DNA of 64,000 nucleotides from Bryoerythrophyllum caledonicum (taxonomy: Eukaryota > Streptophyta > Bryopsida > Pottiales > Pottiaceae). Position 1 is the stretch's first letter. Every line of letters begins with the position of its first letter. Positions 1 through 64,000 of this stretch are shown here, in pieces. The translations under genes were made by a program, and so were the position numbers. The notes beneath the pieces were generated by a model. It made no database searches. It was not told the origin of the DNA and worked only from the letters and a program-made list of their open reading frames with translations. The stretch lies in NCBI GenBank assembly GCA_963971425.1, contig OZ020514.1:28632602-28696601 (forward strand), written 5' to 3'.

Positions 1-96
1 AAGTGGTTGGTGTCTTTTTTGAAAACATGTCCTTGTCATTTGATGATGATTTGTTTCTTGGATTTCTTTGTAAGCATTAGTTCATCATTTTCTCAG

Positions 97-1235
97 GGAA
101 ATTATTGTACTGCCTCCGTGGATTCAATTCTCAAATCTGAAGACTGTGTACTTTCTATCAAGAGCAAAGGAAATTTGTTGTTTTCCGCTGCTACAACTTA
201 TTCAACGATGGACTACTCCAAAGCTCCACTCAACGATGAAGATGTGAACAACTCGCTAGCAAAGTTTCGTATTGCTTCCGTGAGCTCACCTTCTCCTCTT
301 TGGCCTCATCGTATGTTTGCATCTCCCAAAAATGAAAGTGGATGGGCGATTGGAGATCAGCAAGTTGCATTCGAGGATGATGAGGCGCCGACCCCCGCTT
401 GTCGTTGCATGGTAAAGCACGCCCCCCTCCTACTCTCCTCCGTACACCAGGTTTCTTGTAGATACACACAATCAGCTCGGACAGAGCTGATTATGCAACG
501 TTTGCATGCACTTCTATTAATACATAGCTTTTTCTTTGATGGCAGGCTCCAATCCTAAAATTTGAGGTTGTTGTCGCATTACCATCTTCCATCGACATGT
601 GTGCAAAGGTGCCCGGCGGGCTTAATGTCTTTGTGCCTGGTATTGGTCTTGATCATTTGGGGTCCAATCTTCTCTCTTTCCATGAGATCGCACCTGGTTC
701 AACCAAGGTTTGTTCGCCATTCTCTTGCATCGTTTTGAATGGCATATATTTACATACTCAGCTCCATTCAAGCTGATTCCTTGCAGATCATGCTTACCAG
801 ACTTGCATCAAACTCTCGAATCCCGTCGCGCCATTGTATTATTTGATAAGACATCTTCGTGGTGTTAACTTGTGATGCTTGACTTAATTGCATATTCACC
901 TCCATTCGAGTTGATTCTTTGTTCTATTTTGCTAGGTTCCACATGTCGAGCATCCAAGTCCTTCTTTGTGTGTGCCCTTACAAGGTTCTCATTTGAATGC
1001 AACATCGGAACCGCCACGTCCTCGGCTCATTTCGAGGAAGAGTAGAGAGAACAGAACGACATCATCGGCTCCATCCCGTCGCCACTCGCTTCCACAGCCT
1101 AAGTCTCTTGAACGTAAGAAGGGATGGTCCACTGTTTTAGCAAATTTGTTCACTGCCGATAATTCGAGTCGTCGATCAGCAATGTTGTGGGCATGTTTAG
1201 ATGCTCTAGTGGATGCGGATAATGATTCAATTTAG
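97..1235 (+). CDS. Host-like gene, last three exons, unknown product
   Basis: Three exons join in one open frame: 97-411, 546-707 and 936-1235. The introns have GTAAAG...GGCAG and GTTTGT...GCTAG borders, and all three exons are in phase 0. They give 259 codons to a TAG at 1233. The frame is also open upstream of 97, so the upstream exon limit is uncertain; a TTTCTCAG acceptor at 94-96 is the likely border. The C-terminal exon is Ser/Arg/Pro-rich (residues SRKSRENRTTSSAPSRRHS) and ends in a short hydrophobic and acidic segment. I do not recognise the family. No stop or frameshift interrupts the exons, unlike every other large coding region here, so I take this as the only ordinary chromosomal gene in the window. 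The gene begins left of the window. Confidence 0.6.
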
Positions 1236-1627
1236 ATAGGAGATGCGTAAGATTGATTCTTTCTAGTAGTGCGACATTTGTGATCGATATTGCAAATGTT
1301 CTTCCATATAAGTGCTGATGAATTTGAGTTTAGTATAATGAAGCTGCGAATTAGCTCGATTTTAGTTGAAAATCCTAACGCTAAGACATATGTATGTATT
1401 TCTGGGTTACATACTACTCAATAAAAGAAGTGATAAGAGAACATTCCTTCATTTACTTTCCATTTTCTATTGTAGGAAAAGTGTATATTCCTTCTTTACT
1501 TAAGCATTTGCGTAATTTATGTATTATGTGCATGTTTAGCTTTGTCTATTCACATCTGGTCTCCAACATAAGAGTGCGCATATACCTTTCAAAGTCCTCG
1601 AAATCTCCCAATTTAATGAATATGGTG
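1236..1627. other. Intergenic, 3' flank of the host gene
   Basis: AT-rich sequence follows the stop of the left gene. An open frame from 1394 has no recognisable domain and I do not treat it as a gene. The 3' end of a decayed retroelement starts at about 1628. Confidence 0.5.
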
Positions 1628-2423
1628 TTAGGCCCTATTTATGCTATTAAAACAAAGCGTATCACCTAATTTTTTAAATTTTCTCCCATTTTTTTCTGGA
1701 TTTAGTGCAAGAGTCCAGAAGCGAGTGGGAACGCCTTCCACCACGTACTCCCGGCACTTCTCAAAACACTTCTGAAGTTTCTCAAAGTGAGTGACCATGT
1801 CACTGTACATAGTAAAGTCATCCATGAATAACTTCATAAACACGTCGATCTAGTCCCGGAAAGCCTTATTCACCGCTCGCTGGTATGTCGGGGGTGCATT
1901 CTTCAACCCAACGCCATGACAATCCACACAAAGGCACCCAGTTCGTCACAAAGGCAGTCTTACACCGGTCTTTCGGTGCTATTTTGATCTGGTGGTACCA
2001 GAAATACACGTCCGAGAATGAATACATGTCATGTCTAGCCACTATATCCAGAACTTCCTTAGTAACAGGCAGCGGATACGGGTTCTTTTTTGTGGCAGCA
2101 TTTAACTTCCGGAAGTTAATGCAAATCCGGAGTTTCTCGTTCTTCTTTGGGACCACAACTATGGAGGATAACCAGGTTGCATCCTCCACTAGGCTCATAA
2201 ACCCGGCTTGTAAGAGCTTGTTAAGGTCGTTCTTGACAATGCTTGCATAATTTGGGTTCATCCGAGACCAGGCCTGATGAGCCAACGGGATGTCTTTCTC
2301 CAACTCAATCCAGTGCTCAGCCAAAGAGGGTGGAGTACCTTTTAGGTCCTTGTATGTCCATGCAAACATGTCCTTGTATGCATGGAATAAAATTTCAGCT
2401 CGGGCCCTCAGTCCCGCGGTCAT
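1628..2423 (-). pseudogene. Ty3/gypsy reverse transcriptase fragment
   Basis: This is the reverse transcriptase part of a decayed Ty3/gypsy pol gene, read right to left. Visible family motifs are the VVVPKKNEKLRICINFRKLN block, the palm entry KNPYPLPVTKEVLD and, after a frameshift near 1890, the GLKNAPPTYQ block. The MDDF catalytic pair follows at about 1820 (fingers and palm of RT). The RNase H and integrase parts, which should follow to the left, are absent; the sequence stops near 1628, just before ordinary flank. It belongs with the protease and gag fragments to its right as one truncated element. There is no intact frame, so it cannot be functional. Confidence 0.85.
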
Positions 2424-2711
2424 GTCATCATTGATCTGGAGATACTTAGGCTCCTTTGGTGTTCCTACATCAATCTTTTGGAGCTGTTCAGCCTCCGGTA
2501 GACTCTAGCCGGCGATCTTCATCGACCACACCTTTACTCGGGCAGGTGTCTCATTTACCGGGATGTTGCCCTCAGCATAAGTGTAAAAGTGGGCCTGCTA
2601 CTCTCCGGGCCGGGCTGCTGCTGGAGTCTCCTAGTGGTCCTCGGAGTCCTACCGGCCTTGCAAAAATGGACCAGTTACAACCGGTCTTCTTCGTTGTTTA
2701 GGAGCTTGGTC

Positions 2712-3293
2712 CTATTCCGGTGCCCGACTCAAGTGCGGTAAAGTAACCGTGCCGACCGCCAGAACCTCGGATTCAATCTCTAGCCACTGGGCTTCTTCTT
2801 CCTCCGTCAGCCCTTGTGCAAAATTATAACACAATAATACTCTCGGAAGCTTTGGCCGAGGTCCGGTCTTCGGGTTCACCCGGATAGTCTTAACTGTGCC
2901 GGCACCTGGGATGGTCACTAGGTCGTTACCCCAGTTGTGCATAGCATTTGCATCAATTAACCAAGGTCTCCCAAAAAGCATGCTATATGCCTCGTTCACT
3001 TCTTTGTTGTTGATGACCATCAGGGTGATCTAGAAGGAGTCGTCATGAATGTAAATTTTTACATTCTTGATCAGTACAACCGGTTCCACCGTGGTCTGGT
3101 CAACCATCTTCAGCCGATATGGTGCCGGCTGAGTTGCCCCAAGACCGGGCCTCTTCCTTTCCTCTTCCGTGATCAGGTTGACTCTAGACCCACCGTCTAT
3201 TAGAACACTAGCTAGTGTTCCATTGCCAATTCTGACTATCATAACCGGTAAGTTTCGGTCAACATCAACTGAAGAAGTCAACACTAGATTCAT
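2712..3293 (-). pseudogene. Ty3/gypsy aspartic protease fragment
   Basis: Two adjoining frames, 3293-3030 and 3020-2712, form one protease region interrupted by a stop near 3030. The retropepsin active-site segment reads VLIDGGSRVNLI, and a GRPWLIDANA block follows, as usual in plant gypsy gag-pro-pol. The order to the left (RT) and right (gag) is canonical. About 290 bp between this region and the RT are degenerate linker. Inactive. Confidence 0.8.
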
Positions 3294-3659
3294 CTTTGGA
3301 GTTGGACTCGATAAGTCCTAGGTTGATCCGGGAGTAACTCGTGTCGGGGCTGTTGCAGAGGTCGTAGCCGGAAAGATGTGGGCTCTCATATAATTAGTGA
3401 GATTGGGTGCTATATGCAAGAGCTGCGTGACCGTCACCGTGAATGGACTCTCCAGTATCTTCCGGCTCACACTATACAAAACCTCGTCCGGGCTGGTGTT
3501 CGGGACTGGTGGTGACGCCTTCCGGGGAGATTGGAGTATATCCATGTCCGAGAATTGTGCCTAGTCTGCTGCCATTTGTGCTTCACCATCCTCCTCCGCG
3601 ATGGTCGAGAGTTCTCTTGATGGTCTGGCCCGGTCATTGGCTTCTTCCCACTGAATGTC

Positions 3660-5600
3660 TTGTATGATCTTGATCATGTCGTCTTGAAGGCGCTCTTTGG
3701 TCTTCCACTACTTCATTGTCCAAGCACTCCTAGCTTCCGGGACCTTGTCTTCCTGATCACGTGGTGGCAAGCCGGCCTTCAACCGCTGCGCTCTAGTGAG
3801 GCTGGCTACCTCTACCTCCGCCTCTTCTTCCAGAAGCCGCATGGTGACGCTACTCACATGATGTTCCAAATTCCCTAGTGCCTTGGCGGAAGCTGCCATG
3901 AATGCCTCCCATTCATCCCGGTGAGGGCAGTTATAATGGCAATGGCTGGGTTGCATACAAAAGAAACATATCTCCGGCTGCGTATTCCTTAGGTTGGAAT
4001 ATCCTCCCGGCCGTATATATTGAGTCCCAAAGTAACTTTTCTAACTAGGTTGCGGTTGGGGTTGTCTAGTGGTCGGCTTGATGACGACCTCGTTCACCCC
4101 GACTGCGTTACTATTATTGTTCTCCAGAGTTCAACCCGGGTGGCCTTCTCGGTGGAGTCGGTAGAATTTTCTTCACATCTGAGAGCTGCAGCGACCAGCT
4201 TAGTTAGATTCCTGACAGCAACCACGCTGGTACGGACTTTGATGTAGTCCTGTAGTCGAGCACGAAAATTAGTGAGCCAGTAGCCCTCGCCAGGATCTGA
4301 CTGCAAACATTAATTAGAGTCATAAACTGGTCGTAGTAGCCCTGGATCTTCTCCCGGTATTGCTGCTTAGATTATTTTAGCTCCCGTTAAATACGCCTCA
4401 TCCGCGATCTGTTTCGGGTACGGGCGCCAGAATGTTGCTTTGGCCTCCTCCTAGGTACAGTCCAGGTGGTTCTCCTTGAATGTTTCATACGAGGCACCCA
4501 CCTTATCGACCAGGGTAGTGCCAAACAAATTAATAATGACTTGCTCCTCGCACTCGCCATTGTGCCACAATGTGCATTCAATTTGCTGGATGTGCGCATT
4601 TGGGTTACCTCCTTCCTTATACTGGACATAAGGCAAGGGTTTCTGTTGGTCTAATGTCCCGGTGGCCGGGAAACTCTGGGTTGCCGATTCAGTTGGCATC
4701 TACAGTACTGTTGCCAAGGTTGGCGGTCCTGGAGGGTCACCGGGCGGCGAGGTACTCCAAACGCCTCAACGATCTTCACAGGTAACCTGGTGACCAGCTT
4801 TCGGCTAAGCAACTCTCCGAGTGTCCATTGGTGGATAAACTCCACCTGTGAGGTGGTCCATATAGTCGACCGACATTGCTGGTCTCCGGCTTGCTTCATA
4901 TGGTGGAATAGTACTCTCCCAGTTGATAGTCGAATCTGGTACCCCATGTACAAAGACCGGACTCGGAACTAGTCGTCCACACGGGCTTGTGGTTTGCCAC
5001 TCACTGGGGCCGGGTATCCTTGGTAGAAGTCTGGGTACTCCGTAAGTCTCCTCTCCAGAGACATTCCGCCACCGGGCCAACTGATCTGGTGGTGGTAGTG
5101 TGGTGTGAACATGCTGCTTGGGTGGCTTTGTCATCGTCTTTGATTCTTGCCATAGTCAATAAGCCTCTTGCTACATAGCCCGCACTTGCTCTTTCTTCCT
5201 TTCTTACTCCTGAAGTTGGGCATATAGTCGCTAGTCTTCCAACCGCTGTTTCTCAGCTTCCTGTCGGCGAGCTCCTTGCTCCTGATTTTTCAGGGAGCCC
5301 ATAACATTGGTTAAGTTAGGAAGTGGCCTGAACGCCGGCTGCTCTCCACCGCCTCCTCCAACCGGGTCGTAAAGCTTTCTCATCTGTGTCCGGTATTGGT
5401 CCTCTGTGGCCCTCCAATGTCGTGCATCATGTTCAGCTTGTGCCTAGGCTCTCCAGGCCTCATACCTTCGGTAGTCCTCCGGGTGTCTTCTGCCGATTCC
5501 GGAAAGAACTCTTTTTCGAATGGATGTGCTATTGATGACACATTAATCGGGTCTGCAGCCCGGTGTCCCGGAGTTGGATACCCCATACGCGGTCCATACT
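3660..5600 (-). pseudogene. Ty3/gypsy gag region, heavily mutated
   Basis: Short minus-strand frames at 5586-5380, 5134-4805, 4699-4451, 4306-4094 and 3956-3708 follow the order expected for gag. They include a retrotrans_gag-like segment around 4690-4450 (residues NPNAHIQQIECTLW and KVGASYETFKENH) and an LTNFRARLQDYIK segment near 4280. Stops fall about every 200-300 bp. I assign it to gag from its position upstream of the protease and from its general resemblance; the exact start is not visible. It is GC-richer than the young gypsy element at 25.7-35.3 kb, so it is a different lineage. Confidence 0.6.
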
Positions 5601-6880
5601 GCTTTGGCTGGTCTTATTCCAACTTCTTCTTCGTCCTCTCCAAACTGTCCGGCAAGTTTGCTGGTGTTCGGTCACCTATCGGGGTCGGGGGTAGACTAGG
5701 CATAGCATCAAAATGTACCTTTATGTTGACTTCCCGGGGATCCGGTTGCCAATGGTAAACTGGTGGGAGCATCTCCTTGTGAAAGTCCCTACTTTGTATC
5801 TCTGGTTGTCTTCTGTCTTCGCCAATTGGCTGTCACTCATCTGAGCCTGGGGGTTGCTGACAACCGGGTTGCCCGCCGGATTGTCCTCTAGGTTGTCCTC
5901 CTGGATAGTCCGATCTCCAACATAGGTTCTGGGATAATTCCGGTCTCTCCAACTATATTTCTCTTACATGTCGTGATTGTGAGGCCTGTTGTACACTTGC
6001 CTCCGAACTCATGTGTGGTCTGCCCATGACCGTATTAACCTCCAGTTTGTCCAGCTGCAATACTAGCCGGGATGTTTGCTGCTGCTGGAAATGACTTCCA
6101 ACATCTCCTGGACCTCTTCCTCCCTGATCACCATCCATCCTGAGTGAAATGTCTCTTGCTTTTGGTGACTGACTTCCAGTGTTGGCTTGGTCAGCTAGTC
6201 TTGCCAACTACCTCAGTATCCAGTCTTCCCTGGGTGTCCAGGTTAAAGTCGGGGATCTCCTTTGTCCTCCGCTTCTCCGCTCGTCTGCCCTTTCCGGGTG
6301 CCAATATATTGCCTTGGTCTTGTTATCCTACCGACCATCCACTGTCTTTTCACCTATCCGGTTAGCAATGCATTCCTTTAGTCTAGGTGCTGCTTAGTAA
6401 GTAGTGTCCGCATACTACAATTGGAATTTTCCTTTGCACTCCTCTACCTAATAACACAAAACTTTCCCATTTTTTTTTTTATTTTTTTTTTTAAAAGTTT
6501 TAACTTCAAACATATGACTCCAAAAACTTATCTGGTCCGGGCGCACCATCCCCCTTCTGCAGTGGAACAGTCCCCTAGTCCGGATGGTACTTGAGTTAAC
6601 CCAGAAAGTGGTTGAAGTTGTCTGGGTTCTCGTCTTCCTAGACCAATGGTTGTCGGGTGGTTGAGTCCTCTACCCTAGAACCGCCGGTAATCGCAGTCGG
6701 GTTGCCGAACTTCCCCGGAATTGACCGCGTTCCGATTGTTGGAAACTGCCTGGAATCACTTGACTGGCCGATCTACCGGTCTAAAACATCTGGGGGTCAC
6801 CGAAACTATCCAGGTCTCCGAGGATGTTTACACTTAAAGATTATCTGATTATCGATCTTCACCAAAACTGGGCTGATGTC
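5601..6880. other. Probable 5' part of the decayed gypsy element
   Basis: GC-rich, frame-broken sequence continues the composition of the gag region (many CCGG and CTGGT words). A run of T at about 6471-6493 interrupts it. I could not find a matching LTR pair, so the outer boundary of the old element is not defined. No gene is supported here. Confidence 0.4.
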
Positions 6881-7625
6881 CGAGTTAAGACTTCGGGATG
6901 TCGGAAGCGGAAAAATTGTTGGGTTACCAGTTTTCATTGGAACTGGGCGGATGTTCGGGTTGGGACTTCGCGCGTCTGTAGCTGAAAGACTACTAGGTTG
7001 CCGGTCTTTATAGGAACTAAACTAATGATCGGGTTGGGACTCCGGGTTGTCTGCAGCTGAAGACTTTTGGTCTTCCGCGATGCCACCGGAACTGGGCGGG
7101 TGGCTGGGTTTGGACTTCAAGTTGTCTGCAGTTGGAAGGCCTCCAGCCTCCAGGTGTTGCCAAAATTGATCGGATGTCCGAGTTTGGACTCCGGGTTGTC
7201 TGCAACTAGAAGGCCTCTGGTCCTTGTGGGGTCACCGGAAATAATTTGGTATTCGGGTTGGGACTCCGAGGAGTTGCAGTTGGAAGGTCTCCGGCCTCCG
7301 GGTGTCGCCGGGAGTGATCGAATGTCCAGGTTTAATCTCCGAGTTGTGTGCAGCTCGAAGGCCTTCGGTCCTCCTGGGGTCACCGGAAATGTTCTGATGT
7401 TTGAGGTGGGACTCCGGGGTGTTGCAGTTGGAAGGTCTTCGGCCTTCGAGTGTCGCCGAAAGTGATCGGATGTCCAGGTTTGGACTCCGGGTTGGCTGCA
7501 AAGGCCTCTAGTCGTCCTAGGATCACTGAAAATGTTCGAGTGTTCAAATAGGGACTCCATGGTGGGGACTCCATGTAGCTGGAAGGTCTCTCGCCTTTGG
7601 GTGTTGCCAAAAATGCTACTAACAA
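6880..7625. repeat. Minisatellite of about 74-bp units, roughly ten copies
   Basis: The words GGGTTGGGACTCCGG, TGCAGCTGGAAGG and GTCACCGGAAAT recur at about 74-bp spacing. Copies begin, for example, near 6955, 7031, 7105, 7179, 7253, 7327, 7401 and 7475. Units differ by roughly 20-30 percent. Two alternating sub-types seem to exist (GGGGTCACCGG and GTGTCGCCGG), which suggests a higher-order dimer of about 148 bp. Long open frames on both strands here are by-products of the GC-rich repeat and are not called as genes. Confidence 0.85.
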
Positions 7626-8292
7626 ATCAAAACTGGGCTTCCGCTGCCGGATGGCCGTCAAGATGGCCATCGCGTCCGCCGGATTCAAATTGTCGGGCTG
7701 AAACTGCCTCTATAACGACCTCCAAAACGGGCGGGAAAACTGTCCCTAAAACTACTTCTAAAATTGCTGCTAAACGTCAAGAAAGTTCCGCCAAACATCT
7801 AGAAAAGTTTGCTAAACGTCAATATAAATTGTTAACGTGTAACTAGGAGCAAATATTTTTAAAATCAAAAAATAAAAAAATAAGAAGGAGAGGAAACGTC
7901 CCTGGAGATTCAGTATTGGTTGCCGTGTGTTGCCAGCTCTAGATGAGCTCCTGCCCAGTCGCCTCCGGCCATCGCAGCACATTGAGCTCCTGGACATCGC
8001 TGAGCACTTCCAGGTAGCGGAGCGCTGTTGGTCGTCGGAGTACCTCTGGCTGCAGCACCTGGGTATCGCCGACTGCTTGGTCGGCCAAAGCTCATGGGTG
8101 TCTCCAGCTCCAATCAACTACTGTGCCCAGGCTCCTTCCTCTCTTGGTCAGGTACTGCGCCCATGTACCTCTCGTAAGGACTGATGCCAAACTGTTGTTG
8201 GGTGGCTGCCGGGGTTGCTGCTTGGACGGCGCGGTTGCAGCTGAACCCTATTGGCGCCGGGTCACTAACTGCGGGCTGGTGGCTACAGTTGC
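7626..8292. other. Left flank of Element A, no gene seen
   Basis: Mixed sequence, then a GC-rich low-complexity stretch (7880-8292) with repeated CTCCTG, GCTGC and GGTC words. A similar GCTCCTGGGCAG-type stretch resumes on the other side of Element A (18747-18850), so Element A probably split one pre-existing repeat. No coding region is supported. Confidence 0.45.
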
Positions 8293-8296
8293 TAGA

Positions 8297-8320
8297 AAAG
8301 GATATTTAACTAAATGTGGA
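8297..8320 (+). repeat. Left terminal inverted repeat of Element A
   Basis: Reads AAAGGATATTTAACTAAATG and on to 8320. It is the reverse complement of 18719-18742 except at the third base. TAGA directly precedes it (8293-8296). Confidence 0.9.
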
Positions 8321-9925
8321 TAAAACGATCAATTGTGGACCAAATTAGATACTTGTGATGACCCTAAACACCTACTAGATTGTCCTAAAATATACAATTT
8401 GTATGGATGAAGGATACTCAGAATCTACTGAGGATTGTTAAAATGTCACGTGACTTCTCTTCTCAGGGGGCGGCCGACCATGAGGCGACGTAGACAACCT
8501 AGATTCTTTGTCTTCTATATTAACAAGAATAGTGCTTTGTATCGCAGAGATATAGTAGAAGGAATTTAAACGCAAGTGTCCGCGGGCAGCCGAGACGTAG
8601 TGATCGAGGATAAGGTGAAACAAGCCATGATGGAGGATGGCGTCATGCACATAGTCCGCGATCATGAGCGTAAAAATATCTTGAATAAAGGGCTCAAATC
8701 CTGCGACTAGTGAAGAGAGGGGAGGGTGGTTTGTAAGCACAAGGAGGCTGGAAAAGATTAGAAATGAGCTTCATACAAAACAATGAAGCCAGCGGTTTAG
8801 GACACTTTGCCAAAAAAGACGATTGCGTATTATCTGAGAAATAGTCGACACGATTGCATTTGTTGTGTAAAGTGTACAGCCGCAGTCGGCGGGGAGCCGA
8901 CAAGAACGCTCAATTCTATCCAAAAAGAGACCTCGCCATCTAATAACCAAGAATAGTACCTACAGTGCGATCTGACAACAATTGAGTCCTAAGATAAGGA
9001 TTAAACAGCAATCCATCGGCTGGCAACCGATGAAATAAGAATCAGTCCTCATCTCCACAATTGACTGAGATGCCACCAGCCTCCAGAGTTGCAATCGCAG
9101 CGCTCGCTGCCTCAGGCGGAATACGGTGAGAACCAGGAGGACCTTTCTTACTGTGCGACGGATAGCGGTGCGAGTAAAGAACAATTCTGTAGTTTTGTAC
9201 CTCTAAAAGACAAGGTTTCCTTTGCCATCTTCTGGTCTAGCATTCCCTCGCGACAATCTTCTTTGATTCCCTCTTCCCTGACATGGGCATCCACCATTCG
9301 ACTTAGAAATTCTCGTTGCAATCACCTGGTGTCAGATTGACGCATTCAAGAACTTGTCCCATCCACACGGGAAGGTAATGACTGTTGCTAGGACGGTAGA
9401 GAACGAAATCATTGAGTAAAACATCTCGAAATGGATTGAATGACAGCTTCGGACGGCTCAATTCAGGGCCACAAAAAAGATATGCGTCGGGGTCATCCTC
9501 AGGGGTAATGTCAGGAATTCCAATGACGTCATCGGGCGACTTCGAGCCACGAGCATGATCGCGAATCCAATTTGAAGTTGGCCAAAATCCTTCCTGGAGA
9601 GACTCCCGGTTTGGTGGCAGAGGACCAGAAATAAGTTGATGGATACGCTCCCAATACAAAATGTAGGGTGCCATATCCGCTGCATAACGCTTGTCCCGGG
9701 ACATGCCGGTCTTCCAGAACTCAATATATTTAGCAATTCTGTTCTTGATGAAGGATTGCTTCTCGCTGACTCTAGTGGCACGGACAACCTCTTTCTCTAG
9801 GTTTCTTTTGTTCCAGTTAACTCGGACGTCCCCACAGAGAGGCTTATATGGGACTGGCTTTGGATCTCCAATAGGTAGGCGTGGATTTCCGTGCTCATCC
9901 GCGGTCCACATCTTGACAGGCTTAC

Positions 9926-10092
9926 CTATAGGAGTCCAAGAAGAATCAGTGGCGCAAATTAAATGCGCACACGAAATCACAACAGAAACGTATAGGTCCA
10001 TTGGTGGGCCGCCGACGGAGATGAAAGACAACGAAGGTTGAGAAAGCTAAAGAGAGATGGAAATAGGAGTATTTCCACCATGGCAGGCTTAC
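9926..10092 (-). other. Intron of Element A transposase inside a tandem duplication
   Basis: On the minus strand the donor reads CTCCAG/GTAAGCCTG and the acceptor CCTATAG/GTAAGCCTG. The same coding words (CATDSSW, then GKP) occur on both sides, about 167 bp apart. Splicing restores SSWLPPGKPVKMW in one frame. The homologous place in Element B (about 56520-56560) is uninterrupted coding sequence. Confidence 0.6.
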
Positions 10093-11040
10093 CTGGAGGA
10101 AGCCAGGATGAATCAGTCGCACACTCCTTGTATCTCATGACCGGCCATCCAGCGTCATCTCCTTCCTCCTCCATGTAAAACTTGAACATGTGCATCTCTT
10201 CGAGTCCCACAATCCTGTTACTCCCGTCATGATGATATCCAACAATATAACTCTTAAAATCTGCAACCTCTTGTACAAGTTCCGGAATGAACGCGACAAT
10301 CTTCTACGAGTCCATGAAGGCTTTCATGAGGTCAGCCAAACAGTAAGTATTCTTCTGTTTAATGAGTTTCGATAGATAACTAAAATGTGCGTCAATATCG
10401 TGATGAGTGTGGCCAACAATCAAGAATCCCACAGTGACCTCCTTAAAGATTTTTCTGGCTGTAAGAAGCGAACAAAACGCCATGAGGAACCGATTCTTGT
10501 TATCCTTGGCGGAGTTATCAAGCTCGAGAAACAACTTCCGAGGAAGCGGGATTTGCGGTCTACCAGAAGGAGTATTCGGGAATGGATCTCCTTTAGTTTC
10601 TGGAATCGATGACATACATCTGAACTTCCCATGAAGTAGAGCATCAAAGAATGGATTGAGGGGTGGACAGGTAAATAGCTCCTTGGACTCTCGCACAGGG
10701 CGCCTCTCTATTGCTCTTAGAACACGGCAGAGAGAAGAGATGGTAAAATTCGAGTCCCCCGGCCATAACGACGTCGAGTAATGAGCGTAGGCACCGTCGC
10801 CGTGTCCATGTGTGAGCATGCCCTTTGGTAGTTTAGGTGCCTGTTTTTGTCATCCGTGAGTCCTTGCCACTCGTCTAACCCGCGAGGATATTTTGCGATA
10901 AACTTGACGAGGAAGTCGCACTCCGTGCACCTAGAGAAGTTGCTGCCCATAGACTTCACTTCTACATTTCTAAAGAACCTCTTCTTCATGTTACTCACCG
11001 CAGATTGCAAAATCGGCTTAGCATTGCATTCGACGTTTAC

Positions 11041-11221
11041 CTGGATAAGACATTTTAAAGGATTTCAATGATACAGAAAGACGATGGTGTCATGGGTTTG
11101 CCCAGTAGGCAATTAGTGAGTTGCGTCGGCGGGCCGCCGACGTCGCTCGTTGAAGCAACAGAGAAGTCAGACCATGCTAAATTCAAAGATAGGGGAAAGT
11201 AGTGACAATACTTACAAAGTT
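11041..11221 (-). other. Palindrome-bearing intron of Element A transposase
   Basis: Donor AACTTT/GTAAGT near 11220 and acceptor TATCCAG near 11041 on the minus strand. It carries GTCGGCGGGCCGCCGAC at 11125-11141. The homologous intron of Element B (51439-51644) carries CCGGAGATCTCCGG instead. Confidence 0.65.
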
Positions 11222-13005
11222 GGCCATGTCACGTAAGTGATTCCAATTCATGGCCGCGGGAAGGACCTTCAACGCAGTGACCCTCTTGTTTCCGATGACA
11301 CGGAACTCATTTGGCATCTAGTCCGCACTGTCATTGATAATGCTGGATATGGTCTCATGAGCCTGAACGGTGTGAGGCCTGGGCCGCAAAGTGCCTGCGT
11401 TACCGTGGCTGCCATTTACGTGACCGATCTTAGAATCATATTTGTAGTTGTAGTATGCGGACTTCGATACGCCGTGAATGTTATACCAAGCGACTTCACA
11501 AACATCGACACCCATAAGGGTGATGTATAATTTTCAGAATCCAGGAATTTGGTGAAGCTAGTCCGCAACTGCATAGGCCATTTTGCGTCGTTGTTCAAAA
11601 CTTGACGCGTAGTACTTCCTTCGAATCTTGCGGCTGTCTTCCCAACGAAGTAGCTGGCAACATTGTTTCTTACAACACCTTCTCACGCTAACGAGGCGGC
11701 ACTCATCTCGGCTCTGAAGGCGCCAGAACTTGGAAACCGACACATCGTCTTTCGGCAAAAGCTTCCGACGAACGCCCCTATAAGGATCCTAAGGCACACC
11801 CTCAAGCCCGTCATCCTCGCATGCCGCTTGACTATGCGTTGAGCAGAATGTAAGGCACTCAGAAAGAAGTGGACCACCTTCAAGGCGCGTGTGAGTTAAT
11901 TGCCAGCGCATTGTAGTCATCTGAAGATCCTCGTCCTTTGAGACAAAGAGGACCCCAACATCAGTGTCTCCTAAAATTTTTGAATCGCATGCCTCATGTG
12001 GCAAGCAAACTTGGATCATGGCACGCCCAATTGTAGTGAAGTTGTCATCTAGAAGCTCGCAGTACTTGTTCCGCCATTGTGGTCGGTCTAGGAACGAATT
12101 TGGAACAAATACACTGTCGAGGGTAACGGGTGGATTTTCAAAAGAGTGATGATTATATTGTCGGCGGCCCGCCGATGGGACATCATCGTCACTTCAAGCA
12201 GCCATTTCAGTCTCCGATTCGGATCCCTCCATATAACTACGGGTACCATGATTATAATTGTCCTCATATACCCTATCGGAATGGTTGTCGTCGTCCGATG
12301 CTTCAATGTCAGTATTAATCAATGAAGGGTCAATCCCCAGGGCATCATCGGAGCGGACATCAAGTGAAAAGGGACGAACCCGATAGCCACTCCAAAGGAC
12401 TAGTAAGCCTACAGAATTGCCGAGAGCGCCGATGGAGGGAATCTCGCAATGTGCGGGATGACCGACGTATTTAGGATTGACTGATTGAACTCTGACAAGT
12501 AGGAAGAAGCTGTGAGGAATGAGAAATCCCTCCCACGTACCCTTTGGTGAGCATTCTTCGATGACTCCAACTCCTACACAACGTCTCTGATCGCCGCTGC
12601 CATCAAATAGGACCACCTCCATGCAGTTGCGAAGGTCCAGAAACTCTTGGATGGGCTTCAGGTCATCAACTGAGAGAGAAGAATCTCGGCTGGCTTCTCT
12701 GAATGTTCAACGATGTCAGCGTAAGGCCTAAGATCAACGGCCTCCCAGTTAATCGACCGACCTTCGCAGTCCCGCAACATGGAAACGCCATCGACAGGAA
12801 ATGGAATGGGCATCTCCAGTGCATCGGACACTTCAATAACCTTCACACGTAAAATCCATGGGTCTTTGAGAACGACCCTCTCGACAATCGCCCTATCAGC
12901 AAAGTAGAGGCCGGAATGAGTGAGAGCAACAGCAACTCCTCTGGGGGGCTTCCATCGTCCAGACTTCCCATTCCTCATAAACGACAGCATGGGTTCGGGA
13001 TCCAT

Positions 13006-14218
13006 GCTAACGTCAGTGATATGAAATCACTGAAGACAGTGGATGAGGAAATTGCAGCAACAATGATTTTGTCGGCCGCCCGCCGACGAAGGTGGCTCTG
13101 AAGTCTCGAAGTTGATGAACCTGAACAACAACCACACAAGTCCCTAAATTAGCTTCAGAGTCGCTCGGAAATCTGTCTCGTAAACCATGCCATCGGCTGC
13201 CCGCCGACGGCTGAACGTTTCACATAGAGTCTACCATGTGAAGGATATGACAGGCATCCGCCGAGCGAATATTATCATCCGCCGACGGCCTTTAGAAGAG
13301 GAGAAGAACATTTCGTGGGACTAAGTTAGTACTACCTGATTTAAGATGAGCCATCTAAAACAATAGAACTGCCCGATACGTGACAGTGAATATCCAAGCA
13401 TATTCACGTGAAGGTGTGAGATAAAAAACGGACCATTGTTGGACCAATGGTAACGGAAATGTGCATGATCAGATATTTAGACTCTAAATTAGCCTCTAAG
13501 AGAATCAGTACCACTTGGGAGCGTGAGAAGTCAAGGCATTGAATAGGGGGCAAGCGAGTCCAGAAATGACGCGTGAGTTCCTAAGGTTTAGTTCAAATCC
13601 CCACCATCATTCGTACAGGTTCGCACGCGAACTTCAAATTTGAAATTAGCCGCCAAAATTGATCAACGACTCGCTCTCAAGGGTTGACGAGAGCGCGCCA
13701 AGTTCTGCAGATTCAAAATGGAATGAGGGAACAAGATGAAATCAAATCATTCGAAGTGACATCGTAGGTGTAGGACCCTATACCCTAGGCCGAATGATGG
13801 CTGAGGCGACATTAATCATGTCACATCAATTCGAGGTATCCTGGCCCGAAAACCCTAGTTTCTATGTTTTTATCCAAGACGACACTTCGAGATGGCATGT
13901 CACTTCATTAATGATTCCTGGATCAGGCTTAGCACCCGGTCATGAAGTCTCCGCCGTCCGAAAATCCTCCTACCGAGATCCAACGGTTGCGACGGTCCAC
14001 CGGATCCGAGTACAAAACCTTGTCGTCTTCCTATTTCTGGTCATTTCTAATCCTGCACTTCTTGATTTCGAGTTCTCGCTAAGTTAAGTGTGCTTACGGC
14101 TTTAAGCTTAGTGTTTGTATTCATCCGCCGATCAACAACAGCCGACAGACGTCGGAGGCTAGCAGAGGCGCTTCAGCGCAATTGATAAGCCGAGGAGTAA
14201 TTCCCACCCGCCGACAAA
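13006..14218. promoter_or_regulatory. Divergent intergenic region of Element A
   Basis: This lies between the starts of the minus-strand transposase (13005) and the plus-strand GGQHT gene (first exon candidate at 14219), so it should hold both promoters. It contains palindrome copies at 13071 and 13192 and half-sites (CCGCCGA) near 13257, 14123 and 14209. An open frame at 13794-14087 has no recognised domain and is not called. Confidence 0.5.
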
Positions 14219-16847
14219 ATGGCGACAACGCAGAGGTATGTACATCATCACCGTCGGCGGCCAACCGACGGATTTTGGGTGCCGTATTAGATATACCCTT
14301 TTGGTTTATGGTGTTTTGTCGGCGGCCCGCCGATGAAAGTTGAGTTCAGTGTAGTTAAACATACTGTTATGTTCAAATTTTTGTTCAGAAGTGATCACAA
14401 GTGGATGTAGTCCGGTTTCAGAATGAATTCGCGATAGGGTCTTCAAAATGGTACTTTGTGATTCACAATTGACTGCGTCCGTCGGCGACCCGCCGACGAA
14501 TGCTAAGTTCAGACTTGTAGAAGCTTAGGTTGCATTAGGGTCTATCGCACAGATATGATAAGCAGAGTGTGAAGTGTAGATTCCAAGGTCATAGTGTCTC
14601 CAAACATCCGTCTCTATGTTGTACACTTGTCTCTATGGTCGTCGGCGGCCCGCCGACGAAGTCTTTGGCAGGTTGTCTGATCTTCCATTTTGTCGCTCAG
14701 GACTGTAGTTCCAAACAAGCTGAAGTGGCTCGTCGGCAGCGCTGTGGACGTCGAAGTGGACGTGGGCTGGCCGGATGACAACATGCCACGAGTCACATGT
14801 GAAGTCCACCCACAGTTAACGTCGTGGGGAATCACATGGAGGAAGGAAGTGATTGCCGAGTTGGGTATCAACGGAAATCACAACGCCAAAACATTCGTGG
14901 GTGAGAGCCTGGTATCCGTGCTTGACATGAAGGAGGACCTGGAGGACGAGGAGAAAGTGCGACTCCTCATTTAGGTGAAGGTCAAAATGGCTGATGAAAA
15001 CCCGGACATCATCGTGGTTCGAATTCCCTGGATGACCTGCACTCAAGAACTATGCATCACTGCTCAGGAGAGCGGGATGCAGTTCCTCAGCTTGACTCCT
15101 AAAGACAAGACGGATTTACTTACTTGTTTCAGTGAAGCGAAGGACCTTAGGGATGCGGAGCACTCCAGGGTCGGGGTCATGACGGCCTCAAAGTCGAAGA
15201 CGGTGAGGAAGCCCAGGAACTCCAGGAAAGCAGCTAGCAACGTTGGGACTGAAGTTGCTGGAACTCCTGACACCGGAGAGTCGAGTATGCAGGTGGTCAA
15301 GAGGACGGCGTCTAAGAAGGAGCCGAAGGTGGAGTCCGTGGCCGATGCGCTTTCATTTGCCAACCCCCTCTCTGTCAAGACAAGTGGTCAGGAGCTGGAC
15401 ATCATGTACAAGGCGTTAGAGGATGGTCTGAGCGCCTGTTATCCATTCGGGCAGAACATGCTCCCAGCAAAGATCTCCTCTGACAAAATTCATGTTGCTA
15501 CCGACTCGATGAAGCACAGACCCATCATCGCGAAGCGCACAGAACAACTTGTGCTATTCTACAGAGGATTGGGACCATGGCGGGCAAAGCCACCTCTGTA
15601 TTGTATTCCTCTGCGGGGTCCTCCAGGAACAATAGAAAATGGGAGGGTACTGCATGGGATTGAGCTTGTGTTGCCAAGGATTCACGCGACCATCGACGTC
15701 GAAGTTGTGCTTGATGGAGTACACTACAAGTGGTGGAATTCTCCAACATGCCACTGGTATATCATTGGTGGCCAACACACGTACCTGGCATGCAGAGCAC
15801 TTGGCGAGTTGGAGCCCGTGGATTCGGACAGGGCGAATTACTTCCTCGAACACGATATTATCCCATTGTGGTCGAGGGATCCGGAAAATCTCGTGAAGAT
15901 CTCCAACCTCTTGAACATTGAAATCAAGGACAAGAAAGCGGAGGAGACCTTCGTGTCGCAGCTCCGGAAGATGAGGGATAAGTGGTTCGAGCATGGTCGG
16001 CTCGATAGGAGGACGAACTACAAGAAGTGGAAGGTAATGTGTCACTTTACTCAGCAATTTTGCGCTCCGTTATTGGCAATCTCTTGAGCATGGTGGATTA
16101 ATCATAGATTATGTTTCGTCGGCGGGCAGCCGACAACATTGTGATTGAGCTCATGTATATGTCATCTTCATTATTTTACAGGAGTTCTGTAAGGTATACC
16201 TTGCAACACTGTTGGAGAAGGACTCCAAGACGGACAAGTTGAAGCTGCCGCTTGTCTTTGCACCAGACAATCTTTACAACAAGTGGCAGGAAGTATTCGA
16301 CGCATGGGATCGGGGCACCGTGATTGGTGAGGATGAGAAGAAGCCCCAAGACATCCTTAAAATTCCTCAACGGGACCTAACCCTCCACGACCTTCAACAC
16401 ATTCTCGCCCTCCGGGACGAGGAATCCATGAAGCTGGCTCATGAAATCCTCACGAAGAAGGTATACTTGAAGGTAACCGGGGGGCGCGACAAGGATGCAG
16501 AAGGTGTATCGCTCAAATCCTGGTGTCAAGACAAGAAGATGGAATACATCATCAAGAACGAGCTCATGCTGATGTATCGGAAGTATTTATTGAAGAAGGC
16601 TAGCGATAACACCTACTCACCTTGGCCGGTTGAAGAATACGTGAAGCTGGCAGAAGAGAAGGGCATCAGCGACGAAACCGTCATGAACATCAGACGCGAG
16701 CTGGAGCTGAGTGATCCGGGGAAGGCCTACCTCAAAGGGAGGTACAGCGGGATTACTCCAAGTACCACCACAGCGCCAGTGGAGTTCCATGCGGCGTTAT
16801 TGAACTACTCGAGTCCAGATTCAGCGTCCATGATTACTACAGGCTAA
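14219..16847 (+). pseudogene. Element A GGQHT protein, ParB/sulfiredoxin/DGQHR-like
   Basis: Candidate first exon 14219-14235 (ATGGCGACAACGCAGAG, then donor GTATGT). Firm exons are 14701-16033 and 16182-16847, with intron 16034-16181 (GTAATG...TTTACAG) carrying a palindrome. The protein has an N-terminal region resembling its Element B relative, a basic Ser/Thr/Lys linker, then WYIIGGQHTYLACRAL at about 15760. That motif resembles box II of ParB nucleases and the DGQHR/sulfiredoxin fold (GxHR). A helical C-terminal region includes IIKNELMLMYRKY. One TAG at 14972 interrupts it; Element B has VVQ or similar there, so a CAG change is likely. By analogy it may bind or cut DNA at the palindromes, but that is inference. 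Exons between 14236 and 14700 are unresolved. Confidence 0.65.
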
Positions 16848-17299
16848 ACTCCGATTTGGGTCAGCGTCGTATTTTCCGAGGACCAGCTGTCCACAACAGA
16901 TACTGAGAAGTCCTCTCTTCATTCCAAGAGGGCTACGACAAGCCAGGTTGCCTAGATGAAGTGATGGCCAAGTTGACAGTCACTCCCCCACCTTAGAGAG
17001 CCATATTTTCTTAGAGGGCCTCTCGAAAGGGCACTCACTTAAATTCACTAGACTCTCGCCCATCGTAATACATGGATAAATGTTACAGACAATTTCATGT
17101 AATTACTTTTATATATTCATCTCAAATTTTGCTGAACTACTTTTCTCTTTTATATTCCTCGCATATTTCATTTGAGTGGTTTGTTTCTTATCCATCTACT
17201 TGTTGTAGTTTCCTTCGTCAGCGGCCCGCCGATGTGTTTTACTTCTTACTGCCAGCCGTAGTTTGCATTATGACAATGTTTCTTTAACATTTTTCAGGG
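16848..17299. other. Spacer or intron before the HAD-like gene of Element A
   Basis: AT-richer sequence with one palindrome variant (GTCAGCGGCCCGCCGATG, near 17218) and a TTTTTCAG acceptor at about 17298. No gene is seen. Confidence 0.5.
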
Positions 17300-17317
17300 A
17301 ACATCCTTCCATTTCAG

Positions 17318-17970
17318 ATGCATGCACGCTCTTCCATCACCGATTCGAAATGTATTGTACTATGCGTCAATGGTCTTCTTTGCTATGTGGACCCTAACAA
17401 GCCGATATCTTATGATTTTCCTCATGGGAATGTTGTCCGGAGGCTGGGCCTAAAAAAACTATACGATATGTTACTTCCGCGCTTCAACATCGGGCTCTGG
17501 TCAACGATTCCTCTAAACAAGTTAAAGCCGCTCTTGTTGCATATTCTTTCGGAAGGAGTCTTTCAATGTTTGTCGTTTGTTTATAGCAGAAGTGACTTAG
17601 CTGATAGTTCGAGGTTTTCTTGGAGCTACAAAACGCCGTCCACGCTCTACAAGAAGAAGCAATCTAGGCATGTCAGCAAGCCTCACCAAGTATTGTTTGT
17701 GGACGTTGAACCCAAGTCGCTCCGACGTACCCCCGACTGGATGTGCTATATCCCTGGCCGTTCCGTGGTCATTTGACCTCTCCAACCGAAGACGGAGTAA
17801 TTCCGAATGTGGCAACCGACATCATTCCACTCATCTTCCCCCTCCATAGATTTTCATCCGTCCCTGAATATATGACGCAGGTTGAACGCTCGGGGCAGGC
17901 GCATTGGGCGGTTACGCATGCGCGCAAGTATGGGCGAGCTGTCGTCAGATGGTCGGAAGTTGAATGGTAG
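17318..17970 (+). pseudogene. Element A FCP1/HAD-like protein, catalytic motif altered
   Basis: The frame 17318-17776 aligns with the FCP1/NIF-type HAD proteins of Element B. Motif I reads VLCVNGLLC where active HAD phosphatases have DxDxT/V, so the nucleophile Asp is Cys and the second Asp is Asn. Then comes FNIGLWST (motif II region) and a VLFVDVEP segment like the VDD motif. After a frameshift around 17760 the C-terminal part continues to 17970 (residues IIPLIFPLHRFSSVPEYM). It lies downstream of the GGQHT gene on the same strand, as in Element B. An enzymatic role is unlikely; a binding or scaffold role is possible. An upstream exon probably exists. Confidence 0.5.
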
Positions 17971-18224
17971 GTCTTTCTCCATCGGCGGCCCGCCGACTAT
18001 CGTTGGTTGAGCGTATTACCTTCGAATCATCTGATGTCATACTGACAATCCCTAGCGCTTTCTATATCATATGTTCTTTATATTCAGATTGTTCTAGAAC
18101 TTATCTCGCTGGGTAGACTAAGAGGTTTTTTTTAGTAGAATTAGTGATTTGTAAAAGACGTTGTTTTCTCTGCCAGGTCTATTTTGTTAGTCGGCGGGCA
18201 ACCGACATTGTACTTATCCTCCTA

Positions 18225-18455
18225 TTAATTTATTTGTTCATGTTCTCTGGCTGCATCTTCGTTGTCTTTCCACTGCCGTTCAATGTTTTCGACGCCATAC
18301 TCAGAACCCATGTTTGACAATTCCTCCTGCATATCTTTTATCTTCCGCAATTTTTTCCGTATATATTTCCTTGGATTTATTTGTTGCCGTAGAAAAGGTT
18401 TAAGCAAATTCATGCAGTATGTTGTCTTTGTCTTTGATCGGCTGTCAGCCGACAA
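18225..18455 (-). CDS. Small basic, coiled-coil-like ORF in Element A
   Basis: An intact 76-codon frame rich in Lys, Arg and Glu (INPRKYIRKKLRKIKDMQEE), predicted to be helical. Its first codons overlap a degenerate palindrome (GATCGGCTGTCAGCCGAC). It sits between the HAD-like gene and the right terminal repeat, on the opposite strand. I see no counterpart in Element B and cannot exclude chance. Confidence 0.25.
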   Translation of the reverse strand: MSADSRSKTKTTYCMNLLKPFLRQQINPRKYIRKKLRKIKDMQEELSNMGSEYGVENIERQWKDNEDAAREHEQIN

Positions 18456-18718
18456 TCATGTACTGTGATTTTTCAAATAACATTGTCCTCATTCTTTAAA
18501 CTTTCTAAACCGGTATGTATGATCTGGAATTTGATAAGAACACCCTCATCCATTGGGCGCCACTCGAATCTACGACAGTGGTAGATTTTTCAAACTGCAT
18601 CAACGCTCTGGCAACATTTTTGGCCTAAACCCTCTCTAGAATGGGTGAAGCCCATTTTCATGAATCAACTGTCCGCCGAAGAAATGTTTCGCCACTCTTA
18701 TTTTTGGAATTTTTTTTT

Positions 18719-18742
18719 TCCACATTTAGTTAAATATCCGTT
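18719..18742 (-). repeat. Right terminal inverted repeat of Element A
   Basis: Mirror of 8297-8320 with one mismatch. It is followed by the second TAGA copy at 18743-18746. Confidence 0.9.
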
Positions 18743-18746
18743 TAGA

Positions 18747-19723
18747 TACGTCGTGGACTAATGGCTGCCGACTATAGCTCCCGGCCACGGCTTGGACAGA
18801 TGACTACCGGTTGGTAGCTCCTGGGCAGTTGTAGCAAGAGCCACATGATTTGAACTTGTGCATGGTCTCCAATGTTAAAGGGAGCTTGACCCACAAACTC
18901 TCTTCTACATTAAACCCTAGAAACCCTATTGAAACCCTGATTTGCTCAAAACACCACATACAACTTCAAATCACGTCGGATTTTATTGGCTAGCTCATAG
19001 TTTGTACATAATAAAGTCTCTCAACCCCATTGTAGCCTTCCAACACCTTAAAAACTCCTCAAAAACTAGTGTGTCTAAGCTCTAGCTCCAAATTGCAAGA
19101 GAGAGAGAGAGAGAGATAGACACATAGACAGATTGAGAGAGAGAGAGACTCCAAGCTCTCCCCGATGTGCACCAAATCCTAATTGATCTCATCCGGCGAA
19201 TGAACACTAGACCGGACAAAAGTCATCATGAGTTTCAGGTTCATCCAACTGGCGGATGAAACTAGTCAGGACGGAGATCATCCGTCTGTTCAGGTTTCAT
19301 CCGGACAGTCCAGTGGATGAAAAATTGTCCATGAAAGAAATCATCCGTCTAGTCAAGTTCATCCACTGGAGAGCTAAAAACTCATCCGGAGTTCTAAAAG
19401 TGAAAATTACTACCCGAGTCCGCTAATCCTAGTTTTCCGCTTAACAACTGGCATCCCCTATATCGGCACGAGCATTCCCCATAGAGCCCCCTGTTGGCAC
19501 CACCAATTTTATTCGACAAGCAACAAAAACAATGAGAGTACATGCAGATATTAGCTTGGAGTTGCCAGATATTGTAATGACAACCAAATGAAAGATGTTA
19601 CTTCAAGAACCTTCAATTCAAAGGCAAGTGCCATGAAGTTTCTTGTAGGCACTCTCGAGAGAATGCCGGTGCCGGCAGCCCTCTGAAAGACACTCTTGAG
19701 AATTTGATGTGATTTCTAAAATG
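18747..19723. other. Right flank of Element A, degenerate repeat
   Basis: Contains a GA microsatellite at 19098-19150 and a segment (19190-19390) with repeated TTCATCC and ATCCGTCT words on both strands. No coding region is supported. It may be the residue of an LTR-type element; CCCCTGTTGGCACC near 19488 could be a border, but I found no partner. Confidence 0.4.
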
Positions 19724-19739
19724 CAGGGTTGTAAAGACG

Positions 19740-19930
19740 CTCGACGTCCCTAACGTCCAGATGTCCGAACGGAGGACGTCCTCCGGCCTATCAATATGTC
19801 CGGTGACATAACGAGTTTCGTCAGTTTATCCAGGATTAAATAGCCGTCCGCAGCCCCGGCCGACCTCCCATTCCGTCCGCTTGGGCCGACCGCACGGCCG
19901 TCGTCCGCCCCGGCGGACGGCCCTCTCACC
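19740..19930. repeat. Subterminal GGACGGC-rich block, left
   Basis: Multiple copies of CCGTCCG, GGACGTC and CGGCCG on both strands within 190 bp of the candidate hAT end. Similar blocks lie at 36340-36465 and 62500-62720. Confidence 0.6.
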
Positions 19931-20196
19931 ACAGCTCCCCCATCGTCTATTAGATTGATAATTTATCGTCTCCCAACGGTCAGAATCACCATGAGTATAA
20001 AGAAAACAACACATGGAGCCTCACCTCACTTTTGAACTTTTGTTTTCCAAGAGCTTTGAGCTGTATTATGAATCCATTGCTTGGTAATCATCGAGTTCGG
20101 AAGTCTTGAATATTAGAGTTTCTTTCGGAACTCCTAATATTTCTTCCACATACTACCTATCACGTTTGTTCATTTATCGATACTACACCCATCAGA

Positions 20197-22439
20197 ATGG
20201 CCACTAAACCTTGGTCTCTTTGGTATATCAAAATCACTGAAGTACAAGGCAGGAAGACCGACTCCCTCCAATGCAATCTTTGTCACCGCATTTTTGCAGG
20301 AAGGCTAGAACGACAGCTAAATCATCTCGGATACGAAGAACTCCCTGGAAAGCGCAATTGCGGTGTTGGCCTCTGCACCAAATTGACTACCCGCATACAG
20401 ACTTTATTTAAAAATTGTCGTGGCCACTACCCGAAACATAATGGAGAACTTTTCTCCAAACATTGCCCTACTCGACCATTGAAATTTGCGCCTGCCTCAA
20501 AATATAGCACGGCCAAATCCACTGGTGGAGATTCTTGTGTAGCGTCCACTCAAGCCCCCCCCCAATGATTTTACCATCAACCATGGTTGAACCGACCCCC
20601 ACCTTCCACGACTTCACCGAACAAGGGAGTGTAGGTGCCACCTTCCCCAGATTGGTGAGGCAATCCGTGCTCAAATAAGGCTTTCAAGAAGTAGAGCGGC
20701 GGGAGCTAGACAAAGTGTGGGCGAAGTTTTTCTACGAAGCAAATGTGCCGTTTGCTATAGCACGGAATGTTGCGTTCAAGGAAGCCGTGATGAAGACTGC
20801 CTCTTTCAAAAAACCATATGTTCCACCTTCTTACCATGACATTTGGATAAGGTTGTTGGAACAAGCGAAGGCTGATTTGGAAGCACAACTCAATAAAAGA
20901 CTGTTTGAGAGTGTTCGGAAGTTTGGAGGAAATCTAGCCATAGATGGGTGGACATCTGTAACTAGTCGCCCTTTGAGCAATGCAATGCTCGTGTCTCCCG
21001 CTGGAGAGCTCTTCTTGGAAGCTGTAGATACTACGGACAAAGAAAAGAACGATCCATATCTGGCATCCATCATGTTCAAGTTCATTGAACAAGTTGGCCC
21101 CCACAACATTGTTCAGGTGTGTACTGACAATGCTCCAGTCATGCTCAATGCCTCAGCATTGGTCGTCAAGAAATATCCACACATACACATTCAAGGATGT
21201 GCCACGCATGCCATGGGCTTATTGTTGGAGGACTGGGGGAAGGCTACATGGATAAAAGAAACTCTCGAGAAGGCCAAGTTTTTGGTTAAGTTTGTTAAGG
21301 ATCGGCAAATGCCCCTCGCCATGATGTGTAAACACGAGGCTAAGTTCAGCCTATTGCTGCTCGGACAAATAAGATTTGCATGTAATTTCACAATGATTGA
21401 TCGCCTGTTGAAGGTCAAAGAATCATTGGAGCAAACCGTCGTTGATTCTGATTGGCGGACAAACACCTCCAAGAAGTCACTCTCGGCTAGAGATAAAGTA
21501 GTCATCTCTCGAGCCATAAAAAGAGTGGTTCTAGATGAGCGTTTCTGGGAGCACTGCACGAACTTCCAAGAGATGGTAGCCCTTGTAGTGTATGCGCTTC
21601 GGGAATTCGATGCCAAGGACCCTTGCATGGCTAAGGTTTTGCACATCCTTCGCGACCTCGATAAGCATGTCCTAGCGTTGCGTAATGAACCATTTTGTCT
21701 CGATAGCGATTTAGCGGTCATTGCTGAGGACGAGTTCTACGCACGGAAACGGATGATGACAACGGATTTACATTCCGCCGGTGCACTTTTCAATCCTTAT
21801 TTACTCCATGACAAAGAGTTGGCCGATGATTCGGATGTCATGACGGCATGCAAACGAGTACTACAAAATCTATGTCATCCTAAGACTTACCCGGACGTGG
21901 TGAACAAGTTCCTCGCATTTCGAAACAAGGATGTACCATTCCATGACATGTTGGATCCTAAGGACCAAAAATGTTCTCCGTATGCTTGGTGGGATTTTCA
22001 AGGTGCTTGAGGAAAGTTCCTTGCACCAATTGCAAAGAGAATACTAGCGCAGACAGTGTCATCTTCTTCTTGCGAACGCAATTGGAGTAGCTACTCTTTC
22101 GTCCATGACAAGAAACAGAATCGGTTATTATCGGGAAGGGGTGATGACTTGGTCTTTGTGTATACGCACTCGAAGTTGCTCGTGAATGCAAAGTTGACGG
22201 ATGAGAATGATATTATTGCTAAGTTCATGGTCAATAGCAATAATATCCTTCGTCGTGCACCGACTCTGCTTTCGGAAGACATGAAGGACAAGGGAAGAGA
22301 AGATTTATCATCCTCACGTGCAACGGCACTACACGGGCAAAAAACGCAAGGGCCCTCAGTGAAGAGTGTTGAGGAAGGCAAGTACCACGGTCTTGAACTT
22401 GCGGAGAACCCATGCAAACAACAAAAGAGCCATTCCTAG
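20197..22439 (+). pseudogene. hAT transposase, BED finger plus DUF659 and hATC, degenerate
   Basis: The first frame (20197-20568) begins MATKPWSLWYIKI and contains a BED-type finger (LQCNLCHRIF, then a His near LNHL). The body (20715-22439) has the YVPPSYHDIW segment, DGWTSVTSRPLSNAML and VCTDNAP, all typical of hAT transposases. It ends in the hATC dimerisation signature SSSSCERNWSSYSFVH. Stops interrupt it near 20568 (with a probable frameshift), 20665 (TAA) and 22008 (TGA). Total length fits the 650-750 residues usual for plant hAT proteins. It faces ORFB, with about 0.5-1 kb between their 3' ends. A frame at 22561-22911 may be its degenerate C-terminal extension. Confidence 0.85.
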
Positions 22440-23515
22440 AGGACACGGTTGTTCTCTAGGAGAAAATTATGGAGGGCGGTACTTACGGCGGTACAAGGAG
22501 TTTCATTCACGTTACGGAGAAGTAGGCATCCTCCTCTAACGATCAACCGTCCTTGCATGGTTGCGGTCTCTATTTGCAACCCCTCTTACAACGATCACTA
22601 CAACCAATTTGAAATCCTCCCACAGTTTGGTGTCCCTTTCAAAACATGTGCGACCCCGAATGGTGCAACGCCAATCCGATGGCATACCTAGTGATGGCGA
22701 TGTACCTCTGTCTAAGCTCTTCATACATCACCCCGAGGTTCAGGGAGGTTTAGGGTTACAACCAAAGCGGCCTACAAACGACACAAAGAAACGTAAAGCT
22801 CCCATGCATCCATTTCTTCGCACGCGACCTAGTAATCCTGCTAATGTCATTGGAACTTGCAAGAGATTCAAAACCATCAAAACATTATTGATCAAACGGA
22901 GAATCAAATAAGAAGCCGCCACGGATAATGAAGACGGACCTTCGGGATCTGGTGGAGCTAAAATCAAAGGAGACAGCGATTACGAACTTCCTATTGATGT
23001 GAATGAGTAGGAAAATTTGGGCCATTTACGTAGTATGCGTTCACCGCACTTATTTTGTTTGTAAATAGTATAGTTTGAGTTTAGGGTACTTTATAGTCGT
23101 TTTGCGTATGCATTAAAAGCTTCTATTGTCTCAATTGATTCTTGGATTTATTCCGAATATCAATAAAGTTTTTTCATATATGCACAAGATTTATATCCAT
23201 CTCTTTTGCTATTCTATTGCCTTATATTGTGTGTATGGATTTAGTCATCCCATACGAAATGACTTAAACATAACATTCTTGTTGTATGCAGAATGTAATT
23301 TGAGTTTGCAAACTTTTATTCATTTCACTGCTTCGCATCCACCTGATGCACGACAACATTTCTAACACCTACATACAATTAAAGAATTAACAAGTTGACA
23401 AAATATCTTACAAATTGTAAACATTTATTTCAAAAAGTATGCCCCACCACGGCATGCTTCCAACTTCTTGCCACACCATTCCTTAAACAACAACTACGCT
23501 AAGCTTTACATTCAT
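22440..23515. other. 3' region between hAT transposase and ORFB
   Basis: Holds a possible C-terminal extension of the transposase (22561-22990, Lys/Arg-rich then acidic) and an AATAAAG poly(A)-type signal near 23161. AT-rich sequence without genes follows. Confidence 0.4.
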
Positions 23516-25750
23516 CTACCCCATTCTATTGCCTTGAAGAAGAAGGCTCGTGAGTATGATCCAATCGAGTGCTACTACGAGTCCGCGGTCTCTGGCTTGG
23601 CCTAGCAATCCTCCCCCCCTCTTCGTACTCTCGATCCACGGCTGCAATTTCCCTATGCATCTCTGACCACCAACTATCGTCGTTGTCATTGCCATCATCC
23701 TTCTTCCGCTTCTCATTGAATGCTTTCCAATTCAAATGCTTGCACCGCATCCCAATAAGAACAGTCTACGTCTTTAAAAGAATCCTCTTCCATTGAACTC
23801 CTTAGTTTTGCGGCCTCTTCCAACTTTACAAGGAATAGGGCTCTTCCCACCAAAGTACGATTGTACTTTTTGTACTCATATCTCAAGTCAATGCCATCGT
23901 TTACCTCATGCCATAGACCATCTTCTCCCTTCTCAGCTCTCCTTGGAGGAAATCGGAAGAAACGCTTGTGCTCAGTGCTCGAATGCCCCCCAAAGTTGCT
24001 ACAAAACAACTCTTGTTACTCGCCATCTTCAATCTCTCGCGCGCGTATCTCCACATCATAGTCTTGTGTCATCCAAAATAATGGATCGATTTCCATCGCA
24101 TACTCCTTGTATAGTTGGTGATAAGAAAACTCACTATTCTACATAAGTGGTTTTCCCCACTCACGATAGTTAAGGGATTTCTTCGGAAGTTGATCCAAGG
24201 GGAGATTCCATCGGTTGAACTCGTGTCCCAGTGGCATAACATCTCTTATCCCCATCACTTCCTAGAATCTTATGCTAATTAGAGAGCGACACATAGGACA
24301 CGCCGATTGTATCATTGAACCTGCGGAAATGCAAGTGTTATGAAAGTTATGGCTACATTGGCCCAACGTATACGCTCCCTCCGGACCAAAATGATCTTGG
24401 AACAAGCTGCATTTATCATTGAAGAATGCCGGGACAGGGTCCCAAGTATGGATTACTCTTCGCTCCGATTCTACAAAATGTGATGTGATGGTGTTGTAGG
24501 GCACACATCCTTCCTCCACTTCTAAAGCCCAGTCAATACCATGGCTCTTTCCCTTCCAATGATAGTTTGTGCGATCCATCATCTCCGGTACATCACCCCA
24601 AATAGTAACCTTTGTAGACTCATGTCCACGTTGTCCAACGAATTTCTTCAATCTCTCCAATGAAGTATCTAGGAGTTCACATGATTCTTGTGATTCGGCG
24701 GCAAATTTCTTGAGATCATGTTGTGCTTTCAAGACCATGGTCTCCTTGTCGTGAAGGCGATGAATCCAACCCAACCAAGGCATTGTGTTCTCGTTCCATG
24801 TGGTGTGGTCCACCTATCTCAATGTCCTCTGTAGTATCTCTAGTTCCGCTCGTGCCTCGTCCCTCTTTTTATTTGTCACCTCCAACTTCTGTGACATCGA
24901 TTCCATCTCCCCCTCACATTCCATTATTGCCTTCCCTTTTCCAGGCGCTTCTGGCCGTACTTGGCTACTCCCAGGTGGTACTGCCAATTGAACAGATGAA
25001 GGCCCCACGGTTTTACTAGATTTGATCGGTGTGGCATCCTTTGCATCATTCCCTACAAACTTGGAAAGAGCGAGGTCGTCCGAAATTTCGTCGTTGTCCT
25101 CAATGACCACCACATCCACCTCACCCACCTGTGCATTCATCTTCTCCGACATCTTCTTAAGGACTCTCTCATTGGCCACCAGCTCCCGCTTGTTCCCTTC
25201 CAATTCCCATTTAAGGTGTCTAGTGAGGCTTTCATTTTTATGGGCCTCCTCCTCCATATCCATCACTTTCTGAGTTAGCACGATCCTTTCTCGTAACATT
25301 GGCAGTAGAAAGGAAGCCAATTTGTCAAAGCCATTAGCGCCTCGTAGCACATACGGAGTGATACTTGAAAACGCATGATCTAGTTTTAGGAGGAAAAGGA
25401 GCCATTGCTGCAAGAGTTTCGGCCCCGTTCTTTAAATCATAAGCCACTCCCACTACTTCATGTATTTCGGCCCATTCCCTCGAATCACTTCGCAGATCGA
25501 CTAGATTACACAATTCCTTTGCTTCAACGCACGCTTCAGTCCACTTAACACTCAAGTCGAGCAAGTCTTTGAACTTATCCTTGTTTGGCATGGTTCGAAG
25601 CATTTCTTCAATATCGGAAATCAAAGTATCCTTGTCAATCATCGGGTCTGAATTGGAAATTGGTTCCAATATTTCCCGCGTTGAAGTGTTTGGTCCGGCA
25701 TCCATTGTCTCTGGTGCCATGTCTTCCAAAGTTTGAACGTTTGGAACAAC

Positions 25751-26508
25751 TGTAGAATGTGTATTTAGTTTTTGTGTTCACATGCCGATTAGAATTGGTA
25801 AGTTTTGGAAGTTAGCCAGTTAGTTTTGTAGTTCAGTAGTAAGATTGGGAAGTTACGTGAAAAGTTGGTGAAGAAGCAAATGTGACGTTTGGAATCTGGA
25901 AGTTAGGTTCAGTTTTTGGATAAAGACTTTGTGGAAGATGGATTCAAGGCCAGACTGTGATAGTCGTAAGCCGAGGCAAGCTTGGTGCTACCTCTTTGTT
26001 TTCTTTGAATTTTCTATTTTCTTTTGTAGGATTGTGATTAAGATGAAGTATGAATGGAATTGGAGTTAAGAAAGTGTGATTGCGTGATTGGAGTTGAAGT
26101 TTATGAGCATTGTATGAGAATTGTGAAAATAGAAAAGTTAGAGAATGGAATTGTGAAAGTGAAGAGATTGTAATCTCTGTGAATGAATTGGTTATTGAAA
26201 GTGATTACGGTAAGATAATCACGTATTATTGATTTCACTGTATTGTGATTACAGTGAAGAAAAGAGAAATTGACATGATTATGAGATCATGAAGGAAAGA
26301 GGATTGGAGAATATTTAGGTTTAGAATGATGCAAGAAAGAGTGATTGAGTGTTGATAACTCTTAAGAGAAGTTAGCAAGCAAGTGTGTAATCAATCGTGA
26401 CAATAACATAGTGGCATTCATAGAAACAGTCTTTCCCCGCGAACAAATCCACCTATACTGATTTGGTGCTTTGGGTTTATTTCCAATCCAACCAAAACGA
26501 TAATTACA
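25751..26508 (+). repeat. 5' LTR of the 25.7-35.3 kb element
   Basis: Starts TG, ends CA; 758 bp. It is nearly identical to 34572-35329, with differences near positions 13, 50 and 56 of the LTR and in the last eight bases. Confidence 0.95.
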
Positions 26509-26511
26509 TTT

Positions 26512-26529
26512 TGGCGCCGCTGCCGGGGA
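26512..26529 (+). other. tRNA primer-binding site
   Basis: TGGCGCCGCTGCCGGGGA begins three bases after the 5' LTR. It is close to the PBS typical of Athila/Tat elements, complementary to a tRNA 3' end. Confidence 0.8.
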
Positions 26530-26660
26530 TGGATATTATTATGAAATGTTAAGAATTGTTTAAAAGAAAAAAAATATATATGAAGAACCGGTCTTCGGTT
26601 ATAATTTTATGGAGTATAAATTGGTGTATTATAAATTATGTATGGAAGAAATGAAGGATT

Positions 26661-29246
26661 ATGAGCAGTGACAATGAAGACAATTTACAAAGAAGGAATC
26701 GTCAGATTAAAGAAAGATACGATAGGTTGTGTTCAAGAGAGTCGTTACAAAAATTAAGGGAAAGAACTCAACGAGAAAAACTTAGGAGAGTGACATCATT
26801 TTCGTGTTCGAGAAGTGGACGTAGTAAGAGTCCAGAAGGATTGGAAACAAGTGATAGTTCTTCAAACGAACGTTCAAATAAAACCGGAAGTAAAGGAAGA
26901 GGAAGTATTCGAATAGAAATTGGAAGAAAACCAATAATACAACCAATGGCTGAGGCGGCACCTGAAGTTCCGATTGCGGTAGCTATGGGAGCAGTAGGAG
27001 ATCGCACCACAAGTGTTGCACCATTGCCAACATTTAGTGGTTGGCCAGGTTCAGATCCAGATCATCATTTGTCTCAATTTTTGACAGCGTGTGTAGCCAA
27101 TAATGGAAGAACTTAAGATATATGGCTGAGATGGTTTCCTGCCACGTTAAAAGATACGGCATTTGAATGGTATAATCGTCAAACAGTTGGTCAATTTCCA
27201 AATTGGGAAGCTTTAAAAAATGCTTTTCTAACGCATTTTAGGCCAATTGGTTTTGAAAATCGTCTTCGAGAAAGTTTAATGACAAGCAGAATGTTTTTAG
27301 GCGAACCAGTTCAGTCTCATTATGGGAGAGTTGCAGATATACTTCGCAAATGGCCGAATAATCAAATGCCTGAGTCAATTATATTGTGAATAATAACAAA
27401 TGGTTTGAATCCACAGGAATTGAAAATGTTTGTAAAGGAGGCTCAACCAGCCACCGTAGGAGCATCTTTAGAACGTGCAAAGATATGGGAAGAATGTCAT
27501 TATGATCAATTGTTACCTGTAGGCCCTACGTTGATTCCCAATTCGGTGAATCCATAGGTACAAAAAGGAAATACGTTAATAGGAAGTTATCCATGGGTTG
27601 TGAATGCGGCACAAGGGGCTACAAATTTGCAAGGAGTGATCAATGCGACACCGTTGCAATCAGTACCGCCCACAGCAGTAGTACCGTATGCTGCGGCATT
27701 GACTTATCTCCCACATGAATTACCAATTTCAAATGCTATACCAAATTCGAATGAGACGTTATTATTAAATCTTACAAAGAAAATGGAAGAATTGGCGGTT
27801 AATATGGCCAAAGAGAAAGAAAAACGGCAAAAGCCTACCAATACAAGACCCAATGTATGGTGTAATAATTGTAAGGGGCAGGGTCACTTTGATACGGAAT
27901 GTCCATCACCACGACAAACGGGATTACAATGCAAGTGTTGCAGTGGAAAACATCCTACCGCTAAATGTTGGTATTTAAATGATCAACCGCAATTTGGCGC
28001 TCAGACAATGATTCAACCGACTCAATGGGATGTTAATCAAGTGCAAACTAAAAATATGGGAAATTGGGACGGTAATCGTTCCAATGGACAAAATAGAGGT
28101 GGTGGAAATTTTCAAAATCCAAATTTTAACCCAAATTATGGACCCAATATGCAAAATTGTAGCAACAACCAACAAGGCAATTTCCAAGCTATACCAAATC
28201 AACAGCCCAATACAACATTTGTTGCGACTAGACAACCAGGATCTTTTACTGAAGCTACACGGAATCAGCCTAGTCGATATATATCCGTTGAGACACCCAA
28301 TATGCCAGGTGGTTCACGAAGAAAGGTAGTGCGTTGTATTCGATGTCGGCAATTAGGACATTATGCCAGTGACTGCCCAAATCCAAAATTTGTAGAAGAT
28401 TATGCCCCAGTTTGCGGAAATTGTAAGCAATCTGGTTACCAATATTTTCAATGTAATGCTCCATTCAATCCCAATAACATGGATCAACAGGTACCAACTA
28501 CAGTACAAATTGTGGAAGAGAACCCTAAAACTAATCAGGAATCACCAGTGCATAGAGTAGAAGTGGTCCAAGCTGTACTTACAAGGAATGAGCAGAAAAA
28601 TCTCGAACCAAGTCCAATATTGGAAATACCGATAGAGGAAGATCAACCAATTCCAATTCAGGATGACAAACCAATCCCAGTAACAGGAGTGAATATTCAT
28701 CCCAAACCAACCACTATATTGGGACGAACACCAATTCTCGAAAAACCAATATTGTCCCAGTTGACAAATCAATCTTATGTATTGGAAGAACCAATGGTAC
28801 GGGTTTTGCCGAAACCAGTTAAGGAACTAGTTCCAAAAATTGGAAAGACCAATTTACCAGTCATGGAAACCAAAATTGCAAAGAAGAAACGGGCATTGGG
28901 TATTACAACCAATCTAGAACTGTATGATATTTTAAAAGATTTAAGTACAATTCAACCTACAATTTCCATGAAACAATTGTTGGCGATTGCACCGGATTGT
29001 CGTACTACATTAAACTCGTCGTTAATTCGACGCAGATCTCGTAATAAGGAAATTAGAGAAGTCAGTTTGAATCCCGATCCAGGAGCTCCAACCATTGATG
29101 TTTCTATTGACGGTGTGCTAGTTCCAGGTGTACAAGTTGATGGTGGTTCTAGTGTAAATTTGATGAACGCTGATACCATGGATGAATTGGGATTGGACCA
29201 ATTGTTACCTACAACAGTAGTATTGCGAATGGCAGATTCCAGTTGA
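26661..29246 (+). pseudogene. gag and protease of the young gypsy element
   Basis: One frame throughout, broken by TAA 27114, TGA 27387, TAG 27555 and TGA 29244. The retrotrans_gag region is around 27050-27550. Two CCHC zinc knuckles follow (CNNCKGQGHFDTEC, CIRCRQLGHYASDC) and a third that has Tyr for His (CGNCKQSGYQYFQC). A repetitive Pro/Ile-rich linker comes next, then a protease segment VDGGSSVNLMN. The stops are all single changes from CAA, CAG or CGA, judged from the residues expected. gag would package RNA; this copy cannot make full-length protein. Confidence 0.9.
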
Positions 29247-31250
29247 GTTAAACCTATGGGTACACTAAGGGGAATTGATACAGTTATTGCAGGCATTACT
29301 TACAAAATTGATTACATTGTATTCAAAGTGCAAAGTTCAATATTGTCTTATCCAATTCTGTTGGGAAGGCCATGGTAATATCAAGCAAAAGCTCGTAATG
29401 ATTGGGGTAGAGGCACATTGACAATTGGGGCCGGAAAAGATAAAATTGTGATTCAGATGTATCCAGTTCAATATCATGGGGAAACACAGGTTGCTAATTT
29501 TGAATTCACGACTGACTGTGAAGATGAATCTATAGAAGATGAATTGGAAGATTTCAATTGCATCCATATTGATAAACCGGTAACCGTCGAATGTAATCCC
29601 GTTAAATATCAATGCGCAGGATTGGGTGAATATTTAGTTGATCCAACTATTAACGATGATTCTGATCATATGATTGTACATTGGATGAATCCGCATGAAG
29701 TTCATCAAGTAAAGGCTATGGAACCTGAATTGGAAAGTTCTAATTTGTGTGATTTTATGAAAGAATCTGATACCGAGCATAAGGTTATTCAAGAAGTTTT
29801 TAAAACTCCAAAGTGTCAATCCATGAATTTGGGTAATGAGACTGATCCCAAAAATATTCAAATTTATGATGGTATAACGGGTGAAGAGAAAGCTATTTGG
29901 CATTCCTATTTTATGAGGCATAAATCAGCTTTTGCCAGGTCATATGCAGATTTAAAGGGTATTCGAGCTGAAGTCTGTGAACATCGAATTATATTAGAAG
30001 ATAATGCTGTACCAGTTCGTCAAAGGCAACATCGACTTAATCCAAAATATTCGTTATTGGTTAAAGAAGAATTGGATAAGTTATTGAATGTGGGATTTAT
30101 ATACCTAGTACCCTATAGCGAATGGGTTTCACCAATTGTTATGGTTCCAAAGAAGAACGGGAAAATTCGTACTTGTCAAGACTTTCGGAAATTGAATGCG
30201 GCAACTAAGAAGGATTATTTTCCGTTACCGTTTACAGATAGTATATTAGATGCTGTAGCTGGACATGAATGTTACTCGTTTTTAGATGGATTTTCCGGTT
30301 ATAATGAGGTGAAAATTGCTAAAGAAGATCAATTGAAGACTACTTTTACAACGGATTGGGGAACATTTGCGTACAAAGTAATGCCATTTGGACTTTGTAA
30401 TGCATCTGCCACATTTCAACGGGTGATGACACAAGCATTTCAAGAGTATTTGAGAATTTCTATGGAGATATTTTTAGATGATTTTTGTACGTTTAGTTCA
30501 AGAGCGAGACATTTGGAATGTTTGGGAAAGTGTCTAGAACAATGTGCAAAATATGGAATCTCTCTAAATACGGACAAATGTCACTTCAGGGTACCCTCTG
30601 GTAAATTATTGGGTCACATAGTTTCAACTGCTAGTATTGCTACGGACCCTGTTAAGTTAAGCTTATATTAAAATTACCGCAACCGGATACAGTAACGGGA
30701 GTCCGTGGTTTTGTTGGCCATGTTAGTTATTATCGAAGATTTATCCATTCATTTGCAGTTATGTGCCAGCCACTAACCAATCTTTTAAAGAAACCTCCAA
30801 ACGATGGTACCAGTCCAATTTGGACTAAAGAATGTACAGTGGCTTTCGAAACGTTAAAACAAAAATTGGCAAGTGCACCAATTCTGGTGGCACCGTGCTA
30901 GAAAACCCCATTTCATGTTTATGTGGATGCGTCCAATGTAGCTATTGGTTCTATTTTAAGCCAAAAAGATGTTAAGGGATTTGATCATCCAATTTACTAT
31001 GCCAGTCGTCAATTGGTTGCCGCAGAACGCAATTACACTACGACTGAACGGGAAGCATTGGGAATGATTTATTCTGTACAAAAGTTTTGACATTATTTGC
31101 TTGGATATAAATTTGTATTTCATGTGGACCATGATGCTCTCAAGTATATGATTAATAAACCTCAGTTGAGTGGTCGTATAGCAAGATGGGTGCTGTTATT
31201 ACAAGAATTTGATTTCACTATCAATGTACGCCCTGGGAAGGTCTCATGCC
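29247..31250 (+). pseudogene. Reverse transcriptase and RNase H of the young gypsy element
   Basis: RT lies within 29418-30660 and shows MVPKKNGKIRTCQDFRKLNA, then FSGYNEV and IFLDDFCTF (catalytic DD). RNase H follows at about 30900-31250 (HVYVDASNVAIGSIL; HVDHDALKYM). Defects are TAA 29376, a frameshift near 30665, TAG 30899, TGA 31088 and a frameshift near 31250. Domain order and spacing are normal for Ty3/gypsy. Confidence 0.9.
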
Positions 31251-32603
31251 AATGCTGATCATTTATCTCGTTTAACCAATGTATTGGGAAATGAACCAAT
31301 TGATGATGCATTACCTGATGCACAATTATTTGCAGTGGATGTAATCTTTGAGGAATATAGTGAGTTGATCCAGTATTTAACATTTCAAACGTTTCCTTCA
31401 CATTTTACGGAGAAACTTAAACGCCGTCTTATTTTAAAAAGTGCACCTTACACTATGATTGGAGAAGCTTTATATAAGCAAGGTAAAGATGGAATTTTAC
31501 GCCGTTGTATTTCTCAACATGAAGTTTGTTCTATATTGGAAGGCTGTCATTTGGATAGTTGTGGTGGACATTTTGCTGGAGACAATACGGCACGCAAGGC
31601 TTTACAGGTTGGATATTGGTGGCCAACATTATTCGCGGATGCGCACCAATTTGTAAGACGCTGTGATCCATGTCAGAGAATTGGACGGCCAACCGGTACT
31701 TCAGCCATGCCATTAGTACCAATTCTTGCCCAAGCACCGTTTGAAAAATGGGGTATTGATTTTGTGGGCCCAATTGCACCTGCTTCTTGGATTGGACAAA
31801 AACGTTATATATTGGTAGCCACTGATTATGTTACAAAATGGGCTGAAGCTTCTGCCACAAAGATTGATAATGCAAGTACGGTTGCCACATTTTTATATGA
31901 AAATATTATTACTCGTTTTGGATGTCCAAAGGAATTGGTTAGTGATCGTGGGACTCATTTTTTTAATTGTACAATTGAAGCATTAACAACAAAATATGAG
32001 ATTAAACATCGAAAAACTACTCCGTTTCATCCAAGAGCAAATGGACAAATAGAGAAGACCAATGGTATTTTATGCAAGATTTTAACAAAGACAATTTCAG
32101 CAGCGGGTACAGATTGGGATACCAAATTGTTTGCTGGTCTATGGGTGTACCGTACTGCATATAAAATTACTACCAATGCTATACCTTTTCAATTAGTTTA
32201 TGGATAAGAAGCAATTTTACCAATAGAATTGGAAGTGCCCAGTTTACGAATTGCTATTGATAATCGATTAGAGGATTCCGAATCATTGGAGCACCGATTA
32301 ATAAAATTGGAACAATTGGATGAAATTCGTGCGAATGCTTTATTTATAATGGAAACTACTCAAACGAGGCGAAAGAATTATTATGATAGTAAATTACGGC
32401 CAAAGTCTTTTATGCCCAATGATTTAGTATTACTTTATGATAGTCGTTTTAAAAATTTTCCAGGTAAATTTCAAGTTCGTTGGCATGGCCCATATCGCAT
32501 TATTGAAGGATTTCCCAATGGTTCAGTGCAATTGGAAGATTTTATGGGAACCAAATTTATTACTCGTATTAATGGCAATCGGTTACGGCTTTATAATACG
32601 TAG
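31250..32603 (+). pseudogene. Integrase of the young gypsy element
   Basis: HHCC zinc-binding region at about 31520-31690 (ends CDPCQRIG). The catalytic core has DFVGPI, LVSDRGTHFF and HPRANGQIEKTNG, giving the D, D and E positions. The C-terminal part runs to 32603 and has no chromodomain that I recognise. TAA at 32205 interrupts VYGxEAILP, where the family normally has Gln. An AAAAAGGGAGG polypurine tract follows at about 32659. Confidence 0.9.
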
Positions 32604-32658
32604 TCAGAATTGGACTTCAAGTAATAATAGAACTTTAAAAACCCGAGACGGGTTTTGT

Positions 32659-32670
32659 TTAAAAAGGGAG
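32659..32670 (+). other. Internal polypurine tract-like site after pol
   Basis: TTTAAAAAGGGAGGTAGGC just downstream of the integrase looks like a plus-strand primer, but the 3' LTR starts 1.9 kb further on. The extra ORF lies between. Confidence 0.45.
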
Positions 32671-32938
32671 GTAGGCAGTTTAGTTGTGATGATGGGTTAG
32701 TACGTGTGAGGTGAGTGAAAGAAGTGGTAATAATGAGAATTGAGACAGTTAGGGTAATGCAAGCTGTCACAGTTAATGGAGTAGGTCAGTTCATTATGAG
32801 GTATTGTGAGAGGGAAGAAGAAAGACCATAGTAGAAGCCAAAAGTGGGACTCTTGTGAACATTGTGTGTCTGCGTGAATTGTAGCGAGTTTGAGTGTTTG
32901 AGAGAATAGCTGAGTGCGTAAGCTTGTTTTTGTGAGTA

Positions 32939-34522
32939 ATGGGGATGGAGCGTAGCAAGAGACAGTCCAATAGGGAGGAGAGACAGCGCAATGTGAGGCG
33001 CAAGGAAGACTTGCCACCGTTAGAGTGTATTATCGTAACAAACATGGAGCCTATTCGATTAGATGTGTGTTGGTCGAAGGAGAAGCAACAGTGTTTTCGT
33101 GAGGCACACATGCACGGTTTCATTCGGTTGTCGCAGAACTTGCCACCGATTGACGTAGACTTGTTAGCGGAGTATTTGAAGAATTACGATCTTGCAGATG
33201 GGTTGAGTGTAGTGAAGGGGAAGATAGTCGGTATAGACGAGACGGTGCTGAACAAGGTGCTATATCTTCCGATAGGGGAGCTGCCGGTGTCTGGTGATTT
33301 GGAGTCGGATTTCGTGCCTGGCAGTTACTTCAAGTCAGGAGAAAAAACATTCAAGAAGGGCCAAGGATGGAAGACTGGGGAAGCTCTTACGCCGGAGTTG
33401 GGAGAGTGGATGCGCTTCGTGCAGAAGAGGCTGGCGCTGAACCGACACACGACGTACATGGCAAAGAAGTTGCTGCTTTCGACGGTGGCGACGTTGGAAG
33501 GTATGGTGTTCAACTGGGCAGTGTATGTGGCGACAAGAATCCACGCGGAGCTGGAAGCCAAGAGGAAGATGGGGAAGGTGACGACGTTCTTGTGTGCCAA
33601 TTACGTGAGCGAAGCGATCAAGTACGGACTGCAGCATGACGGTAAGCAAAGGAGCGTGCAAGTGGTGGAGGTGCCGGAACTGAAACTGGTTGGTCCTCAA
33701 TTGCAAGTATTGGGTCGTCAATTGGGTAGCACGTCTACGGCAACACCAATTTCGGTAGAGCTGTATCAGAGAATTGGTCCATCAGGGAGTGAGCAGCAGA
33801 CGGGAGGGTTGAAGGAAGTAATTTTAGCTCAGCTCACCCAGTTACAAATGACAGTGACCAAACTGGATAGTGAGTCTAGACTAAAGAGAGAGTTGGAGCT
33901 AAGGATGGGAGAGATTGAGGGGTATAAGGTCAGAATTGGTGAATTGGAGAGGACAGTGGCGGAAGATACTCTCAAGGGTGGGAGATTGGAGAGCACTTTG
34001 AAGAAAAAGGAAGCAGAATGGGCTGAAGAGCGCCAGACACTCAAGTCCATGGAATTAATCAACGACCAGAAACGTAAGGCGCTCAAGGAGAAGTGGATGC
34101 AGGAGAAGAAGAAGGTGACCGATTTGGCGGTTGCAAGAGGAAAATCGGAGGCAGATTGGGAGGCATTGCGGGACCAGTTGCAGAAGGAGAACGAAGAATT
34201 GAAGACGAAGGTAAATTCTTTGGAGGGAGCCATGGTTTGTGCGGTTCCTTCGCAGGAATTGGTTCCGGTATCAACCAATTCTGAGCCAGTATCGACACAG
34301 CACGCAGAATTGCAGAAGATATTGGAGGACAGGGAGAAGCAGATCACTCTTCTTGAAGCTCAGGTAAGAGTATTGGGTGAGCTGAATGAAGATCTGACGG
34401 AGCAGTTACAAGGGGACCAGTCGAACACCGATGCGGATGAAGGTGATGAAGAGGAGGAGGTCAGGACGCCTAAGGACAAGTCTGGGACTTCGGACAACGC
34501 CAATAACCTAATTGAGGTTTAG
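32939..34522 (+). CDS. Extra 3' ORF of the gypsy element, intact, coiled coil
   Basis: An uninterrupted 527-codon frame between pol and the 3' LTR, starting ATGGGGATGGAG. Residues 1-45 are basic. About 45-235 form a globular helical domain (ends LCANYVSEAIKYGLQ) resembling the putative plant transposon-protein domains found in Athila/Tat extra ORFs. Residues 280-490 are strongly coiled-coil (Glu/Lys/Leu heptads). The tail is acidic and unstructured. Its plan matches the 662-codon ORF at 52659. It has no stops although gag-pol has eight, so it may have been preserved by selection on the source copy. Function is unknown; it may be env-like or assist in trans. Confidence 0.8.
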   Translation: MGMERSKRQSNREERQRNVRRKEDLPPLECIIVTNMEPIRLDVCWSKEKQQCFREAHMHGFIRLSQNLPPIDVDLLAEYLKNYDLADGLSVVKGKIVGIDETVLNKVLYLPIGELPVSGDLESDFVPGSYFKSGEKTFKKGQGWKTGEALTPELGEWMRFVQKRLALNRHTTYMAKKLLLSTVATLEGMVFNWAVYVATRIHAELEAKRKMGKVTTFLCANYVSEAIKYGLQHDGKQRSVQVVEVPELKLVGPQLQVLGRQLGSTSTATPISVELYQRIGPSGSEQQTGGLKEVILAQLTQLQMTVTKLDSESRLKRELELRMGEIEGYKVRIGELERTVAEDTLKGGRLESTLKKKEAEWAEERQTLKSMELINDQKRKALKEKWMQEKKKVTDLAVARGKSEADWEALRDQLQKENEELKTKVNSLEGAMVCAVPSQELVPVSTNSEPVSTQHAELQKILEDREKQITLLEAQVRVLGELNEDLTEQLQGDQSNTDADEGDEEEEVRTPKDKSGTSDNANNLIEV

Positions 34523-34571
34523 GAATTAGTTTTGTGTTTACGAGGGCGCTGCACAGTTAGAACTGGGACTA

Positions 34572-35329
34572 TGTAGAATGTGTAATTAGTTTTTGTGTTC
34601 ACATGCCGATTAGAATTGGTTAGTTTCGGAAGTTAGCCAGTTAGTTTTGTAGTTCAGTAGTAAGATTGGGAAGTTACGTGAAAAGTTGGTGAAGAAGCAA
34701 ATGTGACGTTTGGAATCTGGAAGTTAGGTTCAGTTTTTGGATAAAGACTTTGTGGAAGATGGATTCAAGGCCAGACTGTGATAGTCGTAAGCCGAGGCAA
34801 GCTTGGTGCTACCTCTTTGTTTTCTTTGAATTTTCTATTTTCTTTTGTAGGATTGTGATTAAGATGAAGTATGAATGGAATTGGAGTTAAGAAAGTGTGA
34901 TTGCGTGATTGGAGTTGAAGTTTATGAGCATTGTATGAGAATTGTGAAAATAGAAAAGTTAGAGAATGGAATTGTGAAAGTGAAGAGATTGTAATCTCTG
35001 TGAATGAATTGGTTATTGAAAGTGATTACGGTAAGATAATCACGTATTATTGATTTCACTGTATTGTGATTACAGTGAAGAAAAGAGAAATTGACATGAT
35101 TATGAGATCATGAAGGAAAGAGGATTGGAGAATATTTAGGTTTAGAATGATGCAAGAAAGAGTGATTGAGTGTTGATAACTCTTAAGAGAAGTTAGCAAG
35201 CAAGTGTGTAATCAATCGTGACAATAACATAGTGGCATTCATAGAAACAGTCTTTCCCCGCGAACAAATCCACCTATACTGATTTGGTGCTTTGGGTTTA
35301 TTTCCAATCCAACCAAAACGATAACTACA
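34572..35329 (+). repeat. 3' LTR of the 25.7-35.3 kb element
   Basis: 758 bp, TG...CA, followed by the second ACAAC at 35330-35334. The ORFB coding sequence resumes directly after it. Confidence 0.95.
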
Positions 35330-36339
35330 ACAACAATTTCTTCTCCATCCCTATTCCCCCCCCTTGTTCGGCATTACCGTCGTCTTCACCTCCTACAATC
35401 ACAATATTCAGAATATCTGATTGTACGAGGTCTCCTACCGTCGTTACCTCCAAAGTCTCTTTGGGGATTGTGGTTGACAATATATTGTCGACCACAGTAT
35501 CCAAATGTTTGTCGGACTCCATCACAACGGCAACCTCCTCCACCGATGGTTGTATTTTCAGCATGGTATCCACCGCCCTCATCTAACGAGGCTTTTTCTT
35601 CAACTCCTCCTAAATAGCCTTGGTCAAGGTTGATTCAAGATTGAATAAATCAGGAATATGCTTCTGATTTTGCCCAATCCTAAGCGGATATTGTATAGTA
35701 GTCGGAAATGTGCTCCAATCCACCCTTCGTTTCAACACGACCTCGGTGTATACCATTGATAGTAGGCTATAATTGAAAAATCCTTTGCTTCTTGGGCGAT
35801 TCCCTAACAAAGCCCGCCAAACCTCCTCCGCACGATAAATGAAGTGGTCATCTTTGTACATCCACGGCTTGCAAGCAAAGTAAGTCGTATGACTTATGTG
35901 GCAATCTCTTGGCCAAAGTTTATCAATGTGGTACATCTTCACGTATTTCTTGCATGTCTTGGATACCCAGTAATCCTCCATTTCAGCCTCCCAACCTTCC
36001 TCCGCTTGAATGTCTTCATTGTCCAAAATCTCCCAGCGTAGATCATAAGTAGCACCTTTCTGTTTGAACCGTTTATTCAACCCTCCCGTTCCAATTTCAC
36101 TCACATCCTCCTCCCCGATCCCCTTCTCCGTCGCCATAATAACGCTTGTTTTTAAAAAAACAAGCACGAACACTCCGGTATTAATTCGTGAGTCAATGGT
36201 TCGGGAAATTAAGAAACAGTTTATCCGGTCACAATAAAAGGACCCCTATCTCCTAACCTAATAAGAGCAACAAGTACAGAAAACTGTAACTGCTGCACAT
36301 CCAACTCGGCATGAGAGGAGAGGAAGTGAGGAAAAAATA

Positions 36340-36470
36340 AGTGGCCGTCCGCATGTATATGTAGACGGCCAATCGGACGAGCCCACCGGGTCGGCGGTCG
36401 GCCAATGGGCCGGCCGTCCAAACCAGCCGTCGGCCGACCACCAGGCTCGCGTCCGCCAGCCTCCTCGGAC
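36340..36470. repeat. Subterminal GGCCGTCC-rich block, right
   Basis: Repeated GGCCGTCC, GTCGGCC and CGGACG words upstream of ORFB, followed by an oligopyrimidine tract (36475-36550). It parallels the blocks at 19740-19930 and 62500-62720. Confidence 0.6.
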
Positions 36471-36729
36471 TGATTTTTTTTTGGTTTTTTTTCCTTTTTT
36501 TTTCTTTTTTTTCCTTCTTTTTACCATTTTCTCTCCTTTATTTTTTCCTTCGTTAAAAGTAATGTAAGGTGTTAATGTCGAAGTACCGTGGCAGCTTTCC
36601 ACCAAAAACACTTCAAAAGTATTGGATTATAGTGAAATGAACAAAGAAGGAAACAAGAACCTCAATTTTTAGTTTTGACCGTACGATTTCAATTAAGACT
36701 TACTAAGTAATGTACTCACAAAAATTCAT

Positions 36730-37346
36730 AAACTTTGAGCACACGGTTTGAAAGTTTATGATGTTTGAAGTCAAGCAAATGGTTCATTTTCTTACCTACA
36801 CTCAATGGATCACCAATCTTTGACCCACTTGTTGTCAAATTTTTGCACTACACAAGGTCGAAATCCATTACCATCTTGTTAAACATGATGATAGTTCCTG
36901 ATATGCCAATTTTTAGAGGTAAAGGACGAGTGTAGCATATTCAAAACAAATGTGCAAGTACTGGAGGTTGAAAATTTGCCAATTCACACTTTAATTTGTT
37001 GTGAGATAAATATGTTTTTGATTGATTATCTGAATGGTTAATAGGAAGGCTTACACCAGATGTTGTGGAAAAAATAAAACGTGAAAATTATGAACATCTC
37101 TACATTTTATCTCGAAACGAAGAATTTTTATTTTGTACCTTGCCCAACAATGAGTGACAATGTGTGAAAATGTTTGACTTGGGTTGGTATGCTATTTTTC
37201 AATAAAGACAAGATTTGTTTTTTTACAATATCAAGGGAAGCAATATTACTTGCGAGTATTGAAAATCTCACTTTCAATAGAATGTCGTAGCAAAAGTGTT
37301 TCCACGTTCCTGAGGTGCCCGCTCTCCCCATTGGAAATTCAAAACC
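36730..37346. repeat. Diverged repeat, copy 1
   Basis: Shares an ordered series of words with 61400-61915, for example TAGAGGTAAA, GTGTAGCAT and CTCCCCAT. Both copies are AT-rich and frame-broken. The family is not recognised. Confidence 0.55.
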
Positions 37347-37400
37347 CTATAATTTTTTAGTCAATTGTCCGATTTAAGAAACAAACTGTTTTCTCACTAA

Positions 37401-37426
37401 ATGCCATATTCAACTATTTCTGGACT
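37401..37426 (+). repeat. Left terminal inverted repeat of Element B
   Basis: One mismatch to the reverse complement of 59309-59334. A further ATTCTGGACT copy follows at 37436. CTAA precedes it. Confidence 0.9.
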
Positions 37427-37923
37427 ATGAGGAGAATTCTGGACTAAGGACTAAAAGAAAGATCCGGAGATGTGCCTCATAAAAGATAGTGAAGCATAAA
37501 AGTCGAGGAGTTTAGAGTACTATTCAAGCATTAAATGCATCACCAATGACACTTATGAAGGAAGAAATGGCTAGAGCGACCAAATTTGAATTTAGACAAT
37601 ACGTGAGTCCGCAGCATGCAGCTGGATATCTCCGGGTAAATATCAAGGTGGAATTCAGAAGAAGAACCGAGTCCTGAGAACAAAAATTAATGGACATACT
37701 GTACATCACAAATGTGTGGTTGGAAAAACTGTGGTAGGCAAAAATGGGACAGAGCTGCAGACAGAAATTACTCGCAATTGATAGAACATGCAACCAGATA
37801 TCTCCGGATGAAATCAGAGTAAGAGTCCAATACTAAACTATTTCATTATAAAAAAGTGTCATACAATAAATAAAGGGTGGCCGTTGCTAAGAGGCGCGTG
37901 TAATCTACGGTTAATCGATTCAA

Positions 37924-38376
37924 CTATTCTAATTTTAGTGCTTTACAGATGCCCTCTACCCGTCCAATATGGTGTCTCCCATAAGTTAGATAATGAACTA
38001 TAGCCTTTCTAGGATTCTTGAATGGATCTAGATCTGCAACAACAACACATTTGGGCCACAAATAATGCCTTGTTCGAGGATTAAATGAAGCCTTCTTGAA
38101 GATGTGGAGAAACCTAACATAGCTGGGCCTTCGAGTCTGTTTGCTGGCATAGCAAAAAAGAATATCTGATAAGATGTCTGGGGGCAATAACACTTGGGCC
38201 GCCTCCATGAGCCTATCTGGACGCATAGGAGACCAGATCCCGACATTGAAATACCGCAGTAGTATTCGAATAACATCTGCCGTGTCATCAAAGGAAGGCA
38301 GCTGCGTGGAGCGGGATTTGGCCGAGTCAAGGACCTCGTCCGAGCAGAGAGGACCCCGGAGAGATATGATTATGAC
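37924..38376 (-). CDS. Element B short FCP1/HAD-like protein, motif lost
   Basis: The exon begins after a CTTATCTGCAG acceptor (38377) and runs to a stop at 37924, about 150 codons. Motif I reads IIISLRGPLC, so both catalytic Asp of DxDxT are missing. FNVGIWSPMRPDRLMEA matches the motif II region of the Element A protein, and VVVADLDPFKNPRKA takes the place of the acidic motif III/IV. By family the fold binds and dephosphorylates phospho-Ser, but this copy should be inactive as an enzyme. It is the last gene at the left end, behind the longer HAD gene, on the same strand. Confidence 0.5.
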   Translation of the reverse strand, partial: VIIISLRGPLCSDEVLDSAKSRSTQLPSFDDTADVIRILLRYFNVGIWSPMRPDRLMEAAQVLLPPDILSDILFCYASKQTRRPSYVRFLHIFKKASFNPRTRHYLWPKCVVVADLDPFKNPRKAIVHYLTYGRHHIGRVEGICKALKLE

Positions 38377-38731
38377 CTGCAGATAAGAAGGCAAGACCAT
38401 CGAATTAGAAATAGAGCATTGGAATGAAGAGAAAATATGGTAGGAGGAGTTCAAGTGACAGGAATTCGACCGGAGATCTCCGGGTGCCCCTCCCAGACCA
38501 ACGTTCGGCAGTCGAAATGGTCAGGAGAATACTCAAAAGTGATCATAGATATTGGAAGGTGAAGTTTGGGGGCGAGACACTAACAATAACAAATAAATAG
38601 AAGGACTTCAACAAATAACGTTACAGACAACAACATTAATCTTCAAAATTGAATGGTCAAAATCCCAAACACATCCTTGACTTAACATTTACAAAGCATA
38701 GGATTTATAATATTCAGTATAATTCATTGTT

Positions 38732-39469
38732 CTAAGGCGCCGGAATTATGCCCTTCACCACGGACCGGGCCTCTTTGGAATTTTTGTCTACTGGATCACT
38801 GGCAAACATCAAAGGATGACGTCTAACAAAGTCGGGAACATCCTCATTTGACGCTAGCAGTCCGGAGAGACATGGGAGAAAAATGGTGGACAACCAGGAT
38901 TCATTCGACAACCCAGTCCATGATGGCGGATGAACTGCGCTGAATGGATCGTTAAGGACGTTCTTTAGTGGAGTATCGTCCACAAGCAAGACATCCTTGG
39001 GAGACCTGGGCCACGCCTTGGTGTTATAAATTGTCAGGTCCTTAAGGAAAATTGGCTTCGTTGGATGGGATGGGAGCGTATATGATGTTTTTGTGCAATG
39101 GGCTTGCGTCAGGATTGTGACGCCTTCCGGAATGACAGCACCTTTCTTGCGCAACTCCTTGATAATATCCACAATATTTTTTTCCACCACACTGCTCCAG
39201 AATGAGACAGTAGCCTTCTCTCCCACGAAATTCAGGAGTTCAGTGGAACTAGGCCTTACTTTGATGTCTCTCGGTTGTCCCTGTTTGAATTCCCCCCTGT
39301 GCACAAGAACTCCATTTAAGTCAAACACGACATGATAAACCCGATTGGATGTTACATGATCCTCGGTTGGAGGCTCTCGGACGATCGTAGTAGGCTTCGT
39401 CGAACCTGAACCCAAAATACGAGTACGTAGACTAAGATGAGGAACTTGTTCAACAAAGTGAAATTTCAA
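38732..39469 (-). CDS. Element B longer FCP1/HAD-like protein
   Basis: An intact 245-codon frame. Residues 45-60 hold VVFDLNGVLVHRG: the nucleophile Asp is kept but the second Asp of DxDxT is Asn. The segment ATVSFWSSVVEKNI is motif II (Ser), a Lys-containing middle follows, and VLLVDDTPLKNVLNDP is the acidic motif of FCP1/NIF-type phosphatases. A C-terminal PCLSGLLASNEDVPDFV segment completes the domain. The family removes phosphate from Ser in RNA polymerase II tails and related proteins; DxN proteins may keep partial or no activity. An upstream exon may exist, because the Met at 39469 lies close to a possible acceptor. It follows the GGQHT gene on the same strand, as in Element A. Confidence 0.65.
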   Translation of the reverse strand: MKFHFVEQVPHLSLRTRILGSGSTKPTTIVREPPTEDHVTSNRVYHVVFDLNGVLVHRGEFKQGQPRDIKVRPSSTELLNFVGEKATVSFWSSVVEKNIVDIIKELRKKGAVIPEGVTILTQAHCTKTSYTLPSHPTKPIFLKDLTIYNTKAWPRSPKDVLLVDDTPLKNVLNDPFSAVHPPSWTGLSNESWLSTIFLPCLSGLLASNEDVPDFVRRHPLMFASDPVDKNSKEARSVVKGIIPAP

Positions 39470-39739
39470 TTATACATATAGAAGTGTTCTGCACTCACAA
39501 TCCAGAATTGCTCGATGGAAGAATGAGCACTATATAGATGATGGCACATAAGTATGAATGTACATATTAGGCACTTGGACAGTAGGTGGAGTATCCCTAG
39601 AAGTCTGAGCTATACCAACGACTTGAGCAGTCTGTGCGGGGTTTCTGTCACCGACATCTTTCTACTGTGTTGATCCTGCGGACCCCTGAATACCAGTAAT
39701 GAAGTGGTAAGAATAAGGTCTGCATCGAGTGAACAGTCC

Positions 39740-40147
39740 TTAGAACAATGAAGAAGGTTTGATGGACAAGTAACTATTCACCTTATCTTTTTGAGCCCTT
39801 GTTCGAATTGTAGGTGGAGGAAAAGGAGCTTTCGACGCAGGATTCTTCGTGATTGCTTTCTTCTTCTCTTTTTGAGCCAGGTGCCCGTGGCTCCGCGGAG
39901 GGCGGCGCAGAGGGCTCATAGCATGTAATTCACGCAATGTCTGTTGCGCTGACGCCTCATCCATCGTTTGATCGGTGTCACGCAACGTCAAGTCCTCGGC
40001 AATCTTGCACACAACCTCCACTTCTCGACGCGTCCTCGAAGGGTCGTCGAGCGGGAGATCTCCGGGTGCTCTTTGGGTGTCGTCAAAGTCCAGGCGGTCG
40101 GACATTGCCGTGTCATCGTTCCGATCTGGCAAAGGAGAACGTGGCAT
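39740..40147 (-). CDS. Element B disordered, charged protein segment
   Basis: A frame of 135 codons that stays open further upstream to about 40260. It is rich in Arg, Asp, Pro and Ser (RNDDTAMSDRLDFDDTQRAP) and later Lys-rich (EKKKAITKNPASK). It lies between the GGQHT gene and the HAD gene on the same strand and could be an exon of either. A palindrome variant at about 40058 is read as coding sequence (PGDLP). I recognise no family. Confidence 0.4.
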   Translation of the reverse strand: MPRSPLPDRNDDTAMSDRLDFDDTQRAPGDLPLDDPSRTRREVEVVCKIAEDLTLRDTDQTMDEASAQQTLRELHAMSPLRRPPRSHGHLAQKEKKKAITKNPASKAPFPPPTIRTRAQKDKVNSYLSIKPSSLF

Positions 40148-40616
40148 GCCGGAATGCCAACTGGTTTCCTGTTCAGACGTATCCAGTCTAGCGTCCGGAG
40201 TAGAGTTGCTTCTCGAACTAGGCGAGGCTTGCCTGATAGGAAGAAGTGGTTCATCATCGTGTACCTATATGGGGTCGATTGGGGTGCCTGCACAGATGAT
40301 CCGCGCGGCTGTGGCCAAGGACTGGAGTCCAATGTTGGGTGCCGCTCATGAACTCGGTTCATACCGCACATCAACTTCAATCATCGTGGCATCAGGCGTC
40401 TGCGTCACATTGACGAAGTCAGTGTGAGAAACATTAGAATGAAATACAAAAGAAAACGGTATGATACACCCAGAGATCTCCAGATCAATGTGGTCCTTGC
40501 CTACCGGGTGAACTATATCTGAGCATGGCCATGAGAACGAAGAGCCCTAAAATATGGAGGGCATCCTAAATGTATGAACAGCCGGAGATCTCCGGGTCAT
40601 GTAGTTTTCTTAGCTG

Positions 40617-43608
40617 TTATACCTCGCCGGTGTAGTTCATCCTCGACATTGCCCGTGTTAGAACACCAGCGCCTGGGGTTGACCCGGTGATGGCAGTCTC
40701 CTCTGCCTCCTCGATAGCGGCGTCGGGTATGTCGGCTAAGATATTCAAGTGGTACTTGAATATTTCTTCGGCACAGGATTCTGCCTTGAGTTTCGCATCT
40801 TTGCTGCTCACAATCTCGAGGACCCGCGCGTCGTGAGTCTGCAAGATAAAACCTACGTAAGGCGTCATCCAAAACATATAACTGAACACGGACCATAAAT
40901 CTTTGACGTTGAAGTGATTGGGAAGGATGTCCTGCTTACCAATCCGAGGTATGTTAAATGTGGTCCACCATAGACATTGACGACCACCATATCCTCTCTA
41001 ATGAACCCCGTGAACACCAAAGCAAGGACCGAGATCCTCAACTGTGGGACACCGGCTTGCTTCCAGCGCTGGATGGTTTCTGGATGTTCAGTAGGTGAAA
41101 AAAAGGCCTGCATTTTGTCCGCATGGACTTTGTAGAGCCTCTTGAATGACTGAGCAGGCGTCTCGCTCGAGTTGTATTCATATAGGAAAACACAATACAC
41201 TGCCTCCTCGACCCCGATTACTGGGGTTGGAAACCAATCACTTGGGTGGGGGAAGTAGTAGACCACATGCGTCACCCACAATTTTACCTTGCCCCTGAAC
41301 TCTCTGTGCCGAAGACTGATGTATGTCGTTTTCCATGCGATAGAGGAAAAAGAAGTAAAAGTGAGGCTCATTGACGTTACGCCACTCTTGAATGTCCGGC
41401 ATGATAAGTACTTCGGCGATCTCGCCCCCTCTCTCTGGCATAACCCTGCAGGTGTATTTGGAGTCGAACAGGGACGTGTCATCTGTGGGTGTAGCCTCGG
41501 CAGCATCTTCAACGATGTGTTGACTCCAAATGGACACTAGGACGTTTGGGGTGGGGTCGGTGTCCTTGTTGATCGCCTTCACTCGACCCTCAAGCCAAGC
41601 TTTACCCTTGGCAGAGTGATTAGCGGCGTCCACCCAGGACTCGAGCTGAACCCGTCCAATATCCCACTCTGCCGCAAAGGCGTCCCAGTGCTCCTTCTTG
41701 TAAGGGACGAAGTCAACAGCCTTCGAGGGAAGGGGGTACGACTTGTAATTTAACATCAGTTCATTCTTCATTGCCCAGATTCTCTTCTCCCTGTTCGCCG
41801 CGTTTTCGAGTGTCTCGGCCTGCCCTTTCATAGTACCTTGGTTTGCCGCTTTGGAGGACTTTACACAGATCTTCTTCGCGAGCACTAACTCCGCGAGGTA
41901 GTAAAGGTCTTCAGCGCGCATTTTGTAGAGTGGCTTGAAGTCGTTCTGCACCAGAGGCTTCCGCTTCAGCTAAGCTGGGTCTCCAGTCTTCCCGTTCGAG
42001 TCTGGCAGAAGTCTAGCGACGAACATCCTATCGATTTGGATCCACTTCTGGACCACCGCGTCATCCATCTCAAATAGAAGAGGGACCTTCGCGTCTTTTG
42101 GGTCAATTTTGCTGAGGTGAGAGAAAACCGTCGGCACCACTTGCCGTTGGATGGGCTACAATAATATATAACTCAATGTGTGAGCACCCGGAGATCTCCG
42201 GTAGATTGGATTGGTTGCTTGAAGAATGAGCGCATTGATATAATTGAAATATATTCAGGCGGAGGATGTAAGCTTATCGAGAATTCGTCAGATTGTGGAC
42301 GACCATAGAGTTGGGGGGCTCGTTTTCCGAACTCAAACCACTTCACTCTGCATGTTTGCAGCTGCTCGGTAAAACTCTGCTCCTTCTGCAGACCCGTCAG
42401 ATCTTGGTTCAGAGCGCCCGAGAGTTGTAGTAGGGTCATGTCTTTGGGGTTTGGTTTGGTCCAAACCGGGATGATAGAGAAGTGCAAGATTTCTTCGAGC
42501 GTCCACGTTGTTGGCAGTTCGTTTGACAAGATCTTGTGCGCCTCCACAGTATGCTGACCACCAACAATGTAAAAGTGTGTCGTGTCCCTAAGGCAGTCCT
42601 CCTTCGTCGGTTTGGTCGCGAAGAACTCCACCTTAGTTCCGTCAGGTTTATTCTTCAGTGGCAAGACTCGAATGTGAATCTCAGGGGCCGTGGCCTTCGA
42701 GGACGTGCAAACTGCGTTGATGATTCCTTCGAGCCGTTCTTTCTGGATGCCCATGTACACTTATCTTCCAGGGGGGGCCCTGTGTAGATTATTGAAATGA
42801 ACGAGCTTCACGACATCCTTCTTCGTGACAGGGTCTTCTACTGTCAAAGGCTTATTCTTGAGTATGTAAATGTTTTTGAACGCGTCGTCGAGAACCTTCC
42901 CAATTGCTTCAACTTCAGTCCGCCTCACTTTGGCGAGGTCAGCCTGTGTGAAGTTTAGGCACTTTTCGATCGCGAGGCCAAGCTCATCGGCCTTCGCTTT
43001 CTTTCCCTTCTCTGCCCGCGACGAGGAACCTGGGGTCGAAGTTTTCAAGGTGGTCTTGCGTTTTCTTCCCGGGGTTGATTCTGGTGTCAGGGACAGAATG
43101 GGTGTCGGGTCTGGGACGGGCTTTCGGGACTTCTCTTGTGCTTCTGCCATCCACTTCCACTGCTCATTAATGTACTCCGGCTTCCATATATCACTCGTGG
43201 GAGGGCCGTATAAGAAGTTCTCATTCTGACATGTCTCCGCCATCTCATCCGATATCTTAGATGTCTCCAGAATCAAGCCGTATATGAGAGGCTCAGTGGA
43301 TGAGTCCACGTTCTCCTGGACGACAAGGAGGCAGACCTCGTCGTCAAGACCCTGCATCTCTAGAACCTCGAGTCCAATGTCGAGGTGTCCCCGTTTGCCA
43401 ATCCGAAGTTGGGGGACGTATGTCCAGGGTTCTTTAGGGGTTTTCAAGAGCTTCATTCCCCACTGGCTAATGCTCTCTCGGCATTTGTAGACGTAGCCAA
43501 CATTGTGAATTCCTCTGTAGACAAACTCAGGGAGCCAGAACTCTACAAACATCCTAAGCTTCCCGGGACAACTTTCAGTCGAAAGTGTGGTTGTCCACGA
43601 ATCCCTGC
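40617..43608 (-). pseudogene. Element B GGQHT protein, ParB/sulfiredoxin/DGQHR-like
   Basis: Exons read right to left: 43608 to about 42270, about 42155 to 40944, then 40839-40617. Introns near 42160-42260 (with palindrome 42188) and 40840-40943 separate them. The N-terminal region matches Element A (CPGKLRMFVEFWLP). A basic Ser/Pro/Lys linker is followed by FYIVGGQHTVEAHKIL (about 42560), the ParB/DGQHR-like motif. The C-terminal helical part has AMKNELMLNYKSYPL. A further domain absent from Element A follows (VVNVYGGPHLTYLGL). Defects are TAA 42758, TAG near 41972 and a frameshift near 41340. A likely first exon is 44875-44924 (MATGAGTSS, donor GTAAGT). Confidence 0.65.
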
Positions 43609-44874
43609 AAGATGAGTTCGAAAGAACACAAATGCAGTTAGAAATCACTGCAATTAACCAGTAACCTATGGGGAGTCCGTCACTCAAAACCGGTTGTATT
43701 CCTAGAGATGGATGATAGAAAACGAGCTTCCAAATCAATTATTTACTGCCCCAGGTAGGGGAGGTCTTCGCACAATTATCAGATCTACAGACACTTGAAT
43801 TATCTTAAATCGCTTGAAGTATCTTGCATGCGCTCAGCCGGAGATCTCCGATTCGGCAGGCAAGATCTGTAGTCGTCGTGAGGGGTAATCGAAACTTACT
43901 TGAAACGTCCTGAGATCTACAGTTCTATGTCGGATTGTGAGCAGCAATGGCATTTGTTTTCGTTTAATTCCATTGCGAAAGTATCCGGAGATCTCCAACT
44001 GATTTGTGGAAGTCGTCTACATCCGTCTAGGAATGATTCGATGCGGATCAGTCGGATCCATTTCTGTCCTGAACCGGGGATCTCCGGATGATGACCAGAA
44101 TGACAAGTTTCACGATATTCACATCTTCCTACGCGCGTATATGTACTTCTTCGTAACGTCCGGAGATCTCCGGATATTTTCAAGATTTACTAAATCGTGG
44201 ATATATATTTTATGACTCATCAAACCTCGACATTACCCGGAGATCTCCGGCTGATTATTGGAACTCCGTCTTCCGTTTGGGATGCAACCGGAGATCTCCG
44301 GCTGCAGCAAGTACGGAATAACATTGCACTAATCGCTACTGACCATCACGCGTATATTCACATTCATTCACAGAGAAGTTTGACATACTACTCTGGAAGT
44401 TTTACATACTCAAAATTCATGTTTCAAATTAGAAAACACAATGAGACGTATCAAATGCTGACACAATGCTTTCAATAACCGACCTTACACAGGAAATTGA
44501 ATCTGCAAATGTTCCGATGAAACGCCAAATGTGACGTTTGCACATGGATTACTCTTGTCATTAAATCGGACCGGACTCGAAAGACTCAGTATGGACGAGC
44601 ACATTCTAACGTTCGTACAATGCCATAATCACACGCATATACATGAATTGAAACACACTTCTGTTCATGGGACATCAAAAAATGAATCGACAATAGCCTA
44701 ACAGATATCTGAAAACTAGTACTCATCAACTGAGGTTTCTATTCATTATTCAAGTGTACTTTATTATCATACACCCGCTCGGAATCAAATGAACAAATTT
44801 GAATCACAATCAAATAAAGAATCCACACACGGTCGCTCGGACACAGTGGACACAGTTCAATGTTGTGGACTTAC
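43609..44874. promoter_or_regulatory. Palindrome-rich 5' introns of the Element B GGQHT gene
   Basis: Six palindromes in about 460 bp (43838, 43985, 44078, 44160, 44237, 44288), the densest cluster in Element B. No clear exons are visible between them. Element A has the matching cluster at 14252-14657. Confidence 0.5.
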
Positions 44875-44924
44875 CGGTCTCCTTTCCATGAAGTCTCACT
44901 CGACGTTCCAGCTCCAGTCGCCAT
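44875..44924 (-). CDS. Candidate first exon of the Element B GGQHT gene
   Basis: GAAATGGCGACTGGAGC on the minus strand starts a 50-nt exon ending GACCG/GTAAGT. Element A has ATGGCGACAACGCAGAG/GTATGT at 14219, so both begin MAT and then splice. The gap to the next clear exon (43608) contains six palindrome copies. Confidence 0.45.
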
Positions 44925-46009
44925 TTCCCAACCTCCTCGAGAAACTCCTCGGGATCGAAGCGAATTCACAGCTCTGAATAACATCAACAATCAACAACTC
45001 AGCTTTTTAAACTCTACAATTTTTCAGATGCCCTAGAATTTAAGGTCCACATGTGATTGACAAGATTTCCGCAAAATAAATTTCAACACTGCTCATTTAC
45101 GGATAACATGCTCATTTAAACGCATAACATCCATAACATGCTCGTTTACGGACCTTCTATACTGAATGCACTGAACACCAGAACCCTATACCCTAAGCCC
45201 TATAATTCCGCTTCAAAGTCTAACAAATTCAGAATTACTCGACTCTCTTGAACCCTAATGGCGCTTACGGAACCCTACACCTGCCCCACTGCCGATTTTA
45301 AGTAGTCCTGGGCAACTACGATACTTGATGACACTGAATTTTATTCTGTGAGACAGTACATACCTCTTCACTGATCGATTCGGCGCACCCGTTCGTCGTG
45401 ATTGTTCGTGAAGATGCCACCCTCAATCGCAACGTCGTTTCCGCTTTGCTAGTGAACCGAGACGCTCGCTAAATTTAAATGCCTATTTCATTATCTCTGT
45501 TCCACTCCGACCTTCAGTCCATTTCCAGAAACAACCTCTCGATGATATGCTCAATGTCCCTCACTATTATCAACACTCACCTCGCACACCGACAGCCTCT
45601 CACAGCGCACACCGCCCTAGCCTAATGCGTTGACGCCTATTGCACAAACCACGAAAAAAACCCCTCCCGCCACTTCCGCTCACTATCTACGACATTACAA
45701 AGACAACATCCATAAAAAACAAGAGAGGTTTGATGCTTGGAGTTCCCCTAACCCGATATGGACGAGCTGGGCAGCTCAAGGGGTGTGACGGCTCATGATG
45801 ACAGTGGATGAACTTAAAAATCAGCTCTAATCACGTACATATACAACGTGTACATTTCACAATCATGAATTGTCAATGTCGTGAGCATGCGTGACAAGAC
45901 GTATTGATGCCCGGATTCCTCGGTATTACATATGGCTACAGTAGATACTCAGGTTCACCGGGTATTAGAGTAATCATTATACTTGAATTTAAAACGTCAT
46001 AAGTGAATA
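44925..46009. other. Central spacer of Element B
   Basis: AT-rich, no frame of note. It should contain the promoter of the GGQHT gene near 45000-45500. Confidence 0.4.
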
Positions 46010-46860
46010 AGCTTAATCTCCCTCTCCGTTACTCTCCCTCCCTTCTTTCCCTCACTTGTTTTTCTTATTTATGTTTTGTTCTCCCCTCCTTCTCCATCTC
46101 CATCTCATTTTTAATCTTGATTCTAGTAATTTTTAGACTCCCCGTGATTTCAATAATTACACATTCTTAAATTAACCTACTACTCTAAAACTAAATCCCG
46201 CACTCTTCCTCGCTTACTCTCCCTCCCTATCCCTTATTCTCCCTCACTTCCTTACTCTCCCGCTCCATCTCTTTTCTAATTTTGACTTTTTTTTTATTCC
46301 CTAAATTCCCCTAGTGGCATATTCTAAAAATATAAATTTAGACTTTAAAATAAATCCCTCCCTTACTCTCCTTCTCTTACTCTCCCTCCCTTACTCTCCC
46401 TCCTACTTGTTTTTAATTTATTATAGTCTTACTCTCCATCGCTTACTCTCCCTCGCTTACTCTCCCTCCTACTTGTTTTTAATTTATTATACTCTTACTC
46501 TCCTCTCCTCTCGTTCTCCATCTCCATCTCCATCTCTATTTTCCTTTTGAATTTTAATTTTTTGGATTTTCCTTCATTCAATAAATTCACATTCTAAAAT
46601 TAAATAACTACTCTCAAAAACAATCCCACACTCTTCTTCGCTTACTCTCCCTCCCTATCCCTTATTCTCCCTCACTTCCTTACTCTCCCTCTCCATCTCT
46701 TTTCTAATTTTGACTTTTTTTTTATTCCCTAAATTCCCCTAGTGGCATATTCTAAAAATATAAACTACTTTAAAATAAATCCCTCCCTTACTCTCCCTCT
46801 CTTACTCTCCTTCTCAATTACTGTCCTTCCCTTACTCTCCCCCTCCCTTGATTTTAATTT
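46010..46860. repeat. CTTACTCTCCCTCC satellite with 425-bp tandem duplication
   Basis: Words TTACTCTCCCTCCC recur many times. A larger unit of about 425 bp is duplicated: 46190-46614 and 46615 onward share CTTATTCTCCCTCACTTCC and CCCTAGTGGCATATTC. Open frames here are low-complexity artefacts. Confidence 0.8.
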
Positions 46861-47048
46861 ATTTTACTTTTACTTACCCCTCCTACTCAATATCCATCCT
46901 TGGTTAATAATATTGTACTATTGTAATAGTACAATTATTTTTTCTATTCTATTCTATTGCATTATTAAATCATGCATAGGTTTCAAAGAGATATATACAT
47001 TGTTGTTACCTTTCTTCTTCATTATTTTGTGATATTAAAACTACATTA

Positions 47049-47299
47049 ATGGTTGAACTAATGCATCGCAAAGCAAGCGTCAACTCCTAGCCATAGTACT
47101 AAAATCATAATTTGCGCAATAAACCACGAAGTGAACTATCGTGTAGTCAACCATGTTGTGAACTACAAAAACGCTACTTGAACCGCGGTGTCAACTGTAC
47201 AGTGAATCATTCCACCTTTCATTTTTTAGTATTTTTAAATATAAAAAATACATAAAAATGGTTGGGCTAATGCATTGCAAAGCAAGCGCCAACAACTAG
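47049..47299. repeat. Two Helitron-like 3' ends in tandem
   Basis: ATGGTTGxxCTAATGCATxG followed by CAAAGCAAGCGxCAAC occurs at 47049-47090 and 47259-47299. Each is followed closely by CTAG, the second as CTAGT. A short TTGC-AAA-GCAA hairpin before CTAG fits a Helitron 3' end. No Rep/helicase gene or 5' end was found. Confidence 0.35.
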
Positions 47300-47599
47300 T
47301 CTACTCTAAAATTAAATCCATTATCCTCCCTCTCTTCAATATTCTCCCTCTAACTAAATTATAATGTATCAAAGTCTTAAATAGTTGAAGTTCAATTATC
47401 GCTAAATTTTCTTATACGCTATTGAATCTAGTTTTTTATAAAGTTATAGTTATCGATAAATTTAAGGTTATAGTTCATAGTATCAATAAATTTTTAATTT
47501 ATAGATTTAAAGGTGATATAAGCCCTCGACCTTCATAAACCCAGAACCTTCCACGGTGAACGGTAAACCATGAACCCTTAACCTTCAACCCCAAACCGT

Positions 47600-47740
47600 G
47601 AAGTAGAAACCCTAAACCCTAAACCCTAAAGTGTAAACAGTGAACCCTGAACTTTAAACCCTAAACCCTAAACCTAGACCCTAGACTCTAGATCCTAGAC
47701 CCTAGACCCTAGATCCTAAACCCTAAAACCCTAAAACTGT
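47600..47740. repeat. Interstitial plant-type telomeric repeats
   Basis: Runs of CCCTAAA (three near-perfect tandem units at about 47607-47630, more at 47655-47735) mixed with degenerate CCCTAGA units. This is the complement of the plant TTTAGGG telomere repeat. Confidence 0.85.
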
Positions 47741-47950
47741 GATGAACATCCAGCCTTACCACGGAAGCTGTACCCGTTTTCATAGGACCAGGTTGCTATA
47801 CTTCTAAAAGCATCTGCTCAGTTATTGATTTCTGCACGTATCTTCAAAAGTAGACAAATAGCTTCTGTCGAACTAGGAAATTTTGGAGATAATTCACATT
47901 GGAAACAAATGTCGACGTTCTACTTGTGTCCTGTAGTGTCAGTTGAACAA

Positions 47951-48865
47951 TACTACACCAAAAGTTTCATTTAGTGTAGTGGACACTAAATACGAACCCA
48001 TACACTAATTGTCAACTACGCAATTAGTGTAGTGACAAAGTAGTACACTAAATGTGAACTACTACACTATTTGTGAACTTTTGTAAAGATTGGAATATTA
48101 ACTATTTTACTCGTGCACGTTTAGTGTATTGAAAGTAGAAGAGAATTGTGTGTTCTCAAAGGTTAAGAAGAGAAAAATGAAAACTCACTTCCAGAAAATT
48201 GGAAAAAACAACAATTGGGAAAAAACAATAATTAGAAAAAAACAACAATTTGGGAAAACAACAAATAGGAAAAAAAACATTTTTGCGAAAACAACAATTA
48301 GGAAAAAAACAATTAGGAAAAAAAACATTTTTGAAAAAAACAAGAACTAAGGAAAATCATCAATTCGGGGAAAAAAGACAACTTACCTTTAGAAAAGGTA
48401 AACTTTTGTAAAAATAAGCTTTCCCAAATGTAAACATTTGAAAAAGTTCACGTTTGAAAAAGTGAACTTTTGAAAACGTGAAACTTTCAAAGTAAACTTG
48501 GAAGAGAGTAAATTTTTAAAATAGTTAAGTTTTGAAAAAGTAAGGTTTTGAAAAAGTAATTGTATGGAAAAGTAAAGTTTTGAAAAAGTAAATGTTTGGA
48601 AAAGTAAATTTTGTAAAAGTAAACTTTTTAAGAAGTAAAACTTGAAAAAGTAATATCTTGTAAAAGTAAGCTTAAAAAAAGAAAAATTCCATGAAGTGTA
48701 CTCCGATAAAGTTATCATTGATAAAGTAAATTTTGATCGAATTAACTATTTAGAAAGTACACTTGTTTGCAATTAGTACACTATTTGTCAACTTGTTTGC
48801 AATTATAGTACAAAGATAAGTACACTATTCGTGCCGTTACACTAAATGAAACTTTTAGTGTAGTG
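47951..48865. mobile_element. CACTA-type non-autonomous element (MITE-like), about 0.9 kb
   Basis: The ends are inverted repeats. The left begins TACTACACCAAAAGTTTCAT and the right, reversed, CACTACACTAAAAGTTTCAT, continuing to TTAGTGTA. The first base of the left end is T instead of C. Subterminal ACACTAAATG and ACACTATTTGT words recur on both strands near both ends, as in CACTA elements. The interior is A-rich low-complexity sequence without a transposase. A clear 3-bp duplication is not visible (CAA against GGC). Confidence 0.65.
48190..48690. repeat. Low-complexity arrays inside the CACTA-like element
   Basis: 48190-48350 repeats AAAACAACAATTxGGAAAA; 48380-48680 repeats AAGTAAACTTTTGAAA at about 17-18 bp. 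Open frames across them are artefacts. Confidence 0.7.
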
Positions 48866-50125
48866 GGCAGTAGTGGGCAGCAGTGGGCCGACTGTTTTCC
48901 ATGGGTAGGGTATAATTTCATTTACAATGGTGAGTACAAGAAGTATAATACAATTACATTATACTGTGACTTAGTCCATGTTGTGATACGGCCCTAGTAA
49001 TCACAAAGATACACCATGGGGCATACTTCATCTTCCGTTTTCTAATTTGCAGCACTCTGGGAACTAAATGGTTTCCTTACAATACGGTCATCCCATGAGT
49101 ACGAGCCTTTCATTTATCATGAGTGGAATGTGGCCTCGGTCGTGGGCACGACGAAGAATGCGCACTATCATGATGGTGTACAGCAGTTACTATGATAGAG
49201 TATGCATGCCCAAGATTCGTTTCAAATTTGAGCGCCTGAATTTTCCCACCAGGAGGTGATGAGGAGGTTGATAAGAGTATCCTTCAACTCAGCTCTCATC
49301 CTTTTTTGCTCTAGAGGTTTAGGATACTGTGGGAGCTGAGCCAGTTAGTGAGAGTGTTTGCGTGCGCGACATCGTGCTAGAATTCAGCAGGGAGACAATT
49401 AGAAAGTAGGTATTCCAGGAATGTTAGGTGTGTTTCCTCGTATAATTTCGTATCCGCATTCAATTTGATAGGATTGGTGTAGATTTTGTTTTCTTCTGCC
49501 CTTAAAGTCGATCGGGAGCTATTGTGTAGTGATTCAGTAACTACATCGTCTCCTATTTAACAAATTGATCCCGAGCGCCTAATTTATTTCGACTTGAGAT
49601 GTAAGATGACGTGACTGATCGGGGTGTGAATCCGAACAGTTCTCAGGGATTGGCGACTGAATCTTTCTGCCACACCCTCGAATATTCCGTACGGCCGATG
49701 TTTCGATAAAGACAAAAATGCTAACCGGAGATCTAGCCGTGACAGTCTGGATTCTGCCATGCTCACTTGCAAGCCACGGCAACTATCCCAAAAAACGTCT
49801 GGATGTCCAATTTTACGAGCCTAGGGTTCCCGGAGATCTCCGGCTATTCAAGGGCGAGAGGACCATTGAAAGATATCATGACAGCGTGGTTCGGATGAAC
49901 CGGAGATCTCCGGTTAGATACGAATAGAACTTCTAGCTTCACCCTTCTCATCCTCACTTACACAAGGAGTGGACGATGTTGATCATTATCGAGTCATCTG
50001 GAGATCTCCGGCTAGACACACCCTACGATTTTGACCTTGGAAATTGAGTTCTAATCCACGTCCACTAGTTCACGTACTAAGGCCATCGGCCACCAGCCGA
50101 ACATCGACCGACGGAGGCCGGAAGA
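48866..50125. other. Element B spacer before the transposase
   Basis: A 49068-49259 frame has no recognisable domain. Palindromes at 49727, 49830, 49900 and 49997 cluster within 400 bp upstream of the transposase start and probably lie in its promoter or 5' UTR. Confidence 0.45.
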
Positions 50126-52146
50126 ATGTCTGACTCTGATTGGTGGGAGAGTGACTCGGACGATCTTGCCATGGTCACAGCTCAGTGCCCCGATTTTGTT
50201 CGTCCGGATTTTATAGAAGAAGATGATCCATCCGAAGAGTCTACTGGAAGGTCGGAGGTTTTGTGGTCAGGATTGTCCGTGAACCTCTTGAGGCCAGGCT
50301 CAGGGAAAATCGGAGAAGCGTCAATTGTCGAGGTTCACCCAGTTGGTCAATGGCTTGGAGTTGACATACCAGTCGGTTCCAGTGAGTTCGTATTACTTAG
50401 ACCAACGGCCATAACGTCCTTGGCGGAAGAATTTCCACTCATTCCCTTGCAACGCGGATATGGTTCACTTGTTCAAACACTTCGGCGGACGGTCCTGTGG
50501 AGAAGGGCGGATGTGAAGATTCCAACCGGAGATCTCCGGTCCGACGAGTCCCCTTTCGTACCACGAGATCGGTGGGTTGGACTTGAAGTGCAACGATTGG
50601 ACGGGAATATGTTAGTACTCTGTTCAAGAAGAATCATGGCCTCGTTACCAGCGGATCATTTCCGTAGTGGATGCTTGGGAGAAGATAACATTGGTGTAAC
50701 TGTCCTCGACGTTTTTGTGGGGGACACAGAGAGAATTATGAGTCTTGAATCGTGGCCCATTCTTGAATGTTGTTTTCCTTCCGGGAGGTCTTTAAAGAGC
50801 ACAATAGATCATTTTGCATCCCTGCCTTTACAACCTGATTCGGGTGCTTATTTGAGGGGTCGTGCGAAGGAGCCTTACCGCTTTATTTCCCGACAGCAAG
50901 ACCTCAACAAGAAAGAGTCTTTGTAGTCCAAGAGGACTATGGATGACGAAATTCGCAAAGTCAGCTCGGAAAGGTGCTGTCCCAGACGATGCTGCCAATA
51001 TTTTCAACAAACCCAGACTCTTTCTGTTAGACAGAAATTCTATGACAAATCCTTTGAAGACAGAAAGGAGTACGCGATCTCGGTAGGCGGGCAGTTCCAC
51101 TCCAATGATGGGGACCGGAAGAGAAATTACGTCACTCTATTGGGAACGGAGGTTTGCTCCGTTGCATGGTATACGATCCATGGAATTCGGAAGTCCACGT
51201 TTCACTCGTACATCGCACATTTCAGTAGAGGAATCATCAATGCAACTCACGGTAAGAAGGGCATCAAGCGCCCACGGCTCACCACTATTCAAGCGATGGG
51301 GTCAATGACGTCGATTATTAATGACAACGCGGATCAGATGCCACACCAAATGCGTAGTGTCGGGAATGGTCGGATTGACACTCTCAAGTATCTTCCTGCT
51401 GGAAACAACTGGAAGCAAATTCGAGCGAGCGTCAATGTTGTACGTTACTTGTCCCTGCACAATGATATGGATTAGATCTCTCTTTCTTTAGTCGACCAAA
51501 GTCCTAGTTACTGAACCGGAGATCTCCGGCTGTGTCAATGTTGGCATGGAATGACCTTTATTTGCTATACTCTGTTCTTTGCACTGTCTGCTGGATTGTC
51601 CTTTTGATATACACTTCTCACTTGGTAATTATTTCATCTTGCAGACAAACGACTCCTACGGTCTTCCTCCTGTAAGTCAATCCACAGTTAGTAGGGTTAG
51701 AAAAGAATTCTTCGGGAATGTTGCTATTAAGCCATCTGGAAGCACCTTCGCAAAATGCAGTACTTGCGATGAATTCAATCAGTTCTTACTGACGACTCCA
51801 AAGGGAACGCCCGCTTACGAGCTATTCTATAGCAACAAGCAGACTCACTTGAATCACCAGCAATCTTGCCGGAAGCTTTACGCGACATTGAGAGAGGAGT
51901 CGAAGGCGAAGCCGCTGACCTTTCTTTGTGTCATTCACGACAAGATGGACACGGCGAAGATTGCCCTTCCTCGCATGTGGAGGACTACTAAGGCGACATT
52001 TGGTCTCGGACAGCTTCCCATGAATGTCACTGGAATGGTGGCTCACGGTCATGTCGACGGAGCGTATGCTCACTATGTTCCTGCATTATGGCCTGGAGAT
52101 TCGAACGCCACCATCTCCTCTCTGGCAAAACTTTTTTGGCGGCTTG

Positions 52147-52151
52147 AGGGA
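52147..52151 (+). other. Target duplication AGGGA, left copy
   Basis: AGGGA before TGTGGGAATC; the second copy is at 55961-55965. Together they mark the exact break in the transposase gene. Confidence 0.85.
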
Positions 52152-52658
52152 TGTGGGAATCTGTTCCCACAAGGTTCCGGATGTTAACCTAAAAATCCGG
52201 CACAAACAAAAAAAAAATTAGTGTTAGAACGTTAGAATCATAAGTTTGAACTATAGAATAGGCAAATAAGAAATAAGACAACCTAGGGGTACCAATGATC
52301 CTTAAAACCGTTTAGGAATTACCATAAATCCAAGGGATTTGGAACCAGAGAGACCGCTCACGTTCGGAACCTGCCGGAAGCATCCGGAACCGGAAGTAAA
52401 CTGGAACCGGAGAGAATCCGGATTCGGAATGGATCCGGAGCCGGAAACGCTATTATAACCGTAACGGCCGTCCGTACACCGCAGAAGGTATTTAAGCCAG
52501 AAGTTAGGGTTCACTCCCCACACTTCTTGGCTTACTCTTTTTCCTTTGCCCGTGCATTGTAATCCCCCTAGAACGGAAGTGTTTCCATTAGAGAGAGTGT
52601 GTGGCGAGGTCAGTGCGTGCAGGTGATACCGGAGAGACTGTGAGGAATCTCTGCAGAA

Positions 52659-54647
52659 ATGGCGGAAGGAGAACCTTCCCGGACTACTCGTGGTACGACG
52701 ACGCAACCGGCGGTTCAACGGGTGGTCCCGATCATACCGACAGACCCGGAGGAGAAAGCCGTCCTCGAACACTACCTCACCAACATGGGCTGCCGAGGGC
52801 TTCTCGACGTAGCGTGGGGCGTGAAGGATCCGAAACTGGTGGCGGAACTGCTCGGGACACCGGACAATCAGTACGATGGCACAATCCGAGCTCACCCCGA
52901 AACCTGGGGTATTCCGGAGTGGCAGCGTACCTACTCCTTCAGCAGCGGAACCGTCAAGACAGCGGAGCGGTGCGAAGACATACTTGGGGACGAATTCACA
53001 AGGCAAGCCGACCCCAAAGAAGGCTACAGCACCGACGACCTCCGGCATCAAGACGCGCAAATTGTGGTAAGATTCTTGAACCCGATCTTTCACCCGGAGA
53101 AACCTAAACGGGTGGTGTCTAAATGGGCCACCACCATATTAGGTTCGATGAGAGAGAAATTTAGTGTAGACTGGGCCTCGCTTATGAGCGAGATGATCAA
53201 CTGGATGGTTAAGGGGCTCCAGAAGTCGAAGAGAGCCGGCACCCCTCTCCCCTCGTACCTCACTCACCTCTATGCGCAACATGATGTGCTTACCCCGGAC
53301 GAGCAAGACGCATACGAGCTGCTGCTGGAGATCCAGAACTATGGAGGTCCAGAACCAGGAGACGATAACGAGGAACCGGAGGACGTGGAGACTTCCTTGC
53401 CCGAGACAGTTCCCCAAAACCGGAAGCGGAGCAGATCTGTACCGCGGGAGTCGACACCGGGGCCATCTACATCAATTCAGCCAACGGATGAGCAACCTCC
53501 GCAAGGCCCCAGGTCCGCACCACGTGAAGGTCGCATTCCTCCGGCGGAGCCCCCGCACCTTGTTGGACTCGACGGGCCTGATCTACTGGAGCTCATCCAG
53601 CATGCAGGATGGCGTGCGGCGATCGTGTGCCAATCCGAAGCGCGATTACGAGAAGTCTTGGACGGCATCAAGAGGGAGTTGGAGGTAGAGAGGGTCGTGG
53701 ACATACCGACAGCGATCCAAGAACTACAGAAGAACACACTCCGACTCCAAGCCTTAGAGATCCAGCAGGCTGCCATCATCCGGAGTCGAGACAAGTTTGC
53801 TGCGACGTGCGACGAAACGTTTGCGGCGTTGACGGAGTCCCGAAAGAAGCTGAAGGAAGCGGAAGAACGAGCAGACGCTTCCGCACAGGCTTTGACAGAG
53901 GTACGCGCCGCGTTAGCCTTTCCGGTTGACACGGTCAACCGGAGTCTTCTCTTCACAGATCAGCTGGAGAAGGAAGGAAGGCTGAACCGGATCCAGATCA
54001 TACGGTTCTTGCACGACCACGGCAAGAAGATGGAGAAGACATGGACTCGAATGCAGGAACTGGTGGCCAACCTACCCACTCAGGGACCGGAGAACCGAAG
54101 CACTCAAGCACCGGAGGACATTGCAGTTCGAGTCCGTATCCGGACATCTCCGGATGAATCCGGAACCCCAAGCGTACACCCGGAGGTCTCCGGGAAGCAG
54201 GCGGATATCCCAACTCCGGCGGAGCGTGCTGCACCCATGACCGGCAGTCCTTCCAGCAACCCAAGCCCCGGTGCTGGAAAGCACTGGACGGAGTTATTAC
54301 CGGAGGTAAGTCAGGGTGCAACCCCTTCTCCCCTCCGGCCTGCACCTACTCCTCCCTCATCAGGTCGCCGGAAGTCTACTCCACCACTCGCTAGGTGTTT
54401 GGCGACGGATCCTCTTAGTCCCGAAGCCGAATTCCAAGGCTTTGCTGAAGCTCCGGAGACCATTGTGGTGGATTCCACCTCCGAACCCCCTCCACCGGCA
54501 GCATCCCAGCCTCCAACTTCCGGAGCCGGATCACAAGACCTTCCGGCATCTTCTACTCCCCAGCGAAGGAGGGCCGGCAAGGCGAAGGAAGAGGCATCTA
54601 CGAGACGTACCAGTCCAAGATTCAAGAATGTTGGATCACCCCCTTAG
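52659..54647 (+). CDS. 662-codon ORF of the TG...CA insertion
   Basis: An intact frame starting MAEGEPSRTTRG. Residues 30-230 form a helical domain (LEHYLTNMGCRGLLDVAWG; later WASLMSEMINWMVKGLQKSK) like the one in the extra ORF at 32939. Residues 235-310 are Pro/Ser-rich. A coiled coil spans about 340-440 (LTESRKKLKEAEERADA). The C-terminal 200 residues are Pro/Ser-rich and disordered and end in basic residues (RRTSPRFKNV). It fits the extra ORF of Athila/Tat-type retroelements. No pol domain is nearby. Its openness implies a recent insertion. Function is unknown. Confidence 0.7.
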   Translation: MAEGEPSRTTRGTTTQPAVQRVVPIIPTDPEEKAVLEHYLTNMGCRGLLDVAWGVKDPKLVAELLGTPDNQYDGTIRAHPETWGIPEWQRTYSFSSGTVKTAERCEDILGDEFTRQADPKEGYSTDDLRHQDAQIVVRFLNPIFHPEKPKRVVSKWATTILGSMREKFSVDWASLMSEMINWMVKGLQKSKRAGTPLPSYLTHLYAQHDVLTPDEQDAYELLLEIQNYGGPEPGDDNEEPEDVETSLPETVPQNRKRSRSVPRESTPGPSTSIQPTDEQPPQGPRSAPREGRIPPAEPPHLVGLDGPDLLELIQHAGWRAAIVCQSEARLREVLDGIKRELEVERVVDIPTAIQELQKNTLRLQALEIQQAAIIRSRDKFAATCDETFAALTESRKKLKEAEERADASAQALTEVRAALAFPVDTVNRSLLFTDQLEKEGRLNRIQIIRFLHDHGKKMEKTWTRMQELVANLPTQGPENRSTQAPEDIAVRVRIRTSPDESGTPSVHPEVSGKQADIPTPAERAAPMTGSPSSNPSPGAGKHWTELLPEVSQGATPSPLRPAPTPPSSGRRKSTPPLARCLATDPLSPEAEFQGFAEAPETIVVDSTSEPPPPAASQPPTSGAGSQDLPASSTPQRRRAGKAKEEASTRRTSPRFKNVGSPP

Positions 54648-55960
54648 ATAGGTTAGATTTAGGAGTAGTAGTAGCTTAGGGATCGGAATTAGGTAGCGAT
54701 TAACGATGGGGCCCAAAGTTGCATCCGGCTACTCAATCCGGAAACTAAGCCTTCCGGAAACTTAGGACCTTTCCGGAATTTTGCGTACTTTTCGGATGTC
54801 CGGAAACCGGAACCGGGAAAATAGGATCTGAGATTCTCTTTTCCGGATTTTTCGGGATAAGATCCTCCGAATTTCTTGCAGATAGGATAAGCCTTAATTT
54901 AGGAACTATTCTTGTACTTAGTAGATGGGTTTGAAAAACTCAGGACCTTGTTTTCTTTTCCTCTACGTTGAATATATTTCAGAGCTTTTCTAGAATTGCT
55001 ACCTAGTATTTGTGAAGAGAGTATTTTACGTGTGAGGTTCAAGGTCCGTTGCGGTAGAAAGTTTTGTGTAAGTTTCTTCAAAGAGAAGGATGTGTTGTTG
55101 TGCTAAGGAGTGAACCGGTTTGGATATTCAGTAGGGGAGTGTCCGGAACAACTGAAGGAGGTTGCAGAGGTGTTCCTGGTCACCTTCAGAGTCCGGAAGA
55201 ACCAGGAGGGGAAGAGATATATTGCAGAGGCGTTCCTGGTAGTCTCTAGGGCACGGAACAGTCCGTGTGAACCCGAATTCCGGTCCAGAACCGGAGTTTA
55301 CCCCCACGATAGGAAAAACCTGCTATGTGATTCTAGAAGGAGTCCTTCCAAGTAGAACTCTATCCGTATCCTTGTAGAGCTACAAAACTGCTACCGGAAC
55401 ATCGTTGTAGTCCGGCCGTACCTTTGTGTGACCACATCCGGAAGGCCTTCCAGATGTCGTGAGAGTTACGTCTAGGACCAACACCCTATCACAGGTTAGT
55501 AGATTAGAGGAAGAGTGATTGTCCGGTCACTATAAACTTCGAGGCAGTGGGTGTCTAGCCACTTAAAGTCACAAGGCAGTGGGGAATCCGGCCACTTACA
55601 CAAAATAGGATCAGTGGTCTTCCGGTCACTCGTTTAAACCTTCCGGAATCCACTCTGAGGGGAAACAAAGGTAAAACAAACTACCCCCCCACGTTCCCGG
55701 AAATCCTTTCCGGAAATAACTATGAAACCTTCCGGAATCTAGATCCGGAAAGTTTTTGCTTGGGTCTTGGAATCCGGAAAGATCCGGATCATCCCTGACT
55801 AGATTGACTAACCTAGGTGATGAATAAACTAGTGATTTTGGGGTTAATTTGAAAGGATAACTAGATCTCTGTGGGAACGAAACCAGAGCGGTTTACTTTG
55901 GAAGCAATTAGTGACGATTAAGTGCCTTCCGGAGGAATACTAACTCTGCAAACTACGACA
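54648..55960 (+). other. 3' part of the TG...CA insertion, TCCGGA-rich
   Basis: No gene seen. TCCGGAA/TTCCGGA occurs many times, and a decayed repeat of about 75 bp (GGTGTTCCTGG, GGCGTTCCTGG; 55160-55240) is present. Confidence 0.55.
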
Positions 55961-57391
55961 AGGGAGCACCTTTACATGAGACGCACGCGCTCTTTGAGCA
56001 CCCTCCTCCAAACTCAATGTTCGCGGCGCTCATGAGGGGAAAGTGCAGGTGCGTCGACGCTTTAGAGCCCGTGGAGCCGAGTGCTTTTAAGGGACCGAAA
56101 CCTTTGCCACCGAAATTGTTTCTACAGCTTGACAACTCAGCGAAGGACAACAAGAACCAATACTTGATGGCTTTCTTATCACTGCTAACTGCTCGAGGTA
56201 TTTTCAAGGAGATACAGGTTGGCTTCTTCGTTGTCGGACATACGTATGAAGATATTGATGCTTACTTTAGTCATCTATCGAAAGAACTGAAGAAAAGCAG
56301 TACATATATTCTAGCGGATGAAGGCATTCATGAAGTCACAGAAACTAGCCTTCATGCCGCAAGTTATCCAAGAGGTCGCCGACTTCAAATCGTACGTCGA
56401 TGGCTATCTATGCAGCGGGGCGGGACATCTGGTGGGACTTAGTGATATGCATATTTTCAAGTTCTTCGTTGACAATAACGGTGTTCCGGTCATGAAGTTC
56501 AAGAAATCTGCCGTTGACGCAGAGTGGTTACCCATGAACAGAGAGCCGATAAAACTTTGGAAGGTAGATGACTTCGGACGTCCCATGCTTCCAACAGGAT
56601 CTCCCAAGCCCGTTCCTTTCAAGCCTATATGGAGAAATGAGGAGCAGAGCCCTGTTGGAAACCAAGATGTTGCCAGAGACAAGGCCAGGAAAGCGACGGA
56701 GAACAAAAACTTTATAAAGACGGGGCTTCGGAAGTACGTTGACTACTGGGCGTCTGGAATGACTAAGTGCGCAGGGTATGCGGACTCCATCCGCCCATAC
56801 CTGCAGTACTGGAAGGATGTCATCGACGAGCTAGACAAGCCACTTCCCCATACGCCTTTCGAACTTGAAGAGGGATTCTGGCGTGCCCATGATTGGAGAG
56901 GCCCTCATGAGGGAGGTGAGAATCTTCTAGGACTGCTTCTACAACCAGAGGATGTCACTCCCAAGGATGAGGTTCTTGAGCCTTACTGCGGACCCGCTAA
57001 TGAAGCCCCCAAGTCCACTTTTAATCCTTGGCGTGACATTCGTCATGGCTCCTGGGTTTTAGTAAGACCTAGTGATCCTGACATCTATCCTGTCTGGCAG
57101 GGAAGAACAGTTTCGGAGGTCGTTAGGAAAGATGGTAATGTCAACTACGGGAAATTCCTCATTAAGTATTGGGAGCTTGATAACAAGCAGAAGAATCTCA
57201 AGAGGAAGTATCAGGACTGCTGGGAAGCCACTTGGGTTGCGGACCAAGAGAAGCCTGTTTCGTGTCATGTGAGTTCCGTGTTGTTTGCGACTTGGTCAAG
57301 CAAAGTTAACCAACTTACGAGGTCCATTCCAAGGAAAATGAAAGAAGCAGCGCTTGTGAACTTAGAGAAAGCGAATGTCGCTGATCCCTGA

Positions 57392-58376
57392 TACGTTGAT
57401 CACTCCGTCTATCTATAATTCAGTTCTATGAAACTCTCTTTGTGAAAAATCTCGTAGAGTTGCTACGTCCACACCGAAGAGCACCGGAGATCTCCGGCTG
57501 TGGACGCTTCTATTTTTCTGGGCCCGAGTTCGACATCCCTCCTTTCAGCTCTCGTCAATCATCGTGAAGAGCATCGAAAGTTTGCTCTTCCATTCAATGT
57601 AATTTGGGTACATTGAGGAGTGACAGAGTTATTGTTGACTGGATTGTGCCAGCGGTATATTTTTGGACCCTCACGTCTCTCCGAAAGCTTACCGGAAATC
57701 TGCGGCTATGGAAGTTATATTTTGTGGACCTAAGGATGTTCGTATATTGCCATGTTTTAGTCGGTGAGATCTAGCCGGAGATCTCCAGATAGGAGATTCA
57801 CATCCCCCATTCTCAACAATGGGGTTCTAATTTTGAGCTTCCCAATTTTGAGCTTACCTAGGTGTTTTGAATAGTATTGAATCATATGCAGAGATCTTCT
57901 GTGACTTCGATACTGCATTTCATTTTACAATGGATGTTTCAACAATGTATCAGAGACCTTTTGGTTATTCCCGTGGCTGGTTCCTTCTTAGATTTTTGAC
58001 ATGCCACAAGTGAAATGTTAATACGCGGTCAATTATACACTTCATATCAATTGTACGAGGACCTTCTTATCATTCAAGTGATGCTAATGGTTGGCAGCGG
58101 AGATTGTACTTCGCACATCACGTTACGACAGCACGTTTGACGCGTGGCCTACCATGTTGGTCATTCGTGTCTGTGGAAGCTGCCTTTATTTCTATCAGTC
58201 TCGGTGCTATGGCGACTTATATCAATGACTCATCCTTTATCTACGCTCGAGAACTGTAATTAATGGGTTGGTAGGGAGGATAGTATAAGAAAGGGTTCAG
58301 GTCAGCAACAATTCATATGTTTTGTCTTTCAACTTGTTAGTTTTGTTAGTCCATAGCCACGGTTGAGACAGAGGAG
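57392..58376. other. Element B spacer between transposase and acidic gene
   Basis: Contains palindrome 57484-57497 and variants at 57691 and 57773. No other gene seen. Confidence 0.5.
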
Positions 58377-58814
58377 ATGGCTTTCGCAAGTAGGAAGAGG
58401 GAGAGGGAAGAGTCTGATTCGGTAGACCATAGAGTTTCACGAAGGATGGTGAGCGACGCTCAGGGTTCGGAGAAGGGACAAGTGCTTCGCCTTCAAGTCG
58501 GGTACACAAGGGCGATAGGTTCCAATCGGCGTATTCGGGACGAATTGGAGGAGGACGCTCAGAGCAAGTATGTTCCAGAGGAGGAGGACGGCAGCGACTA
58601 TGAAGCGGAGGACGAGAATGTGGTCGACTGTGATGAAGATGAGATTGTCTTCGGAGGTCGTTTGGTTGAAGAAGAGGAGGAGGACGACCCATGGTATGAT
58701 GACGAGGAGGAATCTTCTTCGGAGGACGGCTGCAGCCCATTTCAAAGTGGTTGTGACACAGGGTCTGATGTTGATTCGGACATGTACGCGCCGGCGCACT
58801 GGAAAGATCTTTAG
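58377..58814 (+). CDS. Element B acidic protein
   Basis: An intact 145-codon frame starting MAFASRKREREESDS. A basic N-terminus (KRERE, RRM) is followed by long acidic runs (EEEEEDDPWYDDEEESSSED). No domain is recognised. Such acidic proteins may act as histone-binding or activation domains, but here that is inference. It lies on the transposase strand, between the transposase and the right terminus, with palindromes on both sides. No clear counterpart exists in Element A. Confidence 0.5.
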   Translation: MAFASRKREREESDSVDHRVSRRMVSDAQGSEKGQVLRLQVGYTRAIGSNRRIRDELEEDAQSKYVPEEEDGSDYEAEDENVVDCDEDEIVFGGRLVEEEEEDDPWYDDEEESSSEDGCSPFQSGCDTGSDVDSDMYAPAHWKDL

Positions 58815-59308
58815 AAGTCTTTAGAGGTAGTGCCGGGATAGGTATTGGTCTTTCATCCAGGAGTTTCACTGAGACTAGTCATTGCTGTCTCGTAGAGTTG
58901 ATGAAGAATGTGATGGTCTTGTAAACGGACTCCCTTCCGAAAAAGCAATTTTGTTTTTGAAAACTGACCAAATGTTTTCTGCTTTCCCTGCTTTCGACCG
59001 GATATCTCCGGCTGTTTTAACGGCATCCATTAAATGTCAATGCCTTCTGCTCTAAATTCATTTTCTCAAGGCAACCCCTAAGTACTCCCTGGGAATATAA
59101 TCGAGTCAGTAGGATTTCTGTCGATAATACCGTACCTCGCCTTGAGCAAGGTTCTATCATTGTATTCGATTCGTATCGTCTCACTGAAATCATCCGGAGA
59201 TATCCGGCTGAATGACTTAGATTAATTTTATTTGTATCCCTCTCAATCTCTTTGGTGCCACAATTCTATTACACTGAAATCCTTCTTCCTTATTTCTGGA
59301 CTTTGCAA

Positions 59309-59334
59309 AGTCCAGAAATAGTTAAATATGGCAT
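59309..59334 (-). repeat. Right terminal inverted repeat of Element B
   Basis: Mirror of 37401-37426; together with the inner bases it forms a hairpin (TTTCTGGACTTTGCAAAGTC). CTAA follows at 59335. Confidence 0.9.
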
Positions 59335-59338
59335 CTAA

Positions 59339-60129
59339 GGTATCAATAATGCCTTTCTATAGTAAAAATTTCAAAGAAGAATGTTGGAAATTCACACGAT
59401 AGAAACCTCACCAAACATTCAAAAAGCCCACTTTTGACACTTGATCCTTTAGGAGTTAAGATGGACCTATATACCGTAAGATAACAGAGCTACATACTCT
59501 AAGGAAACCAAAATATAAGAGGGAGAGACAGCAAATATTAGAGAGAGACAGCAAATAACACAAATATATTTGAAATATATTAGCTAGGGAGAAGCTTTTT
59601 CAACTTCGTGAGAGAGTTGTCTTATATACATTATACTTTCCTCCCACCGTAGAAGGTAAAGTAAACTACAAGCTCACTTTACTTTGAGCAAATACATAAA
59701 CATAAGTTCATTTTATCTTATGAGGATATAGAATCTACTCATCGTTTCTGAGTTGACTTTCACTTTAACAATAGGCACAAAGGCTTTCATTTCTTTTTGC
59801 CAATTTAACCCCTGTTAGCCCAAGTGTCTCCATGGTACAAAAATGTATACTTTAACAAGCAATTAGCTTTCAATCCGTACAATCAGAATTCACAAGATTT
59901 GGACTACATTATCTCATATCAATTTAGAAGGAAATCCTATAGTTACAATTTCAATAAGTTCTTCTTCGTAGTTATTAATCAACAAAGTAGAGATTAATCT
60001 AAAATTGCTTAGACCATTAGGGGTTAAAGGAGTCGGGATGAATTTTAAAAAACCAAAGAAATACAAAACTAATAAATAAATAAAGAAGACAAAAGGTAGA
60101 GAGTGACAATCTACAAAATTCCAGATCTG
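59339..60129. other. AT-rich intergenic DNA right of Element B
   Basis: AT-rich flank beyond Element B with no coding frame of note. Confidence 0.5.
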
Positions 60130-60640
60130 AACAAAAACAGAAAGAGAAGGGAGGGAGAGAGAGAGGGACATTTATAAATGTAGATCTCATTTAATTTAAA
60201 TGGAGTGAGTGGAGACGGGAGAGATGGACAATCGTTCAAGAAGATCCTAGTTAAATTAGAAGAAGAGGATCTAAGGCAAAGTAATTCCACCTTCTTATTA
60301 TTGGAAGGAGTGGAGAAGAATGCAAAAAATTATAAATAAAAATAAAGAAGGTTCTTCAAAAAACAAAAAAAAGGGAGGCAAGAATGAGAGATGGACAATA
60401 ATAAATTAAGTCTTCAGTAAATTAGAAGGGAAAGAAGAGGGTTTAGGCTTTAGGGACAATTATTGATTTAGATATTAAGTAATTTAAAAGGCATGAGTCT
60501 GGAAAGGAACATCCCTATTTTATTTTTAAAAGACAAAAGGAAGAGAGGGACAACCAAATAAAAATTAAACTCTCAAGTAACTAGAAGGAGAAGAGAACCA
60601 GAGAGAGAGAGGGACAATTATAAATGTACACCTTATTAAA
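60130..60640. repeat. Degenerate AG-rich tandem array
   Basis: Units of roughly 110 bp contain GAGAGGGACA(A/T), then TTAAATTAGAAG and AAGAAGAGG. About four diverged copies. Confidence 0.5.
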
Positions 60641-61399
60641 TTTGACACATCTTGTTTTCTCTTGTACAAAATGTGTTATAAACCTTCTCATTGATTGTTT
60701 GCATAAACATTCTAAAAGATGGCGGGTGCACAAAAAAGTGAAATGTGAATTGGCCATGTTTGAACCTCCACTCCTTGCACAAATTTGTTTGAATATGCTA
60801 CTCCCGTTTCTTACCTCTACAAATTGGTATATATGGAATTAACATCAAGCTTCACAGAACAATATGAAATTACAAACTTTTGGATTGATCAGGGTTTATG
60901 AAAAGTAAAGTCAAAGTCTAGAATACCAATCAACGATGGAAGAAAATGAACATTTTTTTTACATTTCATGCTACAAACTATCAATCCATGCGTTGGATTG
61001 CAACCATAAGAGCATGTTGTGTTCATATAGAAGTCTACTTTAGGATCTTACGATTTAAATTCTAAAGATCGCTTGAAAAATGTGATTGCTATGCCTCTTT
61101 TTCGATGTGACGGTTATGGACTAATTTTTTAGCTAAATTGGCCATGTTCCTTTAGAGTTTCAAACAAGGATAAAATATTCTGACCTTGCATATTATATAA
61201 ATATGATACGAAGTGTTGTCAAAGTCTCAGTGTCTCATGAATATAAATCAACGCAGGGAAGAGAATGAGTTGTTGTTTGGATTGTAAGCCCCATGATTTA
61301 TCTATCCGTGCGGTCGATAGGAACCAAATATATGAACACGCCATACTATATTAGTTGCAAACTATCGCATGAATCGATAGATTATAGTGTCTATGTAAT
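60641..61399. other. AT-rich intergenic DNA, no gene
   Basis: A weak duplication joins 60880-61010 and 61205-61330 (shared TCAAAGTCT, AATCAACG, GGAAGA). No coding region. Confidence 0.4.
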
Positions 61400-61915
61400 G
61401 TTTGAAGTACAGAAGTTCCAAATATTTTACCATTGTCATAAAAGTTAGGCATCATGTTGATACCCAATACACCAATTTCTAGAGGTAAAAGAGGGGTGTA
61501 GCATCTTCAAAAAAATTCAACAACAAGTGGAGGTTCAAGAACGGCCAATTCAGGTTACAATCACTTGTGAACTAAATATCTTTTAGAATGCTTATCCATA
61601 TTCCAATTGGTCAATAAAAGGGTGTATATCACATCTTTTAGGAGAACAAAAGAAGAAGTGAAAAAAACATAAAAATTTGTAAGTTTTATTAAGGAAAACT
61701 TGAAAAGAAGAAGTTTTGTTGCACATTGCACAAAAAATGGTGAAATTATTTTACTTCAAATACAATGAGAATTTACAATGAAGACCATCATTTTTTTGGG
61801 AAATCTTTAAAGAAAAAAATATTTGAGATGAGTATGAAAAACCCCAATGAGTGAATGTCAATAGACAATTCTATAAAAGGATTTTAGATGCCCGTGCTCC
61901 CCATTTTTTTCTATG
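61400..61915. repeat. Diverged repeat, copy 2
   Basis: Partner of 36730-37346; shares ACCAATTTCTAGAGGTAAA-like and GTGTAGCATCTTC words in the same order. Confidence 0.55.
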
Positions 61916-62499
61916 GGTGGTACTAAATTTGAAACCACAAATCCAAAAAAAAATTAAATTAGTACATTCAAATAGCTCTTCCCAGGGACAAAGTAACATA
62001 AAATTTTCGAAAGTTGTTTCTTCATATTCGCAATCTAGAAACCTGCCCAAAATCAAAAACTCGCCACGAAGGAGATTTAGTCATGTAGAGGCCAAAAATC
62101 CTCCCATACAAAGTTATGCCTATGCCATGGGCAATGTACCCTTGGCCCTTGGAACATTGTGCCCGTGGGCCATTCCAATTTCCTCCTACTGAGTCAAACA
62201 TAAAAAAAGGAAACGAGCATCTCTTACATGTTATGTAAGATATTTTAAGTGGAACCATTATTAAGAAACTATATAAATTTGTGCTTCCACGTGCACAATG
62301 GAATATCTTCGTGAATGGGCATAAAATCTTCCCGACATTCTTCCGACCATTAATGCACGTGACTGGATCTCCAGATTTGGATTGCACGTGCAATGTCAAT
62401 CGTCCCAGAAAAGGAAGTGGAGGACAAGAGAAGGGAGTTGACATGGGCGAGAGTTGGGAGTGGAGGGAGCATAAGAAAGTGGAGGAGCGAAGAGGGGAG
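61916..62499. other. Intergenic DNA left of the second ORFB copy
   Basis: No gene is supported. Direct words TGCCCxTGGxxC near 62100-62170 suggest a small decayed repeat. Confidence 0.35.
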
Positions 62500-62720
62500 C
62501 TTGACCGATCGGGGTCGGCCGCGGACGGATTCTGCGGACGGATTCAATCGGACGGCCGCGGCTGCGGATGGCCGCGACCGTCCGTGGCGGCATCGTGGCC
62601 GTCCGATTAGGCGATACGCCCGACGCCGTCCACCTTCGGACGGCTCGGACAATTCGCCGACCGTCCGCCGAGGCCGTCCGCCACCCGCGGTCCGCATAAA
62701 AGGCGGACGACCGACCATTC
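62500..62720. repeat. GGCCGTCCG-rich block before the second ORFB
   Basis: Dense CGGACGG and GGCCGTCCG words on both strands and a CATAAAAGG box at about 62695. It matches the subterminal blocks at 19740 and 36340. Confidence 0.6.
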
Positions 62721-62832
62721 TCCCACAATTTAGTGGGCGAGCTGGTCGCTTTGGCATATTTTGCCGAATTGCTTGCGCCCCCTCGAGTGGCTCATTATTT
62801 TTTAATTCATTTAATTCCCATTCATTCATTTA

Positions 62833-64000
62833 ATTGTTTGCAAGGTCTAACCGGCCCGTTGCTCCAAAGGGGAAAGTCCCTAAGATGGATTGGGATGTAT
62901 CAGACGATCCAGATGTTGCTGCGGAGTACGGATGGCAGGATGAGGAAGAGAGGTTGTGTACTTGCACCATGTGCAAGAGGTACGTAAAGATAAAGCACCT
63001 TATGAAGTTGTGGCCCAGGACACAAGCGAGGATATCGGGGCCCCGACGCGAAGGTCTAGCAAGCAGTTGTCAGAGCGACCATTTCCGCCATCGATATCAT
63101 GAGGTCACTGCTGCGGTGGGTGTGCGCAACTCAAGGCCGGAGATCATGTTGTACTCGAACATGGCGATGGTTTAGGCGGAAATTGTCCTACACAAGAATG
63201 TGGATTGGCGCACCGTGGCGGGTCGCAATGTCAGCCTGATGGATCGAACCGCCCATTTTATACCAACCACCTGGAATCAACCGAGTGATTGTTGGCCACA
63301 TTGGTCAAACCAAAGATCCGGGGACGATCCCGATGCCCCGCAACAACAGGCAACACCTCCACAAGAGTAAGGGGGCTATACCTACAACTATGGCAATGAT
63401 ATGGGTTCCACGCCTGTATCATTTGGTGGGGGGAGTGGCAGCCATTACTACGAAGGCGGCCAATGTGGTATACGGACTAACACCCCTCAAAGCTATACGC
63501 CAACGCATCCAAGGGATACGTACCAGTGTGGTCGTAATTCCCCAGGAAAAGAGGAAGAATACAACACCCCAAACTATGCACCCGTCTATTACGACGGACA
63601 TGGCCGTTCTTACAATGGATATGGTCGTTCTTTGGATGGCGGCCAATGTGGTACAGGGACCAACACCCCTCAGAGCTATACGCCAATGCATCCAAGGGAT
63701 ACGTACGAGTCTGGTCGTAATTCCCCCGGAAAAGAGGAAAAACACGACAATCCAAACTCTGCACACGTCTATTACGACGGATATGGCCATGCTTACGATG
63801 GATATGGCCGGAGCTTAGATGAGAGAAACAAGACACCTCCATCAACGTTTCCACCTCGTCAGAACGAAGATGCCGAGTTTGAAAGACAAATGCATGAAGC
63901 GACAATAAGACAAATGCATGAAGCCACAATACAAAGACAGAACGAGTACATCCGCAGGCTCGAAGATGAATCTCGCTACATGAACAAGCAGTACAATAAC
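62833..64000 (+). pseudogene. Second ORFB copy, partial at window end
   Basis: One frame from about 62833 to the window end, with TAG at 63173 and TAA at 63374. The N-terminal part (CTCTMCKRYVKIKHLMKLWP) aligns with ORFB at 36.1 kb (CKKYVKMYHIDKLWPR), as does NVDWRTVAG. After 63380 the protein is Gly/Tyr/Asn-rich, with two 61-residue repeats (63455-63637 and 63638-63820; TNTPQSYTPxHPRDTY and YYDGxGxxYxGYGRSLD). It ends in a Gln/Glu-rich helix (FERQMHEATIRQMHEATIQR). The repeats are absent from the first ORFB. The gene continues past the window, so RING and transposase partners may lie to the right. Confidence 0.6.

Follow-up and report, generated by a model that had tools for sequence, protein, structure and literature searches.

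Two related TIR transposons of Bryoerythrophyllum caledonicum carry private palindromes beside a divergent gene for a GGQHT-motif protein

Introduction

A transposon that carries an accessory gene together with many copies of a short palindrome raises the question of whether the encoded protein reads that palindrome, and to what end. This question is posed by a 64,000-nucleotide stretch of the Bryoerythrophyllum caledonicum genome (contig OZ020514.1, positions 28,632,602 to 28,696,601, forward strand; hereafter the window), in which two elements, A and B, each encode a protein with an I(V/I)GGQHT motif. A preliminary description had likened this motif to ParB Box II and to the DGQHR/sulfiredoxin fold, and had proposed a parS-like system with possible roles in segregation, silencing control, self-recognition or DNA modification. 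Here the elements, their palindromes, and the relatives and possible fold of the protein are analysed.

Results

Two diverged members of one transposon family

Element A (10.4 kb, 8297-18742) is bounded by the terminal inverted repeat (TIR) AAAGGATATTTAACTAAATGTGGA and its inverted counterpart AACGGATATTTAACTAAATGTGGA, and element B (21.9 kb including nested inserts, 37401-59334) by ATGCCATATT[C/T]AACTATTTCTGGACT. The pattern ATATTYAACTANNTNTGGA occurs four times in the window, and these occurrences are the four ends of A and B. Direct repeats of 4 bp abut the ends at one register in both elements: TAGA at 8293-8296 and 18743-18746 for A, and CTAA at 37397-37400 and 59335-59338 for B. The flanks also hold chance matches of 4 to 6 bp; TAGA and CTAA alone lie at the register that abuts the TIRs. 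The right TIR of B includes a perfect 30-bp palindrome, TATTTCTGGACTTTGCAAAGTCCAGAAATA (59291-59320), in which the inner end of the TIR recurs in the opposite orientation.

Gene order as seen by tblastx is mirror-image between A and B, and comprises a DUF7869 transposase gene, the divergent GGQHT gene and HAD/NIF-like genes. The transposase gene of A (9225-11707, minus strand) has several exons and in-frame stops, and was recognised by Pfam PF25273 (E 1.8e-35 over 10304-10849) and by tblastx to B. Its counterpart in B (50945-57235, plus strand) was recognised in the same way (PF25273, E 3e-29 over 55915-56442) and is interrupted by an insert (about 52.19-55.95 kb). DUF7869 is presumably a DDE transposase domain. 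Both elements have the TIRs, the target site duplication (TSD) and the transposase of a TIR DNA transposon, and they represent two diverged lineages within a single family of large TIR transposons. Membership of the Sola superfamily, which is defined by a 4-bp TSD and a Sola-type transposase, would be compatible with the TSDs of A and B; Sola2 elements are described with 4-bp TSDs (PMC3627910).

In A, an ORF labelled HAD/NIF-like by eye lies at 17318-17776 (also given from 17288; plus strand), and is homologous to a B ORF at 37924-38520 (minus strand, HAD-like by eye; BLASTP E 4e-5); neither had a Pfam match. A further B ORF, at 38732-39469 (minus strand), is NIF phosphatase-like (PF03031, E 9e-13), and BLASTP found no similarity between it and the A ORF.

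The insert splitting the B transposase gene (52188-55950) holds a 662-aa ORF (52659-54647) with no Pfam match above cutoff, and 25 copies of TCCGGA, a density of 6.6/kb against 0-1.3/kb in the other stretches; it is perhaps a third element with a dispersed motif. Another insert of B, at 44420-49750, is AT-rich and free of the palindromes described below, and has several tandem arrays; a telomere-like array of 24.6 TAAACCC copies lies at 47564-47735, also in an insert of B. This array and the plant-like appearance of the LTR elements point to a plant-type genome. Elsewhere in the window, an LTR retrotransposon (25751-35329) has 758-bp LTRs that are 99.5% identical. It encodes RVT_1 and a zinc knuckle (Pfam) and, after them, an integrase recognised by eye, an order of the Ty3 type; one more ORF, of 528 aa, follows. 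A hAT-type transposase ORF at 20679-22439 (DUF659, E 3.4e-34) comprises 443 open codons, one stop and a further 142-codon stretch, and a 173-bp direct repeat, 88% identical, lies at 63452-63807, close to the right window edge.

The GGQHT gene

In A, the GGQHT gene was modelled on the plus strand as two exons, 14987-16033 and 16182-16847, with splice sites placed by hand, and encodes HWYIIGGQHTY at 15752-15784. The B gene (41238-43738, minus strand) encodes HFYIVGGQHTV (about 42545-42577), which falls within the tblastx block 42512-42583. The motif reported earlier was thus found in both elements. An in-frame region upstream of the A gene (14681-14974), within a stretch homologous to the relative P0002 described below, ends in TAG (14972-14974), and the B gene has two in-frame stops, at 42761-42763 and 41970-41972. 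The gene looks damaged in both copies. As the A transposase gene also has in-frame stops, these copies of A and B are probably not fully functional.

The GGQHT cores of A and B are 31% identical, and thus more diverged than the transposases, which share 45% identity across 635 aa in tblastx blocks; such blocks are biased to conserved parts. Pfam gave nothing above cutoff for the GGQHT protein. Exon 2 of A gave a weak HTH_36 match (E 0.0072; 16.5 bits, under the Pfam cutoff of 25), which was absent from the B protein in the same scan; with the one match sub-threshold and the other absent, the protein appears to have no clear DNA-binding domain.

Each element has its own palindrome

The palindrome of A is GTCGGCGGCCCGCCGAC and that of B is CCGGAGATCTCCGG, and each is private to its own element. 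Allowing up to two mismatches, 13 A-type sites were found in A and none in the four other stretches, against a mean of 0.000 in 100 first-order Markov sequences generated per stretch; at up to four mismatches there were 17 in A (Markov mean 0.17) and one outside (36390). The B type gave 20 sites in B at up to one mismatch and 25 at up to two (Markov mean 0.08), with none elsewhere at either threshold. With Markov means of 0.00-0.17 overall, the palindromes are confirmed as real and beyond chance, and the proposal that the accessory gene is accompanied by element-specific palindromes is borne out by site counts confined to the own element. The arms are fully complementary in 2/16 A sites and 11/23 B sites in a table that leaves out sites 8462, 54140 and 54180. 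A weak extension of the B site reads (C)A.CCGGAGATCTCCGG.T(G), and past two to three bases the flanks of the palindromes hold little information.

The sites are concentrated between the divergent genes. Six of the 17 A sites lie in the intergenic region between them (13027-14680), including four upstream of the GGQHT gene (14253, 14318, 14481 and 14641, spanning 14253-14657), and another lies in the intron of that gene (16118-16134); the interval 14219-16847 thus comprises four upstream palindromes, the two-exon gene and a fifth palindrome in its intron. In B, a cluster at 43838-44301 lies upstream of the GGQHT gene (43838, 43985, 44074, 44160, 44237 and 44288, with a weaker site at 43909), three sites lie upstream of the transposase gene (49830, 49900 and 49998, spanning 49830-50011), and one (42188) lies in an inferred intron of that GGQHT gene. 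The region between the divergent genes is enriched in sites both in A (6/17, P 0.04) and in B (9/25, P 1e-5, computed over a length that excludes a 5.3-kb insert).

Exons supported by homology between A and B are avoided (0/17 A sites, P 2e-4; 0/25 B sites, P 1.5e-5), where the exons were drawn by hand from homology blocks. In this count the B sites 50526, 54140 and 54180 fall in ORFs of uncertain status that were not taken as exons, and site 38470 is outside an exon with the ORF 37924-38520 trimmed to 38400, and inside if it is left untrimmed. Tandem Repeats Finder placed no tandem array over the tabulated palindromes, a search that arrays under about 70% alike may escape, and Rfam gave nothing at gathering score. 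Protection of CpG in the elements was also considered and was dropped, as CpG o/e (0.73-1.24) gave no usable signal and no sign of protection; a sigma-70 scan of the intergenic region was uninformative for a eukaryote.

Relatives of the GGQHT protein and their palindrome-compatible peptides

Protein searches found three relatives, P0002, P0003 and P0004, on ENA/lgn contigs of 5200, 1169 and 2114 bases respectively. P0003 and P0004 came from a search with three matches, including the query, among 209 candidates; two other searches, which found P0002, were limited to the 8000 candidates with the largest number of shared words. In the core, the three relatives are 37-41% identical to A, whereas B is 31% identical to A and 29-30% identical to the relatives.

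The relatives are known as protein only, and palindromes in them were deduced from codon compatibility. Six of their peptides are fully compatible with the A-type palindrome (LCRLPADT, ILSAGSRYT, CIGCQPIH, LYRLAADI, CIGCQPIR and SIGCPPMV) and one more is compatible at one mismatch, whereas 500 sets of shuffled proteins gave means of 0.008 per set with no mismatch and 0.154 with up to one. The peptide pattern used, RTCGGCKGSCMGCCGAY, was built from A's own sites after the peptides had been noticed. The corresponding B-type pattern gave a single one-mismatch match in the relatives, against 0.308 expected. All seven peptides lie outside the conserved exons in an alignment read by eye, and the relatives' sequences appear to read through introns in which these peptides sit.

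Taking the core identities and the peptides together, relatives down to 37% identity would keep A's palindrome, and B, at 31%, differs. A tree of the five cores groups A with B (support 0.70). Because the tree joins these two, the B-type code would represent one switch on B's long branch, and the association of palindrome type with protein lineage comes down to that single switch.

Is the GGQHT protein ParB-like?

The ParB fold has a Box II of the form GxxR, in which the Arg is needed for NTP binding in the proteins tested (PMC12704722). At this Arg position all five GGQHT proteins have Thr (GQHT in four, GQYT in P0003). Likeness to DGQHR proteins extends over 16 aligned columns. A profile of the five cores scored 26.3 against 111 phage DGQHR domains; the profile-profile comparison (probability 28.7%, P 6e-4) is biased, since the DGQHR set was picked by the same motif. 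None of 150 column shuffles reached 26.3 (maximum 20.3), and 1/100 did so when the 11-residue motif block was kept. With five motif residues masked the score fell to 12.8, near that of the reversed control (11.0). The motif common to GGQHT and DGQHR proteins therefore exceeds chance in these alignments, yet it is short.

Profile searches gave no firmer assignment. Pfam and NCBIfam at E<=10 returned no ParB or DGQHR match for A, B or P0002, under HMMER filters that drop most weak matches. The nearest Pfam family was PF20188 (DUF6551; B, E 0.28, sub-threshold), which is also matched by a phage ParB-like protein, and phrog_2020 gave sub-threshold matches (E 0.035-0.27) to four of the five members, the exception being P0003. 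With a DGQHR HMM, the GGQHT proteins were absent from the best 25 among 386 window ORFs, the three relatives and 2000 shuffles. In the reverse HMMER search, six DGQHR ORFs were in the top 10 of 6451 ORFs, 118 of which carry DGQHR, at E values that are not significant (0.96-5.5). The P1 ParB region served as no reference, and its ORFs were among these 6451.

Sequence searches of the PDB gave a best E of 0.15 (A exon 1) and nothing with a three-sequence profile. An AF2 model from the five sequences (pLDDT 47.3, pTM 0.33) had, at low confidence, the order beta-alpha-beta-beta-beta-[GGQH]-alpha-beta-alpha, which fits a ParB/Srx core and is no proof of one. PADLOC gave none. Prokaryotic or viral relatives were dropped as a line of enquiry after tblastn of the A core in phages and plasmids gave nothing at E<=1 and none of 37 IMG/VR stretches fitting the peptide pattern was confirmed.

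Given the Thr in place of Arg, the shortness of the motif, the lack of significant HMMER matches and the poor AF2 model, the GGQHT protein was not filed as ParB; that label has a single short motif behind it and is unproven, and a degenerate ParB/Srx relative is possible. The likeness to Box II and DGQHR/sulfiredoxin proposed in the preliminary description therefore stands at the level of the 16-column motif, and does not extend to the Box II Arg or, for A, B and P0002, to a match with a ParB or DGQHR model of Pfam or NCBIfam. Among the roles that it listed, self-recognition or silencing control fits best. Segregation at parS-like sites was rejected, as the scanned ORFs have no ParA-like domain and the NTP-binding Arg is missing, and DNA modification by a methylation guide was likewise rejected, as the scanned ORFs of A and B have no methyltransferase domain.

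Discussion

A self-recognition reading

Motifs that are private to one element and lie outside its coding sequence, in introns and around the divergent promoters, suggest a reading like that of VANC and VANDAL, in which the element-encoded GGQHT protein reads its own palindromes to activate, de-repress or protect its own element; we give this a probability of about one half. The protein, as a dimer, would probably bind the palindrome dispersed in the non-coding DNA of its own element. By acting on the promoters of the divergent gene pair it would activate or de-repress the element or shield it from silencing, in a manner close to that of VANC in VANDAL. As the palindromes differ between lineages, each element would recognise only itself. 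In favour of this reading are the confinement of the sites to their own element, their avoidance of supported exons, their enrichment between the divergent genes, the compatible peptides of the relatives and the greater divergence of the GGQHT cores than of the transposases. Against it stand the in-frame stops in both GGQHT genes, the dispersed arrangement of the sites, a transposase that is not of the MULE type, the lack of a clear DNA-binding domain, CpG values that show no protection, and the single switch behind the link to protein lineage; the transposase could bind the palindromes just as well. We infer here that the binder is the GGQHT protein rather than the transposase, that it binds as a dimer, that the outcome is anti-silencing or activation, and that the fold is a degenerate ParB/Srx one. 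The fullest version of this idea is doubtful: a degenerate ParB/sulfiredoxin-type domain that lost its NTP-binding Arg would have turned into a sequence-specific factor for self-recognition and anti-silencing. Its partner would be a palindromic 'address' that evolves fast and is dispersed over the non-coding DNA of each element, and such a parS-like code would vary from lineage to lineage within one genome.

The main rival, which we consider a tentative but serious candidate, is that the transposase binds the palindromes, for synapsis and autoregulation, with the GGQHT protein otherwise employed. Subterminal repeats bound by En/Spm TnpA are a precedent for such transposase-binding sites, and the sites of A and B are found in both halves of each element, several of them less than 1 kb from an end (8462, 8578 and 18437 in A; 37622, 58998 and 59194 in B). 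The enrichment between the divergent genes speaks against this, though autoregulation would give that too, as does the recurrence of the A-type palindrome within the relatives' GGQHT genes, though this is silent on who binds. That the palindromes are passive, being selfish GC-rich palindromic inserts or hitch-hiking repeats with no protein partner, would accord with the many imperfect sites of A, where few have fully complementary arms; it is made improbable by their confinement between the TIRs, by the distinct palindromes of two members of the same family, by the compatible peptides in proteins that share 37-41% core identity with A, and by the little information in the flanks.

A true ParB/parS system, in which the palindromes would be loading sites for a nucleotide-switched ParB clamp that then spreads, with segregation or chromatin marking as its function, is a little less probable still. 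The size of the palindromes is like that of the 16-bp parS (PMC8494293), the DGQHR profile similarity lies above all 150 column shuffles (for a DGQHR set chosen by motif), and the AF2 secondary-structure order is compatible at low confidence; however, Thr replaces the Box II Arg in 5/5 proteins, masking the motif drops the score to control level, the HMM searches are not significant in either direction, the scanned ORFs have no ParA-like domain, and a partition system would presumably be needless for an integrated transposon. Least probable of all, and very unlikely, is a DNA-modification guide that marks its own palindromes in the manner of the algal ParB-methyltransferase transposon proteins, as no methyltransferase domain is present in the scanned ORFs of either element.

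Comparison with known systems

The nearest published systems are VANC and the ParB-methyltransferase proteins of algal transposons. The literature searched gave no DUF7869 elements with such palindromes, nor this protein in plants, in a search that covered subscription papers and preprints patchily and is weak to that extent; the term DUF7869 itself had no match there. With ParB-parS, Noc and VirB, the last of which is described as a ParB-type bacterial antisilencer (PMC10770331), the likeness is that a protein with a Box-II-like motif would pair with short sites. The differences are that A and B are eukaryotic transposons, with Thr for Arg, no ParA-like domain found and no profile-level similarity. 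Sulfiredoxin has the signature F(G/S)GCHR, and the features described for DGQHR domains are QR, FxxxN and DGQHR (PMC4619093). The IGGQHT motif resembles the FGGCHR, DGQHR and DGQQR of sulfiredoxin, DGQHR (DndB) and GmrS proteins (PMC4619093), and is followed by a predicted helix; it differs in the Thr for Arg, and the similarity is confined to about 16 columns. As sulfiredoxin is described as the commonest eukaryotic representative of the ParB fold (PMC12704722), a ParB-like fold here, if confirmed, would be a use of it in a plant-type genome beyond sulfiredoxin.

For the ParB-like/methyltransferase proteins of algal transposons, the proposed role is to bind the element that encodes them and to modify it (PMC12477816). 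The protein of Sola1-1_Ec32 described there has a methyltransferase, whereas the scanned ORFs of A and B have none, and the ParB assignment made there contrasts with a motif-level one in A and B; the string 'palindrom' is absent from the main text of that paper.

For a transposon-encoded protein that identifies its own element by a private motif, no clearer precedent than VANC was found. VANC and VANDAL form an anti-silencing system of Arabidopsis MULEs (PMC5735166, PMC10398659), in which VANC, a protein that the element itself encodes, binds short motifs and lifts the silencing of that element's copies; the motifs are described as short, element-specific and densely placed outside coding sequence, both in introns and upstream (PMC5735166). 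The systems differ in that VANDAL has tandem 9-bp motifs in the same orientation and a MULE (MuDR) transposase, whereas A and B have dispersed 14-17-bp palindromes and DUF7869, and the GGQHT protein, having no Pfam match, is set beside VANC by the anatomy of the system and not by protein sequence. They are alike in the accessory protein encoded by the element and in the element-specific motif enriched in non-coding DNA, both of which were found for A and B, and in that motif and protein change together between families. If the self-recognition reading is true, this would be a second such case, with another transposase and a cleaner code of one palindrome per lineage, two of them in 64 kb; with two codes side by side, the coevolution of protein and site would be directly testable by swaps.
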